DNA of 64,000 nt from Pyropia yezoensis. Its lineage: Eukaryota; Rhodophyta; Bangiophyceae; Bangiales; Bangiaceae. The stretch is taken from the NCBI GenBank assembly GCA_009829735.1, contig CM020620.1, forward strand, positions 4,394,299 to 4,458,298, given 5' to 3'. Below, piece by piece: positions 1-64,000 of the stretch. The notes below the pieces were generated by a model. That model saw only the letters and a program-made list of their open reading frames with translations, did not search any database and was not told the DNA's origin. The position numbers and the translations under genes were made by a program. Each line of letters opens with the position of its first letter. Position 1 is the first letter of the stretch.

Positions 1-1896
1 GCCATTCCGCTACGGCTCCTCCCCGCCGTGAGGTCGTTGACGGGGGAGGAGGCGGCGCCGGGGACGCCCGTCAGCAGGCCAAAAAACCGCAGCACGAGCA
101 CAAACGTCTCGACGGCACCGTGCAGGGCGCCACCATTGGCGGTATGAATGGACCGACGCGGCATCGTCACCAGTACCCCCCCGCGGCGCACGGACAGGGC
201 ACACAGGGAATGCACCAGGGACAGGGCACACAGCACACAGAAAGATAATAGGGATATTTTATCCAACAGGATGATCGCGTCTGTCGTCTCGCCTTGCACC
301 TTGTTGACACCCTTTCCACAAAGCAAGCATCCGTCCAGCACCACGTCAGCGTTTGCACGGTCGCCCCAGTCCTAGTCGCAGTCTGATTGGTCGACTTTTT
401 CGCCGGGGGGGTGTCGGTACGTAGCCTGACCGCGGATGACTTGTCGGTATTCTGGATGGCCGTGAAGCGCTGGCACTGTATCCTTCTCGCGGGACAATCT
501 GACCACGGCGGGCAAATATGACAGCCCAGAGAATCACCAGTTTCATAGTGTTTACATTGGAACCTGCGTCCGTTAGATGGTCCACGAGGTCCCCCATGGA
601 CCGTCAAAGCGCGCAAAGGGAGAGGCAGAAGGGCGAGCAATGATCGCCGTGGCCGCTAAATAAAAAATTAGACCCGCACAGGCGAGGAGCTCCTCTTGAC
701 GTCTTCGCGGGGTGTAGGGGGTGGACCAAAACGTGGAGGTCAACAGAGGTTACAGTACTGTATGTACGGAGGCGCGGGGAGCCCCAGCCAGCAATCCGAG
801 CAAGTGTTGTCTTGTTTTTATTTGTTTTTTTTTGTTTGGGCTGGATTTCCAACGAGGTGACCTGTACATACAGTACAGTACACTGTACGTGCATGGCCTC
901 CTCAGCGGCCAATGCGGTGTCCTGGTTTGGGATATGCTACAGCACAGCGGTAGAAGATCAGCCGACTGGGGCGGGCGAGGGCCCAGCTGAGTGCCACCTG
1001 CATCCAGTCTCTCAGTCAATGGGAATTCATTCCGTGACGTTGTCCGGACCAGATTTACCATCCCTACACTGATGCTCCCCTGCACGAGGCCTTTCCGCTG
1101 CCAGCCGTTCCACAGGCGGCGACGACCGCGCAATAGCCTGCCGCGCATCGCGAGAGCGCGGTGTAGTCGAGAGTTATCGTGATCGCAAATGGCCAGCCGT
1201 GTCTCGCCCTCGGTCAAGGACGTGCGCACCGCCACGGGGGATCCTCCGAGGTGCGGGGTCGGGCTGTGATGGCGGTGGCTGGGCCGGGCTGTGGCTACAC
1301 AGACGGGGCGGTTAGGTCGGTGGGAGGGAGTGTGCGGCAGGCACGCCCAGTTAAGGGCGGACATCTGGGTCAGAACGGGTGTATCTCATTGGTTGAAAAC
1401 TCTCCACAACACCGAGAGAATGCGCAGAGAGACGCGCCAGACAGGCACCAACGGGTACCTGGAGACAGACTGGCGCAAGAGAAGCAGAGGACCCCTATAC
1501 CATAAAAAGCGCTATGAGTTATCCGGTTTTATGCGCGTTTTTTTGTGTCCTGAGCTGCTGTGCTTCACGCTGCTTCCTGGGTTAGCAAGCCAGACGTCCG
1601 CAAACAGGTACGCTTTACTGGGCGTGGCGAGGCGGCGACGTTGGTGGGGGGGGGGGTTGAGGCGGGGCGGTGTGGAGGGGCCCAGCCGGACACGGCGTCT
1701 TCTAGCGAAAAAATTGGCCCGTTCCTGATTAAATGTCATCGGCCGGGCACACGCGCAGGGCCGAAGGGTGGGGTGGAGTGGGGGGTTGTGTGGGCCGTGC
1801 GTCCGCACCGTGTGTAAATAATCTCGACGACATCATGCCATGATAGCAAAGCAAGGCGGCCCTCGGGCGGGACGGGGCGGGAAGCGTGGGGGAGCG

Positions 1897-1899
<3 letters not shown>

Positions 1900-1927
<28 letters not shown>
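1900..1927. repeat. 28-base G homopolymer
   Basis: An uninterrupted G run followed by T. Runs this long are prone to slippage and sequencing error, so the length is approximate. Confidence 0.9.
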
Positions 1928-1955
1928 TGCCCGCCCCCCTTCCCCGGGGACTACA

Positions 1956-2091
1956 GCAGCGGCTGATGGGTGGGTGAGGGTCGTATCTACAAACCGCGAT
2001 TCCCCGTGCCCCACGTGTCCATTGCAGCGGCTGAGGGGTGGGTGAGGGTCATATCTACAAACCGCGATTCCCCGTGCCCCACGTGCCCATC
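1956..2091. repeat. tandem duplication, 2 x 68 bp
   Basis: Two adjacent 68-bp units (1956-2023 and 2024-2091) differ at only a few positions. Each begins GCAGCGGCTGA and contains TATCTACAAACCGCGATTCC. No coding role is evident. Confidence 0.9.
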
Positions 2092-3629
2092 GGCAGGTGG
2101 TACCGCCCGTGTGCATTGTCCGAGGCCTGTTACCACAACGGCTTGGTGTGGCACCCGCGTCGAAATTGTACCCCCCCGTTGGCCCTGGTGCACCACAGCG
2201 GGCGACGAGACGCGCCACGTGAAAAGCAAAGCCACACCCTGATTGGATGGTACGAAATTACCCGTCTCTGTTGGACGGGGCCCCTGTAAAAGGCAAAGGG
2301 GCGTCTGGGGCACGCTCCCACGCCCGCCTCCGACTGACACGGGGAGGGGCGGGGGGTGGGGGTCGCGTATGGGTGTCCGAGAAAGCAGCGCTTGCTTCCA
2401 CATCATCGGGCGCCCGTCCGTGCTGGTCTCGCGTGGGTCTGGTGTCAATGGAGCTCTGGAACCCGCTCTCCCATGCACCGTCCAGAAACGCAGCTTCAGA
2501 GGCCACCCGCGCACCCGCGTCCTGGGAGGCTGTGGACAGGCCCCACACGCACACAGTACGTGGATCGTCAATCGGTCCACATGCGCGCGGCTCGAGCGCG
2601 CGTCGCGATGCGCACAGTAAAAACGAGCACACGGCCACAAATCGCATCTCTTTGCACCTCAGCGGCGACACGGTCACGATCGCCGATACTGCCAACCAAT
2701 GTGGGGCCCGGCTGCAGTGGGGGGCATACAGTGCTGGCCCTTGTGGCGGGGGGGCCGTTGCACACACATAGAGCATGTCGCCTCAGCTGCCTGGGGCGGC
2801 CTGGTCCCCACCCCCACCCACACACAACTCGCCCCCGGGGTTAGACGCTTCCCGGAGAGCGCACCGCCCGGCCCTTCTCTCTCAACCGTCATTGGAGGCG
2901 CACCCCGTCCCGGTTTTTTTTGCCCGTGACGGATGATGGGTGCGCTTGTCGCGCACTGCGGACGGCCCAGGTATGTGCCTCGCGGCGCCGGGGGCGCGCG
3001 GCTTCGCACTAATCCCCAGCCGCCCATGGCGGGTGAAGGGGGGGCTTGACTAGTATTGGGGGCGGCCGCGGCCAGCACCCTGCAGCGCATGGTGCGGGCG
3101 GGCGTGCCCGGGCCCTGCAGCTCCCCTCCTCCCTCCACCATGGGCGGGGCCCGCGGGCAAGGTGGACAAACGCGTGGCGTGAAAAGAATGGTCACTCACG
3201 GGAGGGTGCTGTGAGTGGTCGAGGAACGTGCTCCTGGAGGGGCGCTAGTGTAGCCGATCCGCCCTTACGGACGCACTCTCTGTGACACACGCCTGTGCAC
3301 AAGCACCCTCCAACTCAACCAAACCCGGACCCACACTGTTGGTGGTTGCGCCCTTCCCCGCGCCCACCCGCCAGGGCCGCCGCCTTCCCATCACAATCCT
3401 GCCCCACCCCGTTCTATCCCCGCGGGCTATTCAAGCCCTGCCGCGGGTGTGCCTCGGCACGGGGTCGTCGCAGGCTCCCCCACCCACCGCCCGCCCCGCA
3501 CACGCCCTCACGGCAAAGAGACAGGCGGGCCTCACAGGTGTGCTCCACCCCTGTCGTCCTGGCACCTCTTGCCCGTTCCCCAGTCCCGCCTCACCGCGAC
3601 CCCCTGCCCTTCGATTGGTTCCCCGCGTG

Positions 3630-3653
3630 CCCCCCCCCCCCCCCCCCCCCCCC
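3630..3653. repeat. 24-base C homopolymer
   Basis: A C run just upstream of the probable start codon at 3690. It makes translation starting further upstream unlikely. Confidence 0.9.
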
Positions 3654-3689
3654 ACATCGCCGGTATCTTCCGCCCGGCATCCGGCCCTG

Positions 3690-4739
3690 ATGGAGAACCA
3701 AGACGCGCCCAACTTCCCTGCTATGCCCATGATGGCCGCCCCCACCGCCGCTCGCGGCCCGTCGTGGACCGCGACCCTGCGCGACTGCCGTGCTCGCGAC
3801 CGCTGCGCGACTCTGCCGACGCACGTCGCCTTTTTTGCGTGGACTCTATTCACCTTCCTATTCCCTTTGGCCGCGCCGGTACCGTCCAATGGCGTGGCAA
3901 CCGACGGGCTGTTCTTGCACACTCCGTCTGAGCGGGTGGAGTTGATGGACATGCAGCACGTCTGCGACAAGGCCGACCTGCCGGTAGGTAGCCTGCCGTC
4001 CTATGACCCGGACAACTACCCGGGCGATATCCCGACGGCCGTCCGCGAGGCGCTCGAGTACAAGGAGAATGCCGCCCACCTCGAGCGCTTCTTCCGTCGC
4101 AAGAACCGGGTACTGGTGTGTGCCTCCCAGGACGAGTGTGTGTCCATGTCGCACGACAACCTCACTTCCCTGTGTCCGGCGCTTCCCTTGTGGTGCTAAC
4201 AGGTGGAGGTTCCGTGCGGCATGCCCGTGGCACTCCACGACGTCGTCTCCCTCCGCGGTAGTCTGCTACAGTCCGACCGGCCTGAAAACGGGGCCGCAGC
4301 CGCCTTGTCCAGTTCGTGGCTGCTGAGCGTTGCCGTCGTGCTGGCTGGGTCCGTCGTATCGAAAAAGATTCTGTGGCTCATCCCTCAAGCCTTGGTGGAC
4401 ATCCTCGCCGACGCGGACTATGCGGCGCTGTGCGACGGGGACGACACGCTGCGCCACTTCTTGGGGGCAGCCTTCGAGCTTCTACGCGTGCTGTGGATGG
4501 ATCAGTACGCGGTGGAGGCATTCCTCGGGGAAACCCTAGACAAGCGGCGCGCCTTGCGCTGCGAGTACCGCCCAGAGGGCGGCGCTGGCCGTGTGTACCT
4601 GCGGGAAAGCGTGGATCTCCCGGGCCTGCCCTGCACCTCGGACGTGCTGGCGGACGTCGTGATGCCTAGCGTGGCGCCGGTGCCTATCATTCCGCCCCCC
4701 CCCATGAGCTTTGGTGAGGGCTTCCCCGCCAGCATGTAG
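3690..4739 (+). CDS. unknown protein, probable membrane anchor; one in-frame TAA or short intron
   Basis: I do not recognise the family. From the ATG at 3690 the frame codes about 169 residues, meets TAA at 4197-4199, and stays open in the same frame to 4739. Both halves look protein-like: varied residues, charged helices such as REALEYKENAAHLERFF, and no low-complexity drift. Residues about 45-64 form a strong hydrophobic segment (signal anchor), and a second lies soon after the stop (SSWLLSVAVVLAG). The TAA sits inside CTAACAG, directly before GTGGAG. A short phase-0 intron ending at 4202 would remove it; GT donors at 4110, 4116 and 4140 would all keep frame. The branch-like CTAAC would then abut the acceptor, which is unusual. 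Alternatives are read-through or a decayed gene. Starts upstream of 3690 would cross a 24-base C run and were rejected. Confidence 0.55.
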
Positions 4740-5513
4740 TCGAGTGGTGGCGGAGGTGGTGGCAGCAGTGGCTGGCTCGCCTCGTGTACACGAGGCGGGC
4801 ATGTGGTAGCCGAGTGCGTGCCCTGACAGCAGGGGGGGGTTCGTGAGTAGGTGGGCTGGCACCGCCTGTGCGTCAACGTTTGCTTGTCCTGTGGGTCGGA
4901 TGGCCTTGTGTTTGCGTGTCCAGATGTTCTCTGTGGTCCCCTGCCATGACGGGTTGTCGTGTGTAGATTTAGAAAAAGGGGTCATTGTGGTCGTGGAAAA
5001 ACGAGCATACTTGCATGCCAACGGCTGGCCAGAACATCAGCCACAGTGCCACACTATATGGCCCCTCCGATGCAAGTGGGTGGAGCACCTGCTGTCCCGT
5101 CGCCACTGTCACCGCCCCAACAGCTGTACCGGCGAAAAGGGTGACCGGGCACTGAGGCGGCCTGTATATTAGAGACAGGGGAAATGGACAGCGCAAAAGG
5201 GTCGGAATGAGCTGGGCCGACCGTCTCCAAATGGGACAGCACGCGGATGGGGATCGACAACCACCCACTTGGCGCGGGCACGTTCTCGTGCCCGTCATTA
5301 CCGAGGCGGCGGCGATGGTGGGGGTGGTGGCAAAAAGGGGTGGGGGAGGTGGATGGACTGGGCATGTCTAGGCGGGCGGCCGTCGCGACTTCGGCGGTTG
5401 ACAACAGCACCGGTACGTACGCCCAACGCCGGTCGACAGCGGCGCCGGTACGCCCGACTGGCGCGCGGCGCAGCCACCCCACCATGGCAAGGGCAAAGGA
5501 AACCGTCTAGTGA
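4740..5513. other. intergenic, no gene seen
   Basis: This stretch lies between the unknown gene and the zinc-finger fragment. Open frames are short or Arg/Gly-rich and no motif is recognised. Confidence 0.45.
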
Positions 5514-5892
5514 AACCGCGACACACCACCTTGACAAACCCATTGCAAAGTATTTGAGAGGAAACGTCAACATTCAAGTGACCAACACCGTCTACTTTAC
5601 CAGTTGTGCGTGTACTTTGAAATATATTTCCTGCGAGTGCCGCGGAGCGCTCCGTTATGTACATAACAAGACGGGTGCGTGTGACCTCGACCGCTGTCGG
5701 GGCATGTCGGTAACCAATGAGATCGTGATAGACAAAAACACACACTTTGTTCACGAGTGCCATTCCCACGTACGAAATCGTGCGATCGATGACTTGATCC
5801 GATTTTTGGTGAATCACGCCACCATAGCATATGATAGTGTTCAGGATACTTTTTCAACTGATGTCGAGGACCACTTCTTAGTTGACAGATAA
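5514..5892 (+). mobile_element. FLYWCH/WRKY-GCM1-like zinc finger fragment, probable Mutator-like transposase N-terminus
   Basis: The open frame enters from a low-complexity region upstream, but from about 5514 the composition becomes AT-richer and the protein looks genuine up to the stop at 5890-5892. It contains a Cys/His pattern: CACTLKYISCEC, then about 45 residues later HECHSH, followed by a helix (RAIDDLIRFLV). This resembles the FLYWCH / WRKY-GCM1 zinc fingers found at the N-terminus of MULE transposases and in derived host factors. No DDE catalytic domain follows within the next kilobase, so this is a fragment, a non-autonomous element or a domesticated piece. No N-terminal Met is convincing. 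The family call is by pattern only. Confidence 0.45.
5654..5667. repeat. 14-bp perfect palindrome, copy 1
   Basis: GTTATGTACATAAC, perfectly self-complementary, inside the zinc-finger open frame. A second exact copy lies 336 bp downstream. Confidence 0.85.
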
Positions 5893-6280
5893 ACCACATT
5901 TCCGTCCAACTGTTTCAGTATGTACCGTTCGCGATCCTCGCGAACCCACATGAAAATAGTCGCGGACCGATGAAATCTCTTGGCATCATGTTATGTACAT
6001 AACGCGACCCCGTCGTTGTGGTCGGTCCGCCTGAGTGCAGTATGAGTTCTGTAAGTACTTGAAGAATTAAGAGGTAAGTTTATCTAGGAGTTTTTGCTAC
6101 CAGATCACTTCACCTCTGTGGATCCGCGTGGGTGCGTGGCGGAGGTGGGGGTGGGGGTAGGGGGTGGGTGAGTGGGGGGGGGGGGGGTTGGGGGGGGGGG
6201 GGGGGGGGGGGTTGTGAGCCGCGCATTGTTGGTGTGTGTCGAGAGTGGGGTTGGTGGTGGCGGTGGTGGCGGTGGGGGCC
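5893..6280. other. AT-richer flank followed by G runs
   Basis: No open frame is recognised. The first 200 bases are AT-richer than their surroundings and hold the second 14-bp palindrome and two GTAAGT strings (near 6055 and 6071) that resemble 5' splice sites. From about 6120 the sequence becomes G-rich, with runs of 14 G (6174-6187) and 22 G (6190-6211). Confidence 0.4.
5990..6003. repeat. 14-bp perfect palindrome, copy 2
   Basis: GTTATGTACATAAC, identical to the copy at 5654-5667. Confidence 0.85.
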
Positions 6281-6661
6281 AGAGGCCAGCCGACTCCGTT
6301 GCCGCCTCCACAGCTACGGCTGTCGCCACGCCGCCACGCCGCCACACCGCCACGCCGCCACGCAATGCCAGCTGGTGCGCGACTTGAAGCCTGGGCTGGC
6401 GATCGTGGTCGGCACCGCGTCGGCGGCGTCGGCCGCGGACCGTTTCCTGCGGACAATAACCCGGTTCTTTTGCTGGTTATTTGGCCCAGGAAGTACACAT
6501 TGCAGGCCAGGAAACGCCCAGGAAACCCTCTGAATGAGACAACGAATCGATAACGGATCGCCGTAGAGAGTGCGCCAGCGCAGAGATCATGACGTATGCT
6601 CTCCTCGGGAGCATCTCTGATGTAAGAATGTGGCAGTGACTCCACAATCCAGCACTGACGG
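6281..6661. repeat. dispersed repeat, copy 1
   Basis: About 380 bp matching 11441-11881 closely. Both copies start GAGGCCAGCCGACTCCGTTG and end CCAGCACTGACGG. A core around TGCTGGTTATTTGGCCCAGG is almost identical. Near its left end the copy carries a short GCCACGCC minisatellite. No TG..CA ends, terminal inverted repeats or target duplications were found, so the class is unknown. It could be a short non-autonomous element. Confidence 0.8.
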
Positions 6662-8539
6662 CTCATTACCTGGCGCGCTCGTCGCTGGTGCTCCATCACG
6701 TTACGCTGCGGACGTTGCCGATCACCCTTCAAGGGGATGCTACCGCCAGGCAGCCCGCCGACCCAACCTACCACGACCAGTTCCACCAGCCGAGCTACTG
6801 TTGGCATCCGCGCTCCGTGCGCGTGGTGCTTGACATGGACGCCACCGCCACAAGCAGCAGCGTGGTGTGGGGGCCGTATGGTACCGCCCCTGGGAGTGGT
6901 AGTGGTCGTCGTCGTGTGCCTCTGCCTGCGACGGCAGGGGCACGTGCAATTTCGGAGGTGGCTCCCCGCCGTCGCCACGTGGGGCGTGGACACCCCATCG
7001 ACGCAGCACGCGACGGCGACGGAGATGGACGCCGCGAGCAGCACTGGATGGTCGTCAATGGGTACCGCCGCTTCTTCGCATTCCTGCTAGTGCTCTGATG
7101 CACAGGCGTGCTGCATTTGCCGCCAACGAGTGCGAAGAATGACGGATTTCTCGTTGTAGCGTTTGTCAATCGCGGGTTTTGTTTGCGTGTGTATACGAAG
7201 GATACGGGGTTGAGGCGGGCCACCGAGACGTGCCGTCGTCTCAATCGTGGGTTTTGTTTGCGTGTGTGTACGAAAGATACGGGGTTGAGGAGGGCCACTG
7301 AGCCGTGCCGTCCTCGACAGCGATCCTTTTGCCCCCCCACTCGCGTGCCTTGCCCCGTCTCACCAGCGCATACCCGTACAGGAGCCCGGCCAACGGGACG
7401 ACTTTCATACCCCGCGCCAGTCCTCGCACCCAAAACCGCCCCATGCCTCCCCCCCGTCCCCGACCCCCCCCCCCGCGCCTCCACCGCCGCCTCCCGCAGA
7501 AGCTCGGTAAAGTTTCCGGTCGTGCAGGCGCAGGCCCCCAAGGACAGCCCTGACGCGGAGGAGTGGAAAAAGGACACCACCTTCCAAGACAGCGTGGCGC
7601 CCACCGCCCGGGCCCTGGGCAGACGCTCTACCCGACGGGTAACGTTGTCCAGCATGGCCGCCCGGTTGCAGGCGGTACCTAACAAACAGCCAGTCAGCAA
7701 GCCCCCCCGCCCCCTCTCTCCGCGACACACGCACGCTCGCACGCTCGCTTGCTCACTTGCTCGGTCGCTCGCCCGCACGGCTGCACGCCCGCCCGCACGC
7801 ACGCGCACGCGGCGGCGAGCCGTGACGGTCCCGGGCTTGCTGCCCCCATCGCCGCCAGCACCAGCACCACCAACCCCCCCTCCCCCCGGCCTGTAGCTGC
7901 CCTCCAGCCATGCACAGGCCCTCGCAAGCCGCGCGCAAGGAGGCGCGAGGCGGGGGGGAGGCTGGCGGCGAGCCGGAGGGAACCAGGTGCGGCGTTGGCC
8001 GCCCCGCCACCCCCCCTCCCCCCACGGGCGACACAGTCCAGCAGGAGGAGGCCGCCGCCCTGCGCGGGCTCGTCGGCGACAGCAGAGGCTCGCCCGCCAG
8101 CCCGGCGGGACACGGCGCGGCTGGCCGCCTGGCGGGCCGCCCGGTTCGACGCCGCGCCCTCACCCCCACCGCAGGTGCCCGAGATGATTGTGGCCAGCTC
8201 CTTGCCCACCACCACCCTCGCAGCTCTGCCGAGATCCTCCTGCTGCCGTCGCTCCTGTCGCTCCCGCTGCCGCCACGGCGCCAAAGCCAATGCCGTGCGC
8301 ACGGCGGCGGGGTATTACGGCGGGGCGCCGCGCCCTCGCGGTCACCCGCGCGGCATGATGAGCCCCCCCGCGGCGGCCAACGCAGCCAAGGCGACCGGTG
8401 GCAGGGGCGGGGGGGGCGGCGGCGGCTCGTTGGCGTCTGCGTCGGCTGCGGCATCCGTCTCCCTTGGTGGCGGCAGATGCAGAGGCGGCGGCGGTGGCGG
8501 CGGCGAGGGCGGTGGTGGCGGGGACCTCCCGCCCTCAAT
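6662..8539. other. GC-rich stretch without a recognisable gene
   Basis: Long open frames exist on both strands but are Arg/Pro/Ala/Gly-rich and overlap one another, as expected from composition. One 75-bp tandem duplication lies inside. Part of the right half may be the low-complexity upstream portion of the GATA-like gene. Confidence 0.4.
7167..7316. repeat. tandem duplication, 2 x 75 bp
   Basis: Units 7167-7241 and 7242-7316 share GGGTTTTGTTTGCGTGTGT and GATACGGGGTTGAGG with scattered substitutions. Confidence 0.9.
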
Positions 8540-8640
8540 TTTGTCCACTGCGCGGCGACGGCGACGCCGCTGTGGTACACTGGCGCGGGTGAGCCGCGCT
8601 CCCTGTGCAACGCGTGTGGGGTGCGGCTGCACAAGGGGAC
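8540..8640 (+). pseudogene. degenerate GATA-type zinc finger
   Basis: The frame reads FVHCAATATPLW, then LCNACGVRLHKG. The 18-residue loop between the second and third zinc ligands matches the plant-type GATA class (C-X2-C-X18-C-X2-C). The first ligand is missing: the expected Cys codon at 8540-8542 is TTT (Phe). The other three Cys and the LCNACG core are intact. Flanking sequence in this frame is low complexity, and 250 bp downstream it runs into copia pol remains. This may be a decayed GATA factor gene, or a functional gene with one erroneous base. GATA fingers bind (A/T)GATA(A/G) DNA; a finger lacking one ligand should not fold normally. Confidence 0.6.
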
Positions 8641-8904
8641 GCTCGCGCTCAGGCGGGTGCCGCCGCCCGGGGGGGGCTCCCACTGCACGACCGTCCGCGG
8701 GCCGGGCGCGAGACTCTCGCCGCCGCCGCCTCTGCCGCGACAGCCGCCGCGTCGTCATCGGGGGAGGGGGGGGTGGGGGAATGGAGGGGATGACGGGGGG
8801 GGGACGGCGTGGAGGCGGCCCGTCGTCATCATCGTCCAGGGGGTGCGGGGGGGGCGGGGGCGGCGGCACGGTCGCCGGGGCTGGCGCGGCGAGCCGCGGC
8901 GAGC

Positions 8905-10585
8905 AGCTGCTATGCAAAGTGCACCAGGCCGGCACCGAGGCCTTGCGCCACCGCAATCAGGTGCCGGAGATGCCCGGGCTTACCAACGAGCACGCGTCCA
9001 TCCACCTCACCGTGGACGTGCTGCCGGGCGACGCCCGCCTTAAGACCGCCCGGTTTAGGACTGCCGCCCGCAAGGAAGCGGAGGGGTTGCAGGACCGTGG
9101 CGCCTTCCGCAAGACTAAGCGGTGTGACCTGCCGCCGGGTGCCAACGTCATCAAGGGCCGCTTCGTCTTCACCCTCAAGGAGTTCAACACCCCCGAGGAG
9201 CAGCCCAAGGCACGTGACGTGGCGCAGGGCCAGTCGGACAAGGCCAAGGCCTTCGTAGTGCACAGCTCCTCGACGCTGCGACAACGCTCCACCCGTATCA
9301 ATCATCGACATCAATCAACAACGACTTCCGCATTTTTTTCTACGATGTCACCCAGGCAGGCCTACCTTCAGAGTCAGGAGGGGTTCACGTGGGAAATTTA
9401 CCTTGACCCGCGCCCAGCCGACCGGGGGCTGTTCGGCCTGGCCGACGATGAGGTACTTCTCCTCATACTTCCCTTGTTCGGCATTTGTGACGCGGGGAAT
9501 ACTGGGGTGACACAATGTCGACCCACCTCCGTGGCGACTTGGGTATGGTTCCCCTCATCTCCGACCCCGCTATGTTCGCCAAGCGGGCCACCACTGCAAT
9601 GCTCCAGGGCATGACCGGCGCCTTCGTGGACGACCTGCTCAACGGCGGCGACGAGAGCGCTTCCAGGAGCTGACTAAGAAGACCCTGGCCAGATTCCAAG
9701 CCAAGGAGCGCAAATGGGACAACGGTGCATTTGTCTGCGTCCGGCTGGCGCAGTGGCCAAGCCGACCAAGCACTTTTGCGGCCCGCCAGCTGGAGTACGT
9801 GGACAACCTCTCCATGCTGGCCATCGCGGCGTCGTTTAGGGAGTTTGTCTCCTCCCGGGCCAGCTTGGCCTGGATGGCGCATACGCGGCCGGACCTGGCC
9901 TGCGGTATCAACCAGCTGGTGCACATTGGCGAGGCGGGATAAGGTCTTGCGGCGATCAAGTCGTACAACAACTTCGTTGAGCGCGCCAAGGTCAACCGCG
10001 ATCGCGTCCTGTCCGACAAGCCCCTTGACATCAAGACACTGTGCATCCGCGCGTACGCTGACGCATCCTTCGCCACCAATGCCGACTACTCCTCGCAAAG
10101 AGGCTACCTCATCTTGCTGTGAGACGCGATGGGCAACTCCCACGTGCTGAGTTTTGGTAGCCGCAAGAGCCGGCGCATCGTGCGGTCTGCCATGGCGGGT
10201 GAAGTCTTTGCATTCACCGCCTGCCTCTACGAGGCCTTCATTCTGCGTGACGACCTGGAGCAGTTGCGCAACTGCCGCATCCCCCTTAACATCTTCATCG
10301 ACTCGAAGCAGATGTCTGACGTGATCACCCGCACTTCCCACCCGACAGAGCAGCGTCTTCTCATCGATATCGCTACCGCCCGGGGGGCACACGATCGACA
10401 GGACATGTCTAACGTTGGGCTCGTCCAAGGCAAGGACAACATGGCAGGCGGCCTTACCAAGGCCAAGTCTAACGATGCCCTCGAACGCTTCCTGGACTCT
10501 GGCATCGACGACACGCCAGTGGAGCAGTGGATCATCCATGCCCCGCTGGCCTCAACGCCCCGTCCGACCACGGGGCCGGGGGGAG
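8905..10585 (+). mobile_element. Ty1/copia pol remnant (reverse transcriptase and RNase H), broken
   Basis: The left part carries the copia reverse-transcriptase start (GANVIKGRFVFTLKEF) and a segment like DVTQAYLQ. The right part carries a copia RNase H region, with ADASFATNADYSSQRGYL, SRKSRRIVRSAMAGE and a tail ending VEQWIIHAP. The order RT then RNase H at the 3' end, with no integrase after it, is the Ty1/copia arrangement. The copy is old and broken, with several disruptions. Integrase, protease and gag are not recognisable upstream. A purine-rich tract (GGGGCCGGGGGGAG) at the right end looks like the polypurine tract and abuts a TGTGAGACC start of the 3' LTR. Confidence 0.85.
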
Positions 10586-11000
10586 TGTGAGACCGCCCGC
10601 ACGTGCCTCTGGCCGTCACATCTGTTGGTGTGACGGCCAAGGCGATGTCCTGGCGGGACGAGCGGCAGGATATCTAATCCTTGCCGGCGTGGTCGAACGG
10701 GAGGTGATTCTGGTGGCGCCAGCCTGCCTAGGTTGGTGCCAGTGCACGGTAGATACCGCAGTGCCGTGCTGACATTGGCCCGCCACCGTGCACTGCCCTG
10801 TGCGGGGCTGCTGGGAGGGGGACTCCCACGAGTGCGCACGAGAGAGGGGTGGCGGATCCCGTGTGCTTTATGAGTGACCCGACAGACCGCCGCGGGCAGT
10901 CGGCCGGCCTTTGGACTGGCCTTATCTCAGAAGTACACATACATATAGTATTGTTTGCCTCTGGGATACGGACTGTCACGCCTTCTTGACGCTTCACCTG
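10586..11000 (+). repeat. probable 3' LTR of the copia remnant (right end uncertain)
   Basis: The LTR start is inferred from the polypurine tract followed by TGTGAGACCGCCC at 10586. An 11-bp perfect stem (10610-10620 with 10629-10639, TGGCCGTCACA) lies near its start, and a TATA-like stretch, CATACATATAGTA, lies near 10940. No matching 5' LTR was found in the window, so the right end given is only a guess. Confidence 0.4.
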
Positions 11001-11440
11001 TAGCGACCAAACTTCAGACAGGTGTGCGGCACTTGCCGGAATTCGTTCCTGAGGAACACTGCGCGGAGCGAGGCGTGGAGAGATTCCGTGCGGGTGGCCC
11101 AATCCACTGGGCCGCGTCGACGGGCGCCCCCCGCCCCCGCCTTCTCCCGGGCCTTCCCCACGCCCGCCGCCGCCGCCGCCGCCACCACCACTGGTGGGGG
11201 GCGGGGCGGCCGCCCGCCGCGGCCACGCAGCCGGGGAAGGCCGGCGCGGGCCGCGGTGCCGTGGCGACACGCCCCTCCGACGCTAGCGCTGCCACCGCCG
11301 TCCGCAACGTGTGGGGGGTGGCGGCCGACGCCGTGGCGGCGGCGGCGGCGGCGGCGGCGCGCCGTCGGCAGTGGTCGGTGGTGGGGTTGGTGATGGTGGT
11401 GGTGGAGGTGGGGGTGGTGCTGCTGCTGATGGGTGGGGGC
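11001..11440. other. GCC/GGC-rich stretch, no gene seen
   Basis: Trinucleotide-rich sequence between the copia remains and the second dispersed repeat. Open frames on both strands are simple-sequence products. Confidence 0.45.
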
Positions 11441-11881
11441 GGAGGCCAGCCGACTCCGTTGCCGCCTCCACAGCCACCGCTGCCGCCACGCCGCCACGCC
11501 GCCACGCCGCCACGCCGCCACGCCGCCACGCCGCCACGCCGCCACGCCGCCACCGCGGCGCGGCGACGCCACGCCGCCACGCGGTGCCAGCTGGTGCGCA
11601 ACTTTTTAGCCTGAGCTGGCATTCGCGGTCGGCACCGCGTCGGCGGCGTCGGCCGCGGACCGTTTCCTGCGGACAATAACCCGGTTTTTATGCTGGTTAT
11701 TTGGCCCAGGAAATACACATTGCAGGCCAGGAAACGCCCAGGAAGCCCTCTCAATGAGACAACGAATCGATAACGGAACGCCGGTGAGAGTACACCAGAG
11801 GAGAGAACATGACGTATGCTGTCCTCGGGAGCATCTGTGATGAAAGAACGCGGCAGTGACGCCACTATCCAGCACTGACGG
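11441..11881. repeat. dispersed repeat, copy 2, with expanded minisatellite
   Basis: Same repeat as 6281-6661, in the same orientation and about 60 bp longer. The extra length is an expansion of the 8-bp unit GCCACGCC near 11481-11585. Unique parts match with scattered substitutions and small indels. Confidence 0.8.
11481..11585. repeat. 8-bp minisatellite (GCCACGCC)n
   Basis: About ten near-perfect head-to-tail units with one interruption. The paralogous site at about 6325-6365 has only about four or five. Confidence 0.85.
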
Positions 11882-12277
11882 TTCGGTTCCACAGGACGTC
11901 TCGGATGCGCTCCCGAGAAACGCCCCGACTCGACGCCGGGCTGTCCGAACGCGGCGGGACGCGCATATGTCGAGCAGACACCCGGGCGTTCCGGGCTCGG
12001 GCTTTCGTCAGGTTCAGATCCGGCGAGATGCTGCAGGCGAAGCGGCAGGAGCATCCAGATCGCGTCTGGTTGACAGTAAATAGTTCAATGGACAGCATGA
12101 CTTGTATGGTACGTTGCAGAAAAAAGATACACGGAGCGTTCTTTTCTCATTCCTCCGAGAACCTTCGGGCCACAGGCCGGAGCCAATCAGGTGCCTTGAC
12201 GGTATGGCCCGGTGTAATGGGCCCCACATGAGCGGTGGTGGGTCCCTTTCGGGAAACCCTGCCAGCGTGCTCATTAA
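11882..12277. other. no gene seen
   Basis: Mixed-composition sequence with short open frames and no recognised motif. Confidence 0.4.
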
Positions 12278-13080
12278 GTGAGACGGCGGGAGGGGGCTAC
12301 ACGCGGCGGGGTAGGCCACGACACGGGGTGTCGGACCGGTGACGCGGGCAGCATCGACGACGGCGGGCTCAGCGACGACGACGGTGACGACGACGACGAC
12401 GATGGCGACGACGGCGGTGGCAGCAGCAGCGACGGCGGCGACGGCGGCTGCGGCGGCGGCGGCGGTGGCGGCGGCGGCGGCGGCGGTGGCGTCGGCGGTG
12501 GCGTCGGCGGCGGTGGCAACGTCGGCGGCAGCGGCGACGACGGCGAGTTCGGGGGGGGGAGGGGGGGACGGCGGTGGCGGCGCTGGCAACGGCGATGGCG
12601 GCGGCGGCAGTGGCGTCGCCGACGAAGAGTTTTGGGGGGGGGAGGGCCGGGATGGCGGCGGCGACGTCAGCGGCTTCGGCGGAATGGACGGCGGCAGCGA
12701 CGACTGCGTGTCGGGGGGGGGGGCGGGGGAGGGCTCGGCGACGTCAGCGGCGGCGGCGGCATCGACGGCAGCAGCGACGACGGCGTGTTGGGGGGGGGGG
12801 GGGGGGGGGGGCGGCGGCGATGACGGCGGCGGCGGGGACGGCGACGACGCTGGTGGCGTCGGCTGCTGCGGCGGCCTGCCCGGCGGCCGAGGCGGAGGTC
12901 GTGGCCACCCTGCGTGTGCCGGTGCCCGGGGCGGCGGCGACCCCGCGGGCCTGGGTGCCCATGGTGGCGGCCGCCGTGGTCGACGAGGCGGCCATGGTGA
13001 CCGCAGCTGCAGCGGCGGTGATGGCTACGATTTTTTGGGGCAGAGAGGGGCAGTGGTTGACGGCCTTTTTTGTTGTGGGG
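12278..13080. repeat. GGC/GAC/GCG trinucleotide-rich low-complexity region
   Basis: Dense GGC, GAC and GCG triplets. A 22-base G run occupies 12790-12811. Long frames on both strands read as Gly/Asp/Ala/Ser or Pro/Arg polymers, so I do not annotate a gene. Confidence 0.7.
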
Positions 13081-15442
13081 TAGGGGAGTGCGCCTGGTGG
13101 CGGCGGCGGGGATGGTTTTTGATCGAGGGAGGGTGCCCGCGATAGCGACACGCGCTCTTCAATGGCGGTTGGGTTGATAGAGGGAGGGACGGGGCGGGGG
13201 TATGGGGAGAGCTGTAGGCGGCCTGGGGGTACGGCAGCTGGGGTAAAGTAACCATTGTACATGGAACGGGGTGGGCGACGGCGTCGACGGTGGCGGTGTT
13301 ACTGGCGCCGCCGGCGCTGATTTTTTGTCGTAGGAGGAGCAGGCTTGCCCGGCCGAGCTCAGGGTGGCTGTGCGGCCGACGCGGAGGTTCTCCCGGGCAA
13401 GCGGGAGCTATTTGGCTTGGCTGAGCACTTGGCTTGGTGCGGGTGGGAAGAGAGGATGTGAGGTAAAGCAGGAGCAGGGCGTTGCTGGAGCTGTTTTCGA
13501 GGGGTCTCGGGAGAGACACAGTTTTCTTTACGGACAAAACATCAGCAAGGACCTTCGTGCTGCCCGCCTCTCCTCTAATACGAGGCATCAACACCCCCAT
13601 GCCACAGATGCGCGGGGAGCGGTCCCCATCGCCCCCGCTGGTCGCGCACGTTGGCGCGTGCGGTCAAGTATCTCTCTGGGCCCTGGTCCCCTCTCGGCCG
13701 CCCTCTATGCACGGGAGGTGCCCCGCCGAAGTCCCGGCATCGGGGACCGACGCGGCAGGCGTGGGGCGGGTCAGTTTTTGTCTCCCCAAGGCATCCAGTC
13801 CAGAAGAGGGGTCCAGGAGGGGAAGGGGGGGGAGAGGCTCCTTCATCATGAGTCGGGGGGGGGCGTGCCAGAGATGCCTGAACCTGAACAGGCAAGGGGC
13901 ACATGAAGACCAGGCTTCTTCGTGGACCAATCAAACGAGCCCATGACGTGGACCATTTCCCTCAAGGACAGCGTTATCAAAAATAGGGACCCCCACACGG
14001 AAAAAAGTCCTCAAAACAATGGCCTCCAACCTTCCCCGGGCTCCTCCCGTAAATCGAGCACCCCTCTTCCAAGCCTCAGTTTGCACATGGGCCCGGACCG
14101 ACCCCCGAGCCGGGCAAAGAAGTGCGAAAAGGATGGCCCCATTTCAGGGTCGACGGCACCCGGTCCACGCGGGGTGCCCCTGAGAGAGGTACACCGGCCG
14201 GGAGACACACGGACCTCATGAGTTCTCGTGGGGCACTGTGATACTTCTGTCAGCATGGCCGCCGCCAACCCCCCCGTCATGGCCGGTCTCCTACCCGGGC
14301 CCGAGCCGAGAAGAACCTCCATGTATCTTTTTTGTGCAACGCACCATAGGCACCTCTCTTCGTCATGAACTTCACTTAGATGAGACTACCTTTCCTGTCC
14401 AGTACATCCACGAATGGGACGATTCTAACTCCTATAGACTGGGGCGGGAGCTGACTTAAACGGCATGCTTAGGGAAAGACTTGTGCCTAATACATGCATA
14501 GAATGATATAGTGTTTCCCGGGGGCTCAACCATCCTTTCCACACCAGGATAGCTCGCCAAGACGAAGTCATCTCGACGGTCAAGAGTCGATAAAGTCAAC
14601 TCGACCGTCATGTATTCATGATTTATAGATTCACGACAAATGTTGGGCCTGCGGGGAATTTGATCGTTTACTTACACTTTGTGTCAGTCATCACAAAATG
14701 ATGGTTGAGATGCCGCTTCCTGCCTCCTCCCACAGTTGTTGAGGCGTCTCTGCCGAACTCGGCTCCCCCAGCGTGCCCTATCCGTTTCCTCTTCACACTG
14801 TCGGTATGTACAGTACATACGCGCTACCATGCCGCGCCCGCTGAGCGCCCGCCGCAGACCGACCCCGCCAGCCGCCGGCCCCACCCCCCACCGCCCCTGC
14901 TATTCCAGCGGCGGACAGTGGGTTCGGCGGTCACAGCGGGCAGTGGCTACCTCTGAAGGCCCTCGACGCGCCCTTGAAGGGGCCGCTCGGTCGGGGCATT
15001 GCGGCGGTTGAGCGGCAGCCCCCGCCCAGGGGACTCTGATGGCGGTGGCCTGCGTGGGTATCGGGCGGCCGGAGTCCTCGTGCTTGGCACCGAGCCAGCC
15101 GCTGCTCCGTATTGTATGGCTGCTGGATTGTACCACAGCGACCGTCGTCTTCGGCTTTCTTTCCCCCATTTGCGGCAGAGGTCTCTCGTGCGCCCGCTGT
15201 GCAATTGTGCACTTGGCTGCCATCGCTGCCACCACCGCCACCACCACCACCGCCGCCTCCACCACCAGCATTGCTGCCGCCACCCTGCCGGCCTGGACGA
15301 ATCTTCGTTGAAGCCGTCGTTGCCCTTGGTCCGGATCCACTTGCTCGCATCCCTCTCCCCCTCCTCGTCATCCCTTCTTCGCGCCTCTCCCTCCATTACC
15401 TCCGTCACCCCGGCATCACTGTTTCTTCATCCCACTCTTCCG
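13081..15442. other. intergenic, no gene seen
   Basis: No recognisable protein. The part from 14440 to 14700 is AT-richer and may be regulatory. A 17-base palindrome lies at 14804-14820. The last few hundred bases should hold the promoter of the glycosyltransferase gene, but no clear core element is seen. Confidence 0.4.
14804..14820. repeat. 17-base palindrome
   Basis: GTATGTACAGTACATAC, two perfect 8-bp arms around one A. Related strings occur near 751-767 and 864-892. Confidence 0.8.
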
Positions 15443-18118
15443 ATGGACCTCTTCCCGTGTCGGCGCTGTGACCGCCCCTGCACTGGCACGTGTATCGGCG
15501 ACGGTGACCGCCGCAGCGGTGGCGAGCGGGTGGCCAAGAAGAAGCGCACCCGGGCGACGGGCGAGGAGGGCGGCTGGCCACCGCAGCCGCCGCTGGGGGG
15601 GCGAGAACCCCGCAGCGCCGGGAGTGGCCGCACAGACAGCCAGAGAGGGCGGGGGTGGGGGGAAACGGGCGCCACCCCTGACCAGTTTTCCCCTGATGGT
15701 GACACCGTTTGGGGCGCTTCCGGGGGCACATGCGCAGCTCACGCCGTTCCTCCTCTTTCCCGTTTCTACCCTCCTCTCGGAGTGGCCGCCGCCCCTTCCT
15801 TTTCTGTCGCGGCCGCAGCGGCAGTGGCGGCGGCAGCGGCGGGCTGCAGTGGCAGTGCCGCCGCGACCGCCTCGTGGGTGGCCACCACCCACAACCGCCT
15901 GAGCGGCAGGTCCATCACTGCTGCGACGCACACTGCGCTGGGCGTGGCGGTCGCCGCTGTCGCCTTGTGCGCGGTGGTGCTGTGCCCGCCGCTGCCGCTG
16001 CGGGTTGTGGGCAACGCATTTGGGGACGTGGTAGCGTCAGCGGCCAGCGGAGGCGCGGCCGCAGCGGCGGCGACGCCTACTGCGGCGATGCCGAAGATTA
16101 TCCGGGACCGTGAGCAGGGGACGGTGTCTCCTGTTATCGGGGTGGGTGAGGTGGGGGATCGCCGCCTCAGCGAACCCCCCCCGGACGACCCCTACGATGT
16201 CGTCACCGACGAGGTAGTGCAAGACGCAGAGGTGGTGCGCTTCACCGCGCTGCAAGCTAGTGACGATGGCCTCGTTGGTGGTGGTGGGCGTGCGCGTGCG
16301 CTCACCAATTCGTTCCACACTGCCCTTGAGATGCACGCCCTCCCGCCTGTGCCAGTCGGCGACTTTACAGCCTTCGGGTCGTCCATTTGCCGTAGCCGCA
16401 CTGGCGGGGCGGACGGTGCTGGCAGTCGCGGCGGCGGCGAAGGCTATTCTCCCCTCTTTGGCAAGGTCACATTTTGTCGCCTCCACGGCGTGGGCGTCCA
16501 TGCAAATGGCTCCCTCCTGCTCCCTTCGTGGATGGCCAGTCCGGGTACGCTCGCCTCTCTCCGCTTGTGTGGCCTGCCACCGCTGACGTTTGCTCCAAAA
16601 GGCGTCTCCTACCCGCCCCTCTCGCGGTCCCTCTATGGGTCGACCACCCGGGACCTGTACGTGGCACCGGCGCCCGTACGGGAGCATCTTCCCCATTTCG
16701 TCTCAGACATGGCCGTGGCGTTGGCCGCGCCGGCCGCCTTTCCCCGTCTCCCCTCCTGGAAGGGGGACGTGTCGTGTGTGTCCCACGTGGAGGCCGCGGG
16801 AGGGCTAGTAGCCGAAGAGGGGGCGGCGTGCTCATTTGGGGGTAAGAGCGGGGGGGAGCCCCTGCGGCTGGTGGTGGCTGTCAAGGACCAACTTCTGGGG
16901 GGGTTCCTTGGTACCCCGGCGGGGCGGTGGGTGCGCGGACTTCTCGCAGACCTGACATCTGGCTCGGCACCCAGCGCTGCTCCTTCTACCAACGCGCTGG
17001 GATTCCCCCCACAAGTTAGCCCCAACGTCAACGCATTGGATGTGCAGCTGTGGCGGCCAGGGCAAACAACGGGCGTCGACGCCCCGTCGGCTGAGGCGGC
17101 TGCTGGGCGCCCGCTGCCCGTGCTCTACAGGTCTGTCCTGTCCACTGGGCTGCCGTACACGTGCTTGCCAGCGGGGCTGTTCCCGGCGGGAGCCCCATTT
17201 CTTCGCGCCCTCGCTTTGCCGCGGCCGCGGCCGACCACGACGCGCTCATGGTGGAACTCGCAGCCACGCTTACGGTCTGTAGTGGCGGCAACGGCCGCAA
17301 TGGGGGCGGCAGCGCCCGCTACGTCCTCCCCTTTCCCCCTTTGTGCTGCGCGGGTGGGTCTGCTCTTGCGGCCCCCCCCCCGGGAGCTGGTAGATGCGGG
17401 CGCCCTGCTGCGCCGTCTTCGTGCCCACGCCTCCCTCAATGTGACAGTATTGCGGTTTGATGTGTCTGGGTTTGCCCGCCAGAAGGCGGCGGTCGCGGAC
17501 CTGGACGTACTCGTGGGCGCCCACGGGGCGGGGCTGACAAATGGGATTTTCCTCCCAGGCGGCTTTGGGGAGCTCCTCGAGGTATCCCCGTGGGGAATGG
17601 TGGCACCGCCGTACGGGGCGTTGTCGGCGGCGGTTGGGGTGGGCCACGCCCTCCATTTTGCCCTCCCCGACGTGGCGGGCTACACGTCCTGCTTGCGGCG
17701 GACCGCGATGCGGTTGGTGGGCGCAGCGGGTACCGGCAGTGGCGGGGGAAGGGGGGGGGGAGGAACAAACAGCGTCGACGCAGGCGTAGCGGTGGCGGCG
17801 GCTTTGGCGGGCGGCAACCGCTCGGCGGCGGCGTGCATAGCTCTCGCAGACGCCTATTCCTCCGCCGCGGCCAAGGTGACAAGCCGGCGCGGCAGCAGCA
17901 GTGGCGTCCGCGGCCATGGCGGAGGCGGCGGCCAGGGTGTGGGGGGTGCGCCCCGGCTGGGGTGGCGGATTGCGCAACCGGCGGCGGATGTTGGCTGCCC
18001 CGACGCGTTCCGATGCGCCCGCGAGCGGCCGCTGTTGGTGGACGTCGACGCGCTCGCTGCCGACGTCCTCGCCACTGTGGCGCGCGCATGCGCGCGGCGG
18101 CAGACAGTGGCAGAGTAA
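15443..18118 (+). CDS. glycosyltransferase family 61 (DUF563)-like type II membrane protein
   Basis: An intronless frame of 891 residues. The ATG at 15443 (MDLFPCRRC) was chosen because the frame upstream is low complexity; an earlier ATG at 14999 is possible. Residues about 166-183 (LGVAVAAVALCAVVLC) form a hydrophobic anchor, consistent with a Golgi type II protein. The GT61 signature is near residue 685: DLDVLVGAHGAGLTNGIFLP, matching the family's D-x-LVG-x-HGAGLTN-x-x-FLP core. An upstream block near residue 344 (HGVGVHANGSLLLPSW) also fits the family's N-terminal half. GT61 enzymes transfer xylose, arabinose or GlcNAc to glycans and cell-wall polysaccharides; the substrate here cannot be read from sequence. 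Ala/Gly-rich inserts at about 110-140 and 750-830 make it longer than typical members (about 400-600 aa). Four Cys lie in the first 17 residues. No neighbour suggests a pathway. Confidence 0.8.
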   Translation: MDLFPCRRCDRPCTGTCIGDGDRRSGGERVAKKKRTRATGEEGGWPPQPPLGGREPRSAGSGRTDSQRGRGWGETGATPDQFSPDGDTVWGASGGTCAAHAVPPLSRFYPPLGVAAAPSFSVAAAAAVAAAAAGCSGSAAATASWVATTHNRLSGRSITAATHTALGVAVAAVALCAVVLCPPLPLRVVGNAFGDVVASAASGGAAAAAATPTAAMPKIIRDREQGTVSPVIGVGEVGDRRLSEPPPDDPYDVVTDEVVQDAEVVRFTALQASDDGLVGGGGRARALTNSFHTALEMHALPPVPVGDFTAFGSSICRSRTGGADGAGSRGGGEGYSPLFGKVTFCRLHGVGVHANGSLLLPSWMASPGTLASLRLCGLPPLTFAPKGVSYPPLSRSLYGSTTRDLYVAPAPVREHLPHFVSDMAVALAAPAAFPRLPSWKGDVSCVSHVEAAGGLVAEEGAACSFGGKSGGEPLRLVVAVKDQLLGGFLGTPAGRWVRGLLADLTSGSAPSAAPSTNALGFPPQVSPNVNALDVQLWRPGQTTGVDAPSAEAAAGRPLPVLYRSVLSTGLPYTCLPAGLFPAGAPFLRALALPRPRPTTTRSWWNSQPRLRSVVAATAAMGAAAPATSSPFPLCAARVGLLLRPPPRELVDAGALLRRLRAHASLNVTVLRFDVSGFARQKAAVADLDVLVGAHGAGLTNGIFLPGGFGELLEVSPWGMVAPPYGALSAAVGVGHALHFALPDVAGYTSCLRRTAMRLVGAAGTGSGGGRGGGGTNSVDAGVAVAAALAGGNRSAAACIALADAYSSAAAKVTSRRGSSSGVRGHGGGGGQGVGGAPRLGWRIAQPAADVGCPDAFRCARERPLLVDVDALAADVLATVARACARRQTVAE

Positions 18119-20063
18119 ACTGCTGCATACCTGACCGCTGCGTGATGAGGCGGCCCGGGAGTGGAGAGGCGGGCAGGTGGAGGGTGCGGCGGGTTGGGCT
18201 TGCGGCATGACCCTGTGCTGGACTTTGTCAGAGAGTGGGGGGCTTGGAGTCCAGCATTCCCGACGTTAGAAATATACAGCAAAGACGCTTGTGCCACCAA
18301 AGCAAGTGACTCTTACGCCAATGACTGCCTTGGCACGAGACAGCGTCCAGCAGACCGGTGGACGCTTACGCGAGACACCCCAGTCCGACTACCTATACAG
18401 TCTCTTACACTGCACTTTTCCCATTTCCTTCCACGCGTCGTCATCGATGAAGCCGGCTGTTTCGACCCAGGGTCTCTGCTTCCCAATTCGGCCAGGTGTG
18501 AGGTGTCCTTCTCGTCACCCAAGCCACGAGATTGATGATGCCGGGCCGTCCTTTCGGTTCCGTCCCCAGGGAGAAGCGCTGCCGTGCGCCACAAGGACGG
18601 ATCACCCATGACATTGCCTTTTATCACACCGACGGCGGACCCTAGGGCCCTCCCCCCCCCCCCCCCCCCCCTTCCGACCCCCCCCCCCAGCCGTCCCCAA
18701 CCCCACCCGTTGGTGATCGACGCCAGTGACGTCACCCCGATAGAAAGTGGGTATGGAGGGAGTGTGCCTTGAAGGGACGCAAAGCGTGTAAATAGCACTA
18801 CAGCTTGGTAAAGTACAGCCACTTCTCTGGAGAATGCCCATGCGGCACGTGACCTCTGGGGACACGGCGGCGGTGGCAGAGGTGGGAGGGGCTCTTGCGA
18901 GGTCCTCTGTCTGGATAGCGGCCGCCGCGAGGGTGCCAAGTGGTGCCCCGCCCCCCCCGCGTCATTGACGTTGGGGGCGGCCGACTGTCTGGGTGGCCCC
19001 CGCGGGCGGCAGCGGGTGGCGGCGGCGGTGGCGGCAGCGGCAGCGGCTAAACTGGGCCGACACCCAGGGTCGCTCTTGCAGGCAGCCGTGACGGTCGCGC
19101 GCAAGGCTGTACCGGCGGCCGCGTGCCAGAAGTGGGGGGGGTGCGCACCTTTTGGCGAGGGAGGGGCCCCTCCGCGCGGGAAGAGCGGTGGGGGCGTGGC
19201 AGTGACCGGGGTCTGAGTTGGGGGGGGGGGGGGGGGGGGGGGTATTCGGGGGCGCAAGGGCCTTTCGAACCCCCCCGAAAAACTAATGAGAGGAGAGGGG
19301 GGGGGTGGGAGGCGGGTCGTGGCCGAGAGTGTCGCCCTCCGCGGCGGTGGCGGGCGGGGTCAGCTGATCTGTGGTGGGCGGATCTGGAACTGTCCCTCCC
19401 CTGGTTGATCGCAGGGACACGTCATGGTCATGCCGCTGGCCGGCCACAGTGGACGCGTGGCGTCGCGGACGCCGGTCGCCGACGTGGCGCCGTCGGCACG
19501 GCCGGCAGGTACCCGTCTGGGGAGGGTGCGTGCAAGGGCTCTCTCTCCTCCCCCCCTTCCGTCCACGGCGGCTGTTGGGACCGCAACCGCAAATTGTGAG
19601 GTCGCTCGGCCGGGCCAGGGGCACAGACGGCAGGCCGCCCGGTACACAGACGGCAGGACGACCGGTACAGGCGGCGCGTTGAGCATGGACGGGGGTGCGA
19701 AGATGCGCTGGTGGTGCATGGACGGGGGCTGTGGCTCCTTGCGAGGGCGCGGGCCCCAACAGGCACTAGACGACGATGATTTTGGATGCGGAAGGCCGAG
19801 GGTAGAGAGAAGGGAAAAATACATAGAGAACGTACAATGTCAATGATCCATGCGCGCGAGAAGGAAAAAACGGTCGCCAAGGTCCGACACCCAAAGCGTG
19901 ACAAGAGGAGGCCATGGTAAACACATACATGGGCAAAAAAACAACCAAGAGACAGCAGACGGAACAAGTCGAGGGGGAAGGGAGGGAGAGAGGGAGAGGG
20001 GGGCAAGCAAATAGCAACGATGGCGAGCCCCGCGCAGTCTCCCTCCTACCGCGGTGCGCGCGG
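18119..20063. other. intergenic between convergent genes, no gene seen
   Basis: The glycosyltransferase (+) and the zinc-finger gene (-) converge here, so both 3' ends lie in this stretch. It includes a 20-base C run (18652-18671) and a 23-base G run (19220-19242). No AATAAA signal near either stop is obvious, and the open frames are compositional. Confidence 0.45.
19220..19242. repeat. 23-base G homopolymer
   Basis: Uninterrupted G run in the intergenic region. Confidence 0.9.
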
Positions 20064-22091
20064 TCAGAGGAGCCCCAGGCGGGTCTGCGTGTCCCGCCGG
20101 GGCGGCGGCGACACGGGCGACGCCGGGATGCACCCGTCCCAGCCGTCATCCTCGAGCATCCGCGACACGAGGCGCATGTCAAGCGGCGACACGCCCGCCG
20201 CCCCACACCCACGTGGCCGCAGCGGCGAGCCCGTGAAGGGGAAGCGCGGCGCCGCCGCCGGCAGCGGCAGCGGCTCCGCCCCAAACGCGGTCGGCGGCTC
20301 GGGCTTGCCAAACAGCGCCGCCGCCGCCGCCGCCGCCGTTGCCGCCGCCGCCGTCGCGGCCGCGGCCGCGTCGGCCACCGACGGTCCACGGGCGGCACGC
20401 GGCGGGTGGCACCCACCGCTGCCGCCGCCGCCGCCGCTGCCGCCGCCGCTCCCGCCGCCGCCGTCCGCACCCCACGGTGCATACGCAGCAGCCATGGCCT
20501 GGGTGTCAGAGCGGGTGGCGGTGGCGGTGGCGGTGGCCGCCGCCGACGTTGCCGCCGTGACCGTCGACATCGTCGACATTACCGGCGACGGAGGCGTCGC
20601 CGGCGGGCCCGACGTGGCGGTCGGGGACCTGGAGACCCCCCCCCCGCCCCCCCCACCGCCCCGCGCGCCCCCCGACGACGACGCGGCCGCCGCCACCGCC
20701 GCCGCCGCGCCCATCCGCTTGCCCCGCAGCGTCAGGTGACGCAGGTAGTTGGTGCGCTTGTATGTCCGGCACGACGCACTATCTGGGCACCCGTCGGTGC
20801 AGTGCGGGCACTTCCACCCCGGCGTCACCCCCGTGGCGGCCCCTCCCCCGGCAATCGCGGCGTCCAACACGGCCGCGTCCAGGCCGTAGCGGTCAAAGCA
20901 GACGGCACAAATGACCTTGCGGCACGTGCCGTTGAGGAGGTTCCCACACGCCGCGACGGGCACCGCCACCGACTTGCGGCCGCAGACATGGCAAAAGCGG
21001 GACGGCACGGGGCTGTTGAACTTTTTGACCGACTGCTTCATCACCGTTGCCGCGTACGACTCGCTGATGCGCGCAAAGTCTTCGGCTTTTTGGGTGAGCG
21101 TCCGCCGGGCGGTGGGCGCCCGCTTGGCACCCCGCGCCTTGGTCGGCCGTGACGATCGCGCCTTGGCCGTCGACGCCGCCTTGGGGGGAAGGGAGCGCCG
21201 GCCACCCGCAGCAGCGGCTGGCGTTGCCCCCGCCGGCGCTGCCGCCGCCATCGCCGTCACTGGTCGGGCCGAGGCCATTGTCCCCGCCGCGCAAGGCTGC
21301 CGGCCGCAGCCGGGGGCCAATGCGCTCGGTGCCCGGCCGGCCGTGGCGGTCGACGCCGCCACCGCTGCCGCCAGGGGTGACCGCGGTGGCAGCGACGTTC
21401 GCGCCTCGGCCTTGACCGCCGCCGCCCGCCGTGGCAGCGACAATGCGCGCCGTGGTGGCGGCGGCGGCGGTGGTGGTGGTGGCGGCGGCGGCGGCTGAGA
21501 CGCCAGGGAGAAGGGCCCCCACCCATACCGCCCGTTGGGGGCGGCGGCCGGCGGCGCGTCAAAGGACGCCCAGGGGCGGTCGCCGTCGTCGTCGGCGCCG
21601 AGGCCACTCGTCCAGGAGCTTCCTGGCGACACGACCGACGACGACGCCCGATCCGTGTGCATGGACGGCGCCAGTGGCGGGGGCTGCATCCAGCAAGAGA
21701 GTGCCGCCCCGAGGGGGCTTGCGTCGATAGGGGAAGGCGCCCAGTCAAGGGCCCCCGCCGACCCGACCGCCGGGATGGACACGGGCAACGACGACGACGG
21801 CCCCGCCGCCGGCGGGGCCGGCCGCAACGGCGGTGGCGCCGCCCAGTCGTGAAAGGGGTGGGGGTGATGGCGGTGGTGGTGGTGGTGGCCCCGCGCTGCG
21901 GTCGTGACGGGCGCGTCGTCGAGTGGTGCCGGCGGCCGCGGCGGCGCCAGGTGGTCGGCGGCGGCAGTGCCGCCGCCGCCGTCGAGTGCCGGGCACCCGG
22001 GCGTCAGCGACGGGTCTGCTTCCATTGCCACCGCCATTTTGGCGAGGCCGCCGTCGAGGAGGCGGTCGTCGGGGGCATAGAGGGCGGCCAT
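20064..22091 (-). CDS. CDCA7-type zinc-finger (zf-4CXXC_R1) nuclear protein
   Basis: An intronless 675-residue frame starting MAALYAPDDRLLDGG. From about residue 365 it carries an R1-type finger: RFCHVCGRKS, then CGNLLNGTCRKVICAVC, FDRYGL, GWKCPHC, and a last Cys cluster ending SCRTYKR. This order (CHxC, CxxC, RYG, W-x-CPxC, final CR) is the zf-4CXXC_R1 domain of CDCA7/CDCA7L and the plant homologues. A basic stretch and helix just upstream (KARSSRPTKARGAKRAP) probably serve as nuclear localisation signal. Animal CDCA7 recruits the remodeller HELLS to hemimethylated DNA, so a role in DNA-methylation maintenance is a reasonable inference here. Two oddities: the usual CRGxCNCxxCR tail is replaced by a differently spaced GCPDSASCR, and both flanks are Ala/Gly/Pro-rich with long poly-Ala. 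The C-terminal part may be weakly constrained. Confidence 0.78.
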   Translation of the reverse strand: MAALYAPDDRLLDGGLAKMAVAMEADPSLTPGCPALDGGGGTAAADHLAPPRPPAPLDDAPVTTAARGHHHHHRHHPHPFHDWAAPPPLRPAPPAAGPSSSLPVSIPAVGSAGALDWAPSPIDASPLGAALSCWMQPPPLAPSMHTDRASSSVVSPGSSWTSGLGADDDGDRPWASFDAPPAAAPNGRYGWGPFSLASQPPPPPPPPPPPPPPRRALSLPRRAAAVKAEARTSLPPRSPLAAAVAASTATAGRAPSALAPGCGRQPCAAGTMASARPVTAMAAAAPAGATPAAAAGGRRSLPPKAASTAKARSSRPTKARGAKRAPTARRTLTQKAEDFARISESYAATVMKQSVKKFNSPVPSRFCHVCGRKSVAVPVAACGNLLNGTCRKVICAVCFDRYGLDAAVLDAAIAGGGAATGVTPGWKCPHCTDGCPDSASCRTYKRTNYLRHLTLRGKRMGAAAAVAAAASSSGGARGGGGGGGGVSRSPTATSGPPATPPSPVMSTMSTVTAATSAAATATATATRSDTQAMAAAYAPWGADGGGGSGGGSGGGGGSGGCHPPRAARGPSVADAAAAATAAAATAAAAAAALFGKPEPPTAFGAEPLPLPAAAPRFPFTGSPLRPRGCGAAGVSPLDMRLVSRMLEDDGWDGCIPASPVSPPPRRDTQTRLGLL

Positions 22092-24443
22092 GGTCGGGGG
22101 TGCGGGCTTCTAGTTGGGGCCAACAATGACAAGGGAGTCGTGGGGGGGGGGGGGGGGGGTGGGGTGGGGGCGGGATGGAGAAGACGCGTTGGTGGCGACT
22201 CTAGTGGGTGGGGGGGGGTGAGGGCGGGTGGGCCCGGGCACGGGAATTGAGAAAAGAGAGGAAGACTGACGAGGTGTCTGCCGGTGGGGCAGGGGAGGGA
22301 GGGGTGGGCACGGTTGGTGTGCACGGTGGCGGTGCCGACGACGGGGGGTGGGGGCGCGCAGCTCCTACATGACCACCGCGAGCGCCTGTGGTCAGGCCCC
22401 AGCCGGGGCGCGCCGTATATGTACTCCGCAGCCCCACATGTGCGCAGAGCTCCCGCCGGCCTGGGCAACCTCCCCCCGGTCTGCCGGTTGCGGCACCCTC
22501 CCGCCCACCTCCCGGACGGGGCAAGCCGCCCCCACCCCCACCCCCCTCCTCCCCGCCTCGCCGCTCGACGGACACGCCCCGCACGCTGCCCCGCCAACCC
22601 GCTCCCCTCTCGCCTCTCGGCTCGCAGGCGCGGGGACGCCCCCCCCCCCCCCCCCCCGTTGCCCTCATTCTGCCTCCCGCTGAGGGGCCACGCGGAGCTG
22701 GGCGGCATTGAAAAAACGACAGGCGGTGGCCCCCACCATAGTGATACCAGGGTTCCCGTTGCGACTCCTCGCCCGCCCCACCACCCCTTTCCTCCCCCCC
22801 ACCTGCCCCTCGCAACGGCCCTCTCCGAGGGACGCAGGCCGAACGGGTGGCCCGCAGTGCCGCTTCGCAAGGGACAGGAGAAAGAAAAAAAAAAAAAAGA
22901 AGAAAAAAACTGTAGAGGATGACAAGAGCCCTCGGGGGCGGGATGGGGAGGGGGGAGGGGCTGGCTGGTTGGCTGGCTGGCTGGCTGGCCGGCTGGCTGG
23001 CTGGCTGGCTCGCTGGCCGGCGGGCCGGCTCGCTCGCTGGCGACAGCGGCTGCGCAGTGCTGCGGCCGGCTGGCCGCCCCCAACCCGCCGTGGCGCACGC
23101 GTCTGACGGGCGCCGCCGCCCACCCACCCCCCCCCCGCATTCGCACCTTTCCCACTCACCGGCCGCGGCGGGCGGCTACGAAATACCAGCCACGGTCACG
23201 CCGCCCGCCTCGCGGGCGCGTCGGCGGACGGCGCGTCGCACGCGCGGCGCTGCACGGCGCGGCGTGGGCACGTGCGCGGGACGCGGCCGCGCACCCGGGT
23301 CGGGGGGGCGAGTGGCGGCCGGCCGGGTCCTTGCGCGTCCATTCATCTGTCTGTCGGGGCCCTCGAGCCCACCCCCTCCTCCGCTCCCCCCCCGCCTCCC
23401 CTCTTTCCCACCTCTGGCCCCCATCCCCCCCCCATCACCTCCATCACCACCACCACCACCACCACCCCACCCAGCCCCTCTCTCAGGTGGCTCCCCTCGT
23501 CCCTGCCCACCATAGCAAAAAAAGGCACCCGCCTCCCCCACCCCTCAAAACGCTTGGCACAGCGTGGCCACGTCTGCCGTGGTCGCGCGGGGCGGACGCG
23601 GGGGAGCGTCACGAGCCCCAGCCGCCTGCCCGCCAGGGCGCGCGCGCTCCCCCAGCGTGGCCCGCCGCGTGTCGGTGCCGCGTGTCGGCCGTCGACAGTC
23701 GCGCCAGCCGCGCCTCTGGCCGGCCGGCAGGGATGGGGGGGGGGGTGGGGGGGGGGGGGGCGCCGACGCCGCCACCCGCAGCAGGCGCCAGTCGCGGGAG
23801 CGGGAACGGACTGGCTTGGCAACAGGGGGGGGGGGGGGAATCGGGGGGTGGGTAGATGGGTGGAGTTGGGTGGGTAGGCACAGGCGGGGGAGCTCTGTTG
23901 GAGACGGAGCGGCGAAGAGGGCCGGGAGGGGGGGGGGAGCGCAGGCGGGGGCCGGGCGGCGTCAAGATACGCGGCACGCCGACTGTGCCGCTGTCGTGGC
24001 TTGGAGTGCGGTGTCCTCCGTGTTGCGTGACCGAGTCCCCGCTTCGGACGCCTGGCTGGCGCAATGACACCCGCCTATGGGCACACGGCCTGACGACGGA
24101 GGAGCCGGGGGGGTGCGGGGGACGGTCGGGGGGGGGGGTGGGAGTGTGGCGGGTGGGAATCTAGAGGCGAGGGGCGGGGGGGAGTCGGTCGGTCGGGCTA
24201 CTCGTCGGGAAGAGGGAGGACACGTGCGAGAGCAACCGCAGCAGATGCAGCGCCGCCGCACAAGTACGAGCGAGGGGCCCTCTGTATGGGCACTGGCGTG
24301 CGCGTGTCAACGGTAGATCCTACATGGCCGTCTCATGCCCACCGCATGCCCGCCGGCGGTGGGCCACGAGCGCTGGGTGCAGCATGGAGAGAGGCTCACC
24401 TCGTGGGGGGCAGTCAGAGAGCGGGGGGTTGGGCAGGCCTGCG
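22092..24443. other. GC-rich intergenic with simple repeats, no gene seen
   Basis: The first few hundred bases should include the promoter of the CDCA7-type gene on the minus strand. The stretch holds an 18-base G run (22142-22159), a 19-base C run (22639-22657), an A-rich stretch near 22890-22910, a GGCT microsatellite and a CAC run near 23440-23465. No open frame is convincing. Confidence 0.45.
22960..23045. repeat. GGCT/GGCC tetranucleotide microsatellite
   Basis: Tandem GGCT units with GGTT, GGCC and CGCT variants. It reads as a Leu-Ala-Gly-Trp repeat on one strand, which is an artefact of the unit. Confidence 0.85.
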
Positions 24444-24521
24444 CAGTGGTGCTAAAACCGGGATCCACCACAAGCCTGTTTCTCGCAGGAAAAGGTTGTG
24501 CGCGGCTTGTGCAACAGGCAC
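24444..24521 (+). repeat. left terminal inverted repeat of the hAT-like element
   Basis: Begins CAGTGGTGCTAAAACC and pairs with 25567-25643. Confidence 0.85.
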
Positions 24522-25566
24522 TGCCGGCTGAAACGACGGGTGAAACGACCTCAAACCTTGGTGGCAAAGCCGACTTGAAGCAGGAGAAAGTTCGACAAAG
24601 TGCGTCGTGTTATGCTCACGCATCGCGAATAGATGGATAAAGAGTACCCATTAAGTGTCTGAAACTCCAAGAAGATGAACCAGTCGCCGTGAAGAGCGCA
24701 CTGCCCATACACACAACAGGTACAGCTACCGGCTACCCCCGCCATCACCCCCGCCGACCACAGCCGCAGGTCACTGCTGTCGAACGCCGCAGGCGCCGGC
24801 AAACCCCGCAGGCCACCGCCGCAGTCCCCAGCGGCATGCCATTGCTGCAGGCCAAACCCGTCAGCTCCCCCCGCCGGCCACCGCCGCAGGCCACCCCGAC
24901 CATATCGTCGGTCGCAGCGGCGGGGGGGGGGAGGGGAGGGAATGGAGGGGGGGAGGGGGGGGGTTTGGGAGGTGGAGCATGGCGGGGGCACGATGCGTCG
25001 TACAGCTTGTCGCGGGGGGACGCCAACGCCTAATCAGCGTGGTGCCCATGTGCCTAGCACTTCGTAGCCACGTGACGATTGCAGTGAAGGGAGCACGAAC
25101 GCGAAAACTAACCTGTGCTGAGTCTGTTTATTTCTTTGCAATGTCTCAGTCAGTTGCCTCTGGCAATCCATCCCGACTCCTTGTTGGAGGGTGTGGGTCG
25201 GCTAACAAGGGGCTTCGCAAGTCTCATCAGACTACAAAGTGTGCTCTCCAGTCCCAGGTCAGATGCCAGTGGGGCCGCCTATTCCAGGGGTACTTCCTCT
25301 CAGTTCAGGCCGAACACGCCTTATCGCGGCCTGTGACCGACGTGCTGCCACGGCCAAGTGCTTGTGCGATGCTTGTCAAGTGTTGTTGGATGGGCCTGAA
25401 AGACGTAAGAACACACTCTTTTTACATCTTCTGGTACGCACCGTCGCTGCGCGTCTTGTCATACCATCATAATCGTGTGTGGGGGCGACGTCTAGGGGCA
25501 TTGCACGAGCCACAAAAAAAGGACAAAAAAAATCGGCCTGTATGGGGGTGTGGAGGGGGGTTCAGG

Positions 25567-25643
25567 GTGCCACTTGACAAGCCGCGCACAAGCTTTTCCC
25601 GCAAGAAACAGGCTTGCGGTGGATCCCGGTTTTAGCACCACTG
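25567..25643 (-). repeat. right terminal inverted repeat of the hAT-like element
   Basis: Reverse complement of 24444-24521 with a few mismatches; ends GGTTTTAGCACCACTG. Confidence 0.85.
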
Positions 25644-28035
25644 CGCTGCGGCAGCTCACAGGCCATTATGCTGGCGGGCTGGGTGTGGGCGGGGGGGGGG
25701 GGGGCAGGGGGGGGGGGGGGATCATTCTTATGAGAGCCCCCCCCCTCCTCTGCGGATGGGACCCGCCCTCGTCGCTTCCTTAGAGGACCATCGGGGGTCT
25801 GTGAGGAGGACACGCCTCTTTCAGTCGCGCCTCTTGGGGTCTCGCGACCGAGATAGCCAAACAGACCCTTGGCCTCTCGCGACCATGGAATGAGATGGTG
25901 CAGCCACGGTGTAGCCTCGCGCTCACAAATTGAGCTGGCAGGGGTGGTGAGGGGAGGAGAGGGTGGACGTGAGCCGGTCGGGGGGGGGGGAGCTGGCCGC
26001 AGTGGCGCCTCGTCGGCGACCAGACGCGACGGTCTGGCCGTCCCGATGCACACGGGTGGGGGAGAGGATAGGTGCTGGCCGTTTGCAGGAGCACCCGTTC
26101 ACCACTCGTGCCGTACCCGGCGGCGGGGAAGTGGCGGTGCGGCAGACTGGTCAACCGGCACGAGGACCCCGCCTCTGCGGCCATGGGGTAGGGTAGTGCC
26201 AGTCGAAAGAGAGGTGTTCCCTTCCCCCCCTCCCCACCCTACCAACCCCCCGCGGCCGTGGTGGCGGCCGGGTGCCACCCGTCGGCGCCCGTCCGCCGAG
26301 CGTCGTCGCCGTTTGCGCGGTGGAGGGGCGTGGCGGCGCCCTGGGGCGCCCGCGCGCGTCACACCTCGCGCCGCGGTCGGCGGCCGCGCCCGGGGCGCTG
26401 GGGCCCGCCGGCCCTCTGCGCCCGAGTCCACGGCTCCCTGCCACACGCACTGGCCCGGGCCGGGGTGGGTGGTGGGCGGTGTTTGGGGGATGGGGGGGTG
26501 GGGGGTGAGGCCGTGTTGGGCGGCCGGGCCGGCAAGGGATTTAGCGAAGATGGTACTTGGAAGAGCGCCACGATGGCACCTACCGTGGCCAGTCGTTCGC
26601 TTACTTCCTCCCGCACCCACCCACTCAAGGGAGTGGGGGGGCGGAAGCGTCGTTTCAGAAACGAGTCGTGACAGGCACGCACCCTTCCTTTTTCGGGACG
26701 GACGGGCACGATGGCCGAAACTTGTGCTTGCTGGCTCAGACCGTTCTCGTGATCGGAAAGCGGTTCCAACCTCACCGATGCTTCATTGTCGTTTGGCTGG
26801 CAAGGCAAGTGCCAGTCAGCAGTACACCCGGATACACTTCACTGTATTCGAATGGAGACGCAAGTCGTTTCAATAACCATCCCAGAGGTTGGAGAGTCCC
26901 CCCCCGCCTTGGACCCTTGAGGGAGCCCGGTGTGTTGGACGACGCCCAACACAGAGGCCTTGTCATCGGAGGCCGGCTGCACTTGAAAGCCCTTCAATAA
27001 AGCTGTTTACCTTGGTGACATTCTGCCCTTAACAGTACTTTCCATTTTCGATGGGAAAAGCGCCAAGCACAGGCCATTGTGGGTTACCGGATGTGAGATC
27101 GGTCATCGATAGATCGGTGCTTACAGCGAGGAGACTCGGTTTTCCGTCTGCCCTCGAGCCCCTGCACACATGTGAGCTCTCGGTGCAATCGCGCAACAAT
27201 TTGGGCTTTGAGCTACTGCGTTAAGGGCGCTGGCCTGTCTCATCCGCGAGTGGCGAGACGGGCAGCGCGCACGTTGCGGGTCACCGAGTGGCCGGGTGGG
27301 CCTGTCTGGTGAGCCCCCCCGCCGCCAGGTGATCTGTGTTGTTCCCATCGGGATCTTCTTGTGCCCGCACCCCCCCTCTGCCGCCAGCCACGTGGGCGCA
27401 AGAGTGCCGGCCGGCGCGGACGCCCTCAGGGCAGCAGGCTGCCAGCCTCTCTTGCCACGAGGGGGGCCGTCGCCACAACCGGTGCCCCAAGTCAACCGGC
27501 GCGGCGGCGCCTCCTCGCATTTCGAGGTCGGCGCTGGATGGCCGTTCATGTCTCTTTAGCCGGGCCCGCGCCATTGAGGAGGAGGGCGTCAAAACACCAT
27601 CACCAACCGCTCCCTGTGTTGTTTGGGGGGGTCGAGTGGAGCAGAGTAGTGGGGATTGCTCACCAGTGGTTGTGGTCGCCCTCTGGCGGGGGGAGGATGG
27701 ATTATGCGAGTGTCCGCAACCTGAGTGGGCCTCAGGAGCGCATTCTGTTTGCAAAAGCGCAGTGCTCTTAAGCCTGGTTGGTGCGACAACTGCTGGGCGC
27801 GGCCACGAAGGATGGGAGGGAGTGGGAGCGGCGTGGCGTGGGGGAAGGATACAGTCTTTCTCCACTCCTGTGACATCCTTTCTTGGGCACGGTGTCTAGT
27901 AACCAATGTAGGTCGACCGCGGATGATCGCACTCTTGCACCGATCGTTCCGAGGTTGATCGGAATGCTGAATTAAAAATAAATTGAACTCCACAAGTTCT
28001 TCATTTCGCCATATTTAAGATCATTTGAGGAGGCA
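25644..28035. other. intergenic, no confident gene
   Basis: G-rich runs lie near 25690-25720. A plus frame ending at 27000 (GTDGHDGRNLCLLAQTVL and on) has fairly natural composition, and AATAAA overlaps its stop, but it matches no family I know and I do not call it. The rest is compositional. Confidence 0.4.
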
Positions 28036-28170
28036 CCCACCGTCGTCGCACCCACCGTCGTCGCACCCACCGTCGTCGCACCCACCGTCGTCGCACCCAC
28101 CGTCGTCGCACCCACCGTCGTCGCACCCACCGTCGTCGCACCCATCCTCGTCGCACCCATCCTCGTCGCA
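28036..28170. repeat. 15-bp tandem repeat, 9 units
   Basis: Unit CCCACCGTCGTCGCA: seven perfect units, then two variants with ATCCTC. The array ends 33 bp before the probable start codon of the transposase remains, so it may be part of the element's 5' end or a later expansion. Confidence 0.9.
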
Positions 28171-28203
28171 CCCACGCACCACGATCGCACGCACCAACCG
28201 CCG

Positions 28204-30423
28204 ATGCAGCCATCGTCGGCACCGCCCGACCGTGTACCCCCCGCCTCTCACAACCTGGCCGATGCTACTCGTTCACGCTCCCCTCCGACTGATACCCCTC
28301 GAATCCCCATCACCCCTCCACTATCCACGTCTGGTACCGCGGTTGCTGCTACTGTTGAGGCTGCGATTGAGAGGGCTGTACCTGATTTGATGCATGAGTG
28401 GCCCCATGCTGTCCGGGACGCTGCTAGGGCGGCGGCGGCAGCGTGCGAGGGCCTGCTGGCAACATCGGAGGGCCAATCAAGGCGAAACTACGACGCAGAG
28501 CAGTGCAGCGGGCCGCAACCTGCGCTCGTAGCTGCCGGTCGACGGCGCCGCCAGGCCCGGCAGGACATTTCGATCCGCGTAAAAAAGCAGATTGTCCGCC
28601 TACGTGACGCCAACGTTTCGTGGCCCGTGGTTCTCCGCCAGCTGTCCATCCCCGTTCGAGGCGGAACGCCCAGATGATCATGGCGGACGCAGCCATCTAC
28701 AGGGGAATTCCTGATGATGCCAGGACACTGGGGCGCAGCACCGTCGGATGGGCAAGTGGCCGGAGCTGGACGCCCTTGTTTATGAGTGGTACTTGGCTAT
28801 ATATGCCCTGGGTCACAGGAGGATCCCCATCACCACCGCCTTGCTGCAGGAAGGCGCCACCATGATCGCAGCTCGGCAGGGCATCGCCGGGTTTTCGGCC
28901 AGCCATGGCTGGGTGCGGGGCTTTTTGAAGAGGTTTGACATATGTAACGTCGCCATGCACGGGCAGGCCGGCGAGGTCAACTTGGCGCTGGCTGCATCGG
29001 CGATGCAGGACATCCGCCGCACCCTCGAAGCGTACCCCCCGGAACGCATCTACATCATGGATGAGACAGGGCTCCTGTACAGATGCTTACCCTCTCGCTC
29101 ATACGTGCCGCGGCGTGACCGGCGCCACGCGCGCGGCACCAAGGCCATGCGGCACATGGACCGCGTCACCTTGGTGCTTTGCACCAACGCTACGGGCACG
29201 CAAAAGCTTCCTGTCTCCATTATTGGTGAGGCGGAGCGGCCCATGTGCTTCCGCGGGGTGGGCAACGAATGCCCCCTTCCCTACTTCAATCAAAAAGGCT
29301 TGGATGGATTGACACGTGTACGCGCGATGGTGGAATACGGTCTTCCTCCGGGCGGTTCGGGAGCGCCATCGCGGCGCCAAATGTGCGCTGATCATGGACA
29401 ACTCATCCACCCACGATGTGTCGCTACGAGCGGACGACGTGGAAATTTTCTTTCTTCCTCCAAACGTTACGGCCATTTATCAGCCGATGGACGCTGGGGT
29501 CATCGCGGCTCTCAAGCGGCGCTACAAGCGGCGGCTATTGGGTGTGCTGGTGACCTGGTTCCCACTGCCCTCGCGGCGTCAGTCCTCCCCGACCCCCCCT
29601 GACCCATCGGCGAGTCCCGCCGCTGCCCCTCCCCCACCCCCGCCAACTGCGCCGCGAGCTTTCTCCCCTGCCTCCGCCAACCCGCCACCTGGGACTCTAC
29701 CCCCCGCCTCCGCCACCACACGGCCCGGTCTCCCCGCCCCCTTACCGGCCGCTACTACGTCTGCCGCGTCGGGCACCCCCCCCCGCACACCCCCAACCCC
29801 AGCCTCCGCTGCTGCACCGCCGGCTGCTCCACCAGCGCCCTCAGGCTTTCGACCAGAGAGCGAGGCCCTTTGGGTGGCCCCAACCACGGACGTGCTGATG
29901 GAATATGGCCCCGCACGGCTTCCAGGCCTCGAGGCCCTCGACCATGAGGCCGACGTCGCTGCTGCGGGACCGCTGCTGGCCGCCCTGCTGCCCGCGCCGG
30001 AGGACGTGCCGCGCCCGCGACGGAACTGTGGCCTCTGGCCACGCCCACCTCAAGGACGCCTCCACCATGATTTTTGAGGAGTGGGAGAAGATGACAAGGG
30101 AGGCCATTGTGCATTGCTGGGTGAAGTCTACTGTTTTACCTGTCTCAATGACGGCCTCTCTGGTGTCTGAGCACGCGGAGTACCGGCAGTGGTTCGCTAG
30201 CGTGGCGGAGGATGTTGAGGAGGTGCTCACACTCTTGCGAGGGACGTCTCTTGGACGGGAGGTGGTGGGGGGGGAGAGCGAGCACGATGCTCGAGAGGGT
30301 GTGCGACTTTGGCTGGGGGCAGAGGATGAGGAGGATTCGATCGTGGACACGGCTGACTTGATGATTTTTCCAACCAGTGACGCCTCAGGGGACGATGAGG
30401 AGGCGCCTCTGGAGGAAGATTAA
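28204..30423 (+). pseudogene. pogo/Tigger-type (CENP-B-like, DDE_1) transposase, frameshifted
   Basis: The parts run in family order but in different frames. First comes an N-terminal CENP-B/psq helix-turn-helix near 28575-28660 (KKQIVRLRDANVSWPVVL). A Tc5/CENP-B second DNA-binding domain follows near 28750-28940 (ALVYEWYLAIYALG, FSASHGWVRGFLKRF). The DDE_1 core has its first Asp in YIMDETGLLYRC near 29055, the second in ALIMDNSSTHD near 29390 and the third in AIYQPMDAGV near 29485. A C-terminal tail has MIFEEWEKMTREAIVHCW near 30070, ending at the stop before 30424. The reading frame changes about four times (near 28670, 28745, 29325 and 30040), so the copy is not functional. A proline-rich insert (about 29570-29870) separates the core from the tail. 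No terminal inverted repeats were found. Confidence 0.88.
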
Positions 30424-32821
30424 ATCACGTGGTGTGCATTAGTGAGCGCGAGCTATGCTTCCTTTTGATTAATTGGCAACACCAGCGGCCAGTGTCGGCG
30501 CTCCAGCTTGTACGGTAGCGGCGTGTGCGGAGCACGGAGGGGTGCCAGTACAGCCAGGCTGCATAACAGGGAGCGCACACGCTTGTGGGAGGAACGCGCA
30601 TGGGGGATGCGTGTGCGCACCCCCCGCACAACACGACTCCTTCCTATCACCCTTGCATCCACCGCGGTTATCGTCCCTCCGCCGCCGCTCTTGTTGCTGC
30701 CATGTAGCGCCAGGCGCCAGGACGACAGCAATTGGACACTGGGGGGGGAAGGTCGGCAGCGTCTGGGAGAACGGGACCATTAACAGAGGAAGCGGCAGAT
30801 AGAGGGGCAGGAGGGGCCGCGCTGCACGCGCCTGAATCATATCATGTCCATAGAGGCTGTCCTCCCAGCACCTGCGCACCCGCGGGGACGCCCCTGGCCT
30901 TGTTGCATGCCGCCGGGGTGGTGGCGGCGTTATCGTTGGGGGGGGGGGCCATTCGCTCCAGCCCGCATCGTGCGTCCATGATGGACGTCAAGGATGCTGT
31001 GGCTTCAAAGTGATTAAAAAGAGTGGGAATGGGGCAATGTCCTGCATGCCACCCCCGCACGCACGGGACCGCAGCTGACAGCCACGCGGCGACCCCCACC
31101 TGAGTCGGCATAACGCAAAGGCAGAGGAGCCGAAAAACCAGCGGATAAAAAAAAAGAGAGGAGAGGGGGGGGGTCCGCTCTCGACTCATTCCCCCACAAG
31201 GGAGCCGCAGGAGCCCGCATCGGCTCTGCGACCAAGCTCCTCCCCGTCTCAAAAATACAGTATCAAAACGCATTGGGTGGTGGGGACCAGGAAAGGGGAC
31301 GCGGCGAGCCTCCCGCGCATCACTCCGCGCGACGGCTATGGAAGCCCGTATCGCCACCGCTGCCGGGGCCGGCGCCATCTCAAAGTCGCACTTTGGGAGC
31401 GCGTTGGGAAACATAGGGGGGGGTGACGGGGTGGCGTGCCCCCTGCCCATCACTGCACACAAGGTCCGCCGACGTCCGTGCCGGCACTGCCATCATGTTC
31501 GCCACCTCCTCAAAGTAGTAGTACGAAATTGCATTAGGAGGTTGGGACCGGGGGGGGATGTTGGGACAGGAGGAGGGATGGGAAGGGAGGAGGGGGCCTG
31601 GGAAGGGAAGAGGGATGGGAAAGGAGGGGAAAGGGGGGCAAGCTTGCGGGGGACAATCAATTACTCCCGCCGCCGACGTCCCCTCCTGCATGGCCACGGG
31701 TGCTGGCGGCGTATGAAAACCATATTAAAACTGGGGGTGGTTGGTGGGGGGGGGGGGGTTGGAGCGGCACATCACGGGAACGGCACCGCATGCAAACGGC
31801 ATCACCACGCTGGCCGCCTCTGCCACTAGCTTTTGTCAGAAGCGCCCTGAAAAAGCAGTTTGATACGGGCATGTAGGTGTTGAGGCGGGGTGAAAAGGCG
31901 GCGCGCCCCCCGCACACAGTCGCACATCCCCACGCATCCACCGCCGACGACCCGCCAGCCACCACCACCAGCGTCCTCAGCGTACCAAAGTTGTATAATA
32001 ATATCGCAGGGTTGACGGGGAATAAGGGGAGGGGGTGGCGTGCCCACATCCGTCGCCGACGCCCCTGCATTGAAGTCGGAAAGTTGTAGTTATCCGTGGC
32101 GGCGGCGCAGCCGCCACAGGCGGTGGCGAGCGGTACGAGGGGGTGGTGCGTCGGGGAGGGGGGGGGCGCGGGGGGAGGGGAGAGTCGGGGCGAGGGGGGC
32201 GTCTCCTGGGGGGAGCCAGGCGGGGGGGGCGGGGACGGCCGGCGAGGGGGGAGCCCGCCGCCTCCCCGCCCCCCCCCCGGGGCCGCCGCCGCCGGCGCCG
32301 CCCTGCCGCGCCCCCTGCCGCGCCCCCGCCCCCCCCGGCCGCCGCGCTCCCCCCCGCGGCCGGCCGCAGCGTCCCCCCCCCGCGGCCAGCCGCCGCCCTC
32401 CCCCCCCGTAGGGGGGAAGTTTGTGAGGGGAGGCGGGGGCCGGCACGCACCTCGTTGATGGGCCCCGACAAGGACCGCCGCCGCCCCCGCCATCACGGTC
32501 GTAATCGCCGCCGCCGATGGTGCGCCCAGGTGGCAGGTCCGGGGAGAGATGCGCGACGAGGGGGGGGAATACCGACGGGGGGTGACCTTGGAGGTTGAAC
32601 GGCAGGGGGGGGGGTGGGAGAGGATGGGTGCGCGGCGTGCCCATCGCGCACAGGCCAGCACGACCACAGCCGTGGCCCCCGCTGCGGCTGCGGTCCCTGC
32701 CAATGTCTTCTCTCATAGAAAGGGCCACGGAGCGCCGCGGGTACCTGTATGAGGGGGAGAGGGGGAGGCAGACTGTGCAACACGCAGACGGATAAATGTT
32801 GGGAGACGAAGGGGAGGAGGT

Positions 32822-32857
<36 letters not shown>

Positions 32858-33895
32858 CGGAGGGGAGGGGGGGGGAGGGGCGGAGGACACCGCGGCAAGC
32901 GTGGTACAGCACGCGGGCGCGCAGACCGAGGCGAGTTGGACCACACGCGCTCCCTCCCGCTCTTGCCCGTGCGCCCGTCACTGGGTTGCGCGGCGCTCAC
33001 TCGCCGAGTGCTGGCCCAGGTCAGGGGTACAGTAAATGTAACAATGATTCCCCCCTGTCGACCCGAAAGTCCGTTTTCTTGTGGATTTCAACCCTGGATG
33101 GCTCGCTCTTGGGGGCTAGATCGTGGCCAGCTGTCGGTCAACCGACCCAACGATTGTCTCCAAGCGCTCGTCTTCCCTCAACAGCTCCGCTCTCTGCCGG
33201 CAATCTGGCGGCGATCTGGGACACCGCGCACAGGGAACGATCGCCAAAAAGGGTGTCTAGGAATGGAGAGAGACTGTAGGCCAACCGTTGACAAGACCGG
33301 CGACACCTGCCCAGCCGCGGTTGTGCATACCAGGTGAGTGAGGGCCAGCATCCGTACGTGAAGAGGAGCGTAGAAAGGGTTGGGGAGGGGCCCCCCGCGG
33401 CAGCGTTGCGCAATGGGTCGTTCGTCAGGTGGGGTTGGGACATGGAAAGGGTGAAGGCGGGGATCGGCAAGGCGCGACTCTGTCTTCCACATACCAGAAT
33501 GGTTGCCTTGGAGCCGGCCTCATCTGCGCGCCGTCCCCGCCTCTCTTTTGCTCTGCAGTGGGGCTGTGCTAGCTTGGTTCCAGACAAAAATGGTCTGTGG
33601 TTCTGCCCTCGGAGGCCATAGCTAGTGAGCTCCTCCCCACCTTTCCGTTGACCACCCTCGATTAAGGACAGATATTGGATCGGGAGGAGCGGTATCTACG
33701 CTGTTCGAATGTTGGAACACAGCTCGAATGGTGGAACACCGCCGGATGTGCGTTTCCAGCTCGTTTGCCCATAGTCTGCCTCTCAAAACAGGCAAACAAC
33801 TAGAAAGAGCAGCAAGACATTGTGAAAAAAAAAAAGAACAGAGGCAAGAAGGCTCTTCGGACGATCTCTCTGACAGCGTAAAAAAAAAAATACAT
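30424..33895. other. GC-rich intergenic, no gene seen
   Basis: No recognisable protein. Purine-rich G tracts are frequent, especially 31540-31640 and 32140-32280. A 36-base G run lies at 32822-32857, and a 19-bp direct repeat near 33705-33742 (TCGAATGNTGGAACAC). Confidence 0.45.
32822..32857. repeat. 36-base G homopolymer
   Basis: The longest homopolymer in the window. True length is uncertain because such runs are error-prone. Confidence 0.9.
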
Positions 33896-34359
33896 ATTGC
33901 TGTTCTCCCAATTTTGGCCGATCCGGACAAGAACAACACTGCATGAACAACTGTGTGAGCCAATCGCGTGCTGGCAGGTGAGGGCGAGCCAATCGCGTGC
34001 TCTAGGGGCCCGATCGCCCAGAGCAGATGATTGGCTGCAGCCACAGTGGGCCTCTTACCAATCGCTGATTGGTCGAAACACTGTTGTTCTCTCGGCTAAG
34101 ATCGCCGAAGATTCCCCCCACATCGGCTCGTTCCTCTCCGGAACAGTTGTCCTGCTTGTCTTGGTGTCTGTTCCACTCAGGTTCTCCCCTCCATGTGATC
34201 GGAGTCCCGGGAAAGTCGCAGATCTTACTGTTTGCACAACAATGGAGGCTGATTTGGAGCACTCATTGGTCAGAGAGGCAGCCTGTGAGGCATGTCATTG
34301 GTCAGTGGACTCTTGTTCTTGTTCTTGTCCGGATCGGCTAAAATTGGGAGACCTGCAAT
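33896..34359. mobile_element. short inverted-repeat element (MITE-like), about 464 bp
   Basis: The ends form 41-bp inverted repeats: 33896-33936 (ATTGCTGTTCTCCCAATTTT and on) pairs with 34319-34359, with about four mismatches. The interior is AT-richer than its surroundings and non-coding. It contains a repeated GAGCCAATCGCGTGCT, and CCAATCA/ATTGGT motifs several times. No target duplication is evident, so the superfamily is unassigned. Confidence 0.65.
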
Positions 34360-36072
34360 AGCAACGATGTTCTTCCACACCTCCACCCGGAAATAAGCAG
34401 TGGAAGCGGTCATACGCCCTGTAGTCCCCGACAAGTACGCGAATGCCAGTGAACTTGATGAGGAATGGTTTCGTGGTGAATCTTGATATCCGCCTAGATA
34501 CTCCCAATATTACAGCGTATCCGTCATCGACAGGCACATTCACTTTAAAGCATTGCTCATTTGCATATAAATCCACTGCATGTAGTTAATATTGTTTCTA
34601 GGGGTTGGAAGTGACGTGGGCGGTCGGAGACACACAGCCTGCATGCAGTTTTTATGACCCCTTGCGGACATTGTAGCCCACCCCCGCTTTTACCCCTTTT
34701 CAACCATTCCACGGATGAGGTGCCTTCTTGGAACGAGTCGGGCTCTCAGAGAGCGTCCTGCTCCCTCGTGCGAGGGAAATCTCCCAGTTATATGACCCCC
34801 TGTCATATAGCTGGGGCGCATATAACCAGATACAGACTGTACCCGGAGCCATACAAAGCTCCTTGAGAAGCACTTTGGGCAGCTGCCAGCCGGCGGCGGC
34901 GGCAGCCCCGTTCTGGGAGCGGCCCGCTGACGGTCACGGTGGCGGCGGCGGCCGCGGCGGTACCGGCGGCGGCGGCCGCCGCGGCGGGACCGGCCGCGAT
35001 AGCGACGGAGGCGGCGGCGGCGGCAGCGGCGGCGGCGGCGGCGGCGGCGGCCGCAGTGGAGGCGGCGCCGGGCGGGGAGCCGCCATCTGGAGTAGCTGGC
35101 GGCGGCGGTGGTGGGGCAGCGGCCCGCCAATGGCAAGCCGGCGGCGGCGGCAGCGGCTGGGTGCAGGCAGGGGCGAGCCGGTGGAGGTAGCCGCGGCAGT
35201 GGCGGCGGCACCCGCGTCGGCGCCGGCGCCGAGCGAACAGAGACTGGCCGGCGGTGGCGGCGGCCGCGGCGGTGGCGACGGGGGCCGCGGCGGCGGCGGT
35301 AAGTGTAGCGGCTTGTTGCTGCGGCAGCGGCGACGGCGGCAGCGACGGCGGCAGTAGTGGGAGGCGGGGAGCGGCCAGCTGGCAAGGCTGGCGGCGGCGG
35401 CCGCGGCAGCGACGGGCTGACTGCAGCCAGCCGACGGCCAGCCGGCGGCGGCTGTTGTTGGGGGGGGTGGACAGGGACCAGTCGGAGGTGGCCGCCGCGG
35501 CGATGGCCGCGCTGCCGCTGCCGCCGGGCGAGCAGCCAAGAGCCGGCGGCGGCCGCGGCGGCGGCGGGGGCGGTGATTGCGGCGGCGGCGGCGGCGGCAA
35601 GCGGGCGGGCAGCACCAGTGCTGGCGGCGGCCGGCCGGGAGCGGTCGCGGCGGAGGGGCGGCTGCCAGCCGGCGGCGGCAACGGCCGGGGGCCTGTCGCC
35701 AGCCGGCAGCGGCGGTGGCGGCAGCGACGGCCTGCGGCGGCTAGCCAGTGGGCTCGGCGACAGCGGGGGGGGCAGTGCCGATTCGTTGGGAGGCAGGGGT
35801 CGCGTCGGTAGCGACAGAGTGGGGAACAGTAGGGGACAAGGGTCGACTTGGTGGTGACAGAATAGGGGGCAGGTGTGTATGCAATTGTGTGATGCCTCCC
35901 GAGTTGCTTACGGCAATTACAACATTGGAGGCTTGAGGCCTTCAACTGCATCTCCACAGTTGTAAAAGGCAACAAACAGGCTGGACAAACCCGTTGACAC
36001 GTACCAAAATTCTCAACCGACTTGGCACCCGCCCCGTTTTGTGCTAAGCACCTCGATCCATTGGCAAGAGAT
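34360..36072. other. GGC trinucleotide-rich stretch, no gene seen
   Basis: From about 34910 to 35770 the sequence is dense GGC/GCG/CGC triplets. All six frames yield simple Gly, Ala, Arg or Pro polymers, so the long frames are artefacts. The outer parts have normal complexity but no recognised gene. Confidence 0.55.
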
Positions 36073-36129
36073 GGGCGGCTCCTGGCCTGTCGTTAGAGGC
36101 GGTCATTAACGACAGGCCAGCAGCCGCCC
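36073..36129. repeat. long near-perfect hairpin
   Basis: Arms GGGCGGCT plus CTGGCCTGTCGTTA pair with their complements across an 11-base loop. That is 22 paired bases with one C-C mismatch, in either strand's transcript. It could be a terminator, a small structured RNA or the remnant of a palindromic element. Confidence 0.75.
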
Positions 36130-36624
36130 GTGGTGGGTGAGACCCGACTATGATACCCAATGACATACTTGAGTTACTAGCTTTATCCGGCATCGTTGGT
36201 CGTGCATGGTACAGGGGCCTGGGTGGTCGAGTCGGGTCCGGGTGGGAGCACGAGCACGTGAGCGGACGCGCTTATTGGCTGGGGTGGGTCGGGCACAAGC
36301 GGCGGGCCGGCGCATCTCGTGCTCAGGCTGAGATCCGGTTGTAGTTGCAGACTTGTCTCTGTGGTTAAGTGTTACAGACTTCGAGCATTTACATCCTCGA
36401 GGACCACCACCTGGTGGACGACTTCCATGTGGACGCCATGGGTGACGGCGTAATAAAAAGACATGGGTTGCCGCAGTGGTGTTGTAGCGCAGCTCACGCG
36501 CATTTTTTCACGCCTCGTCGCACTGTCGGGGACAAGCTGCTGTATTCCTGCGTAATAAAAACAATAAAAAGCGTTCCATCATTCGAACAGCTTAGATATA
36601 CCCTCGCCGCCGCAGGCACGTGTC
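36130..36624. other. no gene seen; possible polyadenylation signals
   Basis: Two similar GCGTAATAAAAA strings start near 36449 and 36550, giving AATAAA motifs on the plus strand. No upstream gene was identified that they would serve. Confidence 0.35.
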
Positions 36625-36747
36625 TATGGTGCGTCCTGTAAAAAGTGGTCGTGCACGTGTCGTGATCATGTCAAATATCGGCCACTGGACCAATCAAACC
36701 CACACTGCACGACCTGTGCACGTCCACTTTTTACGGGAAGCACAATA
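36625..36747 (+). mobile_element. 119-bp MITE with TA target duplication, copy 1
   Basis: TA flanks both sides. The ends are about 27-bp imperfect inverted repeats (TGGTGCGTCCTGTAAAAAGT opposite CACTTTTTACGGGAAGCACA). The 123 bp including TAs match 37296-37418 on the other strand with six differences. The TA duplication points to the Tc1/mariner group. Confidence 0.88.
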
Positions 36748-37295
36748 GACAAGGGGCATCTTCCTCATCTTCCCTTCGAGTCCTCCACCCGCGAGCAGAG
36801 AAAGAAATGGTCTGGGTGTGGCCGACCGTGAACCCGCTCACTCTGGTTCAAGAGCCTAGCAAGGGTTGTGCGTGATGTGGACAAACATCTCTGGCTCCTG
36901 CCTCGCAACTGGGTGGCTGTTCCCACCAGAGCAACATGGAAGAGAGGGGATGGCGCTCTGAAGACAAGCGTTTTCCACCGCGATATAAGGGACTCTCCTT
37001 TACCAGATCTCGGTATGACGGCCATACGTGGCATACGTGTCAGGGATATACCGCATTCTTAGAGGGATCTGCACCTGCTGAAAGTCTCTAATGCCCCGCT
37101 CTTCAACCCCTTCGAGGCAGTTGTGTCCATGTGTGGCGCGTTCTCGACCAGAAGTGGAGCCGGCTGTCCGCCAGCCAGCTTCCACGCCTCTCTTCCCACG
37201 TGATGATGGCCAAAATTCATCCACTCTGACGCCGTTGAAAACGATTAAGTTATGCGCCGCGTGACGTGTCTGTTTCTCCGGAAGGGTTGTTGTTG
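36748..37295. other. spacer between the inverted MITE copies, no gene seen
   Basis: 548 bp of moderate GC content. Open frames are short and unrecognised. Confidence 0.4.
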
Positions 37296-37418
37296 TATTG
37301 CGCGTCCCGGAAAAAGTGGACGTGTACAGGTCGTGCAGTGTGGGTTTGATTGGTCCAGTGGCCGATATTTGACATGATCACGACACGTGCACGTCCACTT
37401 TTTACGGGACGCACCATA
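37296..37418 (-). mobile_element. 119-bp MITE with TA target duplication, copy 2 (inverted)
   Basis: Reverse-complement copy of 36625-36747, the same 123 bp including both TAs, about 95% identical. Confidence 0.88.
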
Positions 37419-39660
37419 TCACCTCTGCCTCGAGCGTGGGCACCAGCGGTTCATGAACACGGTCGCCCACGCAACATCAGACGCCAGTCCGCTCCCAGTT
37501 GGTCTGCCCGGGGTCGAGGAAATCACTGCCGGCCGCCGCATGCAGTGCGGGAGCCACCCGTTCGTGGCGGGACTGTGGACGTATGCCGCGCGGCACGTGG
37601 CCAGTCCTGAAGTGGATGAAGGGCGCGCGGCTGCGACGTAGGGAGCGGACCCGGACTTCGCAAGTAACAACCGAGTGGTTGCGCTGGGGACAGAAAGAAG
37701 GCCACGTGTCCGGGTCCAAAGTGGACTCTAACCGAGGGCTTCGTCGGTCTTTCACCAGGCGCTGCTGCACAAGGCCCCCGGCCCTATGGGATCAGAATCA
37801 CGATAAAGCCGCGATCCTTGATCCGTGGCCACCCGGAACCGGGATCTGAGGAGCATTCCCGGGGATCACGCGGTCTTGATAGCTGCGCAAGCCCGATGCG
37901 ACCTCTGATTGGGCCTTCATTGATCGCTTCCAGAACCATCCCGAGAGGCGTCCTGAACAGTCTGGAAAGATGCAGATTCATCCCGAACGACGGTGCGGAA
38001 GCATCAAGAATAATCCAATCATCCAGTCAGACGGCGTGTGACTCCATATTGGCGTCTGTAGCTGGCCTGGTTGCCAGCAGGCTCCGGTCCCAAGAGCATA
38101 TATAGTCTGCGGGACACCCGAGCCATACTTGTCTGCTCCTCATCACAGCCATCGCAGCAACTTCGCCCTCGCCAACAGCACGAGGCGCGTACGCCGCATC
38201 TTGACGTTGTTGTCGGGACGCTTTTTGTGAGGGGGAGGCACGTTGTTGTGTACATGCGGGAGGATTTCAGCACTGAATAAATAGGTCCTCTCTGCTTGCA
38301 AGCCATCCGCGTGCTCTGCTTGGCTGCCTGAGCCTCACGCCCAGGAACGCATGACGCGGCGAGCGAGGGCGGCGGTGCGGGCGCAGATGTTGTGGCGGGG
38401 GAGGGCGACGTGCAGCCACTGTGTGCTTGATTCCCGAAGAACTCCTGTACAATCGCATTGCACTTTAGGAGTAGTTTATGAGAAATTGACATCGGCTTCC
38501 GCGCTCTGTTAGCGCGTGCCCCGCCGGTGGTCAAACGGCATCTTCGCTGTTGTGTCACTCCCCGCTGCTGATTCAGGCGCTGCCTTCCTTCCCCTGCTCG
38601 CATGTCATCGTGCGTACGTGATCACCCCTCCCGGTGGTGCACGTCGTCCGCGCGCAGCCGATCTCCTTCACCTTCGGCGCACATCTGTGGTACCTGATCT
38701 ACAACCTATTGCTCCTTTCCCCTGTGCTAATTTCAACCATGCCGCCCCGTCGACACACACGGTCTGGCGCCGTCCGGTCTTCCCGGGCTCGTATGGGTAA
38801 GCACCGCACCATCGTTCTTTGCTCCGGGAGATGCGGGACGTCGGTTTCACTTCTGCTCCTGCGTCGGGGCTATCAATCGCATCTGTGTTCTTCTGTGACT
38901 CACACTTCATCGCGACCGCCCAGTTGTGTTTGTACTCCATGTTGTTTCTTTTTGGATTTGACGTCTTGGTGGCAGCCTCGCAGGTGGCGTCGGCACTTGC
39001 CGCCGAAGACGGGGGCAGTCAAAGCCCGCCCTCCGGGTCGAACCCAGCCGCACCAGCGCGGCTTGTGCCTGCCGCTCCCCCCGACCCCCCCCTTCCCCCG
39101 TCCCCCTGACCCCCGTGGTTCCCCTCCGCCCGCCTAACCGGCCCCCCTCCAGGTTGTTAGCAGCTGCCACCCCGGATGGGCAATCGACCGCCAGTCGAGT
39201 AGATGCTGGGCCGAGTGCTCAACGACACACCAGCGGCCAGGGGGGGCTGTTTTTCGCTGGCGACCGCCCGCTTCCCCCTCCCCAGGTTCCGATCCAGAAG
39301 ATCAACGTATTCAAGGAGAAGGATCTGCAGCTGACTGCTGCGGGGGTTTACCGCACCCCTAGGACTCGTGGCATCCCCCTTCAGGGGGAGGCGGATCGTG
39401 GCGACCTCTGCCCCTGACCAATCGGGGGCAGGAGGGGGTCGCTCCTCCCTCGGGAGGGGCACGCCACGTCATCCTCGCTGGTTCCACCCAAGAATGGGGG
39501 GGGGAGATAAGATAATATCGGGTAGATCGATTACGCCCGCCCGATTGGAATTGGCCTTCTGGCCAGTGAAGGGAAGTTACCTAGGGCGAGCTACTTCCGC
39601 CCCAATCTGGCCGAGATTTAGTGAGATCCCTCCACTGAACGTGTTTTGCGTGGAGGGATG
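37419..39660. other. intergenic with a possible short spliced gene
   Basis: No protein family is recognised. A TATA-like TATATAG lies at 38099-38105. At 38739 an ATG in good context starts MPPRRHTRSGAVRSS and runs into a canonical GTAAGC donor at 38797. Pyrimidine-rich acceptor candidates occur near 38975 and 39283, and the frames beyond them are open for about 40 residues each. This could be a small host gene or the start of an unrecognised element. GC-rich short inverted repeats occur near 39375-39460. Confidence 0.3.
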
Positions 39661-39979
39661 TGTTGGAGGGTTCTGAGTGTTTTGATTGGGTGTTTAGTGT
39701 AGGGAGTGTTGGCCCGCACTCCGGGGTCCCACAGCGGACCCTGGACCGGCGTGCCAAAGAGGGATATCTGCGCGTGGGGCTGTGCCCGTTGCTTCCCCCT
39801 CTCAAAAAATCAACCTTGCGTTACCCTCGTGCTCCCCGTCCCGGACGCTTCCACCCTCGCGTGGAGCTGTACATTCCGGCGGTTCTGACTCCGAGGTTTA
39901 TTCCCCGGGTTCCCCACCATCTCCTTCAGGAGGATAAGGTACCCCGTTGGTGTGGGCTTACGCCCAGATGACCACCACA
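39661..39979 (+). repeat. probable 5' LTR of element A
   Basis: The right end ACCACCACA is followed by TTTGAGGAGGAGCAGGGGA, closely like the LTR/primer-binding junction of element D (CCACATTTCGTGGAGCAGCA). The left end is uncertain because the matching 3' LTR is outside the window. Confidence 0.5.
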
Positions 39980-40123
39980 TTTGAGGAGGAGCAGGGGAGG
40001 GGATTCGCTCCGCCTTCTGGTGGAGTCTCCTCTCCTTCTGTTGGGTGGTTCTTGATCGTGTTTTCTGTGGTTGGGTTGTGACCCTTGGTACGTTTTCTTT
40101 CCGGCCAATGCAGGTGGGTCAAG

Positions 40124-42512
40124 ATGCAGTCTGATGATCCTGCTCCTCCTCAAGGAGGAGGCTCTACACCTGTGGAAACGTCAAACGTGACAGCAGGCAC
40201 CGGCGAAGCTCCCGGTGGCGCCTCACGGACCAACCCTGGTGTTGAGTCGGCCGCTCAGCGGAAACGCCAGAGTATGTCCCGTTTGGACTTGCCTCCGGGT
40301 GGAGCGCCAGGCGCCGGTGAGGCTCCCGGCCTGGCACAAGCCGCTTCAGGCGCGACCCCTGATGGGGAGGCAGCCTGTAGCATCCCTGGCCCCGACTTCA
40401 CGCCGACCCGGCGTGGCAACCAGAGGGCACCAGGTGCCAGAACTCGCCTGCCGTGTGGTGATGGTTGACGGCCGTGGCCCGTGCCCGGCCCTGGGATGCG
40501 GTGGACTACGCTACCCACACGTGAGAGAGCGATTTCTGATGGGTTTTTGCATACTTGTTAGGGACGTGATATGAGAGAATTTGAGTGCGAGATTAGTAAG
40601 TGGGAATAGAATTAGTAGTGATAGTGGCCCCCGACCTGGCGAGGCTAGACTCGGGTCGGGGCCACTCGAGGGTATGGGGGGGCTCCCTGGAGAACGTGCC
40701 GAGGCTCCCCCAGATGCACGTTAAGAGGGACAGCGAGGCGCCCTTGGCCCGCGCCCTCAGGAAAAAGACAACTGCGCGTTTGCTTTCCTCTTCCCCGTGT
40801 GCACTACCGTTCGTATCTGCTAGCTCTGCGAGAAGGCACGAGAGGCAACAGGCATACCACTCTCGTAGTTCCCCTTTCTGTGTTACCTGTCCCATTCCCC
40901 CGAGGGATACTGACACGTGTCTGAGAGGATCGAGTTTTATACCACACAGCCCGCGGCTTCGGCGACCGCTCTACCTTTTCCTCCTGTGAGTGGGGGGCCT
41001 GGGCCTCACCCACGGGTTGGGGTACGTTTGCATCGCCCACCCAGGACCGCATGGCTACTCATACTCTCGGAGGCGCCGCTTCTGGGGGCGTACCCGCTGT
41101 GGGGGGGTCGTCCACCACGGCTGTGGGAACTGTTCCTCTGGTGGCTTTTCGCCAGATGTTGACTTAGGTGGTCTCATCAATTTCTGCCCGGCTCGAAAAG
41201 GTCGAGCGTTCAATCTCTCGATCTGGTCGGCGGACTCGCCGGCGACCCCACGGTTGTTCGCATACCTCTGCCTCTTCAGAGGCAATTGATGCCGATCCTG
41301 AGAGGCGTGGGGCGAGGCGCTCAAGCGCATCGACCCACCGCCAGGTGGCCCGTGTGCTATCCCCCTGGACGTAACGGGGAACCGGAGCGGGTTATCCCGC
41401 TCAAAATAATACCCGATGATGATACCTTTAACGGTATCCTGGATTGCGAGTCTTATGCACTCGCCAACAAGAGCGTACGCTATGATGAAGAGATGGCTCA
41501 CGGCTTAGGCCGAAAGCGCAAAGAGATATCCCTCACGTTTGGACGTGACGCCCTCTGGGACGGGACCCCCCCTCTAGGGTTGTTCGAATTCCTGAATCGC
41601 TTCTGTAAGGCTAGCGATGACAACGACCTCTCAGAAGGACGGGCTGCGTACCTCCTTCCGGAAGTTAGCAAAGGGGAGCTCAAGAAGGAACTCCTCTCCC
41701 TTATCCTCTCTAAGGCGGGGGGACGAGCGTGAGAGGTCACTTCATACTTGGAGCTGGTTAACTGGCTCCTCCGCAGTTATGCGGATGAGAAAATAATATC
41801 ATTCCAAGTGGCAGCGTTTAATAACGTTGCCCAAGAGGAGGATGAAACCGAGACCGCCTTTTACCGGCGCGTCCGCGACGCAAATGCGCTCTGCGGGTAA
41901 ATACATACTGCGAGCCAGCTTAAGGGCCGCTCTATGCAAGGGGTCTGGTGGGAGGTACGAACTGATGTCCGTGAATTTAATACACCAGACACGCCCATAG
42001 AGGCGTTGGTACGCTATGCTCAACGCAAAGGCGACATATGTCGCCGGCGCAATGAAGAGCTGCGGGCCCAATGGACCGCAAACGCCGCGGAGCGTCGGGC
42101 TCGGCGCGATGCTTCTGAAGGCATTGCAGCGGAGGTGGCTACTACCCCCGGCGGATCGTGCGTACCGTCGTTGTACGGGGGGAAGGCCAAATTTGGCTCT
42201 GAAGTGAAGTCCCCGGCTGATAAGCCGGGGAGGGAGCGTTTAAATCGCGATCCCGGCTTGGCTTGTAATAGCCATGAGCATTTTACGCGCTACTGTCCCG
42301 ACCTTAGTGTCGAGGCGCGGGCCAAGTTTGAGAAAGCTCGTAAGGAGCGCGCACGGGTTGAGGGCCGTACCCCGCGGGGTACGGCGGGCACAGCGCAGCC
42401 CGTAGCGGTTGTCACTGAGGGGGGGCCTTCTGGCGCCCCTGAAGGGGGGCCTGGCCCCCAGGGGAATACCGAAGAGTCAGAGGACTCTTCATCTGAGGAT
42501 ACCCCCTCCTAA
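40124..42512 (+). pseudogene. gag region of element A, broken
   Basis: Begins near MQSDDPAPPQGGG and continues through DCESYALANKSVRYDEEM to a basic/acidic tail before the protease. Gag proteins form the particle of LTR elements. The region is in pieces. Confidence 0.6.
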
Positions 42513-45331
42513 AAAACGATTAAGAGGGAGGCCTGATGAGGATGATTCCTCCCCCGGGGAAGAGGATGTCGTGTTGAAGCGCATCTTACCCCGACCTCGT
42601 GGGGTGAAGCGTAAGATGATCCGCCGTAAAGGGAAGGACGAAGCTAAGCAAGCAGCTCGGATGGTGGCATTAGTGTCACCACCCACGGCTTATCAATTAG
42701 CCGTACGGCTTTTTGTTACTAAGGGATATGAATGGGCGACGCGGGCCATCCTCGATACCGGGAGTGGCCCTTCGCTCGTCCGGAAGCAGGCGTTACCTCG
42801 GGGGTTCCCTGTGGAACCCATGGGAGACCTGGAAACCTTAAGGTTTTATGATGTGAACGGGGGATGGCTCCTCACAGTGGGAAGCGTCACCCGGGGGGTC
42901 TGTCTGGGAAAATAAGTCTCATATATATCCTTTGGCGTGGTTCCGAATATGTGCGTCCCTGTTATCCTGGGGAACACATTCATGGACTACGAAACTAAGA
43001 GTATTAACTCAGAGGACCAGACGGTCACCCTCTGATCGGGGGAGACCGTCCCCATCCTGCGAGGTGTTCAGAAGAGCCCCCGCCGCAAGCCGAACAGGGA
43101 GGCGGTGTGTGCGTGTCCCCGGGGGGTGAATGACCGCCTGGTCCTGACCCGCAAGACGCTTATGCGTCCGGGTACGAATGCGCACGTTCAAGTGCGTGGC
43201 AACTTTCAAGGCCACGGGTACATCCGTGGCAAGAGCACATTGCACTCCATTCATGGAGCGCAACTGGCCGAGGGGCCTGCCACGCTTAAGCCTGGTCAGC
43301 CTACTACGGTCGAGGTTATGAATCCGACCAAGCGGCCGGTACGTTTACGTGCCGGTTTGGCCATAGGACACAATACTGTGTTTGATGGCGGCAGCCAGGA
43401 AGCTACCGCCGAGGAGTTGAAGGATCCGGAACCGAGATCAGCTCCAAAGGATTTCTCCCTCGCCACCGGCATAGACCTGGGGACGGTGCCAGAAAGCCTA
43501 CGAGCTAAGCTCACGGCGCTTATAGGGAGATATAATTCTCTCTGAGATGGCACCCTCGGGACTATCAAAGAGACGGTACACCGTATCCGGCTTGAGCCAG
43601 GAGCGGTCCCCGTCCGACAACATCCCTATAAGTCTGGTCCTAGGACCCGTCTAGTGGAAGAGGAGCAAGTCCGATTCATGGACTCGCTCGGGGTCAGCGA
43701 ACCCGCCCACGGGGGGTGGGCTAGCCCCGTGGTAATCGTCCCGAAGCCTCGGGGCGGTAAACCATTTTGCATCGACTACCGCCGTCTTAATGAGATGACG
43801 GTGAAGGATTCATATCCTATCCCGCGTATGGACGAGTGTTAAGACTCACTCGGGAACGCCAACGTCTTTTCGACGTTGGATTGTAATGCTGGCTACTGGC
43901 AAATACCGGTAGCCAAGGAGGACCGGCCGTTAACGGCCTTTACGTGCCACTCTGGCACTTAGCAGTGCACGCGCCTCCCTCTTGGGCTGAGCAACGCACC
44001 AGCCACCTTTCAGCGTGCCATGGACATGATCCTGGCAAGCGTGAAGTGGCGGATATGTCTGATCTACTTAGATGACGTTATTGTCTTTCCAAGTCGGCCG
44101 AGGACCATTTGGAGCACCTTGAGGCGGTGCTCTCCCTCCTCAAGGCCCATGGGGTTTCCCTCAAGGCCAACAAGTGCCACCTCTGTCAAGAGGAGGTCGA
44201 CTACCTCGGCCATGTCAAAAGACCTGGCCGCGTTCTCGTTAACGAGAAAATACGAGAGCGCTACGAGGGTTGCAATACCCTCGTACACAAACCCAGATGA
44301 GAGGTTTTTTGGGGATGTGCGGCGTCTATCGGCGCTTCGTACGGGACTTCGCCAAAGTAGCGAAGCCCCTAACCGCGCTGACGAGTACCAAGCTTCCTAC
44401 GAAGCTATCTCCTCCCAAAGAGGTGAAGAGGAACGCTTTCGAGACGCTACGGGGGCTGCTTCTATCACCCCCCGTACTAGCAATACCTCGGATGGGCGGC
44501 CACTATATAGTGGATGTGGACGCGAACTATGAGCAGCTCGGCTGTTGCTTATTACAACAGCAACCCGACGGGGAATACCTCCCGGTAGGGTATTACTCCC
44601 GGCCGTTGAACCCGGCCGAGAGAAATTATCACGTCACCGAGATTGAAGCGCTCGGTGTCGTATGGGCCGTGACACACCTACGATCCTACCTTGAAGGCGA
44701 GGAATTCGTAATAAGGTGTGATCACCGTGCCCTTTTGTCGATGCTGGCTACAAATAGCCCAAACACCCGGATTAACCGTTGGCGGCTTCGGCTGTATGAG
44801 TTTACCCACAAGCTTCGGTATAAACCGGGGGCCGACCATGAGATAGCCGATGCTTTGTCACGCTTGCCCACGGACGAGCCTGACAAGGCTCCCATATAAG
44901 AGGACCTTCCGGTCTTCGCCACGGTTACCCGGTCTGCTCAGGCTTTGGCCGGGCGGAGCGAGAAGCATCGCCCTTTGGGGCCCATTACGGTAGAGGAGCT
45001 TATAAAAGCTCAGGCTGAGGACACCTTCTGCCTGGAACGGCGGAAGGAATGGGAGTCGGTACCTCCCCCTGACCCAAAATGGGCCAGGAAGGCTTTCTAC
45101 TTCGAGAACGAAGAAGGAATATTATGCCGGAGGTCCTTCTTCCTGGACACCACTCAGATGGTGCTCCCCACATCTCTACGGGAACGTGTTATGACGGTCC
45201 ACCATGAATTACCATTGGCGGCCCATACTGGAGCTCGCCGGATGTACGACACGCTGAGGCGTGGGGTCTACTCGCCCACCATGATTGTAGACGTGTACAA
45301 ACACGTCTCCCAGTGCACGGGGTGTGCTCGA
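42513..45331 (+). pseudogene. pol region of element A, broken and truncated by element B
   Basis: Protease, reverse transcriptase, RNase H ([19 protein letters not shown]) and the N-terminal integrase zinc region are recognisable in order. The integrase before RT-RNase H order of copia is absent, which makes this Ty3/gypsy. Several breaks are present. Confidence 0.85.
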
Positions 45332-45800
45332 TGTGGCAAAAATCACATGCACACACGGCACCCAAGTTGGGGCGGTGTGCAAGGGCTGCCTCCCGTGTCG
45401 GTGGAACCGGAAGAAGTGCAAGTCGCACACACTCTGTCCCTGTTGTGGGGCAACCCCCCCACGGACAAACAAGAGGATGGTGTGTGGTCCAACAGTTTCT
45501 TGGTCGGGACGGGGACGCAGGGCCAAGCCCCGCTGTCCCTCCCCTTATCCCCCCAGGGTCCACTCAGAATCTCGCCACTCAGAATCTCCCACCCCAGCAC
45601 CTGCCCACCGGGCCACACGAAAATTCAAGACGATAAATGCAGAAAACCCTCAAATCCAAGTTGGATTTACTACTAAGCTTACTATCCCAAACTTAGAGAA
45701 TATGGACCCAAATGCAGGGGGAGGAACGGATCAGGCTAGTGGCCTGCCGCCCCTTGCATGGCACGTGTTGCCCCCCTACCTGGGGGTCAATACTGCCACA
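45332..45800 (-). repeat. 3' LTR of element B, 469 bp
   Basis: Ends TGTGGCA/TGCCACA. In minus orientation it is directly preceded by a polypurine tract (45801-45814), which fixes it as a 3' LTR. It is the inverted counterpart of the LTR at 62457-62925, same length, about 11 differences by eye. Confidence 0.88.
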
Positions 45801-46138
45801 CTCCCCTCTCCTCAGTTCCGACCGACCCGGTCGGCCCTGTGAGGGGGTGCGTAACCGCACGTCTCGGCGTTGGGGGCGCGACTTGTTGTCCCCCATCGAG
45901 TACGTAACACGGATGTGGAGGCGGTCACGTTGACCGCCCCTCTCCTCAAGCTTGCCCACTCGGCAGCTTGCTCTCCTCAGTTCACACTTCACCATCACCA
46001 CCACCTCCCCTTCGCCTTCCACTGGGCCGCCCCACGCTGGGAAGGCCACCCGTATACCCACGATCCGAGTCCCCCTCAACTCGAGGCGGGTCTCGTGCCG
46101 CGATAGCCAGAGCGTCTCTCCCCAACTTGGGGAGAGCC

Positions 46139-48082
46139 ATGGCGACCCCGGGAGTGGAGACGGACTCTCTAGATGAGCGTATGGAGGACACCACCTACGG
46201 TGCAGCACCCGCCGGGACTTCCGGCGGGGGCTCCGCGATCGCTCCGGGGGACTGGACTCCCGCGTCACCCGGCTTTGGGTTGACGGCGGGGTCTCCCCCG
46301 GAGGCGGGACAAGTTGTCCCGCGTGAGGCCTTGGGGCGGTGGTTTTACCCCGCTTGGCCTCTCTATGAGGAGGGGCTGACTGTTCTTCGCTGTGGCCGAC
46401 TTGGCGCAGCGATGGGTCGGGTATGGGACCGCCTACGGGAGAAGTATCCCCGTAGGGTCGAGTTCCCTGCCGGCTTCAGGACGGACCAGTTTGCCTTCCT
46501 GGACGATGAGGAGGTTGAGGACGTCCAGCGTGCCAAGGCCATGGTGGACCGCGGGGGAACTATCCCGGGTCCCGGCGACTTGCCGACCTTTACTTGGGAC
46601 GCGGTGGCAACTCGCCCCCCGTACCTCCACGAGGCCGATCCGCACACTCATCACTTTGATGTTCGGATGGAGAAAGACTTCCGGCGAGGTCCCTACTTGG
46701 TGACCTCGGCTCAACTTGAGTTTCCTCAACAGTCTGCTGCCAGCAAGGAGCAGTACTATCCGAAGAAGCCCGAGTGGTGGCCTCAAGTTGAGGTCCCCTA
46801 CGGGTTCCCGGCGTTGTTGCCACGGTTGCTTGACCACTTCGGCTCCGTCATGTTGACGGCTGGCCCTGATCACCTGGTGTGGGCCATGTTGGCCACCCAG
46901 TGGCTCCTCGAGGTCATGTCGACCTGGGTGTCTTGTGTTCAGCGGCGGGGGATGCTCTGGCATCTCCCCCTCCGGCTCCTCCAAGGTTTGGAACAGCTCA
47001 CCCCTCAGCTAGTTGCTGAGGGGTGCTCATCAGGACAACTCACTCTACTTGAGGAGATGCTCCGGCTCCATAAGTTTATCGAGTGGGAGAGCATTGAGCA
47101 CAAGTTGCGCCGCCCCACTCGTGGGCCCAAGGACGATGGCGCACTTCGCCAGTTCGTGTGGGTCGCTCTTGAACTTCACGACGGCCGTGTGGTCCTACGA
47201 GAGGGGTTGGGCATCGGGGACTACCCGTATGCCCCGGGGGTGGATCGCCACACTGCGCCACCCCCGGACAAGCCCATAGTTATGGCTGTGCCCTCATATG
47301 ACGACCATATGACTCAACCTACTGCGGGGGCCCCAAGTCGGGGTCGCAGTTGTACCCGGGTACCGCCACCTCGGCGGGCCCCTCCGCTTCCTCCTGTTCC
47401 TTTCCAGCCTCACGCGAACATCCCGATCAGCGTGGCCGTGGAGTCTTCCACCCCGGTGTCCCCCAACTTGCGGGCCACCCTCCTGACGGTATACCCCAAG
47501 TTGGTGTTACCGCCCACGCCTCTAACCTCAGAGATGATGATCACCACGTTGGTGCGCACCATTTCCTGGTTGGCCGCGTCGACCGCAACCCTCCAAAGTT
47601 CCGAGACTCCTCAACTTGAGGAGCGCGCCCGTCCTGCTGTGGCGACCGCGAGTTGCGAGTCGGTGGCGGAGTTTATGACAGCCGAGTTGGCTCGCATTGG
47701 GGCTATTATGCCCCAGCCAGACCCACTTGGGCGTGGCAAACGTCGCGCGAGCCGGGCATACTCGCCTCCTCGCCGTCGTCGCCGACACTCGCGGCGCTCT
47801 CCCTCCGTGTCGGAGGACGAGTTGTCTTACTCCATTTCGGAGTCCTCTACCCCGTCGGAGACGGAGTCTGTCCAGCGTCTGCGTCGCAAACTTGCGCGCA
47901 AGACCAGGCAGAAGAGTGGCCGCGGTCGGCGCCACTTGCGCGACCGTGAGGGGCGCGACGGTTCCGACTTGGAGCCGCCGCCCCTTCCAACGAGTGGAGA
48001 CCGTTATCGGCGTGGGTCTCGCCGCTCGCCTCCACGTGAGGGCGAGGGCCGTGGAGTGGGAGAGTCTAGCATGCGTGCCTAG
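46139..48082 (+). CDS. antisense open frame of element B, unknown 647-residue protein
   Basis: This frame lies on the strand opposite gag-pol, between the pol end and the 3' LTR, and is open for 647 residues from the ATG at 46139. The N-terminal 60 residues are Gly/Ala/Pro-rich. The middle is well-mixed and looks folded, with Trp/Tyr-rich segments such as WWPQVEVPYGFPALL and VQRRGMLWHLPLRLL. The tail is Arg/Ser-rich (SPPRRRRRHSRRSPS), as in RNA-binding or SR-like proteins. No known domain is recognised. The middle resembles the antisense frame of element C (VRRQGRLFHLP against VQRRGMLWHLP, with similar surroundings). Antisense genes of unknown or regulatory function are known in some plant gypsy elements. 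Whether this is expressed is unknown. Confidence 0.6.
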   Translation: MATPGVETDSLDERMEDTTYGAAPAGTSGGGSAIAPGDWTPASPGFGLTAGSPPEAGQVVPREALGRWFYPAWPLYEEGLTVLRCGRLGAAMGRVWDRLREKYPRRVEFPAGFRTDQFAFLDDEEVEDVQRAKAMVDRGGTIPGPGDLPTFTWDAVATRPPYLHEADPHTHHFDVRMEKDFRRGPYLVTSAQLEFPQQSAASKEQYYPKKPEWWPQVEVPYGFPALLPRLLDHFGSVMLTAGPDHLVWAMLATQWLLEVMSTWVSCVQRRGMLWHLPLRLLQGLEQLTPQLVAEGCSSGQLTLLEEMLRLHKFIEWESIEHKLRRPTRGPKDDGALRQFVWVALELHDGRVVLREGLGIGDYPYAPGVDRHTAPPPDKPIVMAVPSYDDHMTQPTAGAPSRGRSCTRVPPPRRAPPLPPVPFQPHANIPISVAVESSTPVSPNLRATLLTVYPKLVLPPTPLTSEMMITTLVRTISWLAASTATLQSSETPQLEERARPAVATASCESVAEFMTAELARIGAIMPQPDPLGRGKRRASRAYSPPRRRRRHSRRSPSVSEDELSYSISESSTPSETESVQRLRRKLARKTRQKSGRGRRHLRDREGRDGSDLEPPPLPTSGDRYRRGSRRSPPREGEGRGVGESSMRA

Positions 48083-48194
48083 TTGGCAGCTGCCTTTGTT
48101 GTGAGAGTGTGAGGGTTAGGGCTGTAGTTAAAAGCCACTCTGCGTACCACTTCGACTTGAAGCACTCTCTTGGCACTGTTGCTCGGCCTTCCCC

Positions 48195-48720
48195 TCACGT
48201 TGAGGGAGGGCTGGTAGGGTCTATCTCATTCCGGGCACAGTACGCCCGGACCTTCTCAGCGGGAAGGTCCTCCACATACTCCCACGTATCGTCCTTGGCT
48301 TTGTAGCCTAACCAACGCACCCTGAACATGAGGCGGTCAGTGTCTTCATCCCATCCGTGGTCGATGAACTTATCGAACACGTACTCCTGCGGGCCCTGTT
48401 TGGCCGCGGGCAGTGAGGGGAGGCGCCACGCTTCCAAAGCACGCGCCCAAGCTGGGTCGCCTGCAGGCGGTGGTGCAACTTTGACTACGTCCTGTCCGTT
48501 CACTGTGCGGACCCCATCGTCACTTTCGATGGTGAAGCGCCGCCCATCAGTACGAAGGACCTGGTACGGTCCCTTCGTCTGGAATACCAGCTTACCCCCA
48601 GTTGGGGTGTGCGAGTGTACCAGCACCCAGTCACCCTGCTCGGGGACGTGCTTAGCATTGCGCACCTTTTTGTCAAGGGTACGCTTGTAGCGCTTTTGTG
48701 CTTTGTCCATCTCAGCCCTG
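48195..48720 (-). pseudogene. C-terminal pol part of element B with chromodomain
   Basis: Reads EMDKAQKRYKRTLDKKV, the usual gypsy integrase tail (GDWVLV, GPYQVL), then a chromodomain near the end (MFRVRWLGYKAKDDTWEYVE). Chromodomains guide chromovirus integration to modified histones. Separated from the rest of pol by element C. Confidence 0.85.
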
Positions 48721-49082
48721 TGTAGCACAATAGGAATCCGTCGCACGTCCACTCTCAGGGAACACTCACCAAGGGGGATCGGCACCAACGTCACCGGGAG
48801 GCCAAGGTTGCTGTCCTTGGAGCGCAAGCCACGGGACCAAGATGGGAGCCCAAATGGGAGGGGTTTGTTGTTCTACCTTGGCCGGCGGTGGATTCGCCAC
48901 CGGCCCCCTCGTTATAAACCCTCGGAGACACTACTAACTACCCTCCACCCCAAGATGCAAGTCCCTCTGGTCATACGTAACTTATAGATACCGTGACCAG
49001 CTCGGACTCTCAAATTGAAGTTAAGGATTAGAAGTAGCCCCCCTGATATTAGGGTCACAATACGGACAACCATATTGCTACA
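48721..49082 (-). repeat. 3' LTR of element C
   Basis: 362 bp, TGTAGCA...TGCTACA, with TATA-like TTTATAA on the minus strand. Two differences from the 5' LTR at 59514-59875. Confidence 0.95.
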
Positions 49083-49667
49083 TATCCCCCCCTTAGATTC
49101 GGCCCGTCCTCGGGTCGAGTTGCATGCGGGTTACCGAATGTAAGTGGGTCGCGTGACTGTTTACCCGTCGGGTGGGGCTTTGCGCCCCGTCGCGACAGAC
49201 ACCCGTTTTCGAGGTTGTCTGAGGGGGGTGCCCCCCTTTGTGTGGTACACACACGATCCGTTTTCCGGACCGTTGAATTCCCGATGCGGGTTTTTGTTCA
49301 CGACCCCCCTTTCCGAGGGGCGGTGCAAGCGGATCCGCCACCAGGTGCCTGGTGGTAGGGGGGTCCCTCTCGTGTGGACGATTGAGTGGGGGGCGAGGGC
49401 TGCCCGCGTTGCGTGGGGGCGGTTGGGGGTGACCCCCCTTGCTTACCCCATGTGTGGGGGTGGCCCCGTCCCGCCCAGGTGCCTGGGTGGGGCGCGTTCG
49501 TAGCCCCGTGCGGCGTGGGTCGACCCGCGTGTTTGTGGCGCTGCTCGTGGCCGTTTGTGGTCATAAGCGCGGGTGCCTGCGCTTCCCTGGCTCGTCCCGC
49601 TTATCCCACCGTACCGGGTCGTAGCCGTCGACGGCTTGTGGGCGCGAGGGACTCTGCACCCGTTATC

Positions 49668-52115
49668 ATGTCCTATCCCCAGGTGCTTGGAGAGGAGGAA
49701 GACCTCCTGATCGGGGAGGAGATGGAGGACGACGCGCCTGTCGGTCCCGACGCCGCGCGTTACGGGGTGAGCTCGTCTGACGACGACGGGCCTGCGGTGT
49801 CCGTCCGTCTGTCGGCCGGAGGACTGTCGTCCGTGTGCAGCGGCACGACGGTGCCGTCGGCCGGCGGTCAACCCGGCGGTCAACCGCGCGTGGCGGCTTC
49901 TACCCCCTCTCTGCCGGCTGCCCGGATGGAGCCTGGTGCCGGTGCCGGCTCACCGCAGCTACCTCAAGATGGTCCGCCCTGCGGCGGAGGTGGCGACCCG
50001 CAGCCGACTCCGGCTGGTCAAGGTGGTCCGGGTGTCCGGGCGGTGACTCCTCGAGGCGGTCCCGACGTTGACGCGGGTGGTGGTGGCGGTGCGACACCCG
50101 GTGCGGCGGGTCAAGACGGTGCGGGTGTCCGCACGGCCGGGGCTCCGGCTCCGGAGGCTGTTCAAGTGCCTTCCCCTTCCGAGGCGGGGGCTACGCCGAC
50201 GGGTGGTGCCGGCGCCGGTACCATACCTGCGGTGCCGCGGGTGTCGAGCGGTCAAGACGCTCCTTCTCCCATGGCGGTTGACACCGGGAGTTACTCCGGG
50301 CGGGCGCCCGCCCATCTTCTTCCTCCTCGGCCTCGTCCATCTCCGACGTCGGCCCCTCTGCCGGTGGTGCGTCCCCCGGCGCCCCCGATTCTTCCTGGTC
50401 CTGCCCGGGTTGCCCCGTTGGGTGGCGGCGTCGCCGTGGCGGCGGGTCAACCCGCAATGTCGGTGTCCGACTTGGTGGCTCGGGTTCGAGGCCTCACGGT
50501 GCAAGAGTCGATGGAGTCCGTTGGGCGTATGCGGGTGGACCTCCACCTGGTGCATCCCCGTGGAGAGTCCTCCCGCCGCGTTAAGGTGGACCCGAGCTGG
50601 GAGCGGGAGTTGGTGCGGCTGGTCAACCAGCCGAACGCGGTCCGGGTGGAACATCATTGGATCCTGAGTCAGCCGGACGACCGGCATGCGCAGCTCTGGC
50701 GCACCCGGGTGGGACGGGGTGAGGTCTACCTCGACCCCAACTTCGGGGTCTGCGACCTGATTGCCCCCGCGTTGCCGCGGGAGATTGACTACCCGGCTAG
50801 TGCTCGGGGGATTGCGGCGGCGGCGGAGCCGGTTGCGTTTGGGGAGACGGTGGGCAGTACCGGTCGGTATCCCGACTTTGACTACTACCCGAGGGTACCC
50901 ACGTATCTGTCGTTGACGGCTCCCTACCCGCCCATGGCGGGGTTGAAGTCGGCGTCGAGTTGGCGACGTAACCATGGTGTCATGGCGGATGCGTTCCGCA
51001 CGGATATAACGTGTGCGTTGCAGACCGGCAACGGTCGTGCTCCGGTATATACTCCCGTGCGCCCGCCGCTATGGCAGGAGGGGTGGGAACCCGCCCCTGC
51101 TTTCCGGTTTGACACCGGCTCCTGTCTTCGCTACTTCGAAAGTGTGTTGGCCTCGCGACCGGTCCACCCGTTGCAGGGTACCTTCACCCTTGAGGTTACC
51201 CTCGGGCAGGCTTCATCCTTCTTGCTGTCCGTCCGCCGGCAGGGTCGTCTGTTTCATCTTCCGACGGGTGTCCGTCGGCACATCGCGCAGTTGGGCGTGG
51301 ATCTGATAGCCGCCAAGACCGGGTTGGCCCGGGAGTTCGAAGCCCTGCTGGCTGTTCACGATGCCGTGAACTGGGCTGGGGTGTTGGCCCTTCCCCCGTA
51401 CCAGGACCCGCAGGCTGGGGCTTCCCCCTTGCCTCGTCACTCGTTGCGTGTCCGGCGTACTCAGCCGGGTGAGCCCATTTGCCATGGGTGGGCATCCACC
51501 GAGGCTGTTGCTGACCAGGGTATTCCCATGGTTATCCATGACCCTCTTCAGGTCCTTGCTCCGTGGTTCGGTAACCCGATGCCGGCGGCGGTTGGCCGTC
51601 GTCCCCGAGAGTGGGGCTCTGTGGGTGGGGAGCGTGAGGTGTCCCGTCGTCGGGCGGAGTACAGCCGTGGTTACGGTGGAGCCCCTTCGGTAGGGTCCTA
51701 CCGGGCCTCGTATCAGGTGCCACCGGCTCCGGTGGTAGCCGTGTCGGCTCCTGTGGCTCCTCTGGCTGCGCCAGTGTCACCTCCCGCCCCTGTCCTACAT
51801 GACGGGGGTCCCCGTCTCTGGTATGAGGGCGTTGACGCCCTTGTTACCCGCGCAATGCGTGGGGGTCTCTCTGTTAGCTGGGGGGATATCCCCCCAGGTG
51901 CTGCGCTGGTTGGGTCAGCGCGTTGCTTCGGTGGCGTGCTGGACCGCCTCCAGAAAGCTCTGGAGGACGTGGAGGCTGGCCGCAGCACCCTCGTCCAGCT
52001 ATGCACCGAGGTAACTCGGGTGGTCGACCGTCGTGACGTTGCCGACCGGTGGAGCACGGAGGTCTACGCGCTTACGCGTGAGTGGCCTCCCTCGGGCAGT
52101 GGGTCTACCCACTGA
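49668..52115 (+). CDS. antisense open frame of element C, unknown 815-residue protein
   Basis: An open frame opposite gag-pol, between pol and the 3' LTR. The chosen ATG at 49668 starts MSYPQVLGEEEDLLIGEEME; the frame is also open upstream to 49386. The first 260 residues are Gly/Pro/Ala-rich and acidic at the start. Residues about 265-630 look folded (FDYYPRVPTYLSL, CLRYFESVLA, VRRQGRLFHLPTGVRRHI). The C-terminal 100 residues suggest helices (LDRLQKALEDVEAGRS). No known domain is recognised and there is no RT, gag knuckle or protease motif. The middle resembles the antisense frame of element B. It is convergent with pol: its stop is 815 bp from the pol stop, across a hairpin-rich spacer. Confidence 0.65.
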   Translation: MSYPQVLGEEEDLLIGEEMEDDAPVGPDAARYGVSSSDDDGPAVSVRLSAGGLSSVCSGTTVPSAGGQPGGQPRVAASTPSLPAARMEPGAGAGSPQLPQDGPPCGGGGDPQPTPAGQGGPGVRAVTPRGGPDVDAGGGGGATPGAAGQDGAGVRTAGAPAPEAVQVPSPSEAGATPTGGAGAGTIPAVPRVSSGQDAPSPMAVDTGSYSGRAPAHLLPPRPRPSPTSAPLPVVRPPAPPILPGPARVAPLGGGVAVAAGQPAMSVSDLVARVRGLTVQESMESVGRMRVDLHLVHPRGESSRRVKVDPSWERELVRLVNQPNAVRVEHHWILSQPDDRHAQLWRTRVGRGEVYLDPNFGVCDLIAPALPREIDYPASARGIAAAAEPVAFGETVGSTGRYPDFDYYPRVPTYLSLTAPYPPMAGLKSASSWRRNHGVMADAFRTDITCALQTGNGRAPVYTPVRPPLWQEGWEPAPAFRFDTGSCLRYFESVLASRPVHPLQGTFTLEVTLGQASSFLLSVRRQGRLFHLPTGVRRHIAQLGVDLIAAKTGLAREFEALLAVHDAVNWAGVLALPPYQDPQAGASPLPRHSLRVRRTQPGEPICHGWASTEAVADQGIPMVIHDPLQVLAPWFGNPMPAAVGRRPREWGSVGGEREVSRRRAEYSRGYGGAPSVGSYRASYQVPPAPVVAVSAPVAPLAAPVSPPAPVLHDGGPRLWYEGVDALVTRAMRGGLSVSWGDIPPGAALVGSARCFGGVLDRLQKALEDVEAGRSTLVQLCTEVTRVVDRRDVADRWSTEVYALTREWPPSGSGSTH

Positions 52116-52426
52116 GGAGTGCTATTGTTTGTGCGGGAGAGGGCCCCGGCAACCCTTATGGTAGCCGGGTAGTAGTGAGTATAAACTCATCCTCTTTGGG
52201 GGCATTGCTTGCCTCTGTTTGCTGCCCTGGGGAGTACCCCTTCTGGCTCAGTGGTGCCTTGCCTCCCGTCCAACTTCTTCCGGTAGGTTCATGCTTGGGG
52301 AGGTCATCCTCCCTCACTTGGTGTCTTGGCTTGGGGAGGTCATCCTCCCGTGTAAGCTCCCTAGTTACTTCGATATTATCGGAGTTAGCCTTTACCTTTA
52401 AGTTAACTTATTAAGGTTCAGGTTTT

Positions 52427-52522
52427 ACTTAGTTACCTAAGCTTAGCTCTACTTAGTTACCTAAGCTTGGTTCGACTTAGAAACCTAAGTCTGATTTGAC
52501 TTAGAAACCTAAGTCTGCCGTA
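52427..52522. repeat. 24-bp tandem array of small hairpins, 4 units
   Basis: Units start at 52427, 52451, 52475 and 52499. Each contains ACTTAG, a 3-5 base loop and CTAAG, so each can fold alone. The array lies between the convergent ends of pol and the antisense frame. Confidence 0.85.
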
Positions 52523-52574
52523 ACCACGTCACACCCTACTTAGTAGGTATAAGGCTCACCCCCCAACAGTCGAA

Positions 52575-53165
52575 GTCGGTGTCGGTTGGGTTGTTACATG
52601 AAGCTCTTACAACCCACCGGTCAGATGACCCGGTGGGACCGGATGGGATTCCATACCAAGTAGAGAGCGTGGTCGGACACACCGACCCGGACCTACCAGG
52701 ACCCTGGTACGTCAAGGTTATGTGGGTCGGATACGACTCACCCACCTGGGAACAGGCGGCAAATATACCCCGCCAACTCCTCATGCCGTACATAAGGCGA
52801 CGACGCCTACTGTAACAACCCAACCGACACCGGCTCCGACTGTTGGGGGGTGAGGCTTATACCTACTAAGTAGGGTGTGACGTGGTTACGGCAGACTTAG
52901 GTTTCTAAGTGCCGGTGTCGGTTGGGTTGTTACAGTAGGCGTCGTCGCCTCATGTACGGCATGAGGAGTTGGCGGGGTATATTTGCCGCCTGTTCCCAGG
53001 TGGGTGAGTCGTATCCGACCCACATAACCTTGACGTACCAGGGTCCTGGTAGGTCCGGGTCGGTGTGTCCGACCACGCTCTCTACTTGGTATGGAATCCC
53101 ATCCGGTCCCACCGGGTCATCTGACCGGTGGGTTGTAAGAGCTTCATGTAGCAACCCAGCCGGTA
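52575..53165. repeat. inverted duplication of the pol chromodomain tail
   Basis: Arm 52575-52838 is a reverse-complement copy of about 52912-53165, the end of pol with the chromodomain. The spacer 52839-52911 is itself an inverted copy of about 52482-52570. The arms are nearly identical through the chromodomain and diverge at the outer edge. Both arms carry GGTGTCGGTTGGGTTGTTAC at one end. Confidence 0.85.
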
Positions 53166-56100
53166 CCGGCTGAGGCTGTTCCGGCATCGGAGCAGGTGTG
53201 ACGTCATTCATGCTGATGCGTTGAATCTCCGTATCGGAGTGTAAGATACCAGAGTGGTCATCTCTGTGGAGGATCTGGTACGGTCCCTTGACCGGTTGCA
53301 TAAGCTTGTTCCCTCGGAACTTCTGGTGTCTGATATAGACCCAGTCACCTGTTACCAGGGTTGCGTTGCGCACCCGTAGTCGGGCGTCGAAGTTCTTCTT
53401 GTATCGAAGTTGTGTTCTGTCAAGGGCACCCTTGAGCTTAGGAATCATCCACGATAGCTTGGCCAACCAAGCTAGGTGGATGCGTTCGGCGGGTCGGCCC
53501 TTCGGTGTATCATACCGAGTGCACCTGCCGGGTGGCAGCGTCAAGTTACCGACGCCTAGTGGCATGACCCACTCCAGCGGAGCAATGTTTGTGCTCCGAT
53601 GTGGCCTGGCATTGTATGCCAGGGTGAGTACGGACAGAAGCCTGTCCCAAGTGTTCGTGTGCTCGGCCACGTAGCACTGTAGCATCTTTACGATGGTGCG
53701 GTTGAACCGCTCCACCTGCCCGTTGGACTGCGGGTGGTAGTCGGATGCCCGACGTGGTTCGATACCGAACATGCCCAGGACCTTAGTGCAGAATGCCGAC
53801 GTAAGGTTTGCTCCATTATCGGAGAGGAGTTGCTTCATGACTCCGTATGCACTGATCCAGTGGTCAACCACTGCGTTCATGATCGTGTATGCCGTATCAT
53901 TCGGGATGGCTGCCGCTCTTGACAGCTTAGTGAAGCGGTCAGACATGACCAGGATGTACCTGTTCCCTTCTTCCGTTATCGGAAGTGGCCCGAGTATGTC
54001 GATAGCGACTTGCTCGTTGGGCCCATCAGGTGGGAATAGCTTCATGGCAGACGCCCGCCTATGTAGACTAATGCGGTTACGTGCACAGGGGTGGCATCCC
54101 CTTACGTGGTCGACCACGTCGACGGCCATTGCTGGCCAGTAGAAGAACCTTCGCATTGCTGCGAACATACGTGAACCCCCCGGGTGTCCGGCTGTAGGGT
54201 TCTCATGTTCTCGTTTCATGACGGCTTGCCGTAAGGACACGGGAACCACGACTTGATGTCGTCCATCGGCGGGTGCCCGCCGGTATATGAGTCCGTCTTC
54301 GTTCTCGGAGAAGATGCCGGCCGTACCGGCCAGGAGGTTAGCACGATGACGTCTACAGTCATCGTCGTTGGCCTGTGCCTCGCGGAAGTCCGCGAGGGTC
54401 AATGGGCACGCAAGGTGTGCCATGGTATGGTCAGCCATACCTTGGGTAGCATTACCCACCATGCACACCGGTACTACCGGGATGTCCTCGTCCACCGGGC
54501 GGGTATCCCCGCTCGGGGTGTCGAGTCGAGACAACGCGTCTCCGAGGTGGTGGGTTGACCCAGCCTTATACACCGTGCGGTAGTCGTGCTCGGCCATCTT
54601 CAGCCTCCATCGGGCTAGCCTCCCATGGCTATCGGAATCCTTGTCACCAAGGTTGAGGAGCCATCGTAGGGGTTCGTGGTCGGACCTCACGATGAACCTG
54701 GAGCCCTCCAGGTATGGACGGAGCAGTTGCACTGCCCATATAACTCCGAGGCATTCACGCTCGGTGGCACTATAGTTCCGCTCAGCCGGGTTGAGTGTCC
54801 GGCTGAAGTACCCTACCGGACGTAGGTCCGGGATAACGTTGTCGGTACCTATCAACGTCTCTCCCTGTAACAGGGTGCATCCCACTTGTGTATCACACGC
54901 ATCGATATCGATGACGAAGGTACCCCGTCTATGCGGTAACGCAAGGACGGGTGGGGCTAGTAGGGCTCGCTTCAGCGACTCGAATGCCTCCTCTTCGCTA
55001 GGCGAAGGGGGTTGGAGTACCTTGGGTAAGGTACTGCTCGTAAGAACCGTTAACGGTTTAGCTATCCGAGCGAAGTCCTTGACGAACCGTCGGTATACAT
55101 TGCACATTCCCAGGAAGCTCTTGAGCTTCGTCTGGGTGTTAGGGAACCGGGCATCCCGGAGTGCCCGGGTATTGGCTTCGAGTACCCCTAGTTTACCAGG
55201 GGTTATCTGGTGGCCCAGATACTCGACCGTCTGTTGGAAGAAGGCGCACTTCTTCAGACGCAGGGTTACCCCGGCGCTCCTCAAGAGGGTGCGTACCTCG
55301 TCAACATGTTGTACATGGTCATCCATGTTACGCGAGAAGACGATGACGTCATCGAGGTACACTAGGCAGTTACGCCACTTCACCCCCGACAGTATGATGT
55401 CGATAGCCCGCTGGAATGTAGCGGGGGCGTTGGACAATCCGAAGGGCATCCTTAGGAACTCGTACACTCCACTGTGACAGACGAATGCCGTCTTGGGGAT
55501 ATCCTCGTCCGCCACCGGGATCTGCCAGTATCCGGCATTGCAGTCGATGGTGGTAAACACCGTAGCCTCCCCCAGGGAGTCGATGCATTCATCCATCCTT
55601 GGTAAAGGGTATGAGTCCTTCTCGGTAACCAAGTTGAGGCGTCGATAATCGATGCAAAACCGAGGGGTTTGATCCTTCTTCGGCACAATAACGACTGGGG
55701 CACCCCATTCCGACATCGAAGGTCGGATCACCTTAGCTTCACTCATCCTCTTCACTTCTCCATCAACGATCTCTCGTTGCATAGGTCCCGCTCGGTGCGG
55801 TTGTGAGCGGGCGGGTCGTGCGCCTGGTACCAGGTCTATACGATGTTGGGTTGCCCCAATGGTCCCCAAGGCCCCGCCTGTCCACATAACGTCATGCTTT
55901 CTTAGCATCCGTCGTACCCCTTCGGCTACCGAAGGGGGAAGGTGGTCGAGGTCAGCCTCGGCCAGTGCCTTCAAGGCCTCTTGGTCCTTTGGCGGCAGGT
56001 CCGCCGGAGCCGCCGATGGGTTAGGCTTCCCGTCATCGGGTTGCTGTCGCTCGGTGGTCTCGGCGACCGCCAGTACTTCAAGTGGTTCCACTTGACCTTC

Positions 56101-57096
56101 CTTATGAGGGGTAAGGATATCTCCTTCGTAGAGTTCGGCAATCCCGAGGATAGTTCCCTTCGGGAGGGTGACTGACTTACGGCGATAGTTCGCCATCACT
56201 AGGAGGGACGACCCTCCTGCTGAAAGGTCTATGAGACCGTTGGCCATGGTCAACCCATGGCGCTTGTACGTCCGTAGGTTGGACTGGACTCTGCAGATGC
56301 CTGCGAGGTCGCAGTTAACCGGGAGGACTGTCTCTGACAACGGCTCAAAGCGAGTTCGCTTGGCCAACCGAAGTGTCTTCGGCTCGACGCTTGCGTACAC
56401 CTCAGCCACGTTAACGTGGCTTCCTTGTAGCGTCAGGTCCCTGACGATAGCCGTGTGTCCTCGCTTCGTCCCGTCGGCTTCTTGAAGCTCGACGGTCCTC
56501 CGGCCTGGCCGGATTGCATCAACGTGAACGTTGATGAAGGTGCACCCCAGTATGCAGGGCACCGATAGCGTTTCACATACCAGGAAGTCAACTTCCGTGG
56601 TGAGATCCCCGATGGTAACCTGCAGCGACATCGCTGCGGTCGTACGAATGAGTCGACCATTCGCGTCCTTGATGGTGGGTCCCCGAGTCACTCTGACTCG
56701 TGGAAGCCACTTGTCCGGGAGGGTATCCTTCCGGATAAGGTTGGGTCCAGCCCCTGTGTCCAGGACAGGGTAGTACGATCGTGTCGACTGGGGGTCAACC
56801 CCCAGTGTGGCTGATACCTTGAAGTTCTCCAAGGTAAACAACACATGTCCTACACCGATATCCGGTGTAGCTCGGGCATCCTGAACAGGGCCCTTGTCTG
56901 GTTCGACGTGACGGGGCTTCCCGTCCTCTCCTCCCAACCTTGGAGGTTGGTCATCAATCCCCTGACGCCGTGTCGTCGGGGCCGGAAGGTGTACCCGGGG
57001 GTTGATGCGGCGTCCGCTCAACCGCGCTCTCCGTGGGGCTTTCCCCGCGGTACTCCGGGGTGGCTTGCTTGGGTAACCCCAGCGCCCCCCGGTCAT
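52930..57096 (-). CDS. element C pol: protease, RT, RNase H, integrase, chromodomain
   Basis: 1,388 residues in one frame. In order: protease (VLDTGAGPNLIRKD), reverse transcriptase ([26 protein letters not shown]), RNase H (FVIDIDACDTQVGCTLLQ), integrase with its HHCC zinc region and DDE core (AIDILGPLPITEEGN, LLSDNGANLTSAF, DYHPQSNGQVERFN), then a chromodomain (YQVESVVGHTDP, KVMWVGYDSPTWE). The chromodomain places it among chromoviruses. Starts 9 bp after the gag stop, in a different frame. Looks whole. Confidence 0.93.
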   Translation of the reverse strand: MTGGRWGYPSKPPRSTAGKAPRRARLSGRRINPRVHLPAPTTRRQGIDDQPPRLGGEDGKPRHVEPDKGPVQDARATPDIGVGHVLFTLENFKVSATLGVDPQSTRSYYPVLDTGAGPNLIRKDTLPDKWLPRVRVTRGPTIKDANGRLIRTTAAMSLQVTIGDLTTEVDFLVCETLSVPCILGCTFINVHVDAIRPGRRTVELQEADGTKRGHTAIVRDLTLQGSHVNVAEVYASVEPKTLRLAKRTRFEPLSETVLPVNCDLAGICRVQSNLRTYKRHGLTMANGLIDLSAGGSSLLVMANYRRKSVTLPKGTILGIAELYEGDILTPHKEGQVEPLEVLAVAETTERQQPDDGKPNPSAAPADLPPKDQEALKALAEADLDHLPPSVAEGVRRMLRKHDVMWTGGALGTIGATQHRIDLVPGARPARSQPHRAGPMQREIVDGEVKRMSEAKVIRPSMSEWGAPVVIVPKKDQTPRFCIDYRRLNLVTEKDSYPLPRMDECIDSLGEATVFTTIDCNAGYWQIPVADEDIPKTAFVCHSGVYEFLRMPFGLSNAPATFQRAIDIILSGVKWRNCLVYLDDVIVFSRNMDDHVQHVDEVRTLLRSAGVTLRLKKCAFFQQTVEYLGHQITPGKLGVLEANTRALRDARFPNTQTKLKSFLGMCNVYRRFVKDFARIAKPLTVLTSSTLPKVLQPPSPSEEEAFESLKRALLAPPVLALPHRRGTFVIDIDACDTQVGCTLLQGETLIGTDNVIPDLRPVGYFSRTLNPAERNYSATERECLGVIWAVQLLRPYLEGSRFIVRSDHEPLRWLLNLGDKDSDSHGRLARWRLKMAEHDYRTVYKAGSTHHLGDALSRLDTPSGDTRPVDEDIPVVPVCMVGNATQGMADHTMAHLACPLTLADFREAQANDDDCRRHRANLLAGTAGIFSENEDGLIYRRAPADGRHQVVVPVSLRQAVMKREHENPTAGHPGGSRMFAAMRRFFYWPAMAVDVVDHVRGCHPCARNRISLHRRASAMKLFPPDGPNEQVAIDILGPLPITEEGNRYILVMSDRFTKLSRAAAIPNDTAYTIMNAVVDHWISAYGVMKQLLSDNGANLTSAFCTKVLGMFGIEPRRASDYHPQSNGQVERFNRTIVKMLQCYVAEHTNTWDRLLSVLTLAYNARPHRSTNIAPLEWVMPLGVGNLTLPPGRCTRYDTPKGRPAERIHLAWLAKLSWMIPKLKGALDRTQLRYKKNFDARLRVRNATLVTGDWVYIRHQKFRGNKLMQPVKGPYQILHRDDHSGILHSDTEIQRISMNDVTPAPMPEQPQPVPAGLLHEALTTHRSDDPVGPDGIPYQVESVVGHTDPDLPGPWYVKVMWVGYDSPTWEQAANIPRQLLMPYMRRRRLL

Positions 57097-57104
57097 CCTT
57101 CCTC

Positions 57105-59294
57105 TTACTCGTTTCCCGCCCTTGGTAGGGTGCTGTCCGCCGGGACATCCGGCTGAGGAGGTGCCCCCTCGACGGCCAGTACTCCACCTGGAGCTGGCTG
57201 CCTACCCGGTGCGGGTCCGGGTGCTCGGGCGGGATACCCCCCGGTGGATGCCTTGCGTTGCGCCGCTGCCCGCCGAGACTCCTCGGGGATGAGTGGGCAG
57301 GAAGACACCCAGTGCTGGGGATCCCCACACAACATACACCCGGACGTGCCGGTCCCCCCTTGAGTTCGCATCGGGGTAGCCCCGTAGCTACGGTTGCCTC
57401 CCTCGGGCGCCCGAGTGCCTGCTCCCTGGTAGGCCTTGGGTCCTTGGGTCAACCGGAACATGGACTCCCCCAACCGGTTGGGTCGGCCCGCAATCTGCGG
57501 AGGTGCCTCCGTGCGCACCGCCCATGTTGGCAAGGGTTGGTGAGGGTTACCCGTCACCGGGGAGTACCCCGTAGTCCGCACATACGGGACGCGCCGTCCC
57601 GTTCCTTCGTTGACCTGGAACTGGGTTCCAGCCGGGGCGATGTACGCTACCGTACCATGTTCATCAATCACCGGCGTCGCCGGTAGCAACAGGTGGCCCT
57701 GTTGGTCGACTAGAGGGTCATCCTCACCAATAGGGGTATGTTCGGTCGCCACCAGCACTGGTGCGGCCTTACGTTCCACCTTCTCTTGCCTCGGTACCGG
57801 GGTAAGACTGGGCTTGCCTCCCTCACCCTTGGGCTTCGGGGCCAAGGCACACTCCGGGTGTAGAACCCGGTAGGCGTCCCCTAGGGACTTGCACATATGC
57901 ATCAGTCGACTGAAGTTCGTCCGTGCCGTGTTGGCGCCTCGTGAGGATATCCGCACGTAGTTGGGTACTCCTGCGAACAGGATGGCCCGTAGCTCCCCTT
58001 CTCCGAGGAGCTTCCCCAGCTCGTAGTCGAGCTCTTGGATCCGGCGTCCAAACATCTCCTCATCCTCCCAGGACTGGGCGGTGGCAGTGCGAAGGGCCCG
58101 ATAGTGGTCCTCGCACTTGTCCTCACTGAGGTAGCTGCTCAGCAGCTCCTTCAATATCCCACGGTAATCCATGAGGGTGGCCGCGACCCTCATTCCCGGC
58201 ATCGGGGATGCCTGGCGAAGAATGCCTCGCACCCGTTCATCAACAAAGAACGGGAGGATCTCCAGGGCCAGCCCCTCGTTAACGAGCGCCTTGTCTGCGG
58301 CTGCCTTGAAGCTAGTCAAGAAGCCGATGACTGCCAACGGGCGTCCGTTCGGCCCCCCGAACATAGGGACTCCCTTCATAAGGGTCTGCATAGAGCGGAT
58401 CGCCCGATGCGACGTATTACGCATCGATTCCGATACGGTGGTAGAGCGGTCCTCCAAACGATAACGTTCCGGAGTAAGAACCGACCGGAAGACCTCGTTG
58501 ACGATCTCCGTGTCAGCGTCCTGGATATCCAGTCGCTTAGCCAGTTGATGAGCGAACTCATCGGACTCCATCCGCTTCAGTAGGCTCGCAGTTACCTGCG
58601 CGGTCATAGCTTCCACCACTGAAGATGGTACTTCAGGCGTCGGCACCTCGGGAACCCGAGTTGCCTGGCCTCCTTCGTCGTGGGGGTACTGCGAGAGGGT
58701 ACCCCCTCCCCCAATAACCGACTCTCCCCCGGCGTACGTATCCGCCGGGTCGTGTCCGCGGAGTCCGCTTCGGGTGCTCCGAGCGTATCGCTCCGTGTGA
58801 CTCCGTTCCAACTCTGCCGACGAGTCGGACCCATACCCCATTGTGTCCGGGGGTTGTCCAGGAGTAGCAACCCCGGGATTGACCCTGGTGGACTCCGAAA
58901 GTAGTCCGGCCGGTTCGAACCGTACCGGTGTGGGAGGAACACGACGGGGTCCCGTCGTGTGCCGTGTTGACATCAACACTGCCATTGCGTCCTCCGTCCG
59001 ATCTTGACGGGCGTCGAGCCCGGAAAACCGGGCCTCGATGCGGGCCAATGATGCCATCAGGGAATCCCCTGGTGAAGGAGGCGGCGGAGTGAGGTCGGTC
59101 GACGACAGTTGAGGCGGGCCCCCGCCTCCTGCCGTCCGAGCCGTGCCAAACATCGATCCGGAACCGGAAAGCATTGGCGTCTCAATGTTATCGATCGGGT
59201 TCCCGATCCCGGTTCCCGTAGTCACCTCCGGAGTCGGCGTCGACGCCGATCCGTCATCTTGAACGTTCCCCGTCTCTTGGGTAGACATAGTCAC
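57105..59294 (-). CDS. element C gag
   Basis: 729 residues starting MTMSTQETGNVQDDG. The N-terminal third is Pro/Thr/Ser-rich. A helical capsid-like middle follows (GFLTSFKAAADKALVNEGLA, YRALRTATAQSWEDEEM), and a single zinc knuckle near the C-terminus (CMLCGDPQHWVSSC, C-X2-C-X4-H-X4-C) is the RNA-binding nucleocapsid motif. Looks whole. Confidence 0.9.
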   Translation of the reverse strand: MTMSTQETGNVQDDGSASTPTPEVTTGTGIGNPIDNIETPMLSGSGSMFGTARTAGGGGPPQLSSTDLTPPPPSPGDSLMASLARIEARFSGLDARQDRTEDAMAVLMSTRHTTGPRRVPPTPVRFEPAGLLSESTRVNPGVATPGQPPDTMGYGSDSSAELERSHTERYARSTRSGLRGHDPADTYAGGESVIGGGGTLSQYPHDEGGQATRVPEVPTPEVPSSVVEAMTAQVTASLLKRMESDEFAHQLAKRLDIQDADTEIVNEVFRSVLTPERYRLEDRSTTVSESMRNTSHRAIRSMQTLMKGVPMFGGPNGRPLAVIGFLTSFKAAADKALVNEGLALEILPFFVDERVRGILRQASPMPGMRVAATLMDYRGILKELLSSYLSEDKCEDHYRALRTATAQSWEDEEMFGRRIQELDYELGKLLGEGELRAILFAGVPNYVRISSRGANTARTNFSRLMHMCKSLGDAYRVLHPECALAPKPKGEGGKPSLTPVPRQEKVERKAAPVLVATEHTPIGEDDPLVDQQGHLLLPATPVIDEHGTVAYIAPAGTQFQVNEGTGRRVPYVRTTGYSPVTGNPHQPLPTWAVRTEAPPQIAGRPNRLGESMFRLTQGPKAYQGAGTRAPEGGNRSYGATPMRTQGGTGTSGCMLCGDPQHWVSSCPLIPEESRRAAAQRKASTGGYPARAPGPAPGRQPAPGGVLAVEGAPPQPDVPADSTLPRAGNE

Positions 59295-59494
59295 AATCAG
59301 TCCACCGACGCAACGATCACCACGAATAAGAGAGCGAGGGGTTAGATTGGGGAGAGTAACAGTATGTCACAGTCACAGGTAAAATCTCAACACAATTGAT
59401 CAGGTCGCAACACCACGAGTACAAGAAAAGGACCGGATCCCTATCCGTGTGCCAGGGCCGAAGACGGCGTCACCACAAGGGTGACGGAAACCCG

Positions 59495-59509
59495 TCCCCT
59501 GCTGCTCCA
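59495..59509 (-). promoter_or_regulatory. element C primer-binding site
   Basis: TGGAGCAGCAGGGGA on the minus strand, 4 bases inside the 5' LTR. It would pair with a host tRNA 3' end ending TCCCCTGCTGCTCCA. The identical string is in element D. The tRNA was not identified. Confidence 0.8.
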
Positions 59510-59513
59510 CCAA

Positions 59514-59875
59514 TGTAGCACAATAGGAATCCGTCGCACGTCCACTCTCAGGGAACACTCACCAAGAGGGATCGGCATCAACGTCACCGGGAGGCCAAGG
59601 TTGCTGTCCTTGGAGCGCAAGCCACGGGACCAAGATGGGAGCCCAAATGGGAGGGGTTTGTTGTTCTACCTTGGCCGGCGGTGGATTCGCCACCGGCCCC
59701 CTCGTTATAAACCCTCGGAGACACTACTAACTACCCTCCACCCCAAGATGCAAGTCCCTCTGGTCATACGTAACTTATAGATACCGTGACCAGCTCGGAC
59801 TCTCAAATTGAAGTTAAGGATTAGAAGTAGCCCCCCTGATATTAGGGTCACAATACGGACAACCATATTGCTACA
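59514..59875 (-). repeat. 5' LTR of element C
   Basis: 362 bp, nearly identical to 48721-49082, followed by the target duplication CCCTG. Confidence 0.95.
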
Positions 59876-62456
59876 CCCTGACTTTAGGGATGAGGTTTTC
59901 AAGCCTAGCGGCGAACTCCGCCTTACTTTCAGTAGGAGTAGGCGTACTGCCACCATCCTCCCTAGTTGGGAGCGACCGCCGCACGGCAATAGACCGCACG
60001 CGACGGGGGGTCACCAAAGCGAGGGGTACTTCCCCTGTAGATGAGTGAACCTGCGAATTGTAGGCAGTAGTAAGGATAGAAATGTATTGGTCCCACGTCT
60101 TCACGTGCTCACTCACATAGTGGCGCAGCTGCCTAACAATAGTTTTGTTGAAGCGCTCCACCTGCCCATTAGTTTGTGGGTGGTAGGGGGTGGCATAGTT
60201 TGCCTTAACCCCCAACATATCCAGCACTCCCTGAAACAGTACAGACGCAAATTGCGGTCCATTGTCCGATAGTGTACTATCTGGGATGCCATACGCGGCA
60301 ACCCAGTGATCTAGGAAGGCTGACACGACCGACATGGCCGTGATCTCTGCCAGTGGGATCGCTCGCGTAAGTTTCGTGAAGCGGTCACAGATGACCAGGA
60401 GGTACTGGTTGCCCTCCTCGGTCACGGGCAGTGGCCCAAGGATGTCCATCGCCAACGCGGCGAAGGGCTCCTTGGCCGGGAACAATAGCATAGCCGTAGT
60501 AGGCCGCCGTTCCATCAGACGGTTCTGTGCACAACTTGTGCAGGCAGCCACCCAACTGTAGATGTCCACCACCATGGACGGCCTGTAGTACCTGGTCCTC
60601 AGGGTCTGGTACAGTTTACTAGACCCCAGGTGTCCACCCGTGGGAGCGTGGTGCTCCCTCTCAAGGATACTGTCCTTGAGGGATGCGGGGACGACAAGTT
60701 GTTCGGTCCCCTGGAATACCCCCCTCCTCATGAGGAGGCCATCGTCTCCCAGAAAGAAACGCGTCTCTACCACTGTATCCAGTATATCCCTCTGCGACTT
60801 GCAGAAGGGATCCTCGGCCTGGGCCTTCACCACCTCGTCCTGGGACTGGGGCAAGTACTTCTTGTTCCCTGGCGCCTCGGGGTTCAACGCCTGACCCGAG
60901 CGCGTGACTACCCCCACGATAAGGATGTCCTCATCGACTGGGTTAGTGTCCAGCCCCTCGGTAGGTACCCGAGAGAGGCCGTCGGCAAGGGCATGTTGCC
61001 TGCCAGGTCGGTATTCAATGTCAAAGTTGAAGGGTGCCAGTCGCACCCTCCACCGGTTGAGACGAGTGTTCGTACAGTCCGTCTTAAAGATGAACTGCAA
61101 CGCGCGGTGGTCACAGCGGATGAGGAACTTCTCACCCTCCAGGTAGTGACGAAGTGACGTCACCGCCCACACCACTGCGAGTCCTTCCTACTCGGTGACT
61201 CCGTAGTTCTTCTCGGCCGAGTTCAGCCCCTTACTAAAGTATCCCACCGGCAAGTACTCCTTGTCCGGCTGCTGCTGAAGCAACACACAACCAAGTTGGT
61301 CGTAGCTAGCGTCCACATCCAGGATGTAGTGGCCTCCCAACCTGGGAATAGCCAGGATAGGGGGCTTCAGCAGAAGGTCCCGAAGAGTCTCAAAGGATTC
61401 CTGCTCCACCCGACTTGGGGGAGGCAGGTTCTTCGGTAGCGTTGAGCTAACTAGCTCATTCAATGGCTTCGCCACCTTGGCGAAGCCCTTGGTGAAACGT
61501 CGGTACACGTTACACATCCCGAGGAAGCTCCTCATCTGGGTCTGGGTCCGGGGGTACTGAGCCTTACGAATGGCCCTCAAGTTCTTCTCGTTAACACTGA
61601 GACGCCCCGGATGGACAACATGTCCCAAGTACTCCACCTCTTGAGTAAAGAGGTGGCACTTACTCGCCTTCAGTGACACACCGGCGTCAGCAAGTAGCTT
61701 GAACACCTGGCCAAGATGGCCAATGTGTTCCTCCGGACTTCGGGAGAACACAATGATATCGTCTAGGTACACAAGACAGATCTGCCACCGTACTCCGGCC
61801 AGAATCATGTCCATAGCGCGCTGGAAACTTGCCGGCGCGTTACACAGACCAAACGGTAGGCGCTTGCACTGGTAGGTACCACAGTGACAGGTAAAGGTAG
61901 TTTTATGCCTGTCCTCCGGGGCAATGGGAATTTGCCAGTACCCCGCGTTACAGTCCAGGGTAGAGAACACGTTCGCCTCCCCCAGAGAGTCCAGACAGTC
62001 GTCCATCCTAGGTAGGGGATAACTGTCCTTCACCGTGCTCTCGCTGAGCTTACGGTAGTCGATGCAAATCCGGGGGGTCCCATCAACTTTGGGGACGATA
62101 ACCACCGGACTCGCCCGCTCGGCGTTGCTGGCCTCGATCACATCGAGGGCCTCCATGCGAGCAACTTGCTCCTTAACGAGGGCCCTTGAACGAGGTCCTC
62201 CCCTATACGGTTGTTGGCGTATAGGGGGTGCACCGGGCTTCAACTCGATCCGGTGTTGGGTGGCTCTCATGAGTCCCAATTGACCATCCCACAACTTGTG
62301 ATACTGGTCCAAGAGGCGTTCAACTTGAACCCTCAACCTGGGGGGGACACCCTCCATGTTCACATGGGGCCGAGGAGAGGCGGCCGACTTGGCTTGATGC
62401 TTCTCCTTTCCGGACTTCGGGTCGCTACTTGCGCCCGCGTTGCGGGTGACCGCTAC
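59876..62456 (-). pseudogene. pol of element B (RT, RNase H, integrase)
   Basis: Reverse transcriptase (ICIDYRKLSESTVKDSYPLP, CLVYLDDIIVFSRS), RNase H (HYILDVDASYDQLGCVLLQQ) and integrase (CTSCAQNRL, AMDILGPLPVTEEGN, LSDNGPQFAS, YHPQTNGQVERFNK). Cut at the right by the LTR of element D before the protease, and at the left by element C. At least one further break. Confidence 0.88.
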
Positions 62457-62925
62457 TGTGGCAGTATTGACCCCCAGGTAGGGGGGCAACACGTGCCATG
62501 CAAGGGGCGGCAGGCCACTAGCCTGATCCGTTCCTTCCCCTGCATTTGGGTCCATATTCCCTAAGTTTGGGATAGTTAGCTTAGTAGTAAATCCAACTTG
62601 GATTTGAGGGTTTTCTGCATTTATCGTCTTGAATTTTCGTGAGGCCCGGTGGGCAGGTGCTGGGGTGGGAGATTCTGAGTGGCGAGATTCTGAGTGGACC
62701 CTGGGGGGATAAGGGGAGGGACAGCGGGGCTTGGCCCTGCGTCCCCGTCCCGACCAAGAAACTGTTGGACCACACACCATCCTCATGTTTGTCCGTGGGG
62801 GGTTTGCCCCACAACAGGGACAGAGTGTGTGCGACTTGCACTTCTTCCGGTTCCCCCGACACGGGAGGCAGCCCTAGCTCACCGCCGCAACTTGGGTGCC
62901 GTGTGTGCATGTGGTTTTTGCCACA
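62457..62925 (+). repeat. 5' LTR of element D, 469 bp
   Basis: TGTGGCAGTATTG to TTTTTGCCACA, the same length as the LTR of element B with about 11 differences. A primer-binding site follows directly, so it is a 5' LTR on the plus strand. It contains a small direct repeat, AGATTCTGAGTGG, twice. Confidence 0.88.
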
Positions 62926-62930
62926 TTTCG

Positions 62931-62945
62931 TGGAGCAGCAGGGGA
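62931..62945 (+). promoter_or_regulatory. element D primer-binding site
   Basis: TGGAGCAGCAGGGGA, 5 bases after the LTR, identical to that of element C. Confidence 0.8.
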
Positions 62946-63044
62946 TAGAGGTAAACTTTAGCTCCGGGTGCACCCGGGTGTAGGGGGCCCTCTGTCTCAG
63001 AGGAACGGTGGTCTTGGACCGTGTCATACGGATCGTCAGCCAAC

Positions 63045-64000
63045 ATGGCTAGCTCGGACCCCCCGTCGTCCGGGGAGTACACGGGTGACGCACGTACTTC
63101 AGTGCCTTTGAATACTGGTGAGACACAGGTGGGTTTACCTGGGGTCGCAGAGGGACTAGAGGTCCCGCAAGCCAGCAGGACTGGAAGTGCGGGCGGGCAA
63201 CAGGCCACCCCGACTCAGTCGGGAGTTCACTCGGGTGACACTTCTGATGTGGGTGGGCCGAAGTCTGGCCACCGTGTGGTATACTCAACGGGAACGTCCC
63301 AAGGGGTGAGGACTGTCCCCGCGGGTTCCACTCGGGTTGGAGCCAACTTTGGCTTGGAGTCGTCGCCAACTAGGCTTTCGGAGGACGGTGGACCTCCGTT
63401 GGTCGGCGATGGGCTCGCGCCCATGCCCCCGGTTGAGACCCCTGAGGAACGTGGTTACCCCTCAGGTGGACTCCCGGAGGCGGACCAAGACTCAACTGGA
63501 GTCGTCAATCCACTCCTCGCGGAAACTGTCCGTCGGGAGGCGACCAATGTGTTGCGGCAGACTTTGCCGGACCTGGTGGTCACGATGACGAATACTATTC
63601 TGAATCAGATTGTGGCGAGTTTGCCAGATGGCCTTAATGTCCAGACCAGATTGGGGCTTTCGAGCCCGCAGGCGCAGGGGGAATCCCCCCTTACGCCTAT
63701 CTCTGGTCGCCCCGAACTGGGGGCGACACCTGTGACTCCCAACGAGGGAGCCACACCATACTCGGTGGGGCGTACGCCCTTCAAGGGGGAGTTCCCCCCG
63801 GAAACGCCGGCGGCTACACCAAGCGCGCCGCGCCGGAATACAGGCACTGAGGGTGAACTTATCCCAGTGCCACAGCGGCTGTTCCCTCAACGTGAGGTGC
63901 CGCCCAAGATCCAGGTAGCCAACCCGGTCTACCAGAGGATCTTTGACTGTGAGACCTACGCCCTCCACAACAAGTCGGTGGCGTATGGTCCTGACCAGGC
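63045..64000 (+). CDS. element D gag, N-terminal part (cut by window edge)
   Basis: An open frame of 318 residues with no stop to the edge, starting MASSDPPSSGEYTGD, 120 bp after the LTR. The first 270 residues are Pro/Gly/Ser/Thr-rich. Near the edge comes IFDCETYALHNKSVAY, matching DCESYALANKSVRY in gag of element A, where it starts the capsid-like part. Confidence 0.8.
   Translation, partial: MASSDPPSSGEYTGDARTSVPLNTGETQVGLPGVAEGLEVPQASRTGSAGGQQATPTQSGVHSGDTSDVGGPKSGHRVVYSTGTSQGVRTVPAGSTRVGANFGLESSPTRLSEDGGPPLVGDGLAPMPPVETPEERGYPSGGLPEADQDSTGVVNPLLAETVRREATNVLRQTLPDLVVTMTNTILNQIVASLPDGLNVQTRLGLSSPQAQGESPLTPISGRPELGATPVTPNEGATPYSVGRTPFKGEFPPETPAATPSAPRRNTGTEGELIPVPQRLFPQREVPPKIQVANPVYQRIFDCETYALHNKSVAYGPDQ

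Follow-up and report, generated by a model that had tools for sequence, protein, structure and literature searches.

Most of the antisense genes described in LTR retrotransposons come from a single flowering-plant lineage. The antisense ORFs of Retand elements, which encode a TRP28 domain (PF04195), occur in flowering plants and have a proposed regulatory role; Retand is a non-chromovirus found in eudicots and Liliopsida, and tandem arrays are frequent between its pol and 3' LTR (PMC11963269). A second article describes an antisense aORF-3R in Grande (gene23), RIRE2 and PvRetro13, gene23 being transcribed from its own upstream promoter and having a nuclear product. It also describes a non-plant element, Boty of Botrytis cinerea, whose antisense ORF separates pol from the 3' LTR (PMC7264820). 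In both articles, the antisense gene of HTLV (HBZ), which has an antisense promoter in the 3' LTR, is cited as a parallel, and retroviral antisense genes are said to regulate expression (PMC7264820, PMC11963269). An earlier note on the present DNA had stated that such genes are known in a few plant gypsy elements. Here we show that A, B, C, D1 and D2, Ty3/gypsy elements of the red alga Pyropia yezoensis, all encode one homologous antisense protein family downstream of pol.

The window, by which we mean the entire stretch of 64,000 nucleotides analyzed (contig CM020620.1, positions 4,394,299 to 4,458,298), contains nested elements: C lies within B, and B within A (Table 1). Element C has the features of Ty3/gypsy elements, namely LTRs (99.4% identical), a target duplication, and a pol in which integrase follows RT and RNase H. 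Its gag frame has what we take to be a CCHC-like motif. Upstream of the C insertion, the pol of B consists of two frames with a stop between them. The 3' LTR of B was assigned because B copies run unbroken from the antisense frame into it: 39 other places in the genome show an uninterrupted match between position 46700 and approximately 45332. For the same reason, the LTR at 62457-62926, which is in plus orientation and thus inverted relative to the B 3' LTR, is that of another B-family element. This second element (62457-63998), comprising the LTR and then a plus-strand frame from 62955 past the window edge, interrupts B pol. The own 3' part of element A is absent from the window.

The earlier note had labeled both B and C chromoviruses. 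For B the label finds support in the chromodomain at its pol end, which scored 27.0 bits against a Pfam cut-off of 25.1. That cut-off was reached in B only: the match in A scored 22.8 bits, and the end of C pol had no Pfam chromodomain match and aligned with the B chromodomain piece at 26% over 168 aa. An inverted duplication of the C pol end (52583-52834 and 52911-53162, 98.8%) adjoins the antisense frame of C. Since the other 29 protein-selected C copies are without it, each missing approximately 245 aligned bases, it is specific to the window copy or to the assembly. Elsewhere, the window has the remains of a DNA transposon (28718-29602), with a Tc5-type HTH and DDE_1 over the Pfam cut-off, and frames with a GATA zinc finger over the cut-off (7826-9043), a Glyco_transf_61 match barely above it (14978-18118) and a weak zf-4CXXC_R1 match below it (20064-22109).

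Table 1. Features of elements A, B, and C in the window.
Feature	Position	Strand	Basis
LTR, 5', element A	39342..39979	+	matched by 3' LTR of copy L065
Element A gag-pol remains, broken within integrase by B	41163..45330	+	
LTR, 3', element B	45331..45800	-	repeat and genome-copy continuity
Antisense frame, element B, 647 aa from ATG; conserved at approximately residues 109-375; basic Arg/Ser-rich tail at approximately 537-600	46139..48082	+	
B pol C-terminal end, chromodomain	48195..48720	-	Pfam match
Target duplication of element C, ccctg, 5 bp	left 48716..48720, right 59876-59880		
LTR, 3', element C	48721..49082	-	repeat match and target duplication
Antisense frame, element C, 815 aa from ATG; acidic start, Pro/Ala/Gly/Ser-rich at 61-240, conserved at approximately 265-640 and in a C-terminal stretch	49668..52115	+	
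C pol (protease, RT, RNase H, integrase)	52930..57201	-	Pfam matches
C gag frame	57105..59366	-	open frame; Pfam CCHC match below cut-off
LTR, 5', element C	59514..59875	-	repeat match and target duplication
B pol remainder (RT, RNase H, integrase), in-frame stop inside	59881..62456	-	split off by C insertion

For B and C, long frames had been claimed that run antisense to gag-pol and are flanked by pol and the 3' LTR, with lengths rare by chance. Both statements held: the positions and strand agree, and the frames, which measure 724 aa (B) and 909 aa (C) from stop to stop, are longer than those in all of 500 order-1 Markov replicas of each region. Specifically, the longest stop-free replica frame was 426 for the B region and 450 for the C region. 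A GC content of 63-64% favours long frames, and the window has others, as would be expected if the frames had arisen by chance or as shadows of a sense gene. This explanation was rejected on the basis of the replica lengths, the dN/dS values across lineages and the frame control given below, in which the true frame had the lowest ratio and reverse frames contained stops; the conservation across families and species also speaks against it. We consider its probability negligible and the antisense gene almost certainly real.

The middles of the B and C proteins, said in the earlier note to look alike, were significantly similar in BLASTP, in a profile comparison and in a shuffle test. BLASTP aligned them at 24% identity over 189 aa (E 5e-08 to 1.5e-07), a stretch that includes VQRRGMLWHLP of B and VRRQGRLFHLP of C. 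The profile-profile comparison, in which the B side consisted of only two near-identical sequences, gave an E of 7.8e-06 and a probability of 84%. The score of the B-C core, 119, was reached in none of 500 window-wise shuffles, the maximum of which was 64. When all pairs of whole frames were compared, two wrong pairs scored 112 and 150 next to 119 for the true pair, presumably through low-complexity stretches; with the core only, the true pair was highest and the mirrored frame second (89). The pol of the two elements, which had been called diverged, is 56% identical in the RT part (400 aa) and 42% identical in the RNase H-integrase part (448 aa).

A search with pol DNA listed 40 places of family A, and the downstream regions of two were read. 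At one of them, L065, an antisense frame of 539 aa from the ATG lies between the end of pol and the 3' LTR; at the other, L066, the region of the frame is deleted. The A and B proteins are 32% identical over 218 aa (E 5e-21, or 9e-14 with low-complexity masking). As the direct comparison of A and C gave no match (score 43, equalled by 100 of 500 shuffles), A is joined to the C family through B. Two C-like lineages, D2 (L057) and D1 (L058, with one stop in the core), also have the frame facing pol, and a 3' LTR beyond the antisense frame was observed in A, B and C. In copy L065, the interval from the 3' LTR to the beginning of the A frame contains tandem-like repeats of approximately 14 and 35 bases (L065:3311-3802).

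Searching with the A core returned at least 118 places, nine of which had a near-full core at 86-100%, five of these with one stop. Among the matches listed, 13 pairs of A pol and frame were found at 11 pol places; in every pair the frame is antisense to pol and lies downstream of it. Family A is mostly without the gene: 29 of the 40 listed pol places had no listed antisense match within 5 kb, and 11 had one.

The A-core search also yielded further homologues in group F (approximately 33-38%) and group G (approximately 31-37%), with frames of approximately 616-900 aa. At two F-group places, an RT match lies 4.42 and 4.43 kb downstream on the same strand, an arrangement unlike that of A, B and C; a stretch of 1000 bases next to an F match (L067) contained no recognizable pol. 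When 109 of the 118 A-core places were set against 150 listed RT places, four pairs in mixed arrangements were found compared to 2.7 expected, and two of the four RT matches near F/G places were on the same strand. The 127 B-core places gave two pairs, with 3.0 expected. The listed RT places are mostly of other families, so this proximity test says little.

Beyond this genome, as the earlier note had proposed to search, relatives were found in a second species, Pyropia vietnamensis. The closest named ones are eight hypothetical proteins of that alga, 51-64% identical over parts, and a wider protein search with profile A2 gave 13 proteins, the same number, eight, being from P. vietnamensis. Six pattern matches in viral contigs included no confirmed relative.

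The divergence of the antisense proteins ranks as that of pol. Pol identity is 70% and 57% between A and B versus 50% between A and C (RT-RNase H), 86-89% between C and D2, 83% between D1 and D2, and 81% between D1 and C. Identity of the antisense proteins is 32% for A-B, 24% for B-C, 61% for C-D2, 54% for C-D1 and 66% for D1-D2, and the B and D2 proteins match with an E of 6e-08. Based on this ranking, we infer that the common ancestor of A, B and C already had the gene and that it was inherited with the element. Alternatively, the frames could stem from another transposon or a host gene that was inserted in antisense and stands outside the element life cycle. Consistent with such a capture, the protein is unrelated to gag-pol, and two RT matches near A-core homologues lie on the same strand, an arrangement not observed in A, B or C. 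Nevertheless, A, B, C, D1 and D2 agree in position and strand as well as in the ranking of divergence. An ancient capture may have taken place, but it would describe an origin, not a function. We regard a captured gene outside the life cycle as quite improbable.

The whole genome assembly searched comprised 107.5 Mb in 11 contigs, and similar frames, whose absence would have counted against the gene, were found in other copies of both the B and C families. For the C frame, 51 of the 55 matches listed had no stop, and all were at least 97% identical; as the 55 are the best-scored, they represent at least 55 copies. A sample chosen independently of the protein was drawn from a pol-DNA search that listed 40 places, 20 being read of the 39 outside the window. 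The frame was present in all 20, at full length in 19, and 17 had the 3' LTR in the piece read. Fourteen of the 20 were free of stops and indels, four had stops and three had indels, one copy having both. All 30 loci selected by protein score kept the frame length; two were without the ATG, one without the stop, and one had an inner stop. The two samples overlap at five places. For the B core, all 127 matches listed were without a stop. Of six B copies read, two were open, two had one inner stop, and two had lost the frame, one of the latter also containing masked letters. The B core and a chromodomain within 4 kb of it were convergent in all nine listed pairs, at a near-constant distance; the window accounts for one pair.

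The earlier note had argued for selection on the protein. Between lineages, the changes are indeed non-neutral: C compared with seven pieces of related lineages, chosen by hand from 130 listed in a protein search, gave dN/dS values of 0.20-0.26 (NG86). At low dS, the ratios were 0.20 for S1 (dS 0.12), 0.22 for S2 (dS 0.12) and 0.26 for E1 (dS 0.20). At higher dS, they were 0.22 for E2 (dS 0.91) and, at saturated dS values of 1.4-1.7, 0.24 for D2a, 0.25 for D2b and 0.21 for D1. All 28 pairs fell within 0.19-0.30 except D2a-D2b, at 0.75 from three changes. Thus, the protein is under purifying selection between C lineages. Over a longer part, C and D2a gave 0.30, compared to 0.05-0.06 for their pol; the constraint is below that of pol, as for an accessory protein. 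In the frame control on the core, the true frame had a dN of 0.23 and a dS of 1.07, dN exceeded dS in the two remaining plus frames and in two reverse frames, and the mirrored reverse frame gave 0.35 with six codons lost to stops. Between the C frame and the end of pol, DNA similarity of C and D2 is confined to the frame, the duplicated pol end aside.

Within the young C copies, the signal was weak. The ratio of non-synonymous to synonymous changes (N/S) was 0.83 of neutral in the 20 pol-chosen copies plus the window (97 of 2000 simulations as low) and 0.74 in the 18 indel-free rows (70 of 2000). In the 30 copies ranked by protein score it was 0.53 (0 of 1000), a ranking that itself favours low N/S. 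The last 88 codons of pol in the pol-chosen set gave 1.42, that is, no constraint; since pol codons are also unconstrained there, the young copies are a weak test of selection.

These ratios also bear on whether the antisense RNA itself might act, by forming double-stranded RNA with the gag-pol RNA or giving rise to small RNAs, with the frame being incidental. The arrangement is convergent, as this would require, and such RNAs are discussed for plant elements (PMC7264820). An incidental frame is at odds with the dN/dS between C lineages and with the higher ratios of the wrong frames, among which the mirrored one is lowest, and we judge an RNA acting by itself to be very improbable.

The C protein has a net charge of -11 in residues 1-60. 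It continues with approximately 180 residues enriched in Pro, Ala, Gly and Ser, and then with the middle and a C-terminal part, both of which are conserved. Its acidic start, with DDLL or EDLL, is shared with P0002 and with P0006 of P. vietnamensis. The tail of the B protein, rich in Arg and Ser, has a net charge of +12 in residues 541-600. The site between pol and the 3' LTR is where an env-like protein would be located; this candidate is disfavoured by the antisense strand and by the hydropathy of the B and C proteins, in neither of which a membrane-like segment was found (highest 19-residue values of 1.2 for B and 1.4 for C). We consider it extremely improbable. A gag-derived protein was likewise disfavoured, as no similarity was detected to the gag frames of A, the B family and C.

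No Pfam family exceeded the cut-off in the A, B, C and D2 proteins or in 11 members of A2; DUF6214 appeared twice in the scans, both times below the cut-off, and PF04195 was not among the matches of these proteins. Profile A2 matched no PDB sequence at an E limit of 5. Modelling of the C and B middles with AlphaFold2 gave poor results (mean pLDDT of 39.9 and 35.5, respectively), and none of the 595 PDB matches that Foldseek returned with E up to 10 reached 0.001, so no fold was assigned. Both low-confidence models have a series of helices and then two strands; their input alignments share sequences. Overall, the protein had no known counterpart in these Pfam and PDB searches, its relatives being only in algae where named.

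A more serious alternative is that the protein has a structural or packaging role in the particle, for example as a second gag-like protein or a nucleic-acid chaperone, and is not a regulator. Its conservation across lineages, the mostly helical middle in the two low-confidence models and the basic tail in B are all compatible with this role. Conversely, such a component is harder to reconcile with the lack of similarity to the elements' gag frames, with the Pfam results and with the many A copies that are without the gene. We consider a particle component unlikely.

Taken together, the best overall explanation is, with moderate confidence, a conserved antisense gene encoding a putative trans-acting nuclear accessory protein; the functional step taken alone is tentative and somewhat short of even. 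By analogy with described systems, an antisense promoter in or beside the 3' LTR would give rise to an mRNA that converges on the gag-pol RNA. The encoded accessory protein would be soluble and probably nuclear, with an acidic, disordered N-terminus, a middle domain that is conserved, and stretches that are basic or rich in Arg/Ser. Its target, reached in trans, may be the RNA or DNA of the element or else a host factor, and the effect could be control of element expression or nuclear handling, as proposed for Retand and Grande and known for HTLV. That many A copies have lost the gene and kept pol fits trans action and fits a dispensable gene equally well.

We put forward more tentatively still that the antisense gene predates the divergence of three or more gypsy families of red algae, is still diversifying, encodes a trans-acting controller, and originated independently of those of Retand and HTLV. 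If so, copies without the gene, such as many of family A, would be kept mobile by gene-bearing copies, and groups F and G would add to the diversification of the gene. The system is testable, given the many near-identical open copies among the 107 Mb of this genome, the several diverged families and the second species.

Compared with known systems, the arrangement is of a described kind: B and C in the window and A at L065 each have an aORF-3R. Position and strand are as in Grande, RIRE2 and PvRetro13; those elements are from flowering plants, and the likeness is one of arrangement. The same applies to Boty, which is fungal. Retand resembles the algal elements in its tandem repeats, since copy L065 of family A also has such repeats upstream of the frame; unlike Retand, the algal proteins have no PF04195 match, and the pol of algal B ends in a chromodomain. 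HBZ is a bZIP protein, whereas no bZIP or other Pfam family exceeded the cut-off in the algal proteins. Searches of the open-licence literature revealed no antisense genes described for LTR elements of red algae, which does not show their absence from print. Within the searches made, the protein family, the host group and the occurrence in chromodomain elements look new. If the proposal is correct, an unrelated second protein family at the same place and on the same strand, in distant hosts and in chromodomain elements, would suggest that antisense genes of this kind evolve repeatedly because of a benefit to the element.
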